From the NCBI RefSeq assembly GCF_018446385.1, contig NC_055987.1, positions 8,951,705 through 9,015,704 on the forward strand: 64,000 nucleotides of DNA. Reading direction: 5' to 3'. The notes under the pieces were generated by a model that searched no databases, was not told where the DNA came from, and saw only the letters and a program-made list of their open reading frames with translations. This document shows, one piece after another, positions 1 to 64,000 of the stretch (position 1 is the first letter of the stretch; each line of letters begins with the position of its first letter). The stretch is from Zingiber officinale (taxonomy: Eukaryota > Streptophyta > Magnoliopsida > Zingiberales > Zingiberaceae). Made by a program: the position numbers and the translations under genes.

Positions 1-440
1 AAAGCGCTAGCCGAGCGGTTCCTCCGCTCGGCCCGGTAAAGGACAAAGGGAGCAGGTGGTGAGATCTTCTTGGGAACCAGTGTCGCCAACAAGAGGCATG
101 GCCAGTGGCCTGGTCGGACAGAGAATCGTACGGTGGAAGCTTCCACTGTCACGTCAGAGATATGCTCGTGCTATTAGGGTAGGGTGTCGGACATGTTTTT
201 CTGACACATCCATTCCATGTATGTTTTGAGGAGGGTGCGCCTTCGAGAGCGTGCACGCGCCTTTGGAGAGTCCTATATAAGGACCCCCAGACTTGGGCGA
301 AGTATACACATTTCATTACTGTAGCTACAATTCTCGCTTCTTTGCTCTACATCTTTCTGTCGAAAATTTGACTTGAGCGTCGGAGGGTCGTCATCGGGAA
401 CCCCTCCCCGGCTCGGCCTTGTGTTTGTAGGTTCACGATG
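1..440 (+). mobile_element. LTR-like retrotransposon fragment cut by the window edge
   Basis: This is probably the 3' part of an LTR (U3/R/U5); no coding sequence is visible. A TATA-like TATATAA lies at 274-280, followed by a pyrimidine-rich leader and a stretch (about 370-420) that reads like the R/U5 of plant gypsy LTRs. Bases 10-32 form an inverted repeat (GCCGAGCGG, 5 nt loop, CCGCTCGGC), the same style of hairpin seen in other LTRs of this window. I found neither a primer-binding site nor a clear CA end, so family and right boundary are uncertain. Confidence 0.45.
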
Positions 441-1428
441 ACAAAGGAGCTATGTCTTGAGAGTCTTCGACCAGTCAACAGAAACATCACATCCTTAATG
501 TCAATCGACTCAGCACTCGGATAACATCAAATAACTTTTAACATTATTTGGAAAGCAAGTTGGAGAAGAGGGTGAATAGAAAAGAGAAAATTTTATTCTC
601 CTTTACCATTCAAATATATTATTTCCTTACATCCTGATTTAGAGTATAAGGAAATTACCATCTCTTTCCTTTCTATTAATGAACTTCTTCTCATCGTCTT
701 TAATCATTTGACTATAAATTATAAACTATAAAATGACTGCGTAATTTTCCTTCGTATAATTTGAAGCCGGACGCAGGGGATGTCAGATGAGCAAAATCAC
801 CTGTAAATAATTCATGCACTTTTTACATGGAAAATTGTTTTAATTCGGCAATGATTCAAATTATGCATTATTTTTTAATAATTGTGCCATGCCTTATTTA
901 TGGTATGTCCAACATTAGTACTTGGAGCCCAGCAACAAGTGAATTGCTGAAGACACATTGTACATGTTGGTCCAGTGTTCTTGCATGTTGCCCATAACTT
1001 TTTCCCCACTATTCACCTTTATACTTGAGCATGGTGCCAATGCATGAAAGTTAGCCTCCAAAGTCATGTCTTTTTCTTCCTCTTGGAACAGAACAGTGGG
1101 AGACAATCACACACAAACAGGAAGCAAAACAGGGCAAGACTCTTTCTTTATGATTAACTACTTAAATATAAGCACGCATTATTTGTGGTTGATCATTTGC
1201 TTTATTTTATCGTGTTGCAGAGGTGGAGGATGAGAATGAGACGGGTTCAGCTGGCTGATGAGCAAATAAGGCACATCAAGATCACAGAATCCACTCAATC
1301 ATGGGTGGCTTCAATTAATTGATTAGATCAATAGTTTTTTTTTTCCTCTCTCTCTTTTCCAACCATATTTCCTTTTTTATTTGAAGTGTAATAATCTCTT
1401 GTTTTTTTTTTTTTTTTGTAATTGGAGG
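441..1428. other. Intergenic, AT-rich upstream region of the AN1 gene
   Basis: No convincing gene. Poly-T tracts occur around 1330-1420. A splice-acceptor-like TTGCAG near 1220 is followed by an open stretch of about 32 codons ending near 1320, but nothing upstream supports it as a terminal exon. A short antisense open frame at 915-1106 matches no family I know. Confidence 0.5.
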
Positions 1429-1437
1429 TATTTATAA
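1429..1437 (+). promoter_or_regulatory. Putative TATA box of the AN1 gene
   Basis: TATTTATAA lies about 380 bp upstream of the chosen start codon and is followed by a CT-rich stretch typical of plant 5' leaders. The position suggests transcription starts near 1460. This is inference from sequence only. Confidence 0.45.
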
Positions 1438-1550
1438 TTCACCTTTTTCTCCACCATCTCCGAAGCTCCAACCTTTACCATTTCTTTTCCTCTCCCTTGT
1501 TTCCCCCGTTTCTGTCGGCTTTCCTCGCACCATCCGATCGGGATTTGTCG

Positions 1551-1556
1551 ATGTAG
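1551..1556 (+). promoter_or_regulatory. Start-stop uORF (ATGTAG) in the putative 5' leader
   Basis: An ATG is directly followed by TAG in the CT-rich leader, about 260 nt before the main start. Minimal AUG-stop elements are known to stall ribosomes on some plant leaders. It matters only if this part is transcribed and not spliced out as a 5' UTR intron. Confidence 0.35.
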
Positions 1557-1814
1557 TTGGTATTTGCGTGTTTCTACCTTTGATTTGTGGGTTTATTTGA
1601 GCGCTTGAGTCCGATTGAAGCTTGAGATTTTGTAATCCATCTAAAGGATCTTCTTTTACTTTGCTTTTCCCTGTTAGATTTGTTTTTTTTGGAGCTACTT
1701 CTTCTCGATTCCTATCGTCGGTGTTGATTTGAGCTCTTTGATCGTGTTCGGACTTCGATCGGTTGTGCTCCGCTCGATTATCGGAAAAAGTTGATCTCTC
1801 CGAAGAAATTCAGA

Positions 1815-2276
1815 ATGGCTGGAGAAAGCTGTAACCTCGACAAAGACGAAGCGGAGATCTTCAAGTCCTCTTCCTCTCCCTCTGCTTCTCCGCCACCGCC
1901 TCCGCCTCCAGCGTCACCGCCTTCCCCACCCCCGACTTCTGTTCTCCCAAAATCCTGCGAGGATTCCCCTATCCACAGATCGGAATCGCCGGCCCCCAAA
2001 AAGCCAATCGCGGCTTCTTCCACGCCGATTCTCGACGAGGAATCCTCCAAGCCGGGCGAGGAATCCCAGCCACCTGTTAGATTCAGCAACAGGTGCTCCG
2101 CCTGCCACAGAAAGGTCGGTCTCACCGGATTCCGGTGCCGATGCGGCGATCTCTTTTGCGGCCGCCACCGTTACTCCGATGCTCACGACTGCTCCTTCGA
2201 TTACAAGGCCTTTGGGAGGGAGGAGATCGCCAGGGCCAACCCTCTGATTAAGGCTGCCAAGATCATCAAGATCTGA
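1815..2276 (+). CDS. AN1-type zinc-finger stress-associated protein (SAP), AN1-only
   Basis: 153 residues. The start is the ATG at 1815 (AGAATGG context); the frame is open 24 nt upstream but without an ATG. The N-terminal half is disordered and rich in Ser and Pro (proline runs at about residues 25-41). The C-terminal AN1 finger has all eight zinc ligands in family spacing: C94, C97, C108, C110, C115, H118, H124, C126, followed by the usual basic tail ending near IIKI. There is no A20 finger, which places it with AN1-only SAPs such as the rice SAP15 type. Plant SAPs act in abiotic-stress responses, some as ubiquitin-binding or E3-like factors; the substrate here is unknown. It is intronless within the CDS, as is typical. 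A GT donor-like site directly after the stop hints at a 3' UTR intron. It is the only intact host gene in the window. Confidence 0.93.
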
Positions 2277-3422
2277 AGGTACAAAGTTGCTACCATTTCT
2301 CTTTGTTTGAACAGATAAATGCTCGTTTTTATCATTTGAACCTGTCAATTATTCTTTTGATCGATCACCGGATCTTCTTTCTCATCTACTTCTGCTCGTA
2401 ATTTTTGTTCACATAAATCTCAAACCACAATAATTTCACTTCTTTTAAGCAGTCTGGTAGAACCCTTCACTTCAACATCTAGTGCAGCTATAAGAAGAGA
2501 ATATGGACAAAGAAAGCACATTTTGGGTGCCAGTGATAATATAAGGCACGAGTTTTATTCTCGGGATGCATTTCCTGTGATTCTTCGCTGCCATAGTGCC
2601 ATTGCAATTGTGTTTTTTTTTTTCTCTCTTGTCAATGTTTCTCAACAGTGCTTCAATAAATTCTCAGGAAAAAGTAGCTTCCTTTACACTGCACTCTGAT
2701 TTGGCACTTGTGTTTTTTAGATCGGCCATGGAAATATGTCTCAGTGGCTGTGTTATATCTGTGGACGCAGTGTAGGGTGGAAGATAAGGTTAGTTGAAGG
2801 GTAGCATGGAAATGACCGGCAGTGTGGGCTCAAGCTTCTGATGGCATTGATGAAGGCAGGCTTGCTAGGCCTGGAAAAACTGATAGGACTGGAAGTGGGC
2901 TCAGGGCTAACGAGATGGGGATCTTTCGACTCACAAGATTAGGTTTGATGCCTTTTATATTGATGGACCAAGTGAATGATTTCGATGTAACTTTGATCTG
3001 ATCTGCTTTTATATTTGGGTATGGTGCTTATTTTTCATGTGATCTGCGTTTCATTGGCATGTGGTGGTTTCTGGTCGGGGAGAGCATATCCTCTGACTCA
3101 CAATTTCTCTATATCCTTTTCGCCATTTGGAGGTTGGATCACAATCGAAATTTGGTTAAAATTAACTATGATCTCTTCTAAATTTACCTTCCCATTTAGG
3201 TTATAGTATGGATCGAGTCAGACAGTCGGAGACTTTCGGTGGTTGGATGGATTGTATGGCGTCGACAAGTGGGCGGTCCACACATCGTCGATGGTCGTTT
3301 GGTTCGATCCAAACTATAGCATAAGTGGAAAGGTAAATCCAGGAAAGATCGTAGTTCATTTTAGATGGATTTTGATCACGATTCAACGTGCAAATGATGA
3401 AATGGGTTAGGAGGGGATCAGG
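2277..3422 (+). other. 3' flank / probable 3' UTR of the AN1 gene
   Basis: No coding sequence. AG|GT directly after the stop and a TTTTAAGCAG acceptor-like site near 2450 could bound a 3' UTR intron. From about 3200 onward the sequence is unremarkable intergenic DNA. Confidence 0.35.
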
Positions 3423-3928
3423 TAGGGGTGCAAATGAATCAAGCCGTTCACGAGTTATTCGAAATTCGATTCACTAAAAGTTCGTTTGAGCTCGTTTAAT
3501 GAGGTTCGTTAAGATCAACAAATCAAGTTCAAGTTTTGTAATATTCGACTCGTTAGCTCGTGAACATGTTCGTTAAGCTCATTAAGTATTTTTTAAATAA
3601 AAAAATAATAGTCTTGATATTGAATTTATAGATTTTACACTCTATTTATAAAAAATTATAGATAAATATATTAAATTTATTTATTAAAATAAAGTTATAA
3701 ATTTTAATAATATTATTATAATTTTCTCTAAATATATAATTTAGTTTTTAATGAATATTTAAATTTATGATTTATATTTATTAAGCTCGTTTAGGTTCGA
3801 TAAAAGTTCGAATAAGCTCGTGAGCCATGAATATATTCGTTAAATAAAATTCGAGTTCGGCTCGATTATAAACGAGCTAAGCTTAAACATTCAAGAGTTC
3901 GGCTCGACTCGATTTGATTATACCCCTA
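3423..3928. mobile_element. Non-autonomous hAT-like element (MITE-sized, 506 bp)
   Basis: The ends TAGGGGTG and TACCCCTA are inverted, and the inverted similarity extends inward (both ends contain a CAAGCCG/CGGCTCG-type segment). It is flanked by 8-bp direct repeats differing at one base, GGATCAGG at 3415-3422 and AGATCAGG at 3929-3936, as expected for hAT. Internal sequence is rich in TTCG/GAGCTCG motifs with a very AT-rich centre and no ORF, so it must have depended on a transposase in trans. Confidence 0.75.
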
Positions 3929-4832
3929 AGATCAGGGATTGCTAACTAGAGTATCAAAATCCCAATCGGACTATTCTTTATTTTTAATAGGGTAAAATTT
4001 TACTTATTATCATTTTAGTATTTTTAAAATATCCAAATTGTGAATTGTATCCTGAAATATTTATTTTTAAGACCATCAACTAATTTGACGACATGTTTAG
4101 AAAACTTTGAATAATTTTAAATTAAAATTAATATACTTTTAAAAGTTATTTTAATATATTTATATCTTTATATCTAAATCAGATAGTATAAATTAAGAAG
4201 AGACGAATATATTTGAATTAGATAGTATAAATTGAGAACGTATCTAAATTAGATAGTATAAATTAAGAACAATCAACAATGAATTTTTAGATGGTAAATG
4301 TTTGATAAAATTTATAATAAGTTTATTATAAGAACGAAGATAATAATATTTAATCATTTGATAAATATTAAATGTTTTAAAGTATATTAGTTTTGATTTT
4401 AAGTTGGACAAAATTAACTAATAAATTTAAAGAAAAAACAGAGGGTATTTCGGAAATATGTTATTGAATATTTTGAAACTTGGCTAGTAGTGAAATTTGT
4501 TTGTTATTATTTTAACAATATATATTTGTCAATTTTATCTAAAAACATGTGTATTATGAGTGAATTAGATGGGTAGAATGGATGTGTCGGGTGAATAGGG
4601 CGAGATAGGTAAGCTAGTTGAGTCAAGTGAATCATACGAGATGAGTGAATTGGGAAGGAAGCTAATTGGGCATGGTGATCGAGTCGGGTGAATATGCTAA
4701 TATGATGATTTGGTCGGACCCATAAAGTAAGCTAGGTGAAAATGAGCTTGGTCACAAGTTTGATGAAGCGAGTCGGTGATTGGATTAACCAAGCAAGCTA
4801 AATGGAGTAGACAGAGTATTGAGTTTTAATAA
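3929..4832. other. AT-rich intergenic DNA between the hAT element and Cop1
   Basis: No gene. It contains a small tandem repeat (4171-4270) and, at about 4560-4800, degenerate repetition of a GTCGGGTGAATnnG-like phrase with no recognisable coding or element structure. Confidence 0.5.
4171..4270. repeat. Three-copy tandem repeat, unit about 30 bp
   Basis: Three imperfect copies of a unit centred on TTAGATAGTATAAATT lie at about 4171-4200, 4211-4239 and 4240-4270. AT-rich, no evident function. Confidence 0.7.
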
Positions 4833-5231
4833 TGTTAGTTTTATGGTCCACGTGCAACACTATAATGAGATATTTAATTATAATTTTAATATCTAATTTA
4901 TGATTTAAATATATAATATTTATCCAATAAGGTTGGCCAATTTGAAAAGACGTGTATATACGTTGATAGAACTAAGATCAGTTATTAGAAATGGTCCTCT
5001 CTCCCTATAATGGTATAACATAAAATTTAAAAAAAACTTTATGAATTAAGATAAAGGCAAGATACAGAGAAATTCCTTCTTCAATTTCATTTTTGTACGT
5101 AGAGAAATCTATGACTACTCGATGTTAATATTTTAATTTTATCATATATGAATAGGAGTGTGATTACCATGAAGTTCTAAGATCTATGTCTAAATTCATC
5201 AAGTTTTATTATGAATTTTATAAAGTTTACA
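4833..5231 (+). repeat. Cop1 5' LTR
   Basis: Starts TGTTAG and ends TTTACA, followed by a degenerate primer-binding site. It aligns along its length with 60637-61010, with many substitutions and a few indels, which indicates an old insertion. Confidence 0.85.
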
Positions 5232-5236
5232 ACATG

Positions 5237-5248
5237 TGGTATGAGAGT
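5237..5248 (+). other. Cop1 primer-binding site (degenerate tRNA-iMet)
   Basis: TGGTATGAGAGT differs at two positions from TGGTATCAGAGC, the initiator-tRNA-Met site used by the other elements here, and lies a few bases after the LTR. Confidence 0.7.
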
Positions 5249-5936
5249 ATGGTTTAAAAACTCTTGATTTTCCATTCGTTTACGTTATAATTCATGAACC
5301 CTAAATTTCAATTAAAATTATGTTCCACTATCATGGGAATAATCTTTTATCTTCATAATTATATATGTCGTATATATGTATTGGTGAATGATGATATTAT
5401 TTCTGTACATATTGTGACTTTATGAAACTAATGATGATGACATAATATATTCTATTGTTATATAATTTGAATTTATTTTATGTTGGTTTGTTAATCACTA
5501 AAGTGATTCTTACCATAAAGTTAATAAATTCTAAATTATATAATCAAACTTTAATTACCTATAAGTATGTGATGCTTGGAAATGACTTATAGTTATAGGT
5601 AACTAAAATTCATAACTACAAGACATTGAAAGATCACACAAAGGTTGATCAGTTGCTCTTATAATTTATGAATATAAAATATGGTAATTAACATATTATG
5701 TTAGAGATTTTGTATATCTTAAGATAACAAAATAATTTTGCTTAAATATTTTGATTACCAAATTATAGTGAATCATTAAGCATGATAATATTTATATATT
5801 GTTGGATCATCTAAAGGTGAACATCAGTGTACATTAATATTTATTAGTGTTGAATCTATAATTAACAAGTGATTATTATATTATTCTTGCAGTACCTATT
5901 CATGTTTCACTTCAATCGCATACTTTGTCTATTTCT
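5249..5936 (+). other. Cop1 untranslated leader
   Basis: AT-rich stretch without ORFs between the PBS and gag. An acceptor-like TTCTTGCAG near 5891 precedes the gag region. Confidence 0.5.
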
Positions 5937-6910
5937 ATGTTTAATGGTCTTAACTTCCTTGATTGGTGTGAACAAATCCATACTTTGTCCCCTCGGATGG
6001 GTCTAATGGCTAGCGCATGAAGTGTTGCCACAATGAGATTTAGGGTTCGAATCTCGGCAAAGTCGAGGTAAATACCTCCCTTATGTGCTAGCCACTATTC
6101 CAAAGGCTAGTAGCCGCCCGTGATTTACCTCCTCCGTGTTGGCCTTCGGACGGGTTGGCGGGGGTGCTGGGGGCGAGCGTATTCGCCTTTTGGCACATTG
6201 ATTGGTTACTTCGAGTTGAGAAACCTATCGCTATTACTGATACTAGCAATGATGATGAAAAGAATATTCATGATGCTTGGGGAAAATCGAATAGGCTAAG
6301 CTTAATGTTTTTGCGAATGAGTGGGGGAAACAATATCAAGTCTACTCTTCCTCATACTGAAAGTGCTAAGGAATTTATGAAATTTGTGGGAGAATATTCC
6401 CAAACTGCTGATAAGTCTCTTGTTGGGATGTCAATGGATACTTTAACCATCATAAAGTTTGATGGTTTTTGTAGCATGCATGGGTATGTTATTGGAATGA
6501 TGAACATTGCAACAAGACTTAGGTCATTGGGAATGAATGTTGATGAGAATTCCTTGTTTTGTTTATCATAAACTCATTAAACTCATTACCGACTTAGTAT
6601 GGTTCATTCGAAATGGACTATAATACCATGAAAGACAAATGGAATGTGAATGAACTTTACAGTATGCTAGTTTAGCAGGAAACAGGACTGATTAAGCTAA
6701 GGAACTCATTCTATTCATCTCGTAACCAACCAAGGAGATGGAAAGAAAACTAGAAGAAAGAATGTAAAGGGCAAACAATGGCTACATAAAATGAATGAGT
6801 CATCTGCCCAAGTCAAAGAAAAGGAACATAACAATCTTAAGTGTTTTTTTTTTGAAAATAAGGACACTTTCATAAAGATTCTTGAAATGTAATGCATAGT
6901 TCGAAAAGAA
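5937..6910 (+). pseudogene. Cop1 gag (broken, split by a SINE)
   Basis: Reading starts MFNGLNFLDWCEQI, a typical copia gag N-terminus, and is cut near codon 17 by the SINE at 5988-6192. It resumes with WHIDWLLRVEKPIAIT and runs as a UBN2-type gag to a stop at 6569-6571. Beyond that, gag-like sequence continues in other frames to a decayed CCHC knuckle around 6840-6885, where a T-run disrupts the first cysteines. Nucleocapsid function is lost. An open frame beginning at 6155 fuses SINE bases to gag and is not a natural start. Confidence 0.82.
5988..6192 (+). mobile_element. tRNA-derived SINE inserted in Cop1 gag
   Basis: About 205 bp interrupting the gag frame. It holds a pol III B box (GGTTCGAATCT, 6044-6054) and an A-box-like segment about 5999-6013, in tRNA-head spacing, followed by a GC-rich tRNA-unrelated body. 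The TSD is unclear (CTTTG versus CCTTTTGG), so ends are approximate to within several bases. There is no poly-A tail. Confidence 0.72.
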
Positions 6911-7385
6911 ATGTATGTTTCATGTTTTTTTTTGTTTTGAATCAAATTTAGTTGAAGTTCTTAGTAACACATTGTGACTTGATTCTGGCTGTACCACTCA
7001 TGTTTCAAATTTAATGCAGGGATTTTATATGACTTGAATCATAAATCCAAATGAAAAATATATTTATATGGGAAATTGAGTCAAAGCTCCAGTTAAAGCC
7101 ATTAGAACTTATCATTTAATTCTAGATACTGAGCATCATTTAGATTTGTTTGAAACTCTTTATGTACCTTATGTTTCTCACAATTTAATTCCCTTGTCAA
7201 GACTTGATTATGTTGGATATTCTTTTAAATTTGGAAATGGTTGTTTCAGTTTGTTCAAACAAAATCTATTAATTGGTTATGGTATTCTTATTGATAGTTT
7301 ATACAAATTTAGGCTTGATAACTCTTTGCTGAGACTATTTTAACCTTGCATCATAATATTGGAACTAAACGTGGTTTAGTAAATG
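6911..7385 (+). pseudogene. Cop1 protease and GAG-pre-integrase region
   Basis: The protease motif DSGCTTHVSN is readable near 6978-7010, and the segment YVPYVSHNLIPLSRLDYVGY follows at about 7164-7223. Stops interrupt the frame between them. The reading is cut at NEK by Cassandra at 7391 and resumes with SVNLWHKHLG after 22324, which proves continuity. Confidence 0.82.
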
Positions 7386-7588
7386 AAAAGTGTAACTCCC
7401 CGGCCTGGGCGGGCCCTGTTGGTGCAACATCCCTCAGGTCAAGGTTGACCTGGTTGACCAAGCTTGAGTCTTGGTTTGGGTTTCGATGTTTGACAATACA
7501 AGGTTGATTGAAGAAGAGTCAAGTAGGTCAAAGATGACCGGATACTTGACTGGGAAGTCCTAACTGGGATGTTAGGCAGAAGGAAGGA

Positions 7589-7850
7589 CCTAGTGAGTGA
7601 AGCTAGGCAGTGATGAAAATCCTAGTGAGTGAAGCTAAGCAGATTGGAAGTCCTGGTAAGTGAAGCCAGGCAGAAGAAAGTCCTAGTGAGTGAAGCTAGG
7701 TAGATTGGAAGTCCTGGTGAGTGAAGCCAGGCAGAAGAAAGTCCTGGTGAGTGAAGCCAGGCAGAAGAAAATCCTGGTGAGTGAAGCCAGGTGAAAATCC
7801 TAGTGAGTGAAGCTAAGTGAAAGACCTGGTGAGTGAAGCCAGGCACGGGG
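7589..7850. repeat. Tandem hairpin repeat in SirA LTR (CCTRG tgagtgaag CYAGG)
   Basis: About ten units spaced 20-30 bp. Arms vary together: units beginning CCTAG end CTAGG (or CTAAG), and units beginning CCTGG end CCAGG, so pairing is kept. The loop TGAGTGAAG is nearly constant. The same unit recurs in SirB (about 13415-13730, 18555-18870) and SirD (about 25250-25460, 34895-35140) LTRs. Confidence 0.85.
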
Positions 7851-8096
7851 AAATTCAGATGGGTCAAGATTGACCAAACATCTGGTGGAAGTCCAAGTAG
7901 GTCAAGGGAGTGAACGGATACTTGGCACGAAGAGAAAAGTCCAAGTGGGTCAAAGGGATTGACCGGACACTTGGTGGGGAGTCCTGGCAGGTCAAGGGAG
8001 TGACCAGATGCTAGGCATGATATACCAACAGGTCAAGGTTGACCGAATGTTGGTTTGAGAGGCTTGGGACTTGGTTTTGGGCAAAAACCAAGAGCT

Positions 8097-8420
8097 GGAT
8101 CGATCAGTGGATCGATCCAGGAGCTGGATCGATCAGTGGATCGATCCAGACTTTTCCCAGCGAACAGAAAGCCTCTGGATCGATCAGTGGATCGATCCAG
8201 GTCTTTCCCAGCGAACAGAGAGCCTTTGGATCGATCAGTGGATCGATCCAGAGGTCCCTAATCGATCAGCCGATCGATTGGGACGCTGCTGGTTCGCGCG
8301 ATAAGCGCTGGATCGATCCGTGGATCGATCCAGGTGTTTTCCCAGAGCACAGAGGTGCTCTGGATCGATCCGTGGATCGATCCAAAGCCTCCCCGATCGA
8401 TTGGGAACTTTCGAATCGAT
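8097..8420. repeat. SirA LTR palindrome array (GGATCGATC-type)
   Basis: Six to seven copies of a 20-22 bp palindrome with GGATCGATC and GATCGATCC arms around a 4-nt CAGT/CCGT-like centre. The spacers contain TTCCCAGCGAACAGARAGC or a variant. The array is repeated at 20804-21135 (3' LTR) and, more loosely, at 12225-12388 (internal). Open frames here encode only periodic peptides (for example DRSVDRS) and are not genes. Confidence 0.9.
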
Positions 8421-8938
8421 CGAGATCCGACCGTTGCGTCGTATTTGAGCTGCAGGCGTGCGATGGCTGCGGTAGAGTTTTACGATTTCATCTCAGATTA
8501 CACCAGCGACTTCTCCACACTTCTCTCAAGCTCAGATCGCCAGTTCTTGAAGGTTCTTGGTGGTTTTCCAAGTCAAGAGGCGGATCAAAAGCAAGAAGAA
8601 GAAGTTAGGGTTAGGGTTTTTATTGCACATCTTGTAAGCTTTTGCTTATCTTGTATTTCCCTTTCTTCTTCTTGTATTGAGAGTGTTGTAGGGCTTCTCC
8701 GCCTTTGGTAGTTACCATAAAGGAGTGTTATTCATAGTGGAGGGTGCGTGAGTAGGTGTGGATCCTTGGACTAGTCACCTCTTGTGAGGTGGATACCAAG
8801 TAAACCAATCTTGTTAGCGTTGTGTGGTTTGTTTCTTGTATTTCCGCTGCGCATATTTGAAGAAACAAGCAACGACGAGCACCTAGCACGCGAAGAGCTA
8901 TTCACCCCCCCCTCTAGCTACTTTTCGGTCCTAACAAG

Positions 8939-8950
8939 TGGTATCAGAGC
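8939..8950 (+). other. SirA primer-binding site (tRNA-iMet)
   Basis: TGGTATCAGAGC, complementary to the 3' end of plant initiator tRNA-Met, two bases after the LTR. Confidence 0.9.
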
Positions 8951-9070
8951 CAGGTTGCTCTTCACTGGAATCATCGCCGGAAGGGTCAAGCATAACAAGA
9001 AAAGCTAGAGGGTGAAGAAGTTGAAGAAATTCTACAAGTCGAAGACTTCATCAAAAGGCTCAATTTCAAG

Positions 9071-10895
9071 ATGCAATTCCAAGATGGACTTGGATTTGAC
9101 ACTAGGGTGGCTCCACCATACACATCTACAAGCTTCGACCTTTGGAAATCAAGGATCGAAAACTTCTTAATGGTGAAGATAGAGCAATGGTTTGCTCTCA
9201 TGGAAGGTTTTGAAGCTCCCACAAATTCCAAGGGCAAAGTACTCAAGAGGAGCAAGTGGAGCCAAGACCAAATCCAAAGATGTGAGGCCAATGACAAAGT
9301 GACCAAGCTTTTGGTCAATTTATTGCCAAGCAACATCCTGGAGCAAATTGGAGAGTTTGAAGATGCCAAGGAGCTTTGGAGCAAATTGGCAAGGATTCAT
9401 GAGATCCCCTCCACTGTATCAAATAAAGGAGAATCCAAAGAGGGCGACTCAATGGATCAAAACCAAGAAGAGGAGGACTCCGAGGTTGAGAGATGCTCAA
9501 CCTCCGAAGAGGAGGTCCATGAAGCTTCATCCTCAAAGGAGAGCAATCGAAAGAGCAAGGAAGGAGTATATTCCTTGTTTCGTGTACAAGAGGATGAAGA
9601 TAAAGAAGAAGGTGAAGCCTCCACCTCTAGGATTGAGGGGGAGCAATCTTCATTGACACCGGATCAAGAGCAAGAAGAATCTTCTACATCCAGGTCAAGA
9701 AGAGAAGAGGATGAAGAAGCTTCCACCTCCACAAGTCAAGAAAAATCAAATGGAGGAGCATCACTATCGGATCAAGAGGAAGCCTCTACATCCACATCAC
9801 ATGGAGGAGCAAGCGCCACCTCTACACAAGAAGGTATAAACAATTCAATTAAAAATAAAAATCATATTATATGCTTTGAATGTAGGGAAAAAGGGCATTA
9901 CAAAAGTAAATGCCCTAAATTGGCCAAGAAGAAGGGCCAAGTGGCACCCAAGGGCAAGGAGAAGCCCAAGGAGACCATCCCTGGAACAAAGAAGAGCAAG
10001 GAGCACATTGTGTGCTTCTCTTGCAATCAAAAGGGGCATTACCGAAGTCAATGCCCTAATGGGAAGAAGGTGATCAAGGCTCATAGAGGAAGCTCAACTC
10101 AAGGGGGAGCCTCCAAGGTAAAAAAAGAAGGTATCTTTTATTGAGCCTATTTCCATGCAAAATGGTAAAAAACATGCTAGGTCAAATTTATATCATTTTA
10201 ATGCTATTTACCATGAAAATAGGAGACATGATAAAATTAAAGAAAATCATGTAGCTTTTCATGCCAAGACTACCCAACCTAAGGTTAGGAAGGTAGATGA
10301 AAATCTATGCAAGAAAACTAAGAGTTTTAGTTATAGGCCTAGAAATAAAAATGCTCATGGGTTTAATGAAAAATCAAGATCTAGGGATTTATGGGAAGAA
10401 AATCAAGTCTTGAGGTCAAGACGTGATAAAATGGAAAAGACCCTAAAAAGGATGGAAAATATCCTAAAAGGGCAAAATGAGCAAAACCTAGGTTTAGAGG
10501 TACAAAAGCCATCCATTGACCATAGAGGTTTGGGATACAAACCCAAAGCTAAAAAGGATGTGCCTAGTTATCATAGGGTTCCATATAGCTATGGAACCAA
10601 CCCTAAGTCTAGAAGTCAAGTCAAGGATACAAGGGAAGTCATCCCTAGAAATATCTTTGCAACAACAAATGTGACTAAGACTTCTAAGAAGTCTAAGAAA
10701 GTCACTAACAAGGTCACAAGGGAGGCTATCCCTAGAGTTGACCTAGAAAATGTGACCAAGGCCTCTAAGAAGCCCAACAAGGTCACTAGGAAAATATCTA
10801 GGGAAGTTATCCCTAGTAAATACCTAGAGCATCCAAGGAGCACCAATAGGTTTTGGGTTCCTAGGAGCATCTTCTCTATCCCATCGATGGGTTAG
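9071..10895 (+). pseudogene. SirA gag, frameshifted after the nucleocapsid
   Basis: The start ATG at 9071 gives MQFQDGLGFDTRVAPPYTS, the FDxWKxRIENFL-type gag head of Sireviruses. An acidic, Ser-rich hinge follows (about residues 115-250), then two CCHC knuckles starting at C268 and C315 (CFECREKGHYKSKC; CFSCNQKGHYRSQC). The frame ends at 10144. The rest of the protein, with a short coiled-coil segment and repeated REVIPR-like motifs, is open one frame over to 10895. The homologous SirB gag is one uninterrupted ORF across this point, so SirA has a 1-nt indel, most simply in the A7 run near 10120. Gag packages RNA into particles; this copy would give a truncated but knuckle-containing protein. 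Confidence 0.88.
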
Positions 10896-13183
10896 AGAGT
10901 GTCAACTCTAAAAAGAAGGGTAGTTAACCCAACTTTGAAGAAATTGACACTCAAGGAGTATTTTCAAGGTTATTATTAACCTTTGAAAATGAAATGGATT
11001 TACATTTACTCTTTGGAAGAGTAAAATGTGCCAGAAAATTGAAAATATTGATTTTAATCTTATTTGGCACAATTTGGGAAAACATAAGAAATACCAAGTT
11101 GAGATTTTGGCATTTTCTTAATATTTTAAGGCAAATCTTAGCCTTAGTTTAAAGTGCATCTCTTATGGAAAAATGAAATATGCCAACACTTGAGGAATAT
11201 GCTTAAATTAAATTGGCATAAATTAATCAAGAGAATTAGAAATGTCAAATTAGATTTTGGCACTTTCTTGAAGCACTTTGGGCAAATCTAGGGGTTAAGT
11301 TTTAGGATTAGCTAAGATTAAGGATACTTAGATAGATAATCTAGGTATATTTTATTTACGCTAAATCTTGCCATGATTGTTTGCCCATTATATGTCATGA
11401 CATCATGTTTTATTTTTGCACTCATGCCTTATTATAAAAATACAAAAATATCATGTCATGTCATACATACATCATGTAATTATAGGAATCTTTCTTTTGA
11501 AAGCTATCTCATTTTGATGTATGCCATAACATTATCATGCATTATGTTTAATTTCTTAAAAGCAAGGACAAATGACATTTATCAACAAGTGTTTTCAACT
11601 AGTGTTGTCAACAAGTGGTATTAACAAGTAACATCCTAAGTGGATGTTCAATATCCACAAAATGCCTAGATAGATATGCATGATCCCTAGATTAGGGCAA
11701 AACCAAAATCTCACATCTCACAAGGACTATAAGGTGACTTGTATGTGTTTTAGTGCACATTAGATACAAGTGAGATGTTAGGAAGATGAACAAAACTCAA
11801 GATGTTGATTTAGTGCATTCTTTTGAGTTTTAGGTTCATCAAAACACATAGTTATGTGTTTTCCCATCATTGGGAAAACTAATGTACAAGTCATGTGCAT
11901 TAAGCCCAAGGAATGTGATGGGATATTGGTTTTGAAAATTATTTTAAAAGGCTTTTGGAAAACCTTGGTGAAGGCTACCTTTTGATAGTAATCACCATTG
12001 AATAGTTAGACACAAACTTGAAGAAAATGCTAAAGTTTTAGCAAGTTTTCAAGCTTGTGTCAATCTTTGAAAATATGATGTATTTTCATAGAAAACTATT
12101 TTTCCATGATAAAGTATGCCCTAAATAATGTCTACACGAAATTTCGTGATTTTTGGATTTTTGTAGAATTTCCTAGGGGTTTCTGAAGTTGGCTGAATTT
12201 GAAATTCAGCAACTATCAGAGCTCCGATCGATCCATGGATCGATTGGAGTGTCTGAATCGATCAGTGGATCGATTCAGAAGGTAAAGCTCGCTGGATCGA
12301 TCAGCCGATCGATCCAAGAAGACTGAATCGATTAGTGGATCGATTCAGCAGGGTTCAATCGATTGGAACCTAACTCCAATCGATCGAAGATGCTGATTTG
12401 GGCTGGGAAGGTCTGATTTCAACATCCTTGAACCCGTTTTAGTCTAGTTAACCATTCCTAACCCCTCAAAATATATTTGTATACATAAAAATGGTGTTTT
12501 CATGTTGAAAACAAGGATGGAGTGCTTAAGGAAGGCTAAGTTGAAGTTTAGGTTGAGGTTTGTTTCAAATTTTGAATATTTGAACCTCAAAACTTCTAAA
12601 ATTGGGTTTCCTAAAGTTTTAGAGATTCCAAGTCATTGTTGGTGCAATGACAGAAGTTACCACCATGTCTTTAGGGGGAGGGACTCTTTAAAGACATGAA
12701 AATTATTTTTCATGAACCTTGGAAGGTGGTTAACCTTCCATTAAAAACATGCTCAAGGTTGAGCGTTTGAACTTTAATGGGGAGTAGATATCCTCATTGT
12801 TCAAGTGGCTTCAAGTGGATAATGCTCAAGGATGGGCATTTGCCTATATTGGGGGAGAATGTAGGGTTAAGGATAATAAAGGGTATGGGACCTTCATTAT
12901 CGTGTTGATCACAACGAGTGAAGTTGTGAACAATGATGAGCAACTCTTCAGGGGGAGAGTTTTCAACAAGTGAATTTGTTGATGTGTACCCAAAAATGGG
13001 GCATGGTTTGATGTGTGCCAATAGGGGGAGAATGAAAGGGAGTAAGTTAGGATTTTATTGCCTAGAGGGAGTTTGCCCTCTTAGGGGGAGAATGAAGGGC
13101 TTAACTTATGTATTCATTGCCCAGTGGCATGAAGCAGGTTTAGGCTATGGGATTAGCCTAACTTACATGTGGTATTGTAAGTG
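10896..13183 (+). other. SirA 3' internal non-coding region
   Basis: No gene. The order resembles the post-pol region of SirD and the post-gag region of SirB: an ATCTCACAT...GAGATGTTAGGA pair near 11717-11784, an ACAAGTCATGTGCATT stretch near 11885, a palindrome array at 12225-12388, then several AGGGGGAG purine tracts (about 12674, 12852, 12948, 13023, 13083) resembling spare polypurine tracts. Confidence 0.7.
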
Positions 13184-14013
13184 ATAGTTGTTGGTGCAAT
13201 TTCCAGTAGGTCAAGGTTGACCTAGTTGACCAAGCGTAAACCTTGGTCATGGTTTCGATGTTTGACAATACAGAAAGACATGTAGACATGGACAATGCAG
13301 GTGCAGTTTTCCATGCGGAGAGATACTGATCAGGGTCTGATCAGAAAGACAAGTAGGTCAAGGTTGACCGGATACTTGACTGGGAAGTCCTAACTGGGAT
13401 GTTAGGCAGTTCGGAAAGTCCTGGTGAGTGAAGCCAGGCAGTTGGGGAAAGTCCTGGTGAGTGAAGCCAGGCAGTCGGGAAATCCTGGTGAGTGAAGCCA
13501 GGTGAAAATCCTAGTGAGTGAAGCTAGGTGAAAGTGAAAGTCTTGGTAAGTGAAGCCAGGCAGTTGGAGAAAGTCCTGGTGAGTGAAGCCAGGCAGTTGG
13601 AGAAAGTCCTGGTGAGTGAAGCTAGGCGCTTGGGAAAGACCTGGTGAGTGAAGCCAGGCAGGGGAAAGACCTAGTGAGTGAAGCTAGGCAGTTGGAAAGT
13701 CCTGGTGAGTGAAACCAAGCAAGGGAAATCCAGATGGGTCAAGGTTGACCAGACATCTGGTGAAAAGTCTAAGCAGGGAGCTTGGCACGGGAAAAGTCCA
13801 AGTATGGAGACTTGGCACGGAGATGGCACAAAAAGTCAGAGAGGGCTCGGTAGCTCGTTCTCTGGACTGTGGTCAGAGAGGGCTCGGTAGCTCGTTCTCT
13901 GGACCGGACGAAGTCGGAGATGGTTCGGTAGTTCGTTCTCCGGACTAGGTCAAGAGAGGGCTCGGTAGCTCGTTCTCAGGACCATTTAGGGTTTAGGGCT
14001 GGAGCTCTAAACC

Positions 14014-14262
14014 TGGATCGGTCTGGTGACCTATCCAGCGATACGAGTGATCGGTCTGGTGACCGATCAGTAACGACACAGTGAGCTTCTGTGTGTTATC
14101 TGATCGGTCTGGAGACCGATCAGAAGGACGATCAGAAGGAGATCACCTTCGGGAGGGAAAGGTCCTGATCGGTCATGGGACCGATCAGGGAAGGGCCTGA
14201 TCGATCTTGTGACCGATCAGGACCCTTGTGGACCGATCAGGATGAAGCCTGATCGGTCCACG
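14014..14262. repeat. SirB LTR palindrome array (GATCGGTC-type)
   Basis: Repeated GATCGGTC...GACCGATC palindromes with 2-4 nt centres. One spacer contains CGACACAGTGAGC. Related copies lie at 19160-19437 (3' LTR) and 17566-17662 (internal, before the PPT). Confidence 0.9.
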
Positions 14263-14324
14263 TCCTAGCCGTTGCGTAGCAACGGCTAGTTTCTTCTGGC
14301 TTCTTCTTCGCAGGTGGATGCAGG

Positions 14325-14331
14325 TATAAAA
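14325..14331 (+). promoter_or_regulatory. SirB LTR TATA box
   Basis: TATAAAA immediately downstream of the palindrome array and about 585 bp before the LTR end. The same motif occurs in the 3' LTR at 19502-19508. It is the likely core promoter for the gag transcript. Confidence 0.65.
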
Positions 14332-14970
14332 GAGGCTGAGGGCTTCTAGGCTGCAACTGCTTCGCCGAAGCTTCTGCTTCTTCTTACTACTCCTGACTAT
14401 GATCGATCTTTGCTGAGCTCTTAGCTTACTGAGCTTCGTGTGAGCTCCTTCTTGAAGCTTCGGGTGAGCTTTCCTCGACTGATCAGCTGCTGCTGTGAGT
14501 TTCCTGAAGTTGCTGCTTCGGATTCCAGTCGACAAGAACAGTAGACAAGCTTTGTTTTGTACATTCATATTGTCTTCTGTTTTGTGTTGTATTTTTGTAC
14601 ACCTTTCTTGCTGTTGCAAGAAGTTTCTGTGGCGAGGTTTCTCCACCCAGAAGGAGTGTTCTTATTAGCCGGTTTTCCGGGGACTCATCCACCAACGGAT
14701 TGATAGGCTTCGTCCACCTTACGGACACGCCGAGGAGTAGGAGTTTCATCTCCGAACCTCGTTACATCGACGAGTTTGAGGTTTGCTATTCTCCGTTGTC
14801 GTTTCTATTGTTTATTTCCGCTGCGCTAACCTTGATTTGTAGAAAGAAACGAACGATTTGGGGTGGCTATTCACACCCCCCTCTCTAGCCGAGTCCATCG
14901 ATCCTAACAAGTGGTATCAGAGCGAGGTCGCTTTTCGCCGGATTAACACCCGAGGGAGCACAAGCTAGAG

Positions 14971-16446
14971 ATGGATCAACTCGGAGAAGACATCACCATT
15001 CCACCTTTCTACGATCGCGACGACTTCGCATTTTGGAAGGTAAGAATGAAGTACTTTCTTATGACTAACCTTGAAAATTGGAGTTGTGTTCAATTAGGTT
15101 TCAAGCCTCCGATGGACAAGAAAGGAGAAACCCTAGAGAAGAAGGAGTGGACCAAGGAACAAGTTCACCAATCCCTAGTCAACGATGAGGTATTGAAAAT
15201 TTTTGAATTTTCTTTACCTAATGATGTTTTGTGTAGGATAGGTGGATATAACGATGCCAAGGAGTTGTGGAACAACTTGGTAAAGTTCCATGAGGAGAAC
15301 TCCACTTCAAGTCATGAAGAGGAGTCAAGTGAGCCAAGTAGCTCACTTCATGGAGGAATGGATTTAGAAGTTGAGGGTCACTCAACATCTAAAGAAGAAG
15401 AGGAGGAGAGTTCTTCTTCAAGTTCGGAGCAAGAAGAAGAAGCTTCTACCTCCGGAAGGGATGAAGGAGAGAGCGTTCATCCATCCTCAACTCTAGGTAA
15501 CTCAAGCCATTTGGTTTCTAGCAAATTACACATAATGTGCTTTGAGTGTAGGGAATTTGGACATTACAAGAGTAAATGTCCAAAGAGGGTTAGAAAGACT
15601 CCATCGGCGCCAAAGGTCAAGGAAGCCGGAGTCCCGAAACGCAAGAGCAAGGAGCACGTGGTGTGCTTCCAATGCAAGCGAAGGGGACATTATAGGAGTC
15701 AATGTCCAAGGGGGAGGCAACCTCACAAGGACAAGAGACCGAGCACGTCTATAGGGGGAGCTAAGGCAAACCCTAAGGTAATCTCTAAGGCACATTCTTG
15801 CAATTCTAGTAGGATGCATGCTAGTAGCCTTATTGCTATTGTCAATAATAATAAGCATGATAACTATAGAAATCAACACATGTGCTTAGGTGCCAAACAT
15901 GTTAGCCTAGGTAAGGACAATTCTAGAAATGCTAACCCTAGAATTAACTCATCTAAGGTTAAGGAGAATCTAGGTAGAAACCCCAAAACAACTAGACACA
16001 TGCCTAGGAATATCTCAAAGAAAAATGAAAAATTAAAAATTGAGGTATTAGAGAAGGAGAATCAAGTCTTGAGGTCAAGACTTGATATTTTGGAAAAGGC
16101 TCTTAAGAACTTGGAGAAGTCATCTCTAGGGTTTAAGGGTCAAAAACCAATGTCCAAGGACAAGAAAGGTTTGGGTCACAAACCTAAGTCCCAAGTGGTC
16201 AAGCCCACTTATCATAATGTTCCATTCGATTATGGAACAAAATCTAGGGCTAGGAAGACCATCACCAAGGTCACAAGGGGAGTCACCCCTAGAGTGGATC
16301 TTGATGAGTCCCAAATGACCAAGGCTTCTAAGCCTAGGAGGGTCATTAGGAGGGTTGCTAGGGAAGTCATCCCCAGTGAATATTTAGTGAACCCAATGAG
16401 CTCCAATAGGTATTGGGTTCCTAGGAGCGTGATCTCATCACACTAG
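14971..16446 (+). CDS. SirB gag polyprotein (intact)
   Basis: 491 residues starting MDQLGEDITIPPFYDRDDFA shortly after the PBS. The N-terminal part is the gag matrix/capsid-like domain (FWKVRMKYFLM near residue 23). An acidic Ser/Glu-rich linker (about 105-170) follows, then two CCHC knuckles at C190 (CFECREFGHYKSKC) and C232 (CFQCKRRGHYRSQC), a predicted coiled coil near residues 350-385, and a basic C-terminus with REVIPSEYL and WVPRS. Gag would assemble cytoplasmic particles and bind element RNA. It has no stops and no pol. The match in layout to SirA gag makes the two sister families. Its integrity suggests this gag-only element was still competent recently, with enzymes supplied in trans. 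Confidence 0.9.
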   Translation: MDQLGEDITIPPFYDRDDFAFWKVRMKYFLMTNLENWSCVQLGFKPPMDKKGETLEKKEWTKEQVHQSLVNDEVLKIFEFSLPNDVLCRIGGYNDAKELWNNLVKFHEENSTSSHEEESSEPSSSLHGGMDLEVEGHSTSKEEEEESSSSSSEQEEEASTSGRDEGESVHPSSTLGNSSHLVSSKLHIMCFECREFGHYKSKCPKRVRKTPSAPKVKEAGVPKRKSKEHVVCFQCKRRGHYRSQCPRGRQPHKDKRPSTSIGGAKANPKVISKAHSCNSSRMHASSLIAIVNNNKHDNYRNQHMCLGAKHVSLGKDNSRNANPRINSSKVKENLGRNPKTTRHMPRNISKKNEKLKIEVLEKENQVLRSRLDILEKALKNLEKSSLGFKGQKPMSKDKKGLGHKPKSQVVKPTYHNVPFDYGTKSRARKTITKVTRGVTPRVDLDESQMTKASKPRRVIRRVAREVIPSEYLVNPMSSNRYWVPRSVISSH

Positions 16447-18320
16447 ATGAGTTAGAGTGTGCCAACCTTACTTGAATAGGTAGTTAACCTAATCATGGCA
16501 AGAGGTGGCACCTTAGGAATTTTCAAGGTATAATCAAGCCTTGAAAATGAAATTAAGAATTATTCCTAAGGTGATTAGAATGTGCCAATCAAATTTGAGG
16601 AGTTTTCTAGAGTCAATCTAATTGGCACATAGTGATCTAAAAATCTTTGGTATAAGATGCTAGGTCTATTACACTTAGGAATATAGAACCTATGGTAAAA
16701 TGATCCAAGTTATCAAAAATGGCAACTAAGGCTAGAATTAGGTATTTTCTATACCTTGACATGTTATTTGCCATATATTGTTTGCCATATGCCATGTCAT
16801 GACATCATATTTATTTTATGACCATTTAAAATGTCATGATAATGCTTAGGTTATTTATATGTCATGCTCTATTTAAATTTCATACTTTATGTCATGACAT
16901 CATGACATTGGCACATGTTATTATGTATGATATCATTTTATGCCATGTCATCATTTCTTGCATTTATAATCAATGAAATTGATTTAAGGTTAAAAACATA
17001 ATTTGATATGGAGATCAAATTGTTGTTTAGAAAATGCATGAGAACTTAGCCTAAGATGACCTAAACCCATATCTCACATCAAAATTGACTTGAATGTGTT
17101 TGATACACCTTAGATGTGTGTGAGATATTAGGATGATGAGTTAGGATCAAGGTGCATAGTTCTTGTACCTAGATGAGCCTAATTCTAATTTGGGGATCAT
17201 AGGGAAAGCTTATGTACAAGTCATGTACATTTAGCCCTAAGATTGTGATCCTAAATTAAAGGGTTTAAAGTCATTTCAAAATTGATTTGAAAAACCTTGA
17301 TGAAGCTTTTCTAGTGATAGCATTCATCATTGAACAAGTTGATACAAAGATAAGTTAACTTTGAGCTATTTCAAAGACTTTTGAACTTTGTATCAAGATT
17401 GAAAAATGGAAGTTATTTTCATAGAAAACTATTTTTCCATGATAGTATATGTTATGAGGAATGTATCCTCAAAATTTCATAATTTTTGAAATTTTCTGTA
17501 ATTTTCTAGAGGTTTCTGAATTTCGTGGAGAGAAATCAGAACTTATCAGACCTTTATCAGGTTTGTGGACCGATCAGAAGGGTTTCTGATCGGTCCAGGG
17601 GAGCCTGGATCGGTCACTGTGACCGATCCAGAGGGAGCCTGATCGGTCTGGTGACCGATCAGGGCGTGCCAACCTGCTGAATTTCGACTATTTGTCTGAA
17701 ATTGCAGCTAATGAAGTTGGTGTTTTGGATTTCTAAAGGTTTGGAACTCTCCAAGACATTGCTGGTGCAATGGTAAGGGGGAGTTGACCTTTAGGGGGAG
17801 TTTTACCTATTAGTCAAGAGGAGTTGACTTTTAGGGGGAGTTTTTACTCGTTAAAATTTTTTAGGATGAGTGATATGGGATTATCACTAAGTTGATTGTT
17901 GAATTGAGTATCAAGGGGGAAATTAAGGGTCTCAATGAAAGGTATGAGACTTTCATTAGGAAGAAACTCTTGACCTTGATTCACTCTTTTTGATGTGTGT
18001 CAAAAAGAGGGAGAATGGAGAATGTCTAGAGAATGTTCAAGGAAGAACATTGGAGTTAGTGGGAGAGTTTGTTGATCACAACGAGTGAAGTTGTGAACAA
18101 CGATAACTTACTCTTTAGGGGGAGAGCTTGTTGATGTGTGCCAATAGGGGGAGAATGAAGGGTTTAAGTTAGGCCCTCATTATCTAAGAAGGAGGTTGCC
18201 TTCTTAGAAGGAGAATGTAAGGTTGTAACTTATGTTTCATTACCTAGTGGCATGAAGTAAGTTGAGGCTATTGGATTAGCCTAACTTAAAGGTATTGTCA
18301 AACATCAAAAAGGGGGAGAT
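16447..18320 (+). other. SirB 3' internal non-coding region
   Basis: No ORF of note. It has the same order as in SirA: an ATCTCACAT...TGAGATATTAGGA pair (17074-17134), a TACAAGTCATGTACATT stretch (about 17215), palindromes 17566-17662, and several AGGGGGAG tracts (17776-18170) before the true PPT at 18307. Confidence 0.7.
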
Positions 18321-20087
18321 TGTTGGTGCAATTTCCAGTAGGTCAAGGTTGACCTAGTTGACCAAGCGTAAACCTTGGTCATGGTTTCGATGTTTGACAA
18401 TACAGAAAGACATGTAGACATGGACAATGCAGGTGCAGCTTTCCATGCGGAGAGATACTAATCAGGGTCTGATCAGATTGGATGAAGAAGAGTCAAGTAG
18501 GTCAAGGTTGACCGGATACTTGACTGGGAAGTCCTAACTGGGATGTTAGGCAGTTCGGAAAGTCCTGGTGAGTGAAGCCAGGTAGTTGGGGAAAGTCCTG
18601 GTGAGTGAAGCCAGGCAGTCGGGAAATCCTGGTGAGTGAAGCCAGGTGAAAATCCTAGTGAGTGAAGCTAGGTGAAAGTGAAAGTCCTGGTGAGTGAAGC
18701 CAGGCAGTTGGAAAAAGTCCTGGTGAGTGAAGCCAGACAGTTGGAGAAAGTCCTGGTGAGTGAAGCTAGGCGCTTGGGAAAGACCTGGTGAGTGAAGCCA
18801 GGCAGGGGAAAGACCTAGTGAGTGAAGCTAGGCAATTGGAAAGTCCTAGTGAGTGAAACCAAGCAAGGGAAATCCAGATGGGTCAAGGTTGACCAGACAT
18901 CTGGTGAAAAGTCTAAGCAGGGAGCTTGGCACGGGAAAAGTCCAAGTATGGAGACTTGGCACGGAGATGGCACGAAAAGTCAGAGAGGGCTCGGTAGCTC
19001 GTTCTCTGGACTGTGGTCAGAGAGGGCTCGGTAGCTCGTTCTCTGGACCGGACGAAGTCGGAGATGGCTCGGTAGTTCGTTCTCCGGACTAGGTCAAGAG
19101 AGGGCTCGGTAGCTCGTTCTCAGGACCATTTAGGGTTTAGGGCTGGAGCTCTAAACCTGGATCGATCTGGTGACCTATCCAGCGATACGAGTGATCGGTC
19201 TGGTGACCGATCAGTAACCACACAGTGAGCTTCTGTGTGTTATCTGATCGGTCTGGAGACCGATCAGAAGGACGATCAGAAGGAGATCACCTTCGGGAGG
19301 GAAAGGTCCTGATCGGTCATGGGACCGATCAGGGAAGGACCTGATCGGTCTCCATGACCGATCAGGGAAGGGCCTGATCGGTCTTGTGACCGATCAGGAC
19401 CCTTGTAGACCGATCAGGATGAAGCCTGATCGGTCCACGTCCTAGCCGTTGCGTAGCAACGGCTAGTTTCTTCTGGCTTCTTCTTCGCAGGTGGATGCAG
19501 GTATAAAAGAGGCTGAGGGCTTCTAGGCTGCAACTGCTTCGCCGAAGCTTCTGCTTCTTCTTACTACTCCTGACTGTGATCGATCTTTGCCGAGGTCTTA
19601 GCTTACTGAGCTTCGTGTGAGCTCCTTCTTGAAGCTTCGGGTGAGCTTTCCTCGACTGATCAGCTGCTGCTGTGAGTTTCCTGAAGTTGCTGCTTCGGAT
19701 TCCAGTCGACAAGAACAGTAGGCAAGCTTTGTTTTGTACATTCATATTGTCTTCTGTTTTGTGCTGTATTTTTGTACACCTTTCTTGCTGTTGCAAGAAG
19801 TTTCTGTGGCGAGGTTTCTCCAGCTAGAAGGAGTGTTCTTATTAGCCAATTTTCCGGGGACTCATCCACCGACGGATTGATAGGCTTCGTCCACCTTACG
19901 GACACGCCGAGGAGTAGGAGTTTCATCTCCGAACCTCATTACATCGACGAGTTTGAGGTTTGCTATTCTCCGTTGTCGTTTCTATTGTTTATTTCCGCTG
20001 CGCTAACCTTGATTTGTAGAAAGAAACGAACGATTTGGGGCGGCTATTCACACCCCCCCTCTCTAGCCGAGTCCATCGATCCTAACA
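18321..20087 (+). repeat. SirB 3' LTR
   Basis: 1767 bp copy of 13189-14909, with an extra GATCGGTC palindrome near 19340-19360 and a short insertion near 18477. TATA at 19502-19508. Confidence 0.93.
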
Positions 20088-20125
20088 ATAGTGTTGGTAT
20101 TGTCAAACATCAAAAAGGGGGAGAT

Positions 20126-21643
20126 TGTTGGTGCAACATCCCTCAGGTCAAGGTTGACCTGGTTGACCAAGTTGAGTCTTGGTTTGGGTTTCGATGTTTG
20201 ACAATACAAGGTTGATTGAAGAAGAGTCAAGTAGGTCAAGAATGACCGGATACTTGACTGGGAAGTCCTAACTGGGATGTTAGGCAGAAGGAAGGACCTA
20301 GTGAGTGAAGCTAGGCAGTGATGAAAATCCTAGTGAGTGAAGCTAGGCAGATTGGAAGTCCTGGTAAGTGAAGCCAGGCAGAAGAAAGTCCTAGTGAGTG
20401 AAGCTAGGCAGATTGGAAGTCCTGGTGAGTGAAGCCAGGCAGAAGAAAGTCCTGGTGAGTGAAGCCAGACAGAAGAAAATCCTGGTGAGTGAAGCCAGGT
20501 GAAAATCCTAGTGAGTGAAGCTAGGTGAAAGACCTGGTGAGTGAAGCCAGGCACGCGGAAATTCAGATGGGTCAAGATTGACCAGACATCTGGTGGAAGT
20601 CCAAGTAGGTCAAGGGAGTGAATGGATACTTGGCACGAAGAGAAAAGTCCAAGTGGGTCAAAGGGATTGACCGGACACTTGGTGGGGAGTCCTGGCAGGT
20701 CAAGGGAGTGACCAGATGCTAGGCATGATATACCAACAGGTCAAGGTTGACCGAATGTTGGTTTGAGAGGCTTGGGACTTGGTTTTGGGCAAAAACCAAG
20801 AGCTGGATCGATCAGTGGATCGATCCAGGAGCTGGATCGATCAGTGGATCGATCTAGGCTTTTCCCAGCGAACAGAAAGCCTCTGGATCGATCAGTGGAT
20901 CGATCCAGGTCTTTCCCAGCGAACAGAGAGCCTTTGGATCGATCAGTGGATCGATCCAGAGGTCCCTAATCGATCAGCCGATCGATTGGGACGCTGCTGG
21001 TTCGCGCGATAAGCGCTGGATCGATCCGTGGATCGATCCAGGTGTTTTCCCAGAGCACAGAGGTGCTCTGGATCGATCCGTGGATCGATCCAAAGCCTCC
21101 CCAATCGATTGGGAACTTTCGAATCGATCGGGATCCGACCGTTGCGTCGTATTTGAGCTGTAGGCGTGCGATGGCTGCGGTAGAGTTTTACGATTTCATC
21201 TCAGATTACACCAGCGACTTCTCCACACTTCTCTCAAGCTCAGATCGCCAGTTCTTGAAGGTTCTTGGTAGTTTCCCAAGTCAAGAGGCGGATCAAAAAC
21301 AAGAAGAAGAAGTTAGGGTTAGGGTTTTTATTGCACATCTTGTAAGCTTTTGCTTATCTTGTATTTTCCTTTCTTCTTCTTGTATTGAGAGTGTTGTAGG
21401 GCTTCTCCGCCTTTAGTAGTTATCATAAAGGAGTGTTATTCATAGTGGAGGGTGCGTGAGTAGGTGTGGATCCTTGGACTAGTCACCTCTTGTGAGGTGG
21501 ATACCAAGTAAACCAACCTTGTTAGCGTTGTGTGGTTTGTTTCTTGTATTTCCGCTGCGCATCTTTGAAGAAACAAGCAACGACGAGCACCTAGCATACG
21601 AAGAGCTATTCACCCCCCCTCTAGCTACTTTTCGGTCCTAACA
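20126..21643 (+). repeat. SirA 3' LTR
   Basis: 1518 bp copy of 7417-8936, preceded by PPT AAAAAGGGGGAGAT (20112-20125) and followed by TSD GGCCC. Hairpin units 20305-20556, palindromes 20804-21135. Confidence 0.93.
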
Positions 21644-21648
21644 GGCCC

Positions 21649-21932
21649 CACCCGGACCGAACCGGGAATGCCACCTGAATTGCCCATCGGGTTGACGACT
21701 AGCTCCACAGACCACCGGAGGTCCTTTCAGCGTGCTTCGTCCTCACTCGCACGCACCCTGGAAAACTTCCCAGGAGGTCACCCATCCTCAGATTTCTCCA
21801 ATCCAAGCACGCTTAACTTTGAAGTTCTTAAGTTTGAGCTTCCAAATAGGAAAGTGCACTTTAGTGATATGGATAGTACAATCTAACCTTTTAATCCATA
21901 CTTAACCAGAATCTCAGAACCGGGGTATTACA
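21649..21932 (-). repeat. Cassandra left LTR (main part) with 5S-like stretch
   Basis: This completes the LTR begun at 7391-7416. Bases about 21764-21831 are the reverse complement of the 5S rRNA A-box to C-box region: CTTCCCAGGAGGTCACCC and CCAAGCACGCTTAACTT match conserved 5S segments. In Cassandra this gives a pol III promoter in the LTR. Confidence 0.92.
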
Positions 21933-22009
21933 ATCACCCCCACTTAAAGACACACTGGGTGCTCCTGCCACAAGTGCACTCACGGTCGCAAGGTTGCTCT
22001 GATACCATC

Positions 22010-22319
22010 TGTAACGCCCCGGCCCGAGCGGGCCCCACCCGGACCGAACCGGGAATGCCACTTGAATTGCCCATCGGGTTGACGACTAGCTCCACAGACC
22101 ACCGGAGGTCCTTTCAGCGTGCTTTGTCCTCACTCGTACGCACCCTGGAAAACTTCCCAGGAGGTCACCCATCCTTAGATTTCTCCAAGCCAAATACACT
22201 TAACTTTGAAGTTCTTAAGTTTGAGCTTCCAAAAAGGAAGGTGCACCTTGGTGATATGGATAGTACCATCTAACCTTTTAAGCCATACTTAACCAGAATC
22301 TCAGAACCGGGGTATTACA
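22010..22319 (-). repeat. Cassandra right LTR with decayed 5S-like stretch
   Basis: 310 bp, TGTAACGCCC...GGTATTACA. The 5S-like part (about 22152-22217) keeps the C-box segment GGAGGTCACCC, but the A-box part reads CAAATACACTTAACTT, a weaker match than in the left copy. Confidence 0.92.
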
Positions 22320-22324
22320 AAAAG

Positions 22325-23180
22325 TCTGTTAACTTGTGGCATAAACATTTGGGGGCGTATCTCTAAAGAAAGATTAGAAAGATTAATAAAGAATGAAATC
22401 CTACCAGATTTGGATTTTACCGATCTTGGCATTTGTGTGGATTGTATTAAAGGAAAACAAACAAAACACACAAAGAAAGGAGCCACAAGAAGCACACAAC
22501 TCCTTGAGATAATACACATTGATATTTGTGAGCCTTTTGATATTTCATCTATAGGAAAGGACAAATATTTCATCATCTTCATCGACGACTTAGACGTTAT
22601 GGTTATGTCTATCTAATACATGGAAAATCTAAGTAAGTAAATGTCCTAGAGATATTTATTAATGAGGTTAAAAGATAATTAGATAAAAAAAAGTAAAAAT
22701 TATTCGATCTGATAGTGGTGGTGAATATTATAAAAAAATATAATCATTCAGGACAATGTCTAGGACCGTTTGCTAAATTCCTTGAGAAACATGACATTTG
22801 TGCTTAGTACACTGTGTCAGGTACATCACACCAAATGGTATAGCAGAAAGGCATAATCGTACTTTATTAGATATGGTTAGGAGTATTATGAATAACTCAT
22901 CATTACCAACGTCTTTATGGATGCATACATTAAAAACTATTTCGTATTTATTGGACAGGGTTCATAGTAAGGGAGTTCTTAAAACTCCTTTTAAACTGTG
23001 AACTGATAGGAAACCTAGTTTAAGGCACCTGTATATTTGGGCCTGCTCGACATAAATAAGAATTTATAATCCACATGAAAAGAACAATCAGTAGTTTTTT
23101 CACTGGTTATCTACAAAATCTAAAGAGTACCAATTTTACGATCCTTACCATAATACAAAATTGTTGAAACTAGAAATGCT
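22325..23180 (+). pseudogene. Cop1 integrase region
   Basis: Resumes at SVNLWHKHLG after Cassandra; the HHCC finger includes CVDCIKGKQTKH near 22436. The core shows IIHIDICEPF, a broken FIDD segment, IRSDSGGEYY near 22706 and NGIAERHNRTLLDMVRSIMN near 22832 (the active-site Glu is in AERHNR). Several frameshifts and stops separate these parts, so it is inactive. Confidence 0.85.
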
Positions 23181-23814
23181 AGATTTATTAAAAATGGCGA
23201 CATTAGTGGGAGTGAAGAGCCACGTAAAGTGGATATTGAAAAAGTAAGGGTAGAGTTTCCTTTACCTAGGACCTTTTCTCATATTGTTGTTCCTATAATT
23301 ATTGAATCATTAAACAACACACAAGAACAATATATAAATGATAAAACTCCTATAAATGAAATTATTATCAATAAATCGATAGTAGATGAAACACATAAAA
23401 TAGTATTAAGAAGGTCTGAAAGACAAAGGAGACTTGCTATTTCTAATGATTATGTGGTTTATCTTCAAGAACATGAATTTGATATAGGAATCCATGAAGA
23501 TTCAGTTTCCTTTTCATAGGTCATAAAAGGTACTAATTCTAATAACTAGTTAGATGTCATGAAAGAAGAATTGGAATTAACGGTTCATAATGAAGTCTAG
23601 GATCTTGTTGAATTACTAGAAGGTCGTAAGAAAGTTGGATGTAAATGGGTCTTTAAGACCAAATACGATTCTAATGGAAATATCGAAAGGTATAAGGCAA
23701 ACTTGTTGGCAAAGGGTTCACTCAGAAAAGTCGTATTGATTATAAAGAGACGTTTTAACCTGTCTTTAAGAAGGATTCCTTTAGAATTATAATGGCTTTG
23801 GTGGCTCATTATGA
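23181..23814 (+). pseudogene. Cop1 reverse transcriptase, N-terminal part
   Basis: An open stretch 23229-23519 carries the linker before RT (LRRSERQRR). It is followed by out-of-frame pieces DLVELLEGRKKVGCKWVFK and KANLLAKGS, and IMALVAHYDL near 23790, typical copia RT motifs. The reading stops at SirC (23820) and resumes as LYQMDVKT at 45464. Confidence 0.83.
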
Positions 23815-23819
23815 CTTAG

Positions 23820-24753
23820 TGTTGAACCCCATGGTAGTTTTGATGTGATCAACCAGGTTAAGTTAGGTCCCGTTATGTTTGACCCTTGTGTCTAAGTGTG
23901 CAGGAACTTAGGAACATAAAAAGTTGAGTGGAAGACGCAGCTAGCGAGAAGGATGGCACGGGAAGGGAGCTAACGGGCTTAGTGCATCCGAGGGATGAGG
24001 TGTTGCGGAAGAATACACCGGTGAACGAGAAGGATGTGCACGACGTTCCGAGGGACGAGAAGCCGGAGCAGAAGCCTACTCGAGGAGAATGCCGAAAAAT
24101 GGGTCTGGTTGAGTCCTATTTCGGATGGTCGTGATCACCCAGGCCATCAGAACAACAGAAGAGCGAAAGAAGACTGAAGATGCTGCTGGAGGTGCCTTCA
24201 AAGGGACTTGAAGGTGCCTCTGAAGCGTCTTCAAAGGGAATTGAAGGCGCCTCTGAGGCGTCTTCGTGGCACCTCTACGCCTCATTGTGGAAGGCACCAA
24301 TGCCCTATGGAAGGTGCCTTCGACCAAGTTGATTTTAGCTGTTACCAAAGGATAAAACTTTATACTTTGGAGCCTTGTTGGAGGCGCCTTCCAGCCCTAT
24401 GGAAGGCGCCTTCAAGCCACAGATAAGATTTTTCAGGGGCTATAAAAAGATCCTTGGACCTAGGAAATAAACAATCAACTCTTGTATTCTTTTCCTAGCA
24501 ATTGTCTGAGCGTTTAATGATTGTAAGAGGCTTCTCCGCCTACACGAAGGAGATCTTTTAGAGCTTTTTATTGCCCTTGGATTAACAACCACGTAGGTTG
24601 TAACCAAGTAAATAGTATGCCTTGTTTCTTTAGTTATTAATTTAAGTTATTATTATTGTTACTTTTAATTTGAGTTAAAAGAATGTGAAAGGTATTATTT
24701 TCATATTCAGGTTATTCACATCTCCCTCCTATCGGCCTCCAATGGTCCTAACA
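23820..24753 (+). repeat. SirC 5' LTR with GGCGCC palindromes
   Basis: 934 bp. GAAGGCGCCTTC-like palindromes and degraded forms at 24187-24416. TATA-like TATAAAAAG at 24441-24449. PBS two bases after the end. The 3' copy (44521-45458) has more intact GGCGCC cores (about 44895-45118) but a weakened TATA (TTTAAAAAG). Confidence 0.9.
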
Positions 24754-24812
24754 AGTGGTATCAGAGTCAGGACGTCTCAGAAGGACTAACTGCCGATTAA
24801 AGCAATGAGACG

Positions 24813-24850
24813 ATGGCTGGTGCAAGCATTCACCCACCAAAATTCGATCC
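24813..24850 (+). pseudogene. SirC gag start, cut by TrimE
   Basis: MAGASIHPPKFD matches the start of SirH gag (MAGANIHPSKFD at 62807). The frame is cut at 24851 by TrimE and resumes at 37007, at a point about 35 codons further on than in SirH gag, so some sequence was lost at the insertion. Confidence 0.8.
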
Positions 24851-25095
24851 TGTTGGATCGAAAAGAATTTAGATATCTCCACAATAGCATGATATTGTCC
24901 ACTTTGGGCCTAGACCCTCATGGCTTTGCTCTTGGGCTCTCTCTAAAAGGTCTCATGCCAATGGAGATATCTTTTATCTTATAAACTCATGATCTTTCCC
25001 ATGTGTTTCCAATATGGGAATATGTTTGTAACCTTACAACCCCAACAATCCCCCCCCTCAAACAAAGGATCATAGGCTTCCCACATCCGATCCTC

Positions 25096-26880
25096 TGTTG
25101 ATACAGTCTGACCTGGATGTTGTTTTGATGTTGACACTGATTTAAGTTTCAATCAGATATTGAATTAACTCAGACAAATCAGGGTTGACTTGGTTGACCT
25201 GATTAATCTGATTGGGAAAAGTCCGAGCAAGGAGCTTGGCACGGGGGAAAGTCCTGGTGAGTGAAGCCAGGCAATTGGAGAAGTCCTGGTGAGTGAAGCC
25301 AGGCAATTGGAAAAGTCCTGGTGAGTGAAGCTACAAGAAATCGGAGAGTGAAGCCAGCAATTGGAGAAGTGTCGGGTGAGTCAGCATTGGGCAATTGGTC
25401 CGGGTCCCTTGATGAATAGCCTGGGCGACCGGACCAAGTCCGTGAGTGAAGCCAGGCAAGGAAAATCCAGATGGATCAAGGGTGATCGGACATCGGTGTT
25501 GGGAAGTCCAAGTATGGAAACTTGGCATGTATAGTCGGAGAAGAGCTCGGTAGCTCGGGACTGTCAGGATTAAGGGTAGCAAGCTTGGAAGCTTGCCTCT
25601 TAAATCATACCTTGGATCGGTCGATGACCGATCCAGGTGCACAAGTGGCACGGTGATCGGCCGCCGATCGGACTAAGTGTCTCGATCGGTCTACGGACCG
25701 ATCCAAGAAACACTATATCAGAAGAGCGATCGGTATTCCGCCGACCGATCGGTGAGAACTCGAGAATACTCGATGCTATCAGATCGATCGACCGTCTCGG
25801 ACCGGTCGATTGATGCCCGATCGGTCCGGAGACCGATCATCACCTCTGATCGGTCCGAGGACCGATCAGTTAGTTTCGATCGGTCCGCACCGATCGAACG
25901 ATCGAAAAGAGATTTGAGCGTATGGATCGGTCCGCACCGATCCATATTATAGTCTGTTTTGCATGCACTTTCTCTGATTCTTTCTGATTCAAAGTTGCTT
26001 TTGCCTAAATATTTCTAACCATCTGCTGCAAGATTTTGAGGTGCAGGTTACTGGTAATTTGCAATTGGTTGATTTCAAATTGAGCTTCATTAGTAGAGGA
26101 TACCAGAGAAACTTTTGCTATGTTCCACTGTAAACCTGTTAAAGCAGCAAAGTCGTGGCTGCGATCTGGCGGTGATCTGGCATCGATCAGCTCAACTCAT
26201 GGTGATTGGGTGGAGCTCAGAGACACCAGTGAAGACCAGAATTCCATTGGTGTGAGCTCAGATGATCAGATGAGAAAGAAGCGTGATTGGCGATGCTATG
26301 GCTGGATGCAGAGATTTGCTGCAGTTTGGCAGGGATCCGTTGCGGGCGAAAGGCAGAGATGGCAGAGACATAAAAGGCTGGTTGAAGAGAGGGTTAAGAA
26401 GAAGTTTTTCTGGAGAAAAGAAACTCTCTGTCGATCGGTGCAAAAGCTTTGACGCTCGGGGCTGAGAAGCGGCTGTCTCGACTTGCTCTCTGTTTCACTG
26501 ACCTTCGCGTGACTGTAAGCTTAATTTTCATTCTCCTAAGTCACCAAGCTCAGTAAGTCTTGTGCTATATTCTACATACCTGTTGAGATTTTGTTGAGAG
26601 GTCACTCCACCGAGAAGGAGAAAGTTCATAGCCGGGTGTTCACCGGGGTTGATCTACCGAAGATCGGCTTGTCCACCTTACGGACACCGAGGAGTAGGGG
26701 CAAGTTATCCCCGAACCTCGTAAACACTTGAGTCACTGTGGTTTGCTTTGGTTCTTCTCTTATTCTTATTCTGTTCTTAACTTGTTTTCCGCTGCGCTAA
26801 CCACTCGTGTGAGTTTTATCTTTGAGTTTTAGCTTTTGAAGAGGCTATTCACCCCCCTCTAGCCATCCAAGATCCTAACA
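25096..26880 (+). repeat. SirD 5' LTR
   Basis: 1785 bp, TGTTGATAC...CCTAACA. Hairpin units (about 25250-25460), GATCGGTC palindromes (25612-25946), then about 930 bp nearly identical to the 3' LTR. An open frame at 26120-26452 is repeated unchanged at 35818-36150 because it lies in both LTRs; it resembles no family I know and is probably chance. Confidence 0.93.
25612..25946. repeat. SirD LTR palindrome array (GATCGGTC-type)
   Basis: About eight GATCGGTC-centre-GACCGATC palindromes. The counterpart in the 3' LTR is 35288-35643 and the internal counterpart is 32473-32752. The two LTR arrays differ by many small indels although the flanking LTR sequence is almost unchanged. Confidence 0.88.
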
Positions 26881-26935
26881 AGTGGTATCAGAGCTTGGAG
26901 CTCTTCATCCGGCTTAACAACCTAAGAGCAAAGAG

Positions 26936-28576
26936 ATGGCCATGAGGGAAGGCTTTAGCACAAATCGACCACCTTACTTTGAAGGGGCAGATTTCCAGTA
27001 CTGGAAGGGACGCATGGAGTATTACCTAAAGACGGACATTGCCATGTGGTTCTCAGTCAAGGAAGGCTACACACCACCAAGAGATGAGGAAGGTAAGGAG
27101 CTCGAATCGTCAAGGTGGTCTACCGAACAACTCCGCAAAGCACAAGCCGATGCCAAGGCCATGGTCACCTTGCAATGTGGAATCGCCAAGGACCAACTAG
27201 TCAAGGTAGGTCCTTTTACTAGTGCAAGAGATCTATGGAACAAGCTCATTGAGCTTCAAGAAGGGACTCGGGACTCTCGAATTGCCAAGAGAGACTTGTT
27301 CCTCAACCAACTCCAGAACCTCACCATGAAGGAAAATGAGAATGTAAGTGAACTTCATGGTAGGTTTAAAGAGATCATTAACGGTCTCCATTCCATAGAT
27401 GAACATGTAGAAAACCGCGATCTTGTAAGGTATGCACTTAAAGCTTTTCCTAGGAATGCCTTGTGGTCATCTATGGTAGATGCCTACAAGGTATCCAAGG
27501 ATCTTTCAATTGTCAAGTTAGATGAATTTTTCTGTGAAATGGAATTACATGAACTTGCTAACAAAGGCCAAAAGGAGAAAGGTATTGCTCTTGTTGCAGG
27601 AGAAAGGAGCAAGGATGGGAGAAGGAAGAAGGAAAAGAAGAAAGAAAAGGAGATCTCCTCATCCACCTCTTCCTCCGAGTCCGATGACGAAGGCGAATCA
27701 TCGTCATCAAGCGAAATGGCGAATTTCGTGAGGAGGATCATGAGAAGAAGCCGAAGATACAAAGGTAAACCTAATGATCCGAACATTGATAAATCTAACG
27801 TTACGTGCTATGAATGTAGTAAGAAAGGGCACTACCGAAGTGAGTGTCCTAAGCTCAAGAAGGAAGAACGAGCCAAGAAGAAGGAAGAACGAGCCAAGAA
27901 GAAAGAAGAAAGAAGCAAAAAGAAGAAGGCCCTTAAGGCCACTTGGGATGAGTCATCTTCAAGCTCATCCGAGGAAGAAGAGAAGAAGGAGAAGAGCACT
28001 CGCCATTTAGCACTCATGGCAAGGGAGGACTCCGGAAGCGATGGCAACTCAAGTGATGCTTCAAACGCGGCCTCATCATCCTCGGATGATGAAGAGGTAA
28101 CCTCTTCTCATGTAGAAAAATGTTATAAGACTATTACTCATTTATCTACATTGCTTAAAAAGTCGAAAACAGAAAATAAATTGTTAAAAGAAGAAGTAGA
28201 AATGCTAAAGGCTCTTAGGGAAGATGAGGTTGATGACCTTCATCTAGAGCTTCTTGAAGATGAGAACAAGGCTTTGAAGAGTGAGGTTGAGAAGCTCAAG
28301 AAAATGCTTGAGAAATTCTCAACTAGCTCTAAGACATTAGACATGATCTTAAATGCCCAAAGGGCAGTCTACAACAAAGCCGGGATAGGTTATCAACCCA
28401 AAGAATCGAGTTTTATCTCATTAGTGTCTAGGACCCAATACCATAGATCAAATGATTCTAGGGTTCATGGAACTAGGAAGGGTATGACCAAAGCATGGGT
28501 TCCTAGGTCACTTCTTGTAGATGCATTAGGTCCCAAGATTTGGGTACCTAAAACATCTATCTTTCGTATCTTGTAG
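26936..28576 (+). CDS. SirD gag polyprotein
   Basis: 546 residues from ATG 26936, starting MAMREGFSTNRPPYFEGADF. UBN2/DUF4219-type gag head with YWKGRMEYYL, then a second conserved part around DLFLNQLQNLTMKENENVSE. One CCHC knuckle (C291, C294, H299, C304: CYECSKKGHYRSEC), a basic repeat of KKEERAK units after it (about 308-335), Ser/Glu-rich linkers and a coiled coil around 400-470. The C-terminus GPKIWVPKTS is typical of Sirevirus gag. It ends in TAG at 28574-28576, and pol follows in the same frame with no gap, so Gag-Pol could arise by stop-codon read-through. Unlike SirA and SirB it has a single knuckle. Confidence 0.93.
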   Translation: MAMREGFSTNRPPYFEGADFQYWKGRMEYYLKTDIAMWFSVKEGYTPPRDEEGKELESSRWSTEQLRKAQADAKAMVTLQCGIAKDQLVKVGPFTSARDLWNKLIELQEGTRDSRIAKRDLFLNQLQNLTMKENENVSELHGRFKEIINGLHSIDEHVENRDLVRYALKAFPRNALWSSMVDAYKVSKDLSIVKLDEFFCEMELHELANKGQKEKGIALVAGERSKDGRRKKEKKKEKEISSSTSSSESDDEGESSSSSEMANFVRRIMRRSRRYKGKPNDPNIDKSNVTCYECSKKGHYRSECPKLKKEERAKKKEERAKKKEERSKKKKALKATWDESSSSSSEEEEKKEKSTRHLALMAREDSGSDGNSSDASNAASSSSDDEEVTSSHVEKCYKTITHLSTLLKKSKTENKLLKEEVEMLKALREDEVDDLHLELLEDENKALKSEVEKLKKMLEKFSTSSKTLDMILNAQRAVYNKAGIGYQPKESSFISLVSRTQYHRSNDSRVHGTRKGMTKAWVPRSLLVDALGPKIWVPKTSIFRIL

Positions 28577-28579
28577 GCA

Positions 28580-31162
28580 TTGATCGAGGGGGAGCACCTA
28601 TCAACTTGGTTTGTTGATAGTGGATGCTCCAAGCACATGACCGGGGACAAATCTCTATTTGCTTCTCTTCAAAACAAAAGTAGAGGTAATGTGTCCTTTG
28701 GTAACAATGGTAGTCTTAAGGTAATAGGAGTTGGAGACATTCATATATCCGAATGTCTTCATATCAAGAATGTCCTTCTAGTCAAGGGAATGACTTTTAA
28801 TCTCCTAAGTGTCAGTCAATTGTGTGATACGGGTTACACAATTGAATTTCATTCAAGTCAATGTTTGGTTAAAAACATTGACACACTTGACACAGTACTA
28901 GTAGGCACAAGGGTAGACAATATTTATCAAGTATCATTTAAAAGTGCTACTAATGCTTTGATTAAGTGTTTCATGTCAAAAGAAGAAGAGTCTTGGCTAT
29001 GGCATAGAAGGTTGGCACATGTAAACATGAAGAACATCCGGAAGCTAGCAAACAAAGGATTAGTGCGAGGCTTACCAAGCATCAAATATCAAAAGAACAA
29101 ACTATGTGATGCATGTCAAAAGGGTAAGCAAACAAAAGCGGTTCATAAAGGTAAAAGCATTGTAAGTACTTCTACTCCGTTAGACTTATTGCACATGGAC
29201 CTATTTGATTGCAGTAGTGTAATATCTTTGAATGGAAGTAGATATTGTCTTGTGATTATTGATGATTTCACTAGATATACTTGGACCTTCTTTTTGAAAC
29301 ATAAGGACCAAACCATAGATATTTTCATTTCTTTTTGTAGAAGAACGGAAAATGAAAAATCAACCACAATTAAAACCATTAGGAGTGATCATGGTGGTGA
29401 ATTCCAAAACCATAGGTTTTTAGAGTTTTGTCAAGAGAAGGGTTATAGACATGAGTTCTCTACTCCAAGGACCCCACAGCAAAATGGGGTTGTGGAGAGA
29501 AAGAACCGAGTCCTACAGGAGGCTGCACGAAGCATGCTCAATGAGTACTCTTTGCCGAGCTACTTATGGGCCGAAGCTGTGAGTACAGCTTGCTATGTGC
29601 AAAATCGAGTCCTAATACACAGATTTTTAGGAAAGACCCCTCATGAACTTTGGTTTGGGAAACCACCTACAATTAAACATCTTAGGGTGTTTGGTTGTAA
29701 GGTGTTTATCTTGAACACAAAGGATCATCTTGGGAAGTTCACGGCTAAGGCTGATGAAGGGATACTGGTCGGGTATTCACTCACCAGCAAAGCCTATCGA
29801 GTCTACAACAGTGGGACTAAATTGATTGAAGAGTCCTCTGATGTAGCTTTTGAAGAAATCCCTAATTTAAATGATCAATCAAGGGATGTAGAACAAATTC
29901 AATTCGAACTTAGAAGGCTAAGTTTGAATGACCAAAACATCGAAAGAGTCGAAATTGACTCTGATAATGATGAGCAAGGACAACAAAGAACTCAGGTGGA
30001 TCCATTGCCTGATATTGAGTCCTTGTCTGTGCCAAGTGAGACCACTCATGAGGCACCATCAGCACCAAGGCAGTCTAGGCTAGACACTAGTCACCCCCAA
30101 GACCAGATTGTGGGAGACATCCATCAAGGGGTTAGGACTAGGTCATTCTTTAGAAATGAGTCCAATGAGGTCGCTTTGATCTCAGAAATTGAACCTAGAT
30201 TAATTGATGAGGCATTGCATGATCCTGAGTGGATCATAGCTATGCAAGACGAATTAGGTCAATTTGAGAGGAGCCAAGTATGGGACTTGGTTCCCAGACC
30301 TAAGAAGACCACCATTATTGGAACCAAATGGGTCTTCAAGAACAAATTGAACCAAAAGGGAGAGGTAGTTAGAAACAAGGCAAGACTTGTAGCCAAGGGC
30401 TATAGTCAAGTTGAAGGCCTTGATTATGATGAGACATATGCTCCAGTGGCCCGATTAGAGTCCATTCGCTTAATGCTAGCTTTTGCTGCACATAGAGGTT
30501 TCAAGCTCTATCAAATGGATGTAAAATCGGCCTTCTTAAATGGTCTCATTAAGGAAGAAGTTTATGTTGAACAACCACCGGGATTTGTGAATACCGAATC
30601 TCCAAATCACGTGTACAAGCTCAAGAAAGCACTTTATGGGCTTAAACAAGCACCACGAGCTTGGTACGAAAGGTTGTCAACATATCTACTAGAGAAGGGC
30701 TTTGTTAGAGGACAAATAGACCCAACACTATTTCTACGTAGAGATGGTGAAAATATTTTTGTAGCCCAAGTATATGTCGATGACATAATTTGTGGCTCAA
30801 ACAACAAGGGCTATTTAAATGAGTTCATCACTCACATGGAGAGTGAGTTTGAGATGAGTCTAGTGGGAGAATTGACTTTCTTCCTTGGACTCGAAATCAA
30901 ACAAACTAGAGATGGTATTTATGTCCATCAAGCAAAATACACTCAAGAGATGCTCAGAAAATTCAATATGAGTGACTCTAAGGAAGTGTCCACTCCAATG
31001 GCGACAAACACTCGCCTTGACAATGATGAGAGTGGAAAACCAGTTGATCTAACGCAATATAGAAGCATGATCGGTAGTCTTCTATATCTCACAACAAGAG
31101 ACCCGATATACTTTTTGTTGTGGGCATGTGCGCTAGAGTATGTGCAAAGGAATCTCATTTAA
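28580..31162 (+). pseudogene. SirD pol: protease, integrase, reverse transcriptase (frameshifted at the end)
   Basis: Open directly after the gag TAG, in the gag frame; no ATG is needed if translated by read-through. Residues counted from 28580: protease [11 protein letters not shown] (D13); GAG-pre-integrase with [10 protein letters not shown] and CDACQKGK; integrase with [17 protein letters not shown] and NGVVERKNR (D, D, E); RT with [26 protein letters not shown] and the catalytic box YVDD at 732-735. All catalytic residues are present. The frame runs off after [13 protein letters not shown] (about 31095) into a premature stop at 31160-31162. RNase H continues one frame back, which fits loss of one base. 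Apart from that the polyprotein looks functional. Confidence 0.93.
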
Positions 31163-31677
31163 TTGCAGTCAAAAGAATTTTGAGATATCTTAAGGGCACA
31201 ATAAGAGTAGGTCTTTGGTATCCTCGTACCGAGTCTTTTGACTTGATAGGTTATACCGACTCCGATTATGCTGGGTGCAAATTGGATCGGAAAAGTACGA
31301 GTGGGGGTTGCCAATTTTTAGGGTCATCTTTAGTTAGTTGGTCAAGTCGGAAGCAACATTGTGTTGCTCTCTCCACGACCGAGGCTGAATATATTGCCAT
31401 GGGAGAGAGTGTATCGCAATTGTTGTGGATGATACACACCTTAGAGGATTATGGATTTTCTTACAAGGGTGTACAAGTGCTATGTGATAACATTAGCACG
31501 ATTAACCTAACTAAAAATCCAGTCCATCATTCAAGGACAAAACACATTGAAGTGCGTCATCACTTCATTAGAGATCATGTAGCTAGGGGAGACATTGCAC
31601 TCACATATGTTGAGTCAAAGTCAAACCTAGCTGATATTTTCACCAAACCCTTCCGGAAAATGAATTTAGTCATTTAA
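31096..31677 (+). pseudogene. SirD RNase H domain (downstream of the frameshift)
   Basis: The C-terminal part of pol, in the shifted frame (first ATG 31120). It holds the RT connection ([15 protein letters not shown]) and copia RNase H with TDSDYAG, STTEAEY, LCDNISTI and LADIFTK, giving the four acidic catalytic residues. It ends at TAA 31675-31677. It would be part of one polyprotein but for the indel near 31095. Confidence 0.92.
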
Positions 31678-32878
31678 GGAGGGAGTTGGGAATGTGTTTG
31701 GCTCCTTAGGTCATTAGAGTTTCACCATGATCAATAAGGACTATTAAAATGACAAGAGTAATTGGGACAAAAATTTGGGCAACTTGGGAACATCTCACAT
31801 ACACTATAAGGTTTAACAAAATGTTTTGTTTGCTAGAAATGGGGTGAGATGCTAGGATCAACCAAATTATTCAAAATGTATCATGCATCCCTTGAATAAT
31901 TAGGTTGAAGAGACATTAATTGAGTTTGGGGAACACCATTACACAATTCATGTGTATTTGGTTCCTAGATCTTACTCATACATTCCAACCAAGGAATCTT
32001 GGTTGGACTTTTGTCTAGAAATTGTCTAACATAGTTAATGTGTTTGGTTGATACTTTTTGCTTGATACATTTCATGACTTTGATTGATGTTAGGACAAGT
32101 TGATAAAGAAGTATTAGGAACTAAGACTTATTTTGACAAACTTGAAACTAATCATAGAAAGGACGAATTTTGGAATAGGTTATAGGTAGCCTATGTCAGT
32201 TTTGGGACTTTGCTTCACTACAGATTGTAGTTTCAGCAATTTCCTAAGTTTGTGGAGATTCACTGATTTTGAAGCTAAGAATCGAGAAGGTTTAAATTTT
32301 GAATTTCTAAGCCTTGAATGAGTTCAATTCTTGAGAGCAAATCATTAGGAATTATCCATCTGATATCACTAACCATAATCTATGGGCTTCTAGGATCCTA
32401 GGAAGTTGTTGGAACAAAATTTAGGATTTTTGATACGAGTTTCAGATATCAGAAGTCTGAAGTATCAGACACTGATCGGTCGCTGGACCGGTCAGGAGAC
32501 TCCCTGATCGGTCCACAGTCCGGTCAGGGGCTCTCTTGCGACAATCATATCTGAACGGTCTGCAGACCGTTCAGATATCGAACAGAGAGGTTGCCGACCG
32601 ATCAGGAAATTTCGATAGGTTCTGTTCGCGTTTTGAACGGTCCCGGGACCGATCTGAAGGATGCCTGATCGGTCCAGGGACCGATCCGCTATCTCCGATC
32701 CAAGGATCTGATCGTTCAATCCTTCTCCTGATCGGACGGCCGTCCGATCGGGTTGGTCACCTACCCTCTTAAAACCTCCCATTCTTTGGCGTCTCACGCG
32801 AACCCTACCTCTCCACTTCTCTCGTTTCTTCTTCCCAGCGCCGGCCGACCCTCGTTTCTTTCTCCGACGAACGAAGTA
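31678..32878 (+). other. SirD spacer between pol and the third ORF, with internal palindrome array
   Basis: Non-coding. Begins with a purine-rich AGGAGGGAGTTGGG. An ATCTCACAT...TGAGATGCTAGGATC pair at about 31795-31860 matches the SirA and SirB post-gag regions. Palindromes lie at 32473-32752, one spacer reading CGAACAGAGAGG and another its near complement TTCTGTTCGCG. A CT-rich leader-like run (about 32790-32878) leads into the third ORF, so a second promoter here is plausible. Confidence 0.7.
32473..32752. repeat. SirD internal palindrome array
   Basis: GATCGGTC/GACCGATC and CTGAACGGTC/GACCGTTCAG palindromes, the same core as in the SirD LTRs but inside the element just upstream of the third ORF. 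Confidence 0.85.
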
Positions 32879-34306
32879 ATGCCTCCAAGGTAACTTCCTC
32901 TTCCCATTCTATTCATCCTTAGCATTTTTTTTAATTTAGTTCTCACTGCATTTGCGTTTTTGGGTCGGTACTCATCTGTTGTGGTCTTGTGCTCCCATGT
33001 GTACCCCGGTCATGTCCCATTTCCCATCCTTAGGAAGAAATCTGCAGGGGAGGGTACCTCTAAGTCGGATAAGTCCAAATCTAAGGTTCCTACTTCTTCC
33101 CGACCTCAACCATCAAGTTCGGGGAGATTCCCGAACCAACAGTTTGAGAAAAACTTTAAGGACAGGATTTTCAAGTTGCTCCCGTGTAGGTCGGTTGATA
33201 AGAAGTACATGAACGAATTTTGTCCGTCCATAACCGAAACTATCGCCTACTACAAACTTGACGCCTTGGTATATTTGGAGAGAGACATCAACCTTGACTT
33301 AGTCTCGGAATTCTATAATAACCTTCATCCGACTCCTGATGGTAGTTATAGAACAAGAGTGGCTAAGCAAAACATTGATGTCGACATAATTGCCTTCTTT
33401 GGGTATTTAGGTTGTCGTTTGTGTTCGGGGACGGTGTTCTCCATCTATCCTGTTTTGCCTGAACCCGTACCTCATCCTCTTGATGTCTCTTCTGACTCAA
33501 TCTATGAGTACTTCTTTGGTCATCCGAGACTGGATGGTTTAGATGAGTTAGATGACGACTTTCCTACATTTGCAGCCCTTAGACTCTCTGCTCCTGACTA
33601 CATTCTTTTCAAAATTGTCACACAATGTCTTCTACCTATCACCTCTAAACCGTTGGCAGAAATTCGACCATATCACTGTTTGATGCTTTATGGGTTACGT
33701 CGACGTCTAGATTTTGATATTATGTCGAGTGTCTATATGTCTATCATTTCCCATAGCGAACCGAGCGGCAACAACATCTATATGCCTTTTGGGCATATAA
33801 TTACTGATTGGCTCGAGTCCATGGGTATTGACGTCTCTAGGGGGAGGATAGTGAAGATGGTCAGGCAGGATTGTCGACTTGGGAAACGTGCGTTTTCCAA
33901 GTCCGGAATCCTAAGTCAGGATGGGACGGTTAGGTGGAAGGATGGGAGGGCACTAGGTGAGTTACCACTCCCACGACAGGGTGCTCGTGCTCCTGCTCCA
34001 GCTGCACTTGTCGAGGCGGATCCAGATCTGCGCTGGCAGATCGCGGAGTTGGAGGACCGATTTGATCGCCACGAGGAGATGGTGGCTGCTGAGTTCGTTG
34101 GTCTACGTCTCCACATTGACCGACGCTTTGAGACCCTACAGAGACATCAGCTGGCTACTCATCAGGCGTTTATGGGATGGATGGCCAGCCACCCACCACC
34201 TCAGCCTTCTACAGACGATCCATCTTCAGGCAGCGGCGTGCCCCCTCAGGGATTCTCTTATCCTGTTGCTGATGACACTGCTCCTCATGATGAGGATGCG
34301 AGTTGA
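32879..34306 (+). CDS. SirD third ORF (env-position 'plant transposon protein'), probably spliced
   Basis: A continuous open frame covers 32960-34306, but its first part looks non-coding. A better start is ATG 32879, giving MPPR, interrupted after 11 nt by GT (32890) and resumed after the TCCTTAG acceptor at 33032-33033, in frame, as KKSAGEGTSKSDKSKSK. This predicts about 427 residues in two exons (32879-32889, 33034-34306). After a basic, Ser-rich N-terminus it has a globular part resembling the putative plant transposon protein domain found downstream of pol in several Sireviruses (ADPYHCLMLYGL-like region, WKDGRALGELP). A predicted coiled coil lies near EDRFDRHEEMVAAEF, and a Pro/Ser-rich tail ends it. 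No clear signal peptide or C-terminal membrane helix is seen, so true envelope function is doubtful. It is intact, which suggests selection or youth. Confidence 0.75.
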
Positions 34307-34746
34307 TTTTGATTATGTGATTGATTGTTGATTGTGCTACTTTGTTCTAGATACGATGTTGATTGCCTGTCCTGGATGGTTGCTATTTTAGACATTATGT
34401 TTATTTTCATGCGTTTTGTACTCCTATGATATCTTTTTCATGCTATGTATATGACATTGCTTGAGTTCTATCATATCTTACTTCTTTTTGTGGATTATGA
34501 TATGGGTTTAAGGGGGAGGTGTTTGTCAGTCCTCATATTTTTTTTTTTTTGTATATACCTTTTCGGTGTTTGACAAAGGGGGAGAGAGTATTTGAAGTTT
34601 AGAGACGAATTGTAAACTCAATATGAAAAAAGGGGAGAAGATATTTGAGATATATCCGTCTTAGGGAGGATCCCGATTTTCCTAAAATTATGGATATGAA
34701 AGCATTTCTGATCTAAACCGTATTGTCAAACAACAAAAGGGGAGAT
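34307..34746 (+). other. SirD 3' untranslated region and polypurine tracts
   Basis: Non-coding. AAGGGGGAGGTG near 34510, AAAGGGGGAGAGAG near 34576 and the terminal AAAAGGGGAGAT before 34747 give several PPT-like tracts, a reported trait of Sireviruses. Confidence 0.7.
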
Positions 34747-36578
34747 TGTTGATACAATCACCTGGATGTTGTTTTGATGTTGACACCGATTTAAGTTTCA
34801 ATCGATATTGAATTAACCACAAAATCAGGGTTGACTTGGTTGACCTGATTAATCTGATTGGAAAAGTCCGAGCAAGGAGCTTGGCACGGGAAAGTCCTGG
34901 TGAGTGAAGCTGTGCAATTGAGAAGAGGGAGATGCTCAATTGGAAAGTCCCGTGAGTGAAGCCAGGCAATTGGAAAGTCCTCGTGAGTGAAGCGTGCAAT
35001 TGAGAAGATCAAGATGCAGGCAATTGAAAGTCCCGTGAGTGAAGCTGCAATTGGAAAGTCCTGGTGAGTGAAGCCAGGCATGGAAAGTCTCGTGAGTGAA
35101 GCCAGGCAATTGAAAGTCCCGTGAGTGAAGCCGGGCAGGAAAATCCAGATGGATCAAGGGTGATCGGACATCCGGTGTTGGGAAGTCCAAGTATGGAAAC
35201 TTGGCATGTATAGTCGGAGAAGAGCTCGGTAGCTCGGGACTGTCAGATTAAGGGTAGCAAGCTTGGAAGCTTGCTCTTAAATCACCTTGGATCGGTCGAT
35301 GACCGATCCAAGGGCACAGTGGCACGGGTGATCGGTCCGCGCATCGATTCCAAGGACATAGTGTCCTGATCGGTCTCACGGACCGATCAAGAACACTCAA
35401 GAGCATATCAGAAGATTCTTGATCGGTCCGCCGACCGATCGGTGAGAACTCGCAGAATACCAGATGCTATCAGAATTGATATCGACCGGTCTCGGACCGG
35501 TCGATTGATGCCCGATCGGTCCGAGACCGATCAGCTTAGCTCTCGATCGGTCGAGGACCGATCGTTAGTTTCGATCGTCCGCACCGATCGCAACGCATCG
35601 AAAAGAGATTTGAACGTATGGATCGGTCCGCAGACCGATCCATATTATAGTCTGTTTTGCATGCACTTTCTCTGATTCTTTCTGATTCAAAGTTGCTTTT
35701 GCCTAAATATTTCTAACCATCTGCTGCAAGATTTTGAGGTGCAGGTTACTGGTAATTTGCAATTGGTTGATTTCAAATTGAGCTTCATTAGTAGAGGATA
35801 CCAGAGAAACTTTTGCTATGTTCCACTGTAAACCTGTTAAAGCAGCAAAGTCGTGGCTGCGATCTGGCGGTGATCTGGCATCGATCAGCTCAACTCATGG
35901 TGATTGGGTGGAGCTCAGAGACACCAGTGAAGACCAGAATTCCATTGGTGTGAGCTCAGATGATCAGATGAGAAAGAAGCGTGATTGGCGATGCTATGGC
36001 TGGATGCAGAGATTTGCTGCAGTTTGGCAGGGATCCGTTGCGGGCGAAAGGCAGAGATGGCAGAGACATAAAAGGCTGGTTGAAGAGAGGGTTAAGAAGA
36101 AGTTTTTCTGGAGAAAAGAAACTCTCTGTCGATCGGTGCAAAAGCTTTGACGCTCGGGGCTGAGAAGCGGCTGTCTCGACTTGCTCTCTGTTTCACTGAC
36201 CTTCGCGTGACTGTAAGCTTAATTTTCATTCTCCTAAGTCACCAAGCTCAGTAAGTCTTGTGCTATATTCTACATACCTGTTGAGATTTTGTTGAGAGGT
36301 CACTCCACCGAGAAGGAGAAAGTTCATAGCCGGGTGTTCACCGGGGTTGATCTACCGAAGATCGGCTTGTCCACCTTACGGACACCGAGGAGTAGGGGCA
36401 AGTTATCCCCGAACCTCGTAAACACTTGAGTCACTGTGGTTTGCTTTGGTTCTTCTCTTATTCTTATTCTGTTCTTAACTTGTTTTCCGCTGCGCTAACC
36501 ACTCGTGTGAGTTTTATCTTTGAGTTTTAGCTTTTGAAGAGGCTATTCACCCCCCTCTAGCCATCCAGGATCCTAACA
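34747..36578 (+). repeat. SirD 3' LTR
   Basis: 1832 bp. From about 35645 to 36578 it is nearly identical to 25948-26880. The hairpin and palindrome part (34865-35645) aligns poorly with the 5' LTR because of many short indels. Confidence 0.92.
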
Positions 36579-37011
36579 TCCTCGACCCACCGGGTCTTTT
36601 TGCCCCTCGGTCCACCCGACCTACTAGGACTTCCTTGCCTAGTCGCAAATAGGACTTCCTGTATGGTGTCTGGTCCTCTTAATCCGAGCATAGGAGCCCC
36701 CACTTTGTTTGTTTGAGGTCAATATTGTACCCACATGGCTCAATCAGACCATAGCTCTTGTGCACAGTCGGTGGTTAAACATTCTGGCAGTTCAGGCTCT
36801 GATACCAATTGTTGGATCGAAAAGAATTTAGATATCTCCACAATAGCATGATATTGTCCACTTTGGGCCTAGACCCTCATGACTTTGCTCTTGGGCTCTC
36901 CCCAAAAGGCCTCATACTAATGGAGATATCTTTTATCTTATAAACCCATGATTTTTTCCATGTGTTTCCAATATGGGACTATGTTTGTAACCTTGCAATC
37001 CCAACAGTTCC

Positions 37012-38313
37012 GAAAGACAAAGAATAATATCAATGGATGAAGAAGGAGCAAGCTGACTTCGTGGCGAATGGTAAAGCAGAATTCCATCTGCTCAGCGTCC
37101 TTCCGCCCCAGGAAGTAAATCGAATCGGCAGTTACGACTTCGCCAAAGAGCTCTGGGAGAAGTTCCTAGAACTCCATGAAGGCACTTCTGAAGCAAAATT
37201 GGCAAGGCGAGATATCCTCCGAACCTAGCTGACAAACCTATGAATGAACAATAGAGAAAAGGCAGTGCAACTCCAAGCACGGATCAAAGAGCTTATCATT
37301 TAGCTCAATAATCACGAAGAAACAGTAATGAATCGAGATTCAATTCGGTATGTGCTCAACGCCTTCTCGAGAACTCTAGAGTAGTCATCCTTATCAGATG
37401 CATACTACATCTTTAAGGACTTCGAGGTAAGTACTCTAGAGAATTTGTTTTCTACCTTTGAACTTACCGAAACTCGATGTGCAGATTCTACAGAAATCAA
37501 AAAGTCAAACAACGATCTTGCCTTGAAAGCCAAGATGGAAGATCCTTACTCCGAAACATCGATCGACGAAGATGAAGTGGCGCTACTGGTAAGAAAGTTT
37601 AATAAATTCATTAAAACTAATAAATTTAAATCGCAATCAAGAAAACATTATCAGAACAAAAGGAAGATTCGATGTTACAACTGCAACGAAGAAAGACACA
37701 TCAAGGATGACTGCCCAAAATTGAAGAACATGGACAAGGAGAAAGACAAGGGCAATCGACCAAAGTACAAGAACTTGAAGGTCACATGAGACGAATCATC
37801 ATCCTCTGAGTTCGAGATCGAGATCTTTTTCGGACTTGCCCTAATGGCAAGCTATCAAGAAGATGAAAGCAGCTCAGAAATGAGCATCGACTTGGGGAGG
37901 ATCCTCAGAGGAAAGCTGCGATGAAGGGGGAGCGTCAGATCACGAGGTAAGTGAGGTACATACACTATCTCCCAAGCAGTCTTTTAATTTTATCAAAATA
38001 CATTCTAAAAATTTGTGCAAATTAGAAAAAAAATGCTAAGTTAAAATTAAACTTAGCAAATTCATGTCCCTTAGAAATGTATGATAATATGAAATTAGAA
38101 AATGATAAACTGAAAATTCAAGTCAAAAGTTTGAAAAATGACCATGCATACTTGAATTTGAATAATTGTCAGAAACCAAAATCTAGAAAGTATGGTAGAT
38201 TAAACAGGTATATTAGACATCACTAGGGGCAAATTAGGAATATTCCTAAAAATGATGTACCCCTAAATTTTTAATTAACTCAGTAGGTAGGAACTTATAT
38301 TGGATTCTAAAAA
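37012..38313 (+). pseudogene. SirC gag, main part (degenerate)
   Basis: Resumes after TrimE as KKEQADFVANGKAEFHLLSV (37037 onward), closely matching SirH gag. In-frame stops occur after DILRT (37226-37228) and near 37241, 37302 and 37381. An open part 37445-37789 carries the knuckle CYNCNEERHIKDDC, with Arg replacing the usual Gly before His. A low-complexity tail with coiled-coil-like Lys/Leu sequence continues to the CACTA insertion at 38317. Confidence 0.85.
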
Positions 38314-38329
38314 CATCACTACAACAAAA

Positions 38330-38660
38330 ACATTAAAAGAAAACGGTTAAAAATCGTTGTCATAAGCCTTTAAAACCGTTGTAATTGGCAGTGTTGTTAA
38401 AAGTGGGGGGCTACGACAACGATTTTAAACCGTTGTCTTTGACTGAAAAGACAACAGTTTTGCAACGGTTTAAAACCGTTGTCTTTGAATGAAAAGACAA
38501 CGGTTTAAAACCGTTGTTGTTTAGAGTATTTTTTTAATAACATTGCCCGTTACAATCATTTTTGGGGCTACGACAATGATTTTTAACCATTGTCTTTGAG
38601 GGTGATAGATAACAACAACTGTTTTAAATCGTTGTCTTTTAAATTATTGTCTTTTAATAC
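38330..38660. repeat. CACTA left subterminal repeats
   Basis: At least seven copies of ACAACGGTTT or its complement in both orientations, some paired into hairpins such as GACAACGGTTT followed by AAACCGTTGTC. The right counterpart is at 43700-43945. Confidence 0.88.
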
Positions 38661-39112
38661 CAATATATTATATTTCAATATAAATATATAATAAAGAATC
38701 ATATTCACAAAAGAAAGAATATTCCTCACATCAATATCATTCAAAATGTTACTTATACAAGAATTACAATCACAAAAGAAGAAACATGTCTCATGTTTAA
38801 ATAAAATTTATCTCAATACAAATAAACAAATAAGTTCCATTTATAACTAATGAACAATAGCCAACTAATGAACAAGTCCCATCACAATATTCAACTTGTA
38901 GGATTTCATTGAACTCTTTTTTCTCACTTGCTGATTCTTTTTCAATCAGTATATAAGAATTGGCAGCCACTGTTATAGCCTTGCATATAGCAAAATGAAT
39001 AAAGCTCAATGGAGTGAATAGCTTCATGTAGCTGAAACCAAAAAATTGGGACAAGCATAGCTTAATGAAGATGATGTAAGAATTGGCAACAAGTTAATTC
39101 CAATAAACTGAC

Positions 39113-39360
39113 CAGTCCTGCCCCAACATGATCAAGAATGAAAGCTGCATCGCTGTATCGCTCTTCCTCTATAGCTCTCTGTGGCAACAAGAGTGCTTAG
39201 AATATAAATTAAATACAATAAGTGCATAAGACAAGTTTTATACATTCATAATAGTCAATGCTGCTCCAATAATATCCTTTCTTGTAGCACCAGTTATGGC
39301 CAACTTCAGCTTTGCAGCTTCTCCATAATCCTCTCTTAAAATAGCCTCATTCAATTGTGA
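39113..39360 (-). pseudogene. Captured EXECUTER-like UVR-domain exons (two)
   Basis: Minus strand. Exon 39244-39360, after acceptor TTATTTCAG, encodes SQLNEAILREDYGEAAKLK and ends TIMN before a GT. Exon 39113-39178, after acceptor GCCACAG, encodes RAIEEERYSDAAFILDHVGA plus GL before a GT. Both join in phase 0. The pattern (two UVR-like repeats then AGL) resembles the EXECUTER1/2 chloroplast singlet-oxygen signalling proteins. Only a small part is present, so it is a transduplicated fragment, not a gene. The identification is from memory of the family and should be searched. Confidence 0.62.
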
Positions 39361-40081
39361 CTGAAATAAGGCCATCACATAGCATGAAACTGTCAGCAAA
39401 ACTAAAGCCACAGTGGTATGAACAAAATTGTACACTAGAACATAATAAACTTGACTCTAACAAGAGGAAATCAAGTTTGGTATATTCAGTTAAGCTTCAA
39501 CTTCTAATTTAGTGGTGTTGTTTGTGCTACTCTCTTTGGGCATAACAAGCCAGAGTGACCATGGTCCAAAACTTTGAACAAGACTAATTTTACCAGCCAG
39601 TTGATGGCCTATACCATGTGAATCATTTTCATATAACCTTTACAAACCTATAATAAGATCTGAACTAACATTGGCATAAACCAAATTGTACTAACTATAC
39701 CAATTTTATGGATTAGTATAACTGTTAGAACCAGCTGATATCATTTCAACTCGTCACAAGGACTCTTTGAGGGTTTTTTTTACACTGTTTAAGTTATTTT
39801 ATACTTCTAAACTCAAACATTTCTTATCTGATTCCCTCGCTCTTTACAATATTCCACTCAAATGGCTGATTCTCTTAATTGATTAATCACAAGCGGATGC
39901 ACAAGACGACTAACAATGAAATAACCATGTAATTGAACATAAAAGTAAAACAGTTTTCTTTATAAATAAATATTAACCGACCCAACTCCACCACCAATCT
40001 GAAAACATCAATCGAAGACTAGAAAGTAGAATACTAGTTTGTTTGTGTTGCATATAAAGCAAAAAAAAGAAGAAATACAAC

Positions 40082-40161
40082 CTAGTTACTAAAGAATGAT
40101 CAAACATATGGTTTATTGGTTGCACAATAAGGGCACCATCAACTCCTGCCTCTGGCATGCA
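40082..40161 (-). pseudogene. Captured amidohydrolase-like exon
   Basis: An 80-nt minus-strand segment between TTTTCTTCCAG and a GT donor reads CMPEAGVDGALIVQPINHMF followed by DHSLVT. This resembles the first barrel region of plant amidohydrolase-2 family proteins (GADGALIVQPxNH type). The following exon expected from the family is absent nearby. It is a second, unrelated capture in the same CACTA element. Confidence 0.55.
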
Positions 40162-40199
40162 CTGGAAGAAAAGGCAAATATGTCAGGGATTTTTTTTTC

Positions 40200-43100
40200 A
40201 TTTAAGAGCATTAAATAAGTTACAACAAATCACATATGATTGATTGCAGCAAGACAACTTGGAGTCTGACCACCAGATGGTATTGTAAGAAATGGTAGTT
40301 CTTCCTTCTATCACTTTATTCTTAGCAAAGATGAAGAGTATATTCATTAAATTGCTCCACAATGTGATATACAATCATTCTCGAACAAAAAAAAAGTAAT
40401 GTATCAGTAAACTCACGATTACTGGTAGGTTGGGGGTCCTAAACAAGTATTACAAATAGTTCTTTTACTGAATATATAGCAAATCTAACTGTGAAAAAAT
40501 TGGAATGTGAAGATAACAACAATACACTACTATTAGGCAAAGTATCAAACAAGTATCAACAAAATACAGTTCCTTTTAATAATGCATAAAATGCTATTAT
40601 ACCGCCAATTTATCAACCATGACACTGGATCAATAATTCCAATAATGTGCACAAGGATAAATAGATAATATGAGACAGTTAGATTGTTTGAGTTTGGAAC
40701 AATACAGGAATGACTGATTTCCAGCAATAAAATTCTAAAAGACCAAATCTCAAACATCCAACATAGTTGGTGAAAGACTATAGATTCATACGTCAAATGT
40801 CAAGCACACAACCCGTCGTACTAACCTAAAACAGAACTCCAACTTAGGGCAGCTAAATTCTTCGCCTATTATTGCTTCAAACTGACTTCCTTAACCCCAG
40901 AGATTATTTGAAACTCCTATCCAAAAAAAAAATCCAAGTACGTTGAGCAAGAAATCAGTATCCCCAGGGACGGAAGGCTCCTGGCCAGGAAAATAAGGGT
41001 AATTCTCTGCAGCCTACATGCTAAGGAGGAATCATCAGCATCAGATTCTTTGTTCTTAGAGGTTTGGATTGTAGGTTATTTTCTTTGTAACGACTTGGAT
41101 GCTGAGATCTCTAGTTATGGTATCATCTCCTAGAAGCCAACATGACTACATGAAAGGCAAGCAAGGTCATGGATTCTAGTGAGTACTTAGATATACTTGA
41201 ACCTTCCTATAGTATCATCTCTAGTTATGGTACAATCATTTTTCAGAAACTTAAAGGGAAGTTGTTGATGTAGTTGTACTTGAGTTGGACTCATTTTAAT
41301 GTGTTGGCAAAATCTATGACGTTATGTTTAAGTTGGACAAAACTTCTATATCCTCAAGCTTTAATCCATACAACAAACTTTAATGAGAAAAGTAAATGAC
41401 CAAATTAAAGATAAAAATATATTATAACTACATGCGCAAAAGGGAAAAAATAACATATTCTGATGCATAAAGCAGCTGGTCAACAAAACATGCAATTGTC
41501 TAAGAGTTTTCATACTTGATACAGAGCATGACTTAACTCTTACCTAGCTGTGTGTAATTGATTCTCAAGTGCAAAATTAGATAGCATCAGAGCATCTTAT
41601 TCCTATTTCAGCAGAAGAAAAATAACATTAAATTCCTTAAGGATTAATACATTGACTGTAAAGTATAAAGAAGGATTATTCTAGAAAATTAGGATAAGGA
41701 CAAGCGTGTTCTGATTACCGCATGCTCCCATCTCCTGTGTTCTGATTACCTCTTCTAACAGAACACCTGTGACAAAAGTCTTCCATGAGTTACAAGAAGA
41801 CAATTCAGGTCAAACTTCAAATGATTAGGTATTCTATTATTGAGGTGGATATATGCTTGCTCTCTGTTTGCTTTAATGGGGATCCAACCAATGTCCCTCA
41901 TTATCCTAAAAACCTGCAAAAGCACCATGGTTCTGCATATATTAGTTGATACTTTGCTAGAATTTGAGATTAGATAAAAACTGAGAAATCATCTCACTGA
42001 AGCTTGAACATTAGAACACACACTACCTGGCATGTAGAAAGTGATTAAAACATGATTGATAAATAAGGACCGTTTTGATTGCACAGAATAGAATAATAAC
42101 AAATTCGATGAACTTGAGCTCACAAAGTTACAACATTTGTAGTTACAAAATGACAAGGTTCTTGCGAATCAAGATTTGTAGAAAAAATATCACTATTTGA
42201 TTATCCTTCCAGCCAATACAATTGCTCACACAATTAGATTTTCCCTAAGCCTTTGGATTAGCATAAAGCAGCGCATTGAATCGAACCTACCTCACGATGT
42301 CTGTGATTTAAAGCCCGAGATAAGCTCAAAACTCAATGGAAACACATCGCATAGTAAATCTTCAATTCTTCACCCTAGATATCGAGAATCAAATGTAGCC
42401 AAAACATGGTAATCAAGGAGACTCATCCAACAGCTCATCCTCAAAAATTTTACAGGTAGAGTGTAATAAATGCTCAATTTCTTACAACAGAACGATTGGA
42501 TATTTTCAACAAGTAACCTCACCTACTAAGACTAACACCTGAGCATGTTTTCTTTGCAAAGCAAGAGACATCAAAATTATGATATTTAACCATACGACTG
42601 CGAGCAAAATCCTGAAAGGCATGGTATAATAATCAATATTTGGAATTAGGTAAAAGTGTCCAAACAATTAAAGTGCAGTAAGAATTTAAACAAGAAATAA
42701 ACTTCTGTGGCACAAATATATATATATATATAGGTGAACTTAGATTATTTATCATTTCTAAGTGTCTTCTAAATCCTTATAGTAGCATAATGGAAGGAAA
42801 AGAAGTAAGTTCGATAAATATACCAAAAAAAAGGTCAAATTGCTTAGATCCCTTGTTAAATCTTGGAAAGATAATGGAAAATTTTTTGCAAAATTCCATG
42901 GAAAATGCGTTCCATTTCAAAAATTAGCTCAGAATATGTAACTTGCTCTTATTTTTGGGTAACTCAACTTCCATTCACTAGGAAGCAGCACACAGCCAAG
43001 CAAGCGCGCAAAACCACGATTTTAACATAACTGCAAAAAAAACATCTAGAGGGAGTTGCAATTATGCCGCGTGAACGAGGATTGTGTAGCAAAATAAATA
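40200..43100. other. CACTA interior without recognisable coding sequence
   Basis: AT-rich, with a short (TA)n tract at about 42717-42732. No transposase, RNA gene or named domain seen. Other captured intronic or UTR sequence is possible. Confidence 0.4.
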
Positions 43101-43129
43101 TACACCAAAAGGGGGCAGGAGATCCTCAA

Positions 43130-43600
43130 GCTACAATCCAGAGCGAGAACAGCAAGCGGCGACAAAAATCATATACAAGGAATGAGGAGGTGACCTGGGC
43201 GACGTAGAGGAAAGAGATAGACCGAGGGTTGCGGCCAGCGGCGAGGGAGGAGGTCGCAGCTGGAAAGGCATAGGAGACGCTAGGGAAGATTCCTCAAATA
43301 TGCTCTCGCAGAGGGAAGGGCGACAAGATCGAGGAAAGGAGCAAGCGTTACATGAGGAGAAGGGAAGATTCCTCTGGGTAGAGGGTGGGGTTAGTCGTAA
43401 ATGGACTTTTGCTTCAAGAGAGAGGGAAAAAAACATGTACCTTGACCTTGCGATGGATGTGGTTTGTTTGGTCAGATGCAACCATTCGATTCTGACGGGA
43501 ACAAGAAAGCGAGCCATGGGAGATGCTCGCTTCGTTGTGGAGGAAGATCCAGCAGGATGGAGTGAAGAGATTGTATGAGGAAAGGGAAAGAAAAATTACT
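43130..43600 (-). other. GC-richer block in CACTA, possible captured 5' exon
   Basis: It stands out from the AT-rich interior. The minus strand reads an open frame of up to 128 codons (43131-43517), Ser/Pro/Arg-rich and transit-peptide-like, with an internal ATG giving MPFQLRPPPSPLAATLGLSL. It could be the first exon and UTR of a captured plastid-targeted gene, but I cannot name it. Confidence 0.35.
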
Positions 43601-43974
43601 TAGCTAGGTTTGGGAGCGCGAAGGGGAAAACAAGGCGCCGAAAAGATTTGCGGAGAGAGGGAAAGTAAAACTGCGAGGGGAAATGACGAAACAAATAAAG
43701 TCAAAGACAACGGTTTATCAAAACCGTTGTCGTAGCCCCTAAAAAAGCGCTTAAAGACAACGGTTTTAGATAACCGTTGTAAAATGCGTTGTTGATTTTT
43801 AAAAAAATTGCTCAACGACAACGGTTTTTACAAAACTGTTGTCTTTTGTATTTTATGGGAGCTCAAAGACAACAGTTTTAGATAAAACCATTGTCTTTTA
43901 CCAAATTTACAACAGTTCCATCTAAAACTGTTGTCTTTGTGGTGTTGTTGTTTAACATTTTTGTTGTAGTGCAT

Positions 43975-44520
43975 ACTTAGAGTAAAATTCTTTTTAAAAA
44001 GGGTTGAATGCGAGAAAGAAAATTAAATATTAATTTCTTTAAAAGGCTTTGCCTAAGAAAGTAGTTGTTGCTCCAATATTCAAGAAAGCTTAGTGCCTCG
44101 CCACAACCTGGAAGTCTATTATTGAAATAAATATTTAATTAACTAACTGTTAAAACAATTTACAGTTATAATTTGCTAACAAGTTAAAAAAAAATTTAAC
44201 AAATTTTTTTTTACTCTTTTATTTTTTCAAAATACAAAGTATGACTTTATGAAAATTTTTAACCATTCTGTTTATTATTTTTTTTAAGTACCCTCAAAAT
44301 TCACTTCAAAATATTCTAACTTCTTATGTTATTTTTCCTAATTTTTTCGATATGATCAAAGGGGGAGGAATGAGTACAAGTTTAGGGGGAGTAAGGGATA
44401 TTTTTTTAATGCATGCTTAACTTAATTTTGCAATTTCTTTTACAAAATTTATGTTATTGCAATTTGTTTGTTTTTTTCCTAACTTAAACTTGGGTTGATG
44501 CACATGAAAAAGGGGGAGAT
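43975..44520 (+). other. SirC 3' internal end and PPT
   Basis: Non-coding, AT-rich; AAAGGGGGAGGAATG (about 44358), TAGGGGGAGTAAGG (about 44382) and the terminal AAAAAGGGGGAGAT (44507-44520) are polypurine tracts. Confidence 0.7.
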
Positions 44521-45458
44521 TGTTGGAATCCCGTGGTAGTTTTGATGTGATCAACCAAGTTAAGTTAGGTCCTGTTGTGTTTAACTCTTGTGTCTAAGTG
44601 TGCAAGAACTTAAGAACACAAGAAGCCGAGTGGAAAGATGCAGCTAGCGAGAAGGATGGCACGGGAAAGGAGCTAACGAGCTCGGTGCATCCAAGGGACG
44701 AGGTGCTGCGGAAGAGTACACTGGTAGACTAGAAGGACGTGCGCGATGTTCCGAGGGATAAAAAGCTAGAGTAGAAGTTTGCTCGAGGAAAAAGACGAAA
44801 AATGGGTCTGGGTGAGCCCTATTTCGGATGACCGTGATCACCTAGGCGATTAGAGCAGCAAAAGAGAGAAAGAAGGCTAAAGTTGTTGCTAGAGGCGCCT
44901 TCAAAGGGAATTGAAGGCATCTCTGTGGCGCCTCTACGCCTCACTGTGGAAGGCGCCTTCCATGGCTGGAAGGTGCCTTCGATGAATAATACGAAGGCGC
45001 CTTCCAGCCCTATGGAAGGTGCCTTCAACCAAGCTAATTTTAGCCGTTGTTAAAGGATAATACTTTATCCTTTGAAGCCTCGCTGGAGGTGCCTTCCAGC
45101 CCTATGGAAGGCGCCTTCAAGCCACAGATAAGAATTTTTAGGGGCTTTAAAAAGACCCCTGGATCTAGAAAATAGACAATCAACTCTTATATTCTTTTCC
45201 TAGCAACTGTCTGAGCGTTTAACGATTGTAAGAGGCTTCTCCGCCTACACGAAGGAGATCTTTTAGAACTTTTCATTGCCTTTGGATTAACAACCACCTA
45301 GGTTGTAACAAAGTAAATAGTATACCTCATCTCTTTAGTTATTAATTTAAGTTATTATTATTGTTACTTTTAATTTGAGTTGAAAGAAAGGGAAAGATAT
45401 TGTTTTTGTTTTCAAGTTATTCATATCTCCCTCCTACCGGCCTCCAAGGGTCCTAACA
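44521..45458 (+). repeat. SirC 3' LTR
   Basis: 938 bp copy of 23820-24753 with visible point differences. GGCGCC palindromes 44895-45118. Confidence 0.92.
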
Positions 45459-45463
45459 CTTAG

Positions 45464-45686
45464 AGCTTTACCAAATGGATGTAAAAACTACCTTTCTAAG
45501 TGGGAATTTGGAGGAAGAAGTATATATGGATCAATGTGATGGTTCTTCTATAGAAGAAAAAGAACACATGGTGTGTAACTTAAGAAGTCAATATACGGAC
45601 TTAAATAAGTTTCTCGCCAATGGTATTTTAAGTTCAATGATACCGTCACTTCTTTTGGATTTAAGGAAAATACTATTGATCGGTGT
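45464..45686 (+). pseudogene. Cop1 reverse transcriptase, middle part
   Basis: LYQMDVKTTFLSGNLEEEVYM continues the copia RT after SirC. A frame change near 45580 leads to KSIYGLK, a stop, then SRQWYFKFND and ENTIDRC, where SoloF interrupts. The reading resumes at CIYLKISGSK at 47970. Confidence 0.85.
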
Positions 45687-45980
45687 TATTGGTGCAGGTT
45701 ACACTAATAATAAGGTTTTGATGTATGAAAAATAAGTTAAAGTTATATGTGTTGTTTGTCTAACCTTTTTACTAAGTATACAGAATTGAAAGATAAGGAC
45801 TTGACACTAGACTAAAGCCTAGTTAGGTTCGGAGGACCTGATAACTCGCACAAAATCTAAATAGGTCATGGAATAACCTGATATTTGGCAAGAAGTTCAA
45901 TTGGGTCTGCGGAACCTGGCAACTAGCTGGAATCCAAATAGGGCATCTGGTAGGAAGAACTGGTGGGTCGAAGAGTCAAG

Positions 45981-47088
45981 TGTTGGAGTAATCCCAATGG
46001 TTTGTGGGACCATGTGTTTTGGTGTTTAGGCAAAGGGTTTAAGTTAGGTTCACCCTTGTTATTTGATATGTGTATGTGAGTGTGCAGGTATGCAGGATAC
46101 ACATGTGACTCAGGTTGATGGCTTCGGGTCCAGTGAAGGATGGAGCATCCGAGGGACCATGGACAAGGTTGCGAGGACAAGGGCCGAGGGAAGCGACTTC
46201 GAGGCATACGCGAAGGATGACATTAGGGATGAGCCGTGGGCTTGAATGCATCCGAGGGACGAGAGCCAAAGGAAGTAGGCTTGAAGGCAAGAGGTCAAGG
46301 TTGCAAAGAAGCGTCAAGTGAGTCATAAGGGTGAGGGTACGAGTGCACGAGAGATTATACTCGGAGTAAAATCCTAGTTTTAGGGATTTACTGCAGCGTT
46401 ACTGCAGCAGTACTGTAGCGTTACTGTAGCAATACTGTAGCAGTCGACTGCATATTTTAGCAGTCGACCGAGCAGTCGATTGGGTGCGAACAGAATGGTT
46501 CTGTTCATTCGGTCAGTGTGGATCAGTTGACTACATGTTTTAGCAGTCGACTGCACCAGTCGACTGCTTGTTTTAGCAGTCAACTGGTATCGAGCCGTTG
46601 GGATGTAACAGTCGAATTTTCACAGAGGGCAGTCGACTGCATGTTTTGGCAGTCGACTGGTATGCGGGGTTTTCAACCCGCGACCTATATAACCAAAGCT
46701 TGGGAGCTTGGTTATAGTTGACGAAATTAGTGGTGGGTAACCTCTAATTAGTAGTCAACTAGTGGCCTAGCAATCCAAGTGCTCTTGATCGAGTTGTGGC
46801 GTGGTTTCTCCACCGACAAGGAGGATTGTGCTAGCCGGAGTTTCCGGGGATTAATCCACCGACAGATTGAGGGATCGTCCACCTTACGGGCAGCCGTGGA
46901 GTAAGAGCAAGTTATCTCCGAACCACGTAAATGAGCTTGTTAGCGGTTTGCATTCTTTCTTATTCTTGTATTTAGTTTAGCTTGTTTGTTTTGTATTTCC
47001 GTTGTGCAAGCTAACAAGTGTAGGAAGCAAGGATTTAGGGGTGCCGTCTATCCAACCCTCCTTCAAGCCGGCCATCCGATCACCAACA
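45981..47088 (+). mobile_element. SoloJ: solo LTR with CAGTCGACTG palindromes
   Basis: 1108 bp, TGTTGGAGT...CACCAACA, perfect TSD TCAAG (45976-45980, 47089-47093), inside SoloF. It has repeated GTTACTGYAGCAGTACTG-like units (46390-46440), the palindrome CAGTCGACTG and variants (46439-46665) with a spacer GTGCGAACAGAATGG, TATATAA at 46686-46692, and a Sirevirus-like R/U5. Confidence 0.88.
46390..46665. repeat. SoloJ palindrome array (CAGTCGACTG-type)
   Basis: At least eight CAGTCGACTG or near variants, several separated by a CATGTTTTAG-like linker. The spacer at about 46482-46496 (GTGCGAACAGAATGG) matches the spacer motif of SirA and GypG arrays. Confidence 0.85.
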
Positions 47089-47972
47089 TCAAGTAGGTCT
47101 GCAATGGTAAGTGATATAAGTACTAGAGGAGATAGTTCCAGTGAGGGCAAGTCCCAGTTAAGGGCTATATACGTCTGTCCAACTTAGAGTTATTTTGAAA
47201 GTTTAAGCTAAGACCATAACTAGATTCTGGTCTTAAGAAGACAATATCTAATTAATAATCATTCTATTTATTTTATACTATCCTAACTCTATATTGTAGG
47301 GTATTTTTACTAACACTTTAATGCAGGAAAAAAGATGGAAGAAGGTTGTCCAGCCGCTCGGAGGTCCGAGCACCCGAAGTTGCTCCAAGTGCCCTGACAA
47401 GGTGGGTGAGGCAGTAGGCGACTAGCTGAGGTGGAAATAGCTGTTTGGTTGGCACACGTCACGGTCAAGGGGCCCGAATGAGTTCAGGCGTCCGAAGGTG
47501 GATAAAGTTTGCGGGATAAACTTTCGACGAAATGCAGCCACGTCAGCACACTTCAAGCGCCCGGAGAGGAGCTCCAAGCGCCCGAAACATCCTATATAAG
47601 TAGCTTTGACCAAAAACTTCAAAATACTAATTCCTACGTCTTTCATACTCGCGCGATGCTCCGAAAAGGTCTCTAGGATACTGAAAAGCTGCTCAGACAA
47701 GCGAGTCTTCCATTTTTATATTGTCGGCATATTTTATTATCTATAGTTTGTACTTAATTTTTGTATCTATCATTCGTGATTATAATAATTACCCAATGAA
47801 AACATTTAGCAAGTGTGGACCTTGGAGTAGGAGTCGTTGAAGGCTCCAAACCAAGTAAACTACTTGTAGTAACACCTTTTTTTTGTTCTTCTCCACTTGT
47901 GTATTGTCATGATTTAAGAAAAAGCGACGAACAATATTCACCCCCAAAGCATCTTTACACTCTTATAGGTGT

Positions 47973-48215
47973 ATATATCTAAAAATCAGTGGGAGCAAGT
48001 TCATTTTTCTAATTTTATATGTTGATATCTTGCTTACAACAAATGATCTTGGTTTAATATATGCAACCAATCTAAGAATTTTGAAATGAGATATGGGTAA
48101 AGCAACCTATGTGACCGGAATATAAATAGTTTGGGATATATCATAAGAAATGCTAGGGTTGTCTCAGAAAGCATACATTAACAAAGTTCTTGAGAGATTT
48201 AAGATAGAAAAATAC
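47973..48215 (+). pseudogene. Cop1 reverse transcriptase, catalytic box region
   Basis: Reads IYLKISGSKFIFLILYVDIL then LTTNDLGLIYAT. The expected YVDD is reduced to YVD-I, an in-frame loss of one catalytic Asp, and a stop follows after LRILK. Ends at ERFKIEKY where GypG is inserted, and resumes at CSPSIVPIQNGDKF after 59503. Confidence 0.85.
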
Positions 48216-50530
48216 TGTAACGCCCGAAAATTCTCAAAATGAATTTTAGAAATATTCTATTATTTTTCTGGAATTTTAGAATATTTTTATGAAATTTTTG
48301 GAGTAGCAGAAGTAGCAAAATTAAATAAAAACGTAAAATAGCCTAAGCGGAAATTGAACCCGAAACCTATGAACCCTATGACTTATAGGGTGACTTTAGT
48401 AACCAAGGGCCCCAGCAGGGGTGGGCTAAAAGAAGAGGAGAACAATTATATTTATAGGCGAGTTGGGTTGTATTAATCACTTAATATAAATAGGGAAATT
48501 AAGTGGAGAGTTATTATTTTTGATCGACAACTCTTTCCCCTCATCCTCAACCGCCGCCCCTCTCTTCTCCCGCACCCTCTCGGCACGCCAACTCCAAGAA
48601 GACCTAGGGTTCAATCCCTAGGGTCGTAGGAGCATCCTCCGGCGACAACTCCAGCACGAGGACGCTCCCCTCCGCAAGAAGAACGTGTAGAAGTAAGAGG
48701 ATCACCGAAGAGATCTTCTTCCTCGGAAACCTAGCGATCGGATTGTAAGAAAACTTAGCGCAGGATGTAAGTAACCCCTCACCTGCAGTATAAGTAGCTA
48801 ATCGTATGCTTTTACGGTCTTTGTTCGCTTTTATGATCTTAGCGTAGTCATATGCAGAATTAGAGCACACCAAGTGCTCGATTAAATGACTAGTACAGAT
48901 ATATGCTACAGTAGTCATTTTAATAGCTCAGTTAAATGTCATAGATGCATTTTAAATAGCACACATAGTCTTGCTTTAGTTTATATGGGACTATGGTCCA
49001 ATAGGTGGGCTCCCATAGTCGCCTCTAGGTTCAGATAACCTAGCTCTAGGTTCAGATAACCTAGTAAGAGCAAGACAAAATAAATTAGATTAAGAATCAG
49101 TATTTTACATTATCAATGACACTGTACTGGACTCTCAGTTGTCCTTGGGTTGAGCTCCCATAGTCGTCCCTAGGTTTAGATAACCTAGTAAACCCTACTG
49201 GATTCGGGACTAGCTACCTCGGGTCTAGTTAGGGATGCGCGCATAGCAAGTACAGTTGCCGGACTCATCAGCAGCATGTTTATTATGTTTATCTATTTAT
49301 ATAAATAGTTTTCAAACTTCACAAACCAGATATGTGAATACAGCTCAGCTTCAGTTTAGTTTTCTTATTGATATAGCAAATAGCTTTATGTTCAGTTCTT
49401 GATTGCCACGACTTACATGTCCATATGCCATGTTTTTAGTATTTTCAGTATGATCATCAGCATGTATTTCATTAGCATCTTGTTAAAACATGATTTCATC
49501 GAATGCATGTTTTGTGAGGTAGATGGTTCTTACTAAGCTCCCAAGCTTATAGTTTCCTTTTCCTTATACTGCAGATAAAAGTAAAGGGAAGATGGATTAG
49601 TGGAGGCTGGAGGGCAATGTGATCAGATGTGTGTGAGAAGGAACTTGGAATAAAGACCCTTGGGGAGTAGCTCATCTAAAGACTTAGTATTTCTGTTTTG
49701 GTTACTTTTCTGCACTTTTAGGATATTAAGTGTCATGAATTATGAACGTATGCACTATATCATGCTTAGACCCCTAGTTGTCTTGATGTTAGATAAATAA
49801 CTAGGAATGATGAAAGTAATGACATGCCTAGTAAGTTAGTAATGCTTTTAAGTTGATACACTTGTGTTATATGTGGATTAGTGGTGAAATGCAGTAGAAA
49901 TCGCAGAAATCAGAGCTCCAATCGATCAGCCGATCGATTGGAGAGTCCTCAATCGATCCACTGATCGATTGGGGAGTGATTTCCCGCGTACAGAAAGCTG
50001 ATGAATCGATCAGTTGATCGATCGACCATGGATCGATCAGCCGATCGATCGGGAAGTAATTCTCCATGTACAGAACGCTATTGAATCGATCAGCTGATCG
50101 ATTGAGGAGCCCTCAATCGATCAACTGATCGATTGAACACAACTTTCGCGTACAGAGAGCTGCAGAGTCGATCAGCTGATCGATTGACACTATTCAATCG
50201 ATCAGTCGATCGATCGGGAGAACTCCCCGTGCACAGTAGCACGTTGAATCGATCAGTGGATTGATCAAATAACTCCAATCGATCAGCTGATCGATTGGAC
50301 AGTCTGATTTCAACTTTTTGATCAAATAAAAAGTTTAGGTTCCCTTCTTTAGCATATGTACAACTTCAGAAGTGTATTCTGAATATAAATTTCAGATTTT
50401 ATAGCAAATAGCAGAGATTTTAATTAGTTCAGCTTTTCTGCACCGTAATATTCAGTGATAGCCCAAGAATAGTTTAGCATAATATAACCCCCGGCCTTAC
50501 AGCCTAGTCAGTAGAAGGCGGGTCGTTATA
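48216..50530 (+). repeat. GypG 5' LTR
   Basis: 2315 bp, starting TGTAACGCCC and ending GTTATA (the 3' copy ends ATTACA). It contains the palindrome array 49918-50301. An untranslated CT-rich stretch near 48530-48700 looks like R/U5 leader. Confidence 0.92.
49918..50301. repeat. GypG LTR palindrome array (ATCGATCAGCTGATCGAT-type)
   Basis: About eight palindromes with ATCGATCAG and CTGATCGAT arms. Spacers include TTTCCCGCGTACAGAAAGC and CTTTCGCGTACAGAGAGC. The copy in the 3' LTR is 58891-59273. The spacers closely resemble those of the unrelated copia element SirA. Confidence 0.92.
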
Positions 50531-50746
50531 GAGTGGTATCAGAGCAAGTTCCATGCTTCCTCCACACACACATCAGCATTGAACCTGCAGCTTCCAAGTA
50601 AGACTATCTCTCACTTTATTTATGTTTCTTGCTTTCATGTTTATAAATAACTACAGCATGTTCATATATGATAGCATCTAACAAGATAATAGTAGTTATG
50701 TAAACATGATTGTATTAGTTATGTATATCCTCTATCTCTTTAGAAA

Positions 50747-51880
50747 ATGGTACGATGACGCCCAGCTAAAAGGCGCCAGCTACTGAGCCCCAGCATGAGG
50801 CAGACAGCTCAGTGCCTCCTCCAGACCTTATAGCAGTAGTGGCTCAGTTACAGAAGCAACTAGCTGAACAGCAACAGGAAATAGCCACCCTAAGGGCTAA
50901 TCAGCAGAACACTCCCACTGCCACTTCCACCAGTCCAACCTACAGCACCAGTAGCCCCAACAGCAAGGGCAAGGAGAGAAGCCTATCTGATCCAATGGCA
51001 GAAAATCAAGCCAGAGAATTTCTCAAACACTAGTGAACCATGGGATGCCCAAGCCTGGTTCAAAACACTGGAGAGTACGATGGATCTTCTGGATTGGCCA
51101 GAACGTGAAAAGGTGAAATGTGCCTCCTTCTGCCTGGCAAGAGACGCACGTATGTGGCGGGAGAGAATTAAAGTGAAGCGCCCAGTGGACCAGATGACAT
51201 GGGCCGACTTCGAGAGAGAATTCTTTGAGGAGTTCTTTCACATGCGGGTCACAAACCGCCACTACGACGAGTTCATTGAATTTCGTTAAGGCAACCTTTC
51301 AGTTGAGGAGGTCGTGAAGAAATTCAACAGACTGGCTCGTCTATGTCCCGAACTAGTCAGCACCGAAAGAGAATGAGTCCGGATGATGCTCAAAATGCTA
51401 AGGCCGGAAATAGCAATGAACGTGACCAGTGACGTTCATAGACCGCAAACTACTGAAGAATTGGTAAGTAGTGCTCTGATCACCGAGCATTACCAGAACA
51501 GCATCAAGCAGCAGAAGCAAGCCTTTTCAGAGTCAAAAGGCCAAGGAGGCTCAGGTACTCAGAAACACCAGGGCCACAGCTCTAACTGGAAAGGGAACTC
51601 CAATAACAAACGTAAATCAGGGAGTTACCCAAAAGGAGGACCAGCTAGTAAGCAGCCTAGCTATCCCAAGTGCTCTACTTGTGGGAAATTCCACCCCGGA
51701 GTTTCTCGCAAGGGCACACGAGGATGCTTTGAATGTGGCCAGGAAGGGCATATGGCTAAGCAATGCTCGAACAAGACTAGTTTTCCCCCACCGCAGCCGA
51801 TTCAGTACGGAGACAAACCAGCCCAGTTACACCAGATGCAGGCTGCTTTAGATGGTCCACACATCAGCCAGGGCAGACTA
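50747..51880 (+). pseudogene. GypG gag
   Basis: The start ATG at 50747 is followed three codons later by TGA (50756-50758). The reading then changes frame (AVVAQLQKQLAEQQQEIATL from about 50830) and returns to the first frame for LDWPEREKVKCASFCLARDA. TAA at 51287-51289 and TGA at 51374-51376 interrupt it. A CCHC knuckle CFECGQEGHMAKQC is intact at 51725-51766. Several stops correspond to CAA or CGA codons changed by C-to-T. Confidence 0.88.
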
Positions 51881-54800
51881 GAAGCCCCCTCAGCCACGAC
51901 GAATGTGAGGATCTACTCACTCACCAGAGAGGACGTAGCGAATGCCTCGACAGTTGTTACAGGTCAGATCAGTATTTTACAGCAAAGTGCAACTGTCTTA
52001 TTCGATACTGGGGCAACCCATTCTTATATATCCAGGGTATTTGTCGAAAAGTTAGCAATACCTCCAGATGCAATTAGTGGTCAGTTTCTGACAACATTAC
52101 CTTCAGGAGAAATCATGGCATCCACGCACTGGCTCCGAGCAGTGCCAATTATTATAGCAGACAGAGAACTCTTTGGTGATCTGATAATGCTAGACATGAC
52201 TGACTATGATGTCATCTTGGGAATGGACTTTCTGATCAAGTACAGTGCCTCCATAGAGTGTCGTAAATAGAAAGTTGTATTCCAACCTGAAGCAGGAGTA
52301 TAGTTTGGGTACATCAGAGAACCAAAGAGAAAGGCCAAGAAGTTTCTCTCAGCTTTGAAAGCATAGAAACTATTGGAGTCAGGATGTACAGGGTTCCTAG
52401 CACATGTAGTCAATACCAGTCAAGACGAGGACCAAAAGCTAGAAGAGGTCTGAGTTGTATGTGACTACCCAGCAGTCTTCCCTGAGGAGTTACCGGGTTT
52501 AGCACCAGACAGGGAGATTGAATTTGAGATAGAACTCGTCCCCGGCAAGAATCCCATCTCCAAAGCACCCTACCGCATGGCTCCAGCAGAACTAAAGGAA
52601 CTTCAGGAGCAACTACAGGAGCTGCTTGACCGCCCTAGTCACTCACCATGGGGAGCGCCTGTATTGTTCGTGAAGAAGAAGGACGGGAGCATGCGCCTGT
52701 GTATAGACTACTGGGCACTAAATCAAGTCACGATTAAGAACAGGTATCCTCTCCCCAGGATATATGACCTGTTTGATCAGCTAAAGGGAGCAGCAGTGTT
52801 CTCTAAAATAGACCTCAGATTGGGATATCACCAGGTGAGAGTTAAAGAAGGTGATATACCCAAGACAGCTTTCAGGACCAAATACGGGCATTATGAGTTC
52901 GTAGTCATGCCCTTTGGCGTGACGAATGCTCCAGCTACTTTCATGGACCTAATGAACAGAGTATTCAGAGAATACTTAGATAAGTTTGTTATCGTGTTCA
53001 TCGACGACATTCTTATCTATTCTAGAACTCAGGAAGAACACGCAGAGCACCTGAAGATAGTACTGCAAACCCTTCAGCAGAACCAGCTATACGCCAAGTT
53101 CACGAAATGTGAATTCTGGCTCGATCAAGTATCCTTTCTGGGTCACATCATCTCCAAGGATGATATCATGGTAGACCCCAGTAAGATAGAGGCTGTGAGT
53201 AACTGGAAGAGGCCTAAGAACGCCAGTGAAATCAGAAGCTTTTTGGGACTAGCAGGCTATTACAGAAAATTTGTAGAGGATTTCTCCAGGATAGCCTCCC
53301 CACTGATAGCTCTCACCAGGAAGAACAGAAAATTTCAGTGGACAGAGGACTATGAGAACAGCTTCATCAAGCTAAAAAGAAGATTGACCAATGCTCCCAT
53401 TCTGACTCTGCCAGAAAACACAGACAACTTTGATATTTACAGTGACGCCTCTAAATTGGGACTAGGAGCAATACTGATGCAAGAAGGTAAGGTGATCGCC
53501 TATGCCTCCAGACAACTCAAGGACTATGAGAGGAACTACCCTACTCACGACCTTGAGCTTGCAGCAGTTGTCTTCACCCTCAAAATTTGGAGACATTACT
53601 TATATGGAGCTCAGTGCAGAGTGTATACAGATCATCAGAGTCTGAACTACTTCTTTACTCAGAAGGATCTGAATATGCCACAGCGCAGATGGCTCGAGCT
53701 GGTCAAAGACTATGGCATAGACATCCTCTACCATCCAGGAAAGGCCAATAAGGTGGCAGACGCACTTAGCAGGAAGTCCAGTACTATCTTACTATCCCTA
53801 GCAGCCATGTCACCGCCCCTACAAAAGGAGATTACAGATTTCGGTCTCGAACTTATAGTTGGGCAACTCTCTACTATGACATTAGCGTCTACCCTACTTG
53901 GTGACATCCAGACAGCTCAGGATCAAGACTCTGAAATTCAGAAAATCAAGCAAGGGTTAGCAGAAGCAGAAAGTGGAGAGTTTAGAGTATCTGATAGTGG
54001 GGTATTATATTTTGGTGACAGACTATGTGTTCCGGATCAGGAGGAACTACGAAGGAGGATCCTAGACGAGGCTCACAGGACTCCTTATGTGATGCATCCT
54101 GGCTCCACCAAGATGTACCAAGACCTAAAGAGACATTTTTTGTGGCTTGGGATGAAAAGAGACATCGCTAGGTATGTCAGTATCTGTCTGACCTATCAGA
54201 GAGTCAAGGCAGAACACCAGAGACCAGGAAGAGTTCTGCAGCCTATTCAAATTCCAAAATGAAAGTGGGAGGATATTTTCATGGATTTCATAGTGGGACT
54301 ACCCAGAACCACGAATAGTTTGATGCCATCTGGGTAATAGTCGACAGGTTGACTAAATCAGCCCACTTCTTAGCTATCAGGATATCCTACTCCATGGAGC
54401 AGCTAGCTCAGTTGTATCTCAAGGAGATCGTCAGACTGCATGGAGTCCCACGGACCATCATTTTGGACAGAGATAGTAGATTCACGTCACACTTCTGGGA
54501 GTGTGTACAGTCAGCATTGGGCACTAGGTTAAAGTTTAGCACATCTTTCCATCCTCAGACAGATGGTCAGACGGAGCGAGTAAACCAGGTACTCGAAGAT
54601 ATACTCCGAGTGTGTGCCCTAGACTTCAAGGGAAGTTGGTGCAAATATTTGTGTTTAGCAGAATTTGCATACAGCAATAGCTATCAGGCCACCATCGGCA
54701 TGGCACCCTACGAGGCTCTCTATGGGCGGAGGTGTAGATCTCCAATCTGCTGGTATGAAAGTGGTGAACAGAAAGAACTAGAACTTCAGACAGATCTGGT

Positions 54801-55323
54801 AGTAGATACCACAGCAGCTATACAGCAGATCCACCAGAGGATAGAGACAGCTCAGAGCCGCCAGAAAAGCTATGTCGATACACGGCGTCGACCCTTAGAG
54901 TTTTCAGTTGGGGATACAGTATTCCTCCGAGTAGCTCCCATGAAGGGAGTAATGCGTTTTGGGAAGAAGGGCAAATTAAGTCCCAGATATGTGGGACAAT
55001 ACCTTATTACTAGAAGAGTTTGCAAGATGGCATATGAGCTAGAGCTACCCCAGGAGATGTCAGCTATTCATAACATATTTCACGTCTCTATGCTGAAGAA
55101 GCATATCCCAGATGCCACCCAGGTGATTGAGCCACAGTCAGTACAAGTCCGCGAAGACCTCAGCTATGACAGTCGGCCTATTCAGATAGTAGACCGAGCA
55201 GTTAAGAAATTGCGGAACAAGAAGGTACCATTAGTAAAAGTCATTTGGCAAAATCACATCGCAGAAGAGGCAACTTGGGAGACAGAAGTTAGTATGAGAC
55301 AGAAGTACCCAGAGATATTTTAA
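51881..55323 (+). pseudogene. GypG pol: protease, RT, RNase H, integrase, chromodomain
   Basis: Protease LFDTGATHSYIS near 52000. TAG codons at 52268-52270 and a few downstream break the protease-RT link. RT from about 52577 with the catalytic FIDDILIYS (about 52996) intact; RNase H with [14 protein letters not shown]. The integrase HHCC finger reads CLTYQRVK where the family has CLTCQRVK, so one zinc ligand is lost; TGA at 54260-54262 replaces Trp. A 1-nt loss near 54320 shifts frame. The core VDRLTKSAHFL, LDRDSRFTS and QTERVNQVLE follows in 54349-55323, then a chromodomain-like end (KVIWQNHIAEEATWE). Organisation and end are typical of Tekay/Del chromoviruses, which target heterochromatin. 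Confidence 0.92.
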
Positions 55324-55358
55324 GTTCGAGGATGAACTTTTTATAAGGTATGGGGGAT

Positions 55359-58300
55359 TATAACGCCCAAAAATTCTCAAAATGAATTTTAGAAATATTC
55401 TATTATTTTTATGGAATTTTAGAATATTTTTATGGAATTTTTGGAGTGGTAGAAGTAGCAAAATTAAATAAAAACATAAAATAGTCTAAGCAGGAATTGA
55501 ACCCGAGACCTATGGACCCTATGACTTATAGGGTGACTTTAGTAACCAAGGGGCTGTTAGTTAAAGCCCTAGAGCCAATCATTTGATGATTGTATTATGA
55601 ACTTGTTGTATCATATTCTTATATAAATAAAGGTATTTGTTTTTGGTTATTATACTTACTTGTATTGGTGCCAAATAAACTAAGTATAATAGCGTCCTTG
55701 AGTAGAAGGTTCTTACCTATATCAATCGATTAGTTGAATCGATAGTGAGATGATATAGGGAACACTACTCTAAATCATTCCTAGTCGAGTATTAACATTC
55801 AGGGACAATGTTAATGCAATAAGACTAGCATGTAGGTCAACTCGATGACTTGATCTCACAAGTCATGGATATAGAGATATCAAGTTGACACATGGGTATG
55901 CATTGGAGAATGTATACTGAATGACACGCCATGAGAAAGTATCATGGATCGTTATATGAGTGTCATATACTTTCTCATGTGGCTATTAGTATGACTACTA
56001 GTCCTTAGACCTGAAGTCACCATGGTTCCCTACATAAGGAGTTATGTACTTTGATTTCGTCAAACGTCACCCGTAACTGGGTGGACGATAAAGGCGATTA
56101 CTGGGTATGTAACGAATTATGCAGAGGGATGTGAGTGATGTAGATGGGATCTATCCCTCCTATATGATGGGAGAGACATCGATATTCTTGATAGAGTGAG
56201 ACCACGAAGTGCATGGCCATGCCCAAATGAGTTAATATGAGATATTGAGCTCATTTGATTTAGTGAGTCTACTTGGAGTTCAAGATTTAGATTGGTCAGA
56301 GGATGACACGGTCTATGTCTCACATTGATCAATTTAGATGTCTAGGATAGAAGGACACTTGTCATATATTGTGAGGAGTCATAATTAGTAGTCACAAGGT
56401 GATGTTGGATCTCAATATTTTTGTAACTTGGGTAGTAATGATGTGTTGCTAGATACCGCCCATTACTTATGCTCCTAAATGGGTTTAGGGGCATTGCCAA
56501 CATTACAAGAACCTATAGGGTCACACACAAAGGACAATTAGATGGAGATTAGGTTCATATGATGAACCAAGAGGATTGGATTCATGTGATGAATCAAATT
56601 GGATTAAGAGTAATCCTAATTGGGTTAATTGAGTTGGACTCAAGTTGATTCATGTGTTCAATGAGTCTAATTTAGATTATGACTCATTGAATCAATTTAA
56701 TTAAATGAAGTAGATTCATTATATTAAATTGGCTTGAATTAAATGGTTGGATTAGATCAACCATGAGAGAGATTAAGTCAAGTTTGACTTGACTTGAGAG
56801 GAAGAGGAAGAGTCAAGTTTGACTTGACTTTATGCCACATCATTTGTGACTTGGCATTAAGTGGCCAATAATGGTGTTACACATCATCATGTTTAGCACA
56901 TGTGTGTGCCACCTCATGGAGGTTACAAATCTCTTTAATGGCCACATAAATGAGAATGGGAGTTTGAATTCCCATGGTGGCCGGCCACTTATGGTGTTGA
57001 ATGAGATTGAATTTTCATTCAAGGGATATTTATTCCATCTTCTTCCTTGCTCTCTCTTCTTGCTTTCCCTCTCCTCCTCTTGCCGTGACTGATCAAGGGT
57101 GCTAGCACACCTATGTTTAGTTTTTCTCCACCCATTTGTTCGTGTGGATACTTCTAGAGGATCGTACGCTTGACAATCTCGAGATCCGGCACTTCCTTGG
57201 ACGAGCGGGATTCGTAAAGGGCACGCATCAAGGGTAAAAAGTTTTCTCTTTGTAAATCTAGTTTAGAACTAAGTCTAAGAAACTCGTACTCGTATTATTT
57301 TGTTTTTATTTTACTTCGCACAGATCCGGTGACGGGGGTTTCGGGGTTTCCGCGACACGAAAAAGCGATTTTCGCGGCCCGAAAAACCCAACAGGGGCCC
57401 CAGCAGGGGTGTGCTGAAAGAAGAGGAGAACAATTATATTTATAGGCGAGTTGGGTCGTATTAATCACTTAATATAAATAGGGAAATTAAGTGGGGAGTT
57501 ATTATTTTTGATCGACAACTCTTTCCCCTCACCCTCACCCGCCGCCCCTCTCTTCTCTCGCACCCTATTGGCACGCCAACTCCAAGAAGACCTAGGGTCG
57601 TAGGAGCACCCTCCGGCGACAACTCCGGCACGAGGACGCTCCCCTCCGCGAGAAGAACGTGTAGAAGTAAGAGGATCGCCGAAGAGATCTTCTTCCCCGG
57701 AAACCTAACGATCGGATTGTAAGAAAACTTAGCGCAGGATGTAAGTAACCCTTCACCTGCAGTATAAGTAGCTAATCGTATGCTTTTACGGTCTTAGTTC
57801 ACTTTTATGATCTTAGCGTAGTCATATGCAGAATTAGAGCACACCAAGTGCTCGATTAAATGACTAGTACAGATATATGCTACAGTAGGCATTTTAATAG
57901 CTCAGTTAAATGTCATTGATGCATTTTAAATAGCACACATAGTCGCTTCAGTTTATATGGGACTACGGTCCAATGGGTGGGCTCCCATAGTCGCCTCTAG
58001 TTTCAGATAACCTAGCTCTAGGTTCAGATAACCTAGTAAGAGCAAGACAAAATAAATTAGATTAAGAATCAGTATTTTACTTTATCAGTGGCACTGTACT
58101 GGACTCTCAGTTGTCCTTGGGTTGGGCTCCCATAGTCGTCCCTACGTTTAGATAACCTAGTAAACCCTATTGGATTCGGGACTAGCTACCTCGGGTCTAG
58201 TTAGGGATGCTCGCATAGCAAGTACAGTTGCCGGACCCATCAGCAGCATGTTTATTATGTTTATCTATTTATATAAATAGTTTTCAAACTTCACAAACCA

Positions 58301-59503
58301 GATATGTGAATACAGCTCAGCTTCAGTTTAGTTTTCTTATTGATATAGCAAATAGCTTTATGTTCAGTTCTTGATTGCCACGACTTACATGTCCATATGT
58401 CATGCTTTTAGCATTTTCAGTATGATCATCAGCATGTATTTCATTAGCATCTTGTTAAAACATGATTTCATCGAATGCATGTTTTGTGAGGTAGATGGTT
58501 CTTACTAAGCTCCCAAGCTTATAGTTTCCTTTTCCTTATACTGCAGATAAAAGTAAAGGGAAGATGGATTAGTGGAGGCTGGAGGGCAATGCGATCAGAT
58601 GTGTGTGAGAAGGAACTTGGAATAAAGACCCTTGGGGAGTAGCCCATCTAAAGACTTAGTATTTCTGTTTTGGTTACTTTTCTGCACTTTTAGGATATTA
58701 AGTGTCATGAATTATGAACGTATGCACTATAACATGCTTAGACCCCTAGTTGTCTTGATGTTAGATAAATAACTAGGAATGATGAAAGTAATGACATGCC
58801 TAGTAAGTTAGTAATGCTTTTAAGTTGATACACTTGTGTTATATGTGGATTAGTGGTGAAATGCAATAGAAATCGCAGAAATCAGAGCTCCAATCGATCA
58901 GCCGATCGATTGGAGAGTCGTCAATCGATCCACTAATCGATTGGGGAGTGATTTCCCGTGTACAGAAAGCTGATGAATCGATCAGCTGATCAATCGGCCA
59001 TGGATCGATCAGCCGATCGATCGGGAAGTAATTCCCCGCGTACAGAACGCTATTGAATCGATCAGCTGATCGATTGAGGAGCCCTCAATCGATCAACTGA
59101 TCGATTGAACACGACTTTCGCGTACAGAGAGCTGCAGAGTCGATCAGCTGATCGATTGACACTATTCAATCGATCAGTCGATCGATCGGGAGAACTCCCC
59201 GTGCACAGTAGCACGTTGAATCGATCAGTGGATCGATCAAATAACTCCAATCGATCAGCTGATCGATTGGATAGTCTGATTTCAGCTTTTTGATCAAATA
59301 GAAAGTTTAGGTTCCCTTCTTTAGCATATGTACAACTTCAGAAGTGTATTCTGAATATAAATTTCAGGTTTTATAGCAAATAGCAGAGAGTTTTAATTAG
59401 TTCAGCTTTTCCGCACCGTAATATTCAGTGATAGCCCAAGAATAGTTTAGCATAATGTAACCCCCGGCCTTACAGCCTAGTCAGTAGAAGGTGGGTCATT
59501 ACA
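55359..59503 (+). repeat. GypG 3' LTR (split by SoloK)
   Basis: Starts TATAACGCCC (TGTAAC with G-to-A) and resumes after SoloK at 57399. It is close to the 5' LTR over most of its length. Palindromes 58891-59273. Confidence 0.92.
55555..57393 (+). mobile_element. SoloK: large solo LTR (1839 bp) in the GypG LTR
   Basis: TGTTAGTTAAAG...CCCAACA with perfect TSD GGGGC (55550-55554, 57394-57398). No PBS, PPT or coding sequence. TATATAAATAAAGG near its left end (about 55620), and a GC-rich right end with GACGGGGGTTTCGGGG. Small open frames inside show no known domain. Family unassigned, probably copia. Confidence 0.82.
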
Positions 59504-60278
59504 AATGCTCACCAAGTATAGTTCCAATTCAGAATGGAGATAAATTTGGTCTGATGCAATGTTTAAAGAATGAATTAGAATGCCAACAAATGAATCACAT
59601 TCCTTATGCATCAATTGTTGGGAGCTTGATGTATGCATAAACTTGCACAAGGCTAGACATTAGTTTTACTGTTGGAATGCTTGGCCGATATCAGAGTAAT
59701 CCATGTTTAGAACACTGGAAAGTAGCAAAGAAAGTACTAAGGTACTCGCAAGGAACCAAAGATCACATGCTTACTTATCGGAAATTGGATCATTTAGAAG
59801 TGATTGGATATTCATATTCAGATTTTGTTGGATGTATTGATACAAGAAAGTCCGCATCTGGCTATTTGTTCCTTTTAGTTGAAGGAGCAATCTCGTGAAA
59901 AAGTGCAAATAATATGTAATTGCTACATCCACTATGGAAACTGAATTTATGACATGTTTTGAAGCCACAATTCAAGGGAATTGGTTGCGAAACTTTATTT
60001 CAGGATTTGGATTAGTCGACAATATTGTCAAGCCACTGAAAATTTATTGTGATAATTCAGCAATAGTCTTCTTTCCAAGAAACAAAAAGTATTCTAAAGG
60101 TGCAAACCACATTGAATTAAAGTATCTTGTCGTTAAAGAAGATGTTCAGAAACAAAAGATATCAATTGAGCATATTAGTACAAATCTCATGATTATATAT
60201 CCATTGAAAAAAGGGTTGGCTCTAAAGACATTTATTGGACATGTTGAACGAATGAGCATTATTAAAAGACTCTCATGA
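59504..60278 (+). pseudogene. Cop1 RT end and RNase H
   Basis: Resumes after GypG: PYASIVGSLMYA then a stop, TRLDISFTVGMLGRYQSNP, HWKVAKKVLRYSQGTKDHM. The RNase H motif SDSDFAG has become SYSDFVG. The later block (59934-60278) has KIYCDNSAIVFF and HIELKYLVVKEDVQ. Two stops near 59896 and 59916 separate the blocks. Clearly the C-terminus of the same copia pol. Confidence 0.87.
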
Positions 60279-60636
60279 ATATTTTATATTTGACATCTTA
60301 ATGTGAGCTCATTAATGTATTATTTCTAATAGCAAATGACATAATTCTTGTTATTAGTATATACATGAAGTTGATTGAATTTTAGTCTTAATAAAGACAC
60401 TAATGTGGATCATCATTGATCTTTTCGTTTATGAGTCATATTAAGTAGAACAGTAACATTATGGTACATGGAAGAAACTATGTCGAATTGATGATGTAGA
60501 ACTGCCATGACTCATTTTAGTGTACATACTTAACTATGACATTATGACATGACCAATATGTTTATCTTTATGCTCTGAGATTAAGTTATTATTTATTTAA
60601 ATCATAGTGATTTTCCACATAGGTAAAGCAGGAGAA
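60279..60636 (+). other. Cop1 3' untranslated region and PPT
   Basis: Non-coding; ends in the purine-rich GGTAAAGCAGGAGAA directly before the LTR. Confidence 0.65.
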
Positions 60637-61010
60637 TGTTAGTTTTGTAGCCCACGTGTAATAATATAATTAGATATTTAATTATAATTTTAATATCTAA
60701 TTTGGGGTTTAAATATATAATGTTTATCTGATAAGGTTGGTCAATTTGAAAAGGTACCTACACACGAGATTAGTTATCAAAAATGATCCTCTCTCTTCAT
60801 ATAATGGTGGAACGTAGATTCATTTTCTATCAATAAAAGAAAACCCCAAGATAGAGAAATCATTTCTTCATTCTTCTAAAGAGAGAAATCTATGGTCACT
60901 CAAGGTTAGTACTTTAATTTTATCATATACGAATATGAGTATGATTACCATAAAGTTCTAAGGTCCATGTCTAAATTCATCAAGTTTTTATGAATTTTAT
61001 AAAGTTTACA
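60637..61010 (+). repeat. Cop1 3' LTR
   Basis: 374 bp, TGTTAG...TTTACA, matching 4833-5231 with substitutions and short deletions. Confidence 0.85.
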
Positions 61011-61837
61011 TTTATCATATGTAATCATCCTAAATAATTGATAAATTTTTTTAATAAAAAGAGAGATTAAAAAGCAAGAAACTAATTTTTTTATAAAAAA
61101 AAATTAGTTTTATGCAAAACCAAAAAGAAAGATATATTTTTTATTTTATTGAAATATATTTTAAGACAAATAAAAAACAATGACAAAATAATTTCACACA
61201 TCAAAAAATAATGGCCAAAAATGAAAAAAAAATGCCCCTTTTGGAATCATCAATGTAACACCTCATTTTGAGTTTTTATCAAAACGGGTGCCCTACCTTG
61301 TAAAATGACCCAACTATCCTCCACTATACTATTTTCATTATTATCTCTCTTCTATATTTCTCATCTAAATCTTGAACCTGGGATGCATTATAAGAGTTAC
61401 GATCCCGTAGCTGCTACATAGTTATAACAATTATGATTTCGTAACTGCTACAATTGAACTATCACGTAGTTATAGCAACTACAATTTCGTAACTGTTGTA
61501 ATATGAAGAAAAAAATTTAAGACAAATTGTTTGGAGTCTTCGAAAAAACTTTAAATGATATTTTTTAAATCTAAAATCAAACAATTATGGATTCTACCCT
61601 ATAACCAGTTGTAGATCTCTTAACAATTAACAATTTGATAAATTGTGCATCTTATGGTTCAACACAAGTTAAAAGTTATGACCTCTCAAATATTAAAATT
61701 TAACATTCACTTTTTAACAGCCATGAAATCATAGTGGCTACAACTACGTGACCGCTCAGTTGTAGCAGCTACAAATCATAGCTATTAGACAGTTGTATCT
61801 ACTACGATTTTATAGCTATTACAATGTGAATGTTAAA
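61011..61837. other. AT-rich intergenic DNA with GTAGCTGCTAC-like repeats
   Basis: No gene. At 61410-61500 and 61735-61825 there are several degenerate units of a TAGTTATAGCAACTACAATTT-like phrase and its complement (about 45-50 bp period). No element ends could be defined. Confidence 0.45.
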
Positions 61838-62741
61838 TGTTGGACCCCGTGGTAGTTTTGATGTGATCAACCAAGTTGGTTAGGTCCTGCTGTGTTTGAT
61901 CCCTGTGTCTGAGTGTGCAGGAGCTTAGGAGCACAGGAAGTCGAGCGGAAGACGCAGCTAGCGAGAAGGACGGCACGGGAAGGGAACCGACGGGCTCGGT
62001 GCGTCCAAAGGACGAGAGAGCTGCGGAAGAGTACTCCGGTGGGCGTGAAGAGCGTGTGCGGCGTTCAAGGGACATTAAGCCGGACGGAAGCCTGCTCGAG
62101 GAGAAGACCGGGAATTGGGATCGGGTGAGCCCTATTCTGGTTGGCCGCAATCACCCAAAAGAACGGAGCGTCAGAAGCTGAAGAAACCAGGCTGAAAAGT
62201 GAGCTGCCAGCTTGGAGGCGCCTCCAGCAGGCTTGGAGGCGCCTCCATCATGAGGGCGCCTTCAACCCTGTTGAAGGCGCCTTCAACGGGTCAGATTTGA
62301 CCGTTTGCGTTGCGGATAAAGTTTTATCCGCTGACAGAGTTGGAGGCGCCTTGAACCTTGTTGGAGGCGTCTTGGACCCTCGGGATAGACTTTCCAAGAG
62401 CTATATATAGCCCCCTGGAGCTAGGAATGAAATAACAACTCAAGCAATCAATCTGTACTCAATTCCTAGCAACTAAGTGAGCGTTCTAAGTGTAAAAAGG
62501 CTTCTCCGCCTACAATAAGGGAGATTCTGATAGTAGAGCTTTTCATCGCCCTGGATTAACAACCTCCTTGGTTGTAACCAGGTTAAATTCTGTTTCTGTT
62601 TCTGTTTCTTTTTCTGTCCCTTAATTTAGTTGCTGTTATTTCTATTGCTGATTTAAATTCTGAGTTGAAATCCGAGAAGGGTATTTTTAGTTTTGTTTTC
62701 AGCAATTCACCCCCCTCTTGCCGGTCTCCGCTGCACCAACA
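61838..62741 (+). repeat. SirH 5' LTR with GGAGGCGCCTCC palindromes
   Basis: 904 bp, TGTTGG...CACCAACA. Palindromes GGAGGCGCCTCC and GAAGGCGCCTTC at 62213-62380, TATATATA at 62402-62409, then R/U5-like sequence. Confidence 0.9.
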
Positions 62742-62806
62742 AGTGGTATCAGAGCCTGATCACCTCAGAAGGACTAACCGCCAACTGAAGCACTACGATC
62801 AAGACG

Positions 62807-64000
62807 ATGGCCGGAGCGAACATTCATCCCTCGAAGTTCGACGGAGACTTCGCCACATGGAAGCGCAAAATGGAGGTATTTTTTAAAACATATTTTGATA
62901 TTCTTATTACAATGAAATATGGTTTTGCAGCACCGAAAGACAAAGAAGAAAACAAATGGAGCAAGAAGGAGCAAGCCGATTTCGTCGCCAACGGAAAGGC
63001 AGAGTTCCACCTGCTCAGTGTGCTGCCGCCGCAGGAGATAAATCGGATCGGAAGCTACGACTCAACGAAAGATCTCTGGGAGAAATTCCTGGAGCTTCAC
63101 GAAGGTACTTCCGAAGCGAAGCTAGCGAAGCGCGACATCCTCCGGAACCAGTTAACGAACCTCCGGATGAACCAAGGCGAGAAGGTAGCGCAACTCCAAG
63201 CGAGAATCAAGGAGCTGATAACGCAACTAACGAACCTTAGAGAAGAGGTAACCAACCGGGATTCTATCCGATACACGCTCAATGCCTTCCCGAGAACTCC
63301 AGAGTGGGCCTCCTTAGTAGATGCATACTACATCTCTAAGGACCTCGAGGTAAGTACGTTAGAACAATTATTTTCCACTTTTGAACTTCACGAATCTCGA
63401 GTTTCAGAACCCAACGGAGCAGACAAGACAAGTCAGAACATTGCCTTAAAGGAAAAAATGAACAGTTCTGACTCTGAAGCCTCAGTCGACGAATCCGAAG
63501 CGGCACTACTGGTAAGACGCTTCAATAAGTTTTTTAGTACTAACAAATTTAAATCGCAGAAGCATCATCGAAAGAAGAGGACGGTTCGTTGCTACAACTG
63601 CAATGAAGAGGGGCACATCAAAGATGACTACCCAAAGTTGAAGAGAAAGGAGAAAGAAAAGGAAAAGCCAAAATACAAGAAACCAGAACCCTCCAAGTAC
63701 AAGAATCTGAAGGCTACTTGGTCAGATTCATCAACCTCTGAGTCGGACATCGAAGAATTCTCAGGGTTAGCGCTATTGGCGAACCATCAACCGGAAGAAG
63801 ACTCAAGCTCAGAGATGAGCATCGATGAAGGGGGAGTAACATTAGAAGAAGAAAGCAGCAGTGAAGGGGGAGCGTCACCAGACCAGGTAAGTAAGGTACG
63901 CAATCTAACCCCAACTCAATCTTTTAAATTTATCAAGTCTCTTTCTAAAGAGTTAGATCAATTAGAAAAAGAGAATGCTGAACTAAAGTTGAACCTAGCA
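62807..64000 (+). CDS. SirH gag polyprotein (partial, runs off window)
   Basis: 398 codons open from ATG 62807 to the window end with no stop. Starts MAGANIHPSKFDGDFATWKR, the UBN2-type gag head (FATWKRKMEVFF). A conserved middle part LAKRDILRNQLTNLRMNQGE follows, then DAYYISKDLEVSTLEQLFST. The knuckle region begins at C262: C262, C265 and H270 are present, but the fourth ligand is Tyr275 (TAC) instead of Cys, so the CCHC finger is damaged by one G-to-A change. A Ser/Glu-rich part with SSSEMSIDEGG and the start of a coiled coil follow. It is the intact relative that explains the broken SirC gag. Whether pol follows lies outside the window. Confidence 0.9.
   Translation, partial: MAGANIHPSKFDGDFATWKRKMEVFFKTYFDILITMKYGFAAPKDKEENKWSKKEQADFVANGKAEFHLLSVLPPQEINRIGSYDSTKDLWEKFLELHEGTSEAKLAKRDILRNQLTNLRMNQGEKVAQLQARIKELITQLTNLREEVTNRDSIRYTLNAFPRTPEWASLVDAYYISKDLEVSTLEQLFSTFELHESRVSEPNGADKTSQNIALKEKMNSSDSEASVDESEAALLVRRFNKFFSTNKFKSQKHHRKKRTVRCYNCNEEGHIKDDYPKLKRKEKEKEKPKYKKPEPSKYKNLKATWSDSSTSESDIEEFSGLALLANHQPEEDSSSEMSIDEGGVTLEEESSSEGGASPDQVSKVRNLTPTQSFKFIKSLSKELDQLEKENAELKLNLA

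Follow-up and report, generated by a model that had tools for sequence, protein, structure and literature searches.

The data support the genome-wide presence of one palindrome-spacer module in two retrotransposon superfamilies, copia and gypsy, whose LTRs display no detectable common ancestry. The module was analysed in a window of 64 kb (the whole stretch of DNA under study), in the Sirevirus-type element SirA and the gypsy element GypG, and in the assembly containing it. The usual view is that LTR evolution takes place within families. Judging from the sequences, it is somewhat probable that the array is a compact cis-module built of two classes of dyads, which would have moved between Sirevirus and gypsy elements by recombination, been amplified later and been kept as a site for host factors. 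If this is true, a control block crossed the copia/gypsy boundary and then rode to thousands of sites, and unrelated retrotransposons reach the same host regulators. The old question of the function of Sirevirus palindromes would become testable on one defined dyad of ~21 bp, and the shared module could be tested as a candidate docking site for plant proteins.

Retrotransposons of the window

Four elements with paired LTRs were delimited by self-comparison of the window. The 5' LTR of SirA (7417..8936, + strand; ends TG...CA) is 98.3% identical to its partner at 20126-21643, and that of GypG, as aligned (48404..50528, +), is 96.4% identical to its partner at 57392-59501. The LTR pairs of SirB, which is nested in SirA, and of SirD are 94.0% and 90.9% identical, respectively. 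As in Sireviruses, the 3' LTR of SirA follows a PPT and an AT/TG attachment site (GGGGGAGAT joined to TGTTGG), and multiple PPTs are present in the form of G-rich purine tracts in the linker (12673, 12851, 12950) in addition to the terminal one. The element is bordered by GGCCC target-site repeats. Copia-type pol was not found in the interior of SirA, where neither of the two ORFs of at least 200 aa carries a pol domain: one has gag-type matches (Retrotran_gag_2 below its cut-off) and the other no domain. SirD displays copia pol domains including RVT_2, and SirA is read as a gag-only Sirevirus (Ty1/copia) related to it. In SirA and in SirB, nested in it (7417-21643), ORFs of at least 200 aa have either no domain or only gag-type or zinc-knuckle ones, and both elements look like gag-only, non-autonomous Sireviruses. 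The LTRs of SirA, SirB and SirD also have in common ~30-bp tandem repeats of AGTCCTGGTGAGTGAAGCCAGG type, a second type of array located upstream of the palindromes (7574-7845, 13404-13721, 18548-18865, 20282-20553, 25248-25331 and 34889-35134).

The ORFs of GypG (51377..55323, +) encode RVP_2, RVT_1, RT_RNaseH, Integrase_H2C2 and SH3_Tf2-1, a Ty3/gypsy set, and the order RVT_1, RT_RNaseH, Integrase_H2C2 places the integrase after the RT as in gypsy elements. The C-terminal chromodomain test gave PF00385 with an E-value of 0.025 and 14.9 bits, under the cut-off of 25.1. A 192-bp stretch directly before the 5' LTR (48218-48409) is 94% identical to 55361-55552, directly after the pol ORFs, and is perhaps a recombinant or a neighbouring copy. 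Elsewhere in the window, GGCGCC palindromes (GAAGGCGCCTTC type) occur in further repeat regions (24243-24415, 44949-45116, 62213-62285), and two clusters of ACAACGGTTTTAAACCGTTGT-type inverted repeats lie ~5 kb apart at 38417-38516 and 43704-43934; the latter may represent the subterminal repeats of some DNA transposon.

Palindrome arrays and the shared spacer

A sequence-only reading of the window had located related arrays in the LTRs of SirA and GypG, and both are indeed there and recur in the respective 3' LTRs. The array of the GypG 5' LTR (49916..50301, +) contains 9-10 palindromes and 4 spacers, namely GCGTACAGA at 49986..49994, CATGTACAGAACGC at 50065..50078, GCGTACAGA again at 50148..50156 and the mini-palindrome CGTGC-ACAGTA-GCACG at 50228..50243 (all +); its copy in the 3' LTR spans 58888..59271 (+). 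The palindrome had been given as one sequence, and what is present is an array of variants with differing centres. In the SirA 5' LTR, the array (8094..8422, +; 3' LTR copy at 20802..21130, +) consists of GATCGATC palindromes with spacers GCGAACAGARAGC at 8160 and 8211 and a later spacer GAGCACAGAGGTGCTC. Palindrome core and spacer do agree between the two elements, both of which have GATCGATC palindromes with GCGNACAGARAGC spacers between them. Tandem duplication is apparent in both LTR arrays, with units of 51 bp and ~80 bp.

SirA, SirB and SirD have numerous palindromes in their LTRs and linkers, as is typical of Sirevirus RM arrays. With respect to the CGG-CCG core, SirB and SirD have CGGTC..GACCG, whereas SirA and GypG have ATCGAT instead, like Tnd-1. 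The internal (linker) array of SirA (12222..12388, +), devoid of exact GCGNACAGA, was also found in loci L016, L020, L026 and L027. The internal array of SirD (32475..32752, +), upstream of the ORF 32894-34306, is made of GATCGGTC-type palindromes and contains CGAACAGA at 32579 (+) and 32621 (-), and the element SoloJ contains the dyad GCGAACAGAA-TGG-TTCTGTTC at 46486..46506 (+) among GTCGAC palindromes. The recurrence of the motif that had been proposed for these last two places is real, and in both cases the motif makes up one arm of an inverted pair.

In the top-scoring spacer pair between SirA and GypG (TTTCCCAGCGAACAGAAAGC and TTTCCC-GCGTACAGAAAGC), the alignment spans 20 columns and contains a single gap and a single mismatch; its score of 15 was equalled by 2 of 5000 dinucleotide shuffles, and the eight top spacer scores sum up to 85, above all 5000 shuffles (mean 50, maximum 73). 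Within the window, the motif is confined to arrays and not scattered over unrelated DNA: GCGNACAGA occurs ten times, each time inside palindrome arrays covering 8.0% of the window, though these are not ten independent events because only four families are involved. It is not universal either, being present in 6 of the 14 palindrome arrays of the window; it is absent from the other eight, which include those of SirB, those in the LTRs of SirD and, as far as the exact form is concerned, that of the SirA linker. A scan of the whole window for GCGAACAGA with at most one mismatch returned 17 matches versus 9.8 expected, a number reached in 1 of 100 shuffles. A weaker instance suggested in SirB near 14074 is not among these 17 and was not confirmed. 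The whole-window scan is only modest, and the strength of the case resides in the position of the motif and in the genome-wide counts.

Genome-wide distribution

Patterns were counted in the 3.09-Gb, 211-contig assembly containing the window, with the backward pattern as control. GCGNACAGARAGC followed by ATCGAT was matched 5639 times in forward and 10041 times in reverse orientation (the reverse figure is too high, since overlaps were counted twice), versus none in either orientation of the control; we estimate that the genome holds ~11,000 such sites. The first 100 places listed were grouped by eye into 68 sites and 46 of these were fetched, comprising all 42 listed C1 sites up to 13.86 Mb and four chosen further on. 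With the arrays masked in the reference sequences, all 46 are LTRs (35 Sirevirus-type, of which 31 SirA and 4 SirB, and 11 GypG-type), many of them being the two LTRs of one element and hence not independent. With this masking, no GypG-type locus (0 of 11) had a same-strand match to any Sir LTR at E<=1e-8, which bears out the claim that the two groups have no detectable LTR ancestry in common; one of the 11 holds a SirD internal stretch. Array-bearing copies of SirA and GypG are therefore found far outside the window, as array-bearing loci genome-wide. A 20-base word of the GypG LTR just upstream of the array reaches ATCGATC within 12 bp in 60 of its 66 exact copies; a further 83 copies carry one mismatch. 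Arrays of the RM type are not confined to Sireviruses, since GypG LTRs carry them, both in the window and at 11 other loci.

The half motif was also searched beside other cores. GCGAACAGA followed by GATCGGTC gave 2396+2343 = 4739 matches versus 0+1 in the control, and the half motif is rare beside GGCGCC (79+76 = 155 matches versus 6+6 = 12). From the GGCGCC search 30 loci were cut, 17 of which are GypG-family LTRs with GATCGGTC palindromes, so that GypG shows both Sirevirus cores, GATCGATC and GATCGGTC. Among 8 inspected loci of this search, some non-GypG ones look unrelated and partly gene-like. Loci L035-L046, L050, L051, L054, L056 and L057 represent a GypG subfamily with mostly GATCGGTC palindromes, and the inspected copies of this GATCGGTC-type subfamily keep GCGAACAGAGAG spacers. 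A 25-mer, GCGAACAGAAAGCTTCTGGATCGAT, made of spacer plus palindrome, is common to the GypG copy L075 and the SirA-family locus L016.

The complete dyad, CGAACAGAA-n(1-30)-TTCTGTTCG, has 2,635 matches genome-wide versus 5 in the control. Among 50 listed places, the centre is three bases long in 33, two in 9, four in 5 and longer in 3. Twelve of these places, chosen for differing centres, were fetched and in all twelve the dyad lies among palindromes, with GTCGAC cores in five (SoloJ family) and GGCGCC cores in three; the remaining four have mainly GATCGGTC and some GATCGATC cores and include 98-211 bp stretches 80-85% similar to the GypG LTR. We infer that the spacer common to SirA and GypG, GCGAACAGAAAGCTTCTG joined to GATCGATC, is a truncated dyad that has merged with the palindrome following it. 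What had been proposed as a spacer is indeed shared, and it reads as one half of a dyad or as a dyad in fused form. The possibility that the dyad is a heat-shock element was dropped as the commonest centre, three bases in 33 of the 50 listed places, breaks the spacing of such elements.

Flanks of the arrays

The GypG array had been paired with the LTR array of SirA; when the flank is included, its closest partner is the SirA internal linker array, and not only the LTR. The 3' flank of that linker array (12385..12458, +) is homologous to the 3' flanks of the arrays in several GypG copies. Between L026 (SirA linker flank) and L011 (GypG), 37 of 45 columns are identical, with a score of 27 reached by none of 400 shuffles. 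In pairwise comparison, no more than 3 of 400 shuffles did as well as 9 of the 13 GypG copies; scores are weaker in the three copies L015, L067 and L069 (12, 15 and 23 of 400 shuffles among them) and null in L019, these shuffle tests ignoring the relatedness among copies.

Two profiles were built. The one made of five SirA linker 3' flanks was run over the window together with 76 loci and retrieved its own family (8 matches), then GypG copies L010 (2.3e-5) and L011 (1.1e-4), and in the window, weakly, the 3' flanks of the GypG 3' LTR array (59259-59315, E 0.074) and 5' LTR array (50287..50341, +, E 0.24); the reversed database gave no match at E<=10. Its other weak matches have the opposite orientation and fall in the 5' flank of GypG arrays (L021 at 0.041, L067, L019, L069) and likewise in ten GATCGGTC-type loci (E up to 0.7); one further weak match, L065 (0.48), is a SirA-family locus. 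The opposite-strand matches arise because, in GypG, the flank on one side of the array in part repeats the flank on the other side in inverted orientation (GAAATCAGA/TCTGATTTC), and most weak matches being of this sort, the 3' homology given by the first profile comes from L010, L011 and, weakly, the window copies. These flanks, at 49860-49920 and 50300-50330 and in GypG loci, form an outer frame around the palindromes. The second profile, made of seven GypG 3' flanks, finds after the GypG copies all eight SirA linkers on the right strand (2.9e-5 to 0.023), versus a best E of 0.95 in the reversed control. It recognises GypG copies left out of it (L014, L067, L015 and L069, 1e-12 to 5e-6), and its match is only weak in GATCGGTC-type GypG loci. 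Profiles did not establish homology of the 5' flanks (L016 0.03, window 1.3, none in the other direction), and pairwise comparison of these flanks gave scores reached in 1-11 of 400 shuffles for 6 of 13 copies and in more for the remaining ones.

A stretch of the SirB linker (17429..17553, +) is homologous to the upstream flank of the SirA linker array. The two linkers are similar up to the start of the array (7.8e-14) and similarity resumes near 12602; the array and its 3' flank are therefore a variable block between them. The 3' flank of the SirB linker was compared as a possible trace of a common Sirevirus ancestor, and its similarity was equalled by 63 and 11 of 1000 shuffles. As to the direction of transfer, the flank is recognisable across GypG copies and weak in GATCGGTC-type loci, a pattern that may speak for a move from gypsy to Sirevirus; the available part of PMC2829016 describes palindromes as spread among Sireviruses, which argues for the opposite. 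A search for a gypsy RT outgroup scored 150 of 64,549 candidates, all close copies of at least 93% identity.

Origin and function of the module

In the explanation favoured here, the first class of dyads would be the palindromes with their family-specific core (GATCGATC, GATCGGTC, GTCGAC or GGCGCC) and the second would be CGAACAGAA-n-TTCTGTTCG, either complete or reduced to a 5' half that runs into the following palindrome. The module may have passed between the Sirevirus and gypsy families by recombination, probably through template switching between co-packaged RNAs, or else through gene conversion between arrays, with ~45 bp of 3' flank carried along. Tandem duplication would then have expanded the array, which would have spread with each element family and been retained because host proteins that bind DNA as dimers would use it as an enhancer or promoter array. 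Insertion preference for palindromes was discarded as a route of spread, being called weak in the accessible portion of PMC6911290. A more specific version, an exchangeable regulatory cassette in both superfamilies in which the dyad CGAACAGAA-n3-TTCTGTTCG would serve one host factor while palindrome cores are swapped and recombination provides the crossing, is put forward tentatively.

The earlier proposal of a mobile or convergent module holds in so far as the module looks exchanged between LTRs; shared descent fits better than pure convergence. Convergence, in which selection by a single host factor would have given unrelated LTRs their common dyad and palindromes with no exchange of DNA, is rather unlikely, although the dyad, whole or halved, is found beside four palindrome cores in several lineages and the GypG subfamilies have GATCGATC and GATCGGTC cores as Sireviruses do. 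The 45-column 3' flank outside the palindromes and the common 25-mer ask for descent, even if the flank may itself be a binding site, as it repeats TCTGATTTCAGC and inverted copies stand in the GypG 5' flank. That mutation by itself would generate look-alike arrays, through palindrome correction and tandem duplication, is very improbable: both arrays are tandemly duplicated and their arms covary, but such a process would not make the same non-palindromic spacer half and the same 3' flank in two families. Chance or gene conversion limited to this window, for which the proximity of SirA and GypG (at most 64 kb) could speak, has practically no probability left, being refuted by the genome-wide counts, by the 60 of 66 word copies and by the 46 sampled loci, all Sirevirus-type or GypG-type LTRs.

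The arrays could also act as RNA, in the form of packaging or dimerisation hairpins or small-RNA hotspots whose palindromes are kept for base pairing, and in maize, according to the available portion of PMC5311732, the palindromes of Sirevirus LTRs are hotspots of small RNAs. A putative TATA precedes the GypG motif by ~1.5-1.7 kb (in both LTRs of the window and 7 of the 11 loci fetched), so the GypG array is probably transcribed; in SirB, the array stands just upstream of a TATA, contrary to an RNA role. The outer palindrome arms covary and GT:AC mismatches are balanced (Sir 108:87, Gyp 69:81), and DNA-level dyads therefore fit better than sense-RNA hairpins, which were rejected for lack of a clear GT excess over AC in either family. 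An RNA role, which also leaves the recurrent spacer dyad unexplained, is accordingly judged improbable. The array being far downstream of the TATA in GypG and just upstream in SirB, it is not one conserved promoter part. In SirD and three GGCGCC loci the arrays adjoin an ORF start or a ATGCCTCC word, and from such places they may act as enhancers.

Comparison with known systems

Palindromes in Sirevirus LTRs are already known, and no report of their sharing with gypsy LTRs, nor of the dyad, was found in the literature search, which covered sources in part. The Triticeae complex elements attributed to template switching (PMC1950507, in the part seen) likewise derive mosaic retrotransposons from recombination at the RT stage; they differ from the present case in being large fused insertions (Angela-like copia, Opie) and not a short cis-module crossing superfamilies. 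The cis-region of maize Sirevirus LTRs (Bousios et al. 2016, as related in the available part of PMC5311732) is likewise palindrome-rich and fast-evolving, and the maize work cited there concerns small-RNA mapping and evolution within Sireviruses, with no gypsy exchange mentioned in that part. Further counterparts are the repeated motifs (RM boxes) of Sireviruses (Bousios et al. 2010, PMC2829016), which the accessible text calls Sirevirus-specific and absent from classic copia. They likewise comprise many palindromes per LTR, upstream of a TATA, and additional ones in the linker that precedes the envelope-like gene. The RM of Tnd-1 has the ATCGAT core ACAATCGATTGT, and the CGGTC-type RM cores resemble those of SirB and SirD. 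No spacer of the present kind is described among the RM boxes in that text. Unlike these boxes, the arrays reported here are also carried by a gypsy LTR, and a second, recurrent dyad is interspersed among their palindromes.
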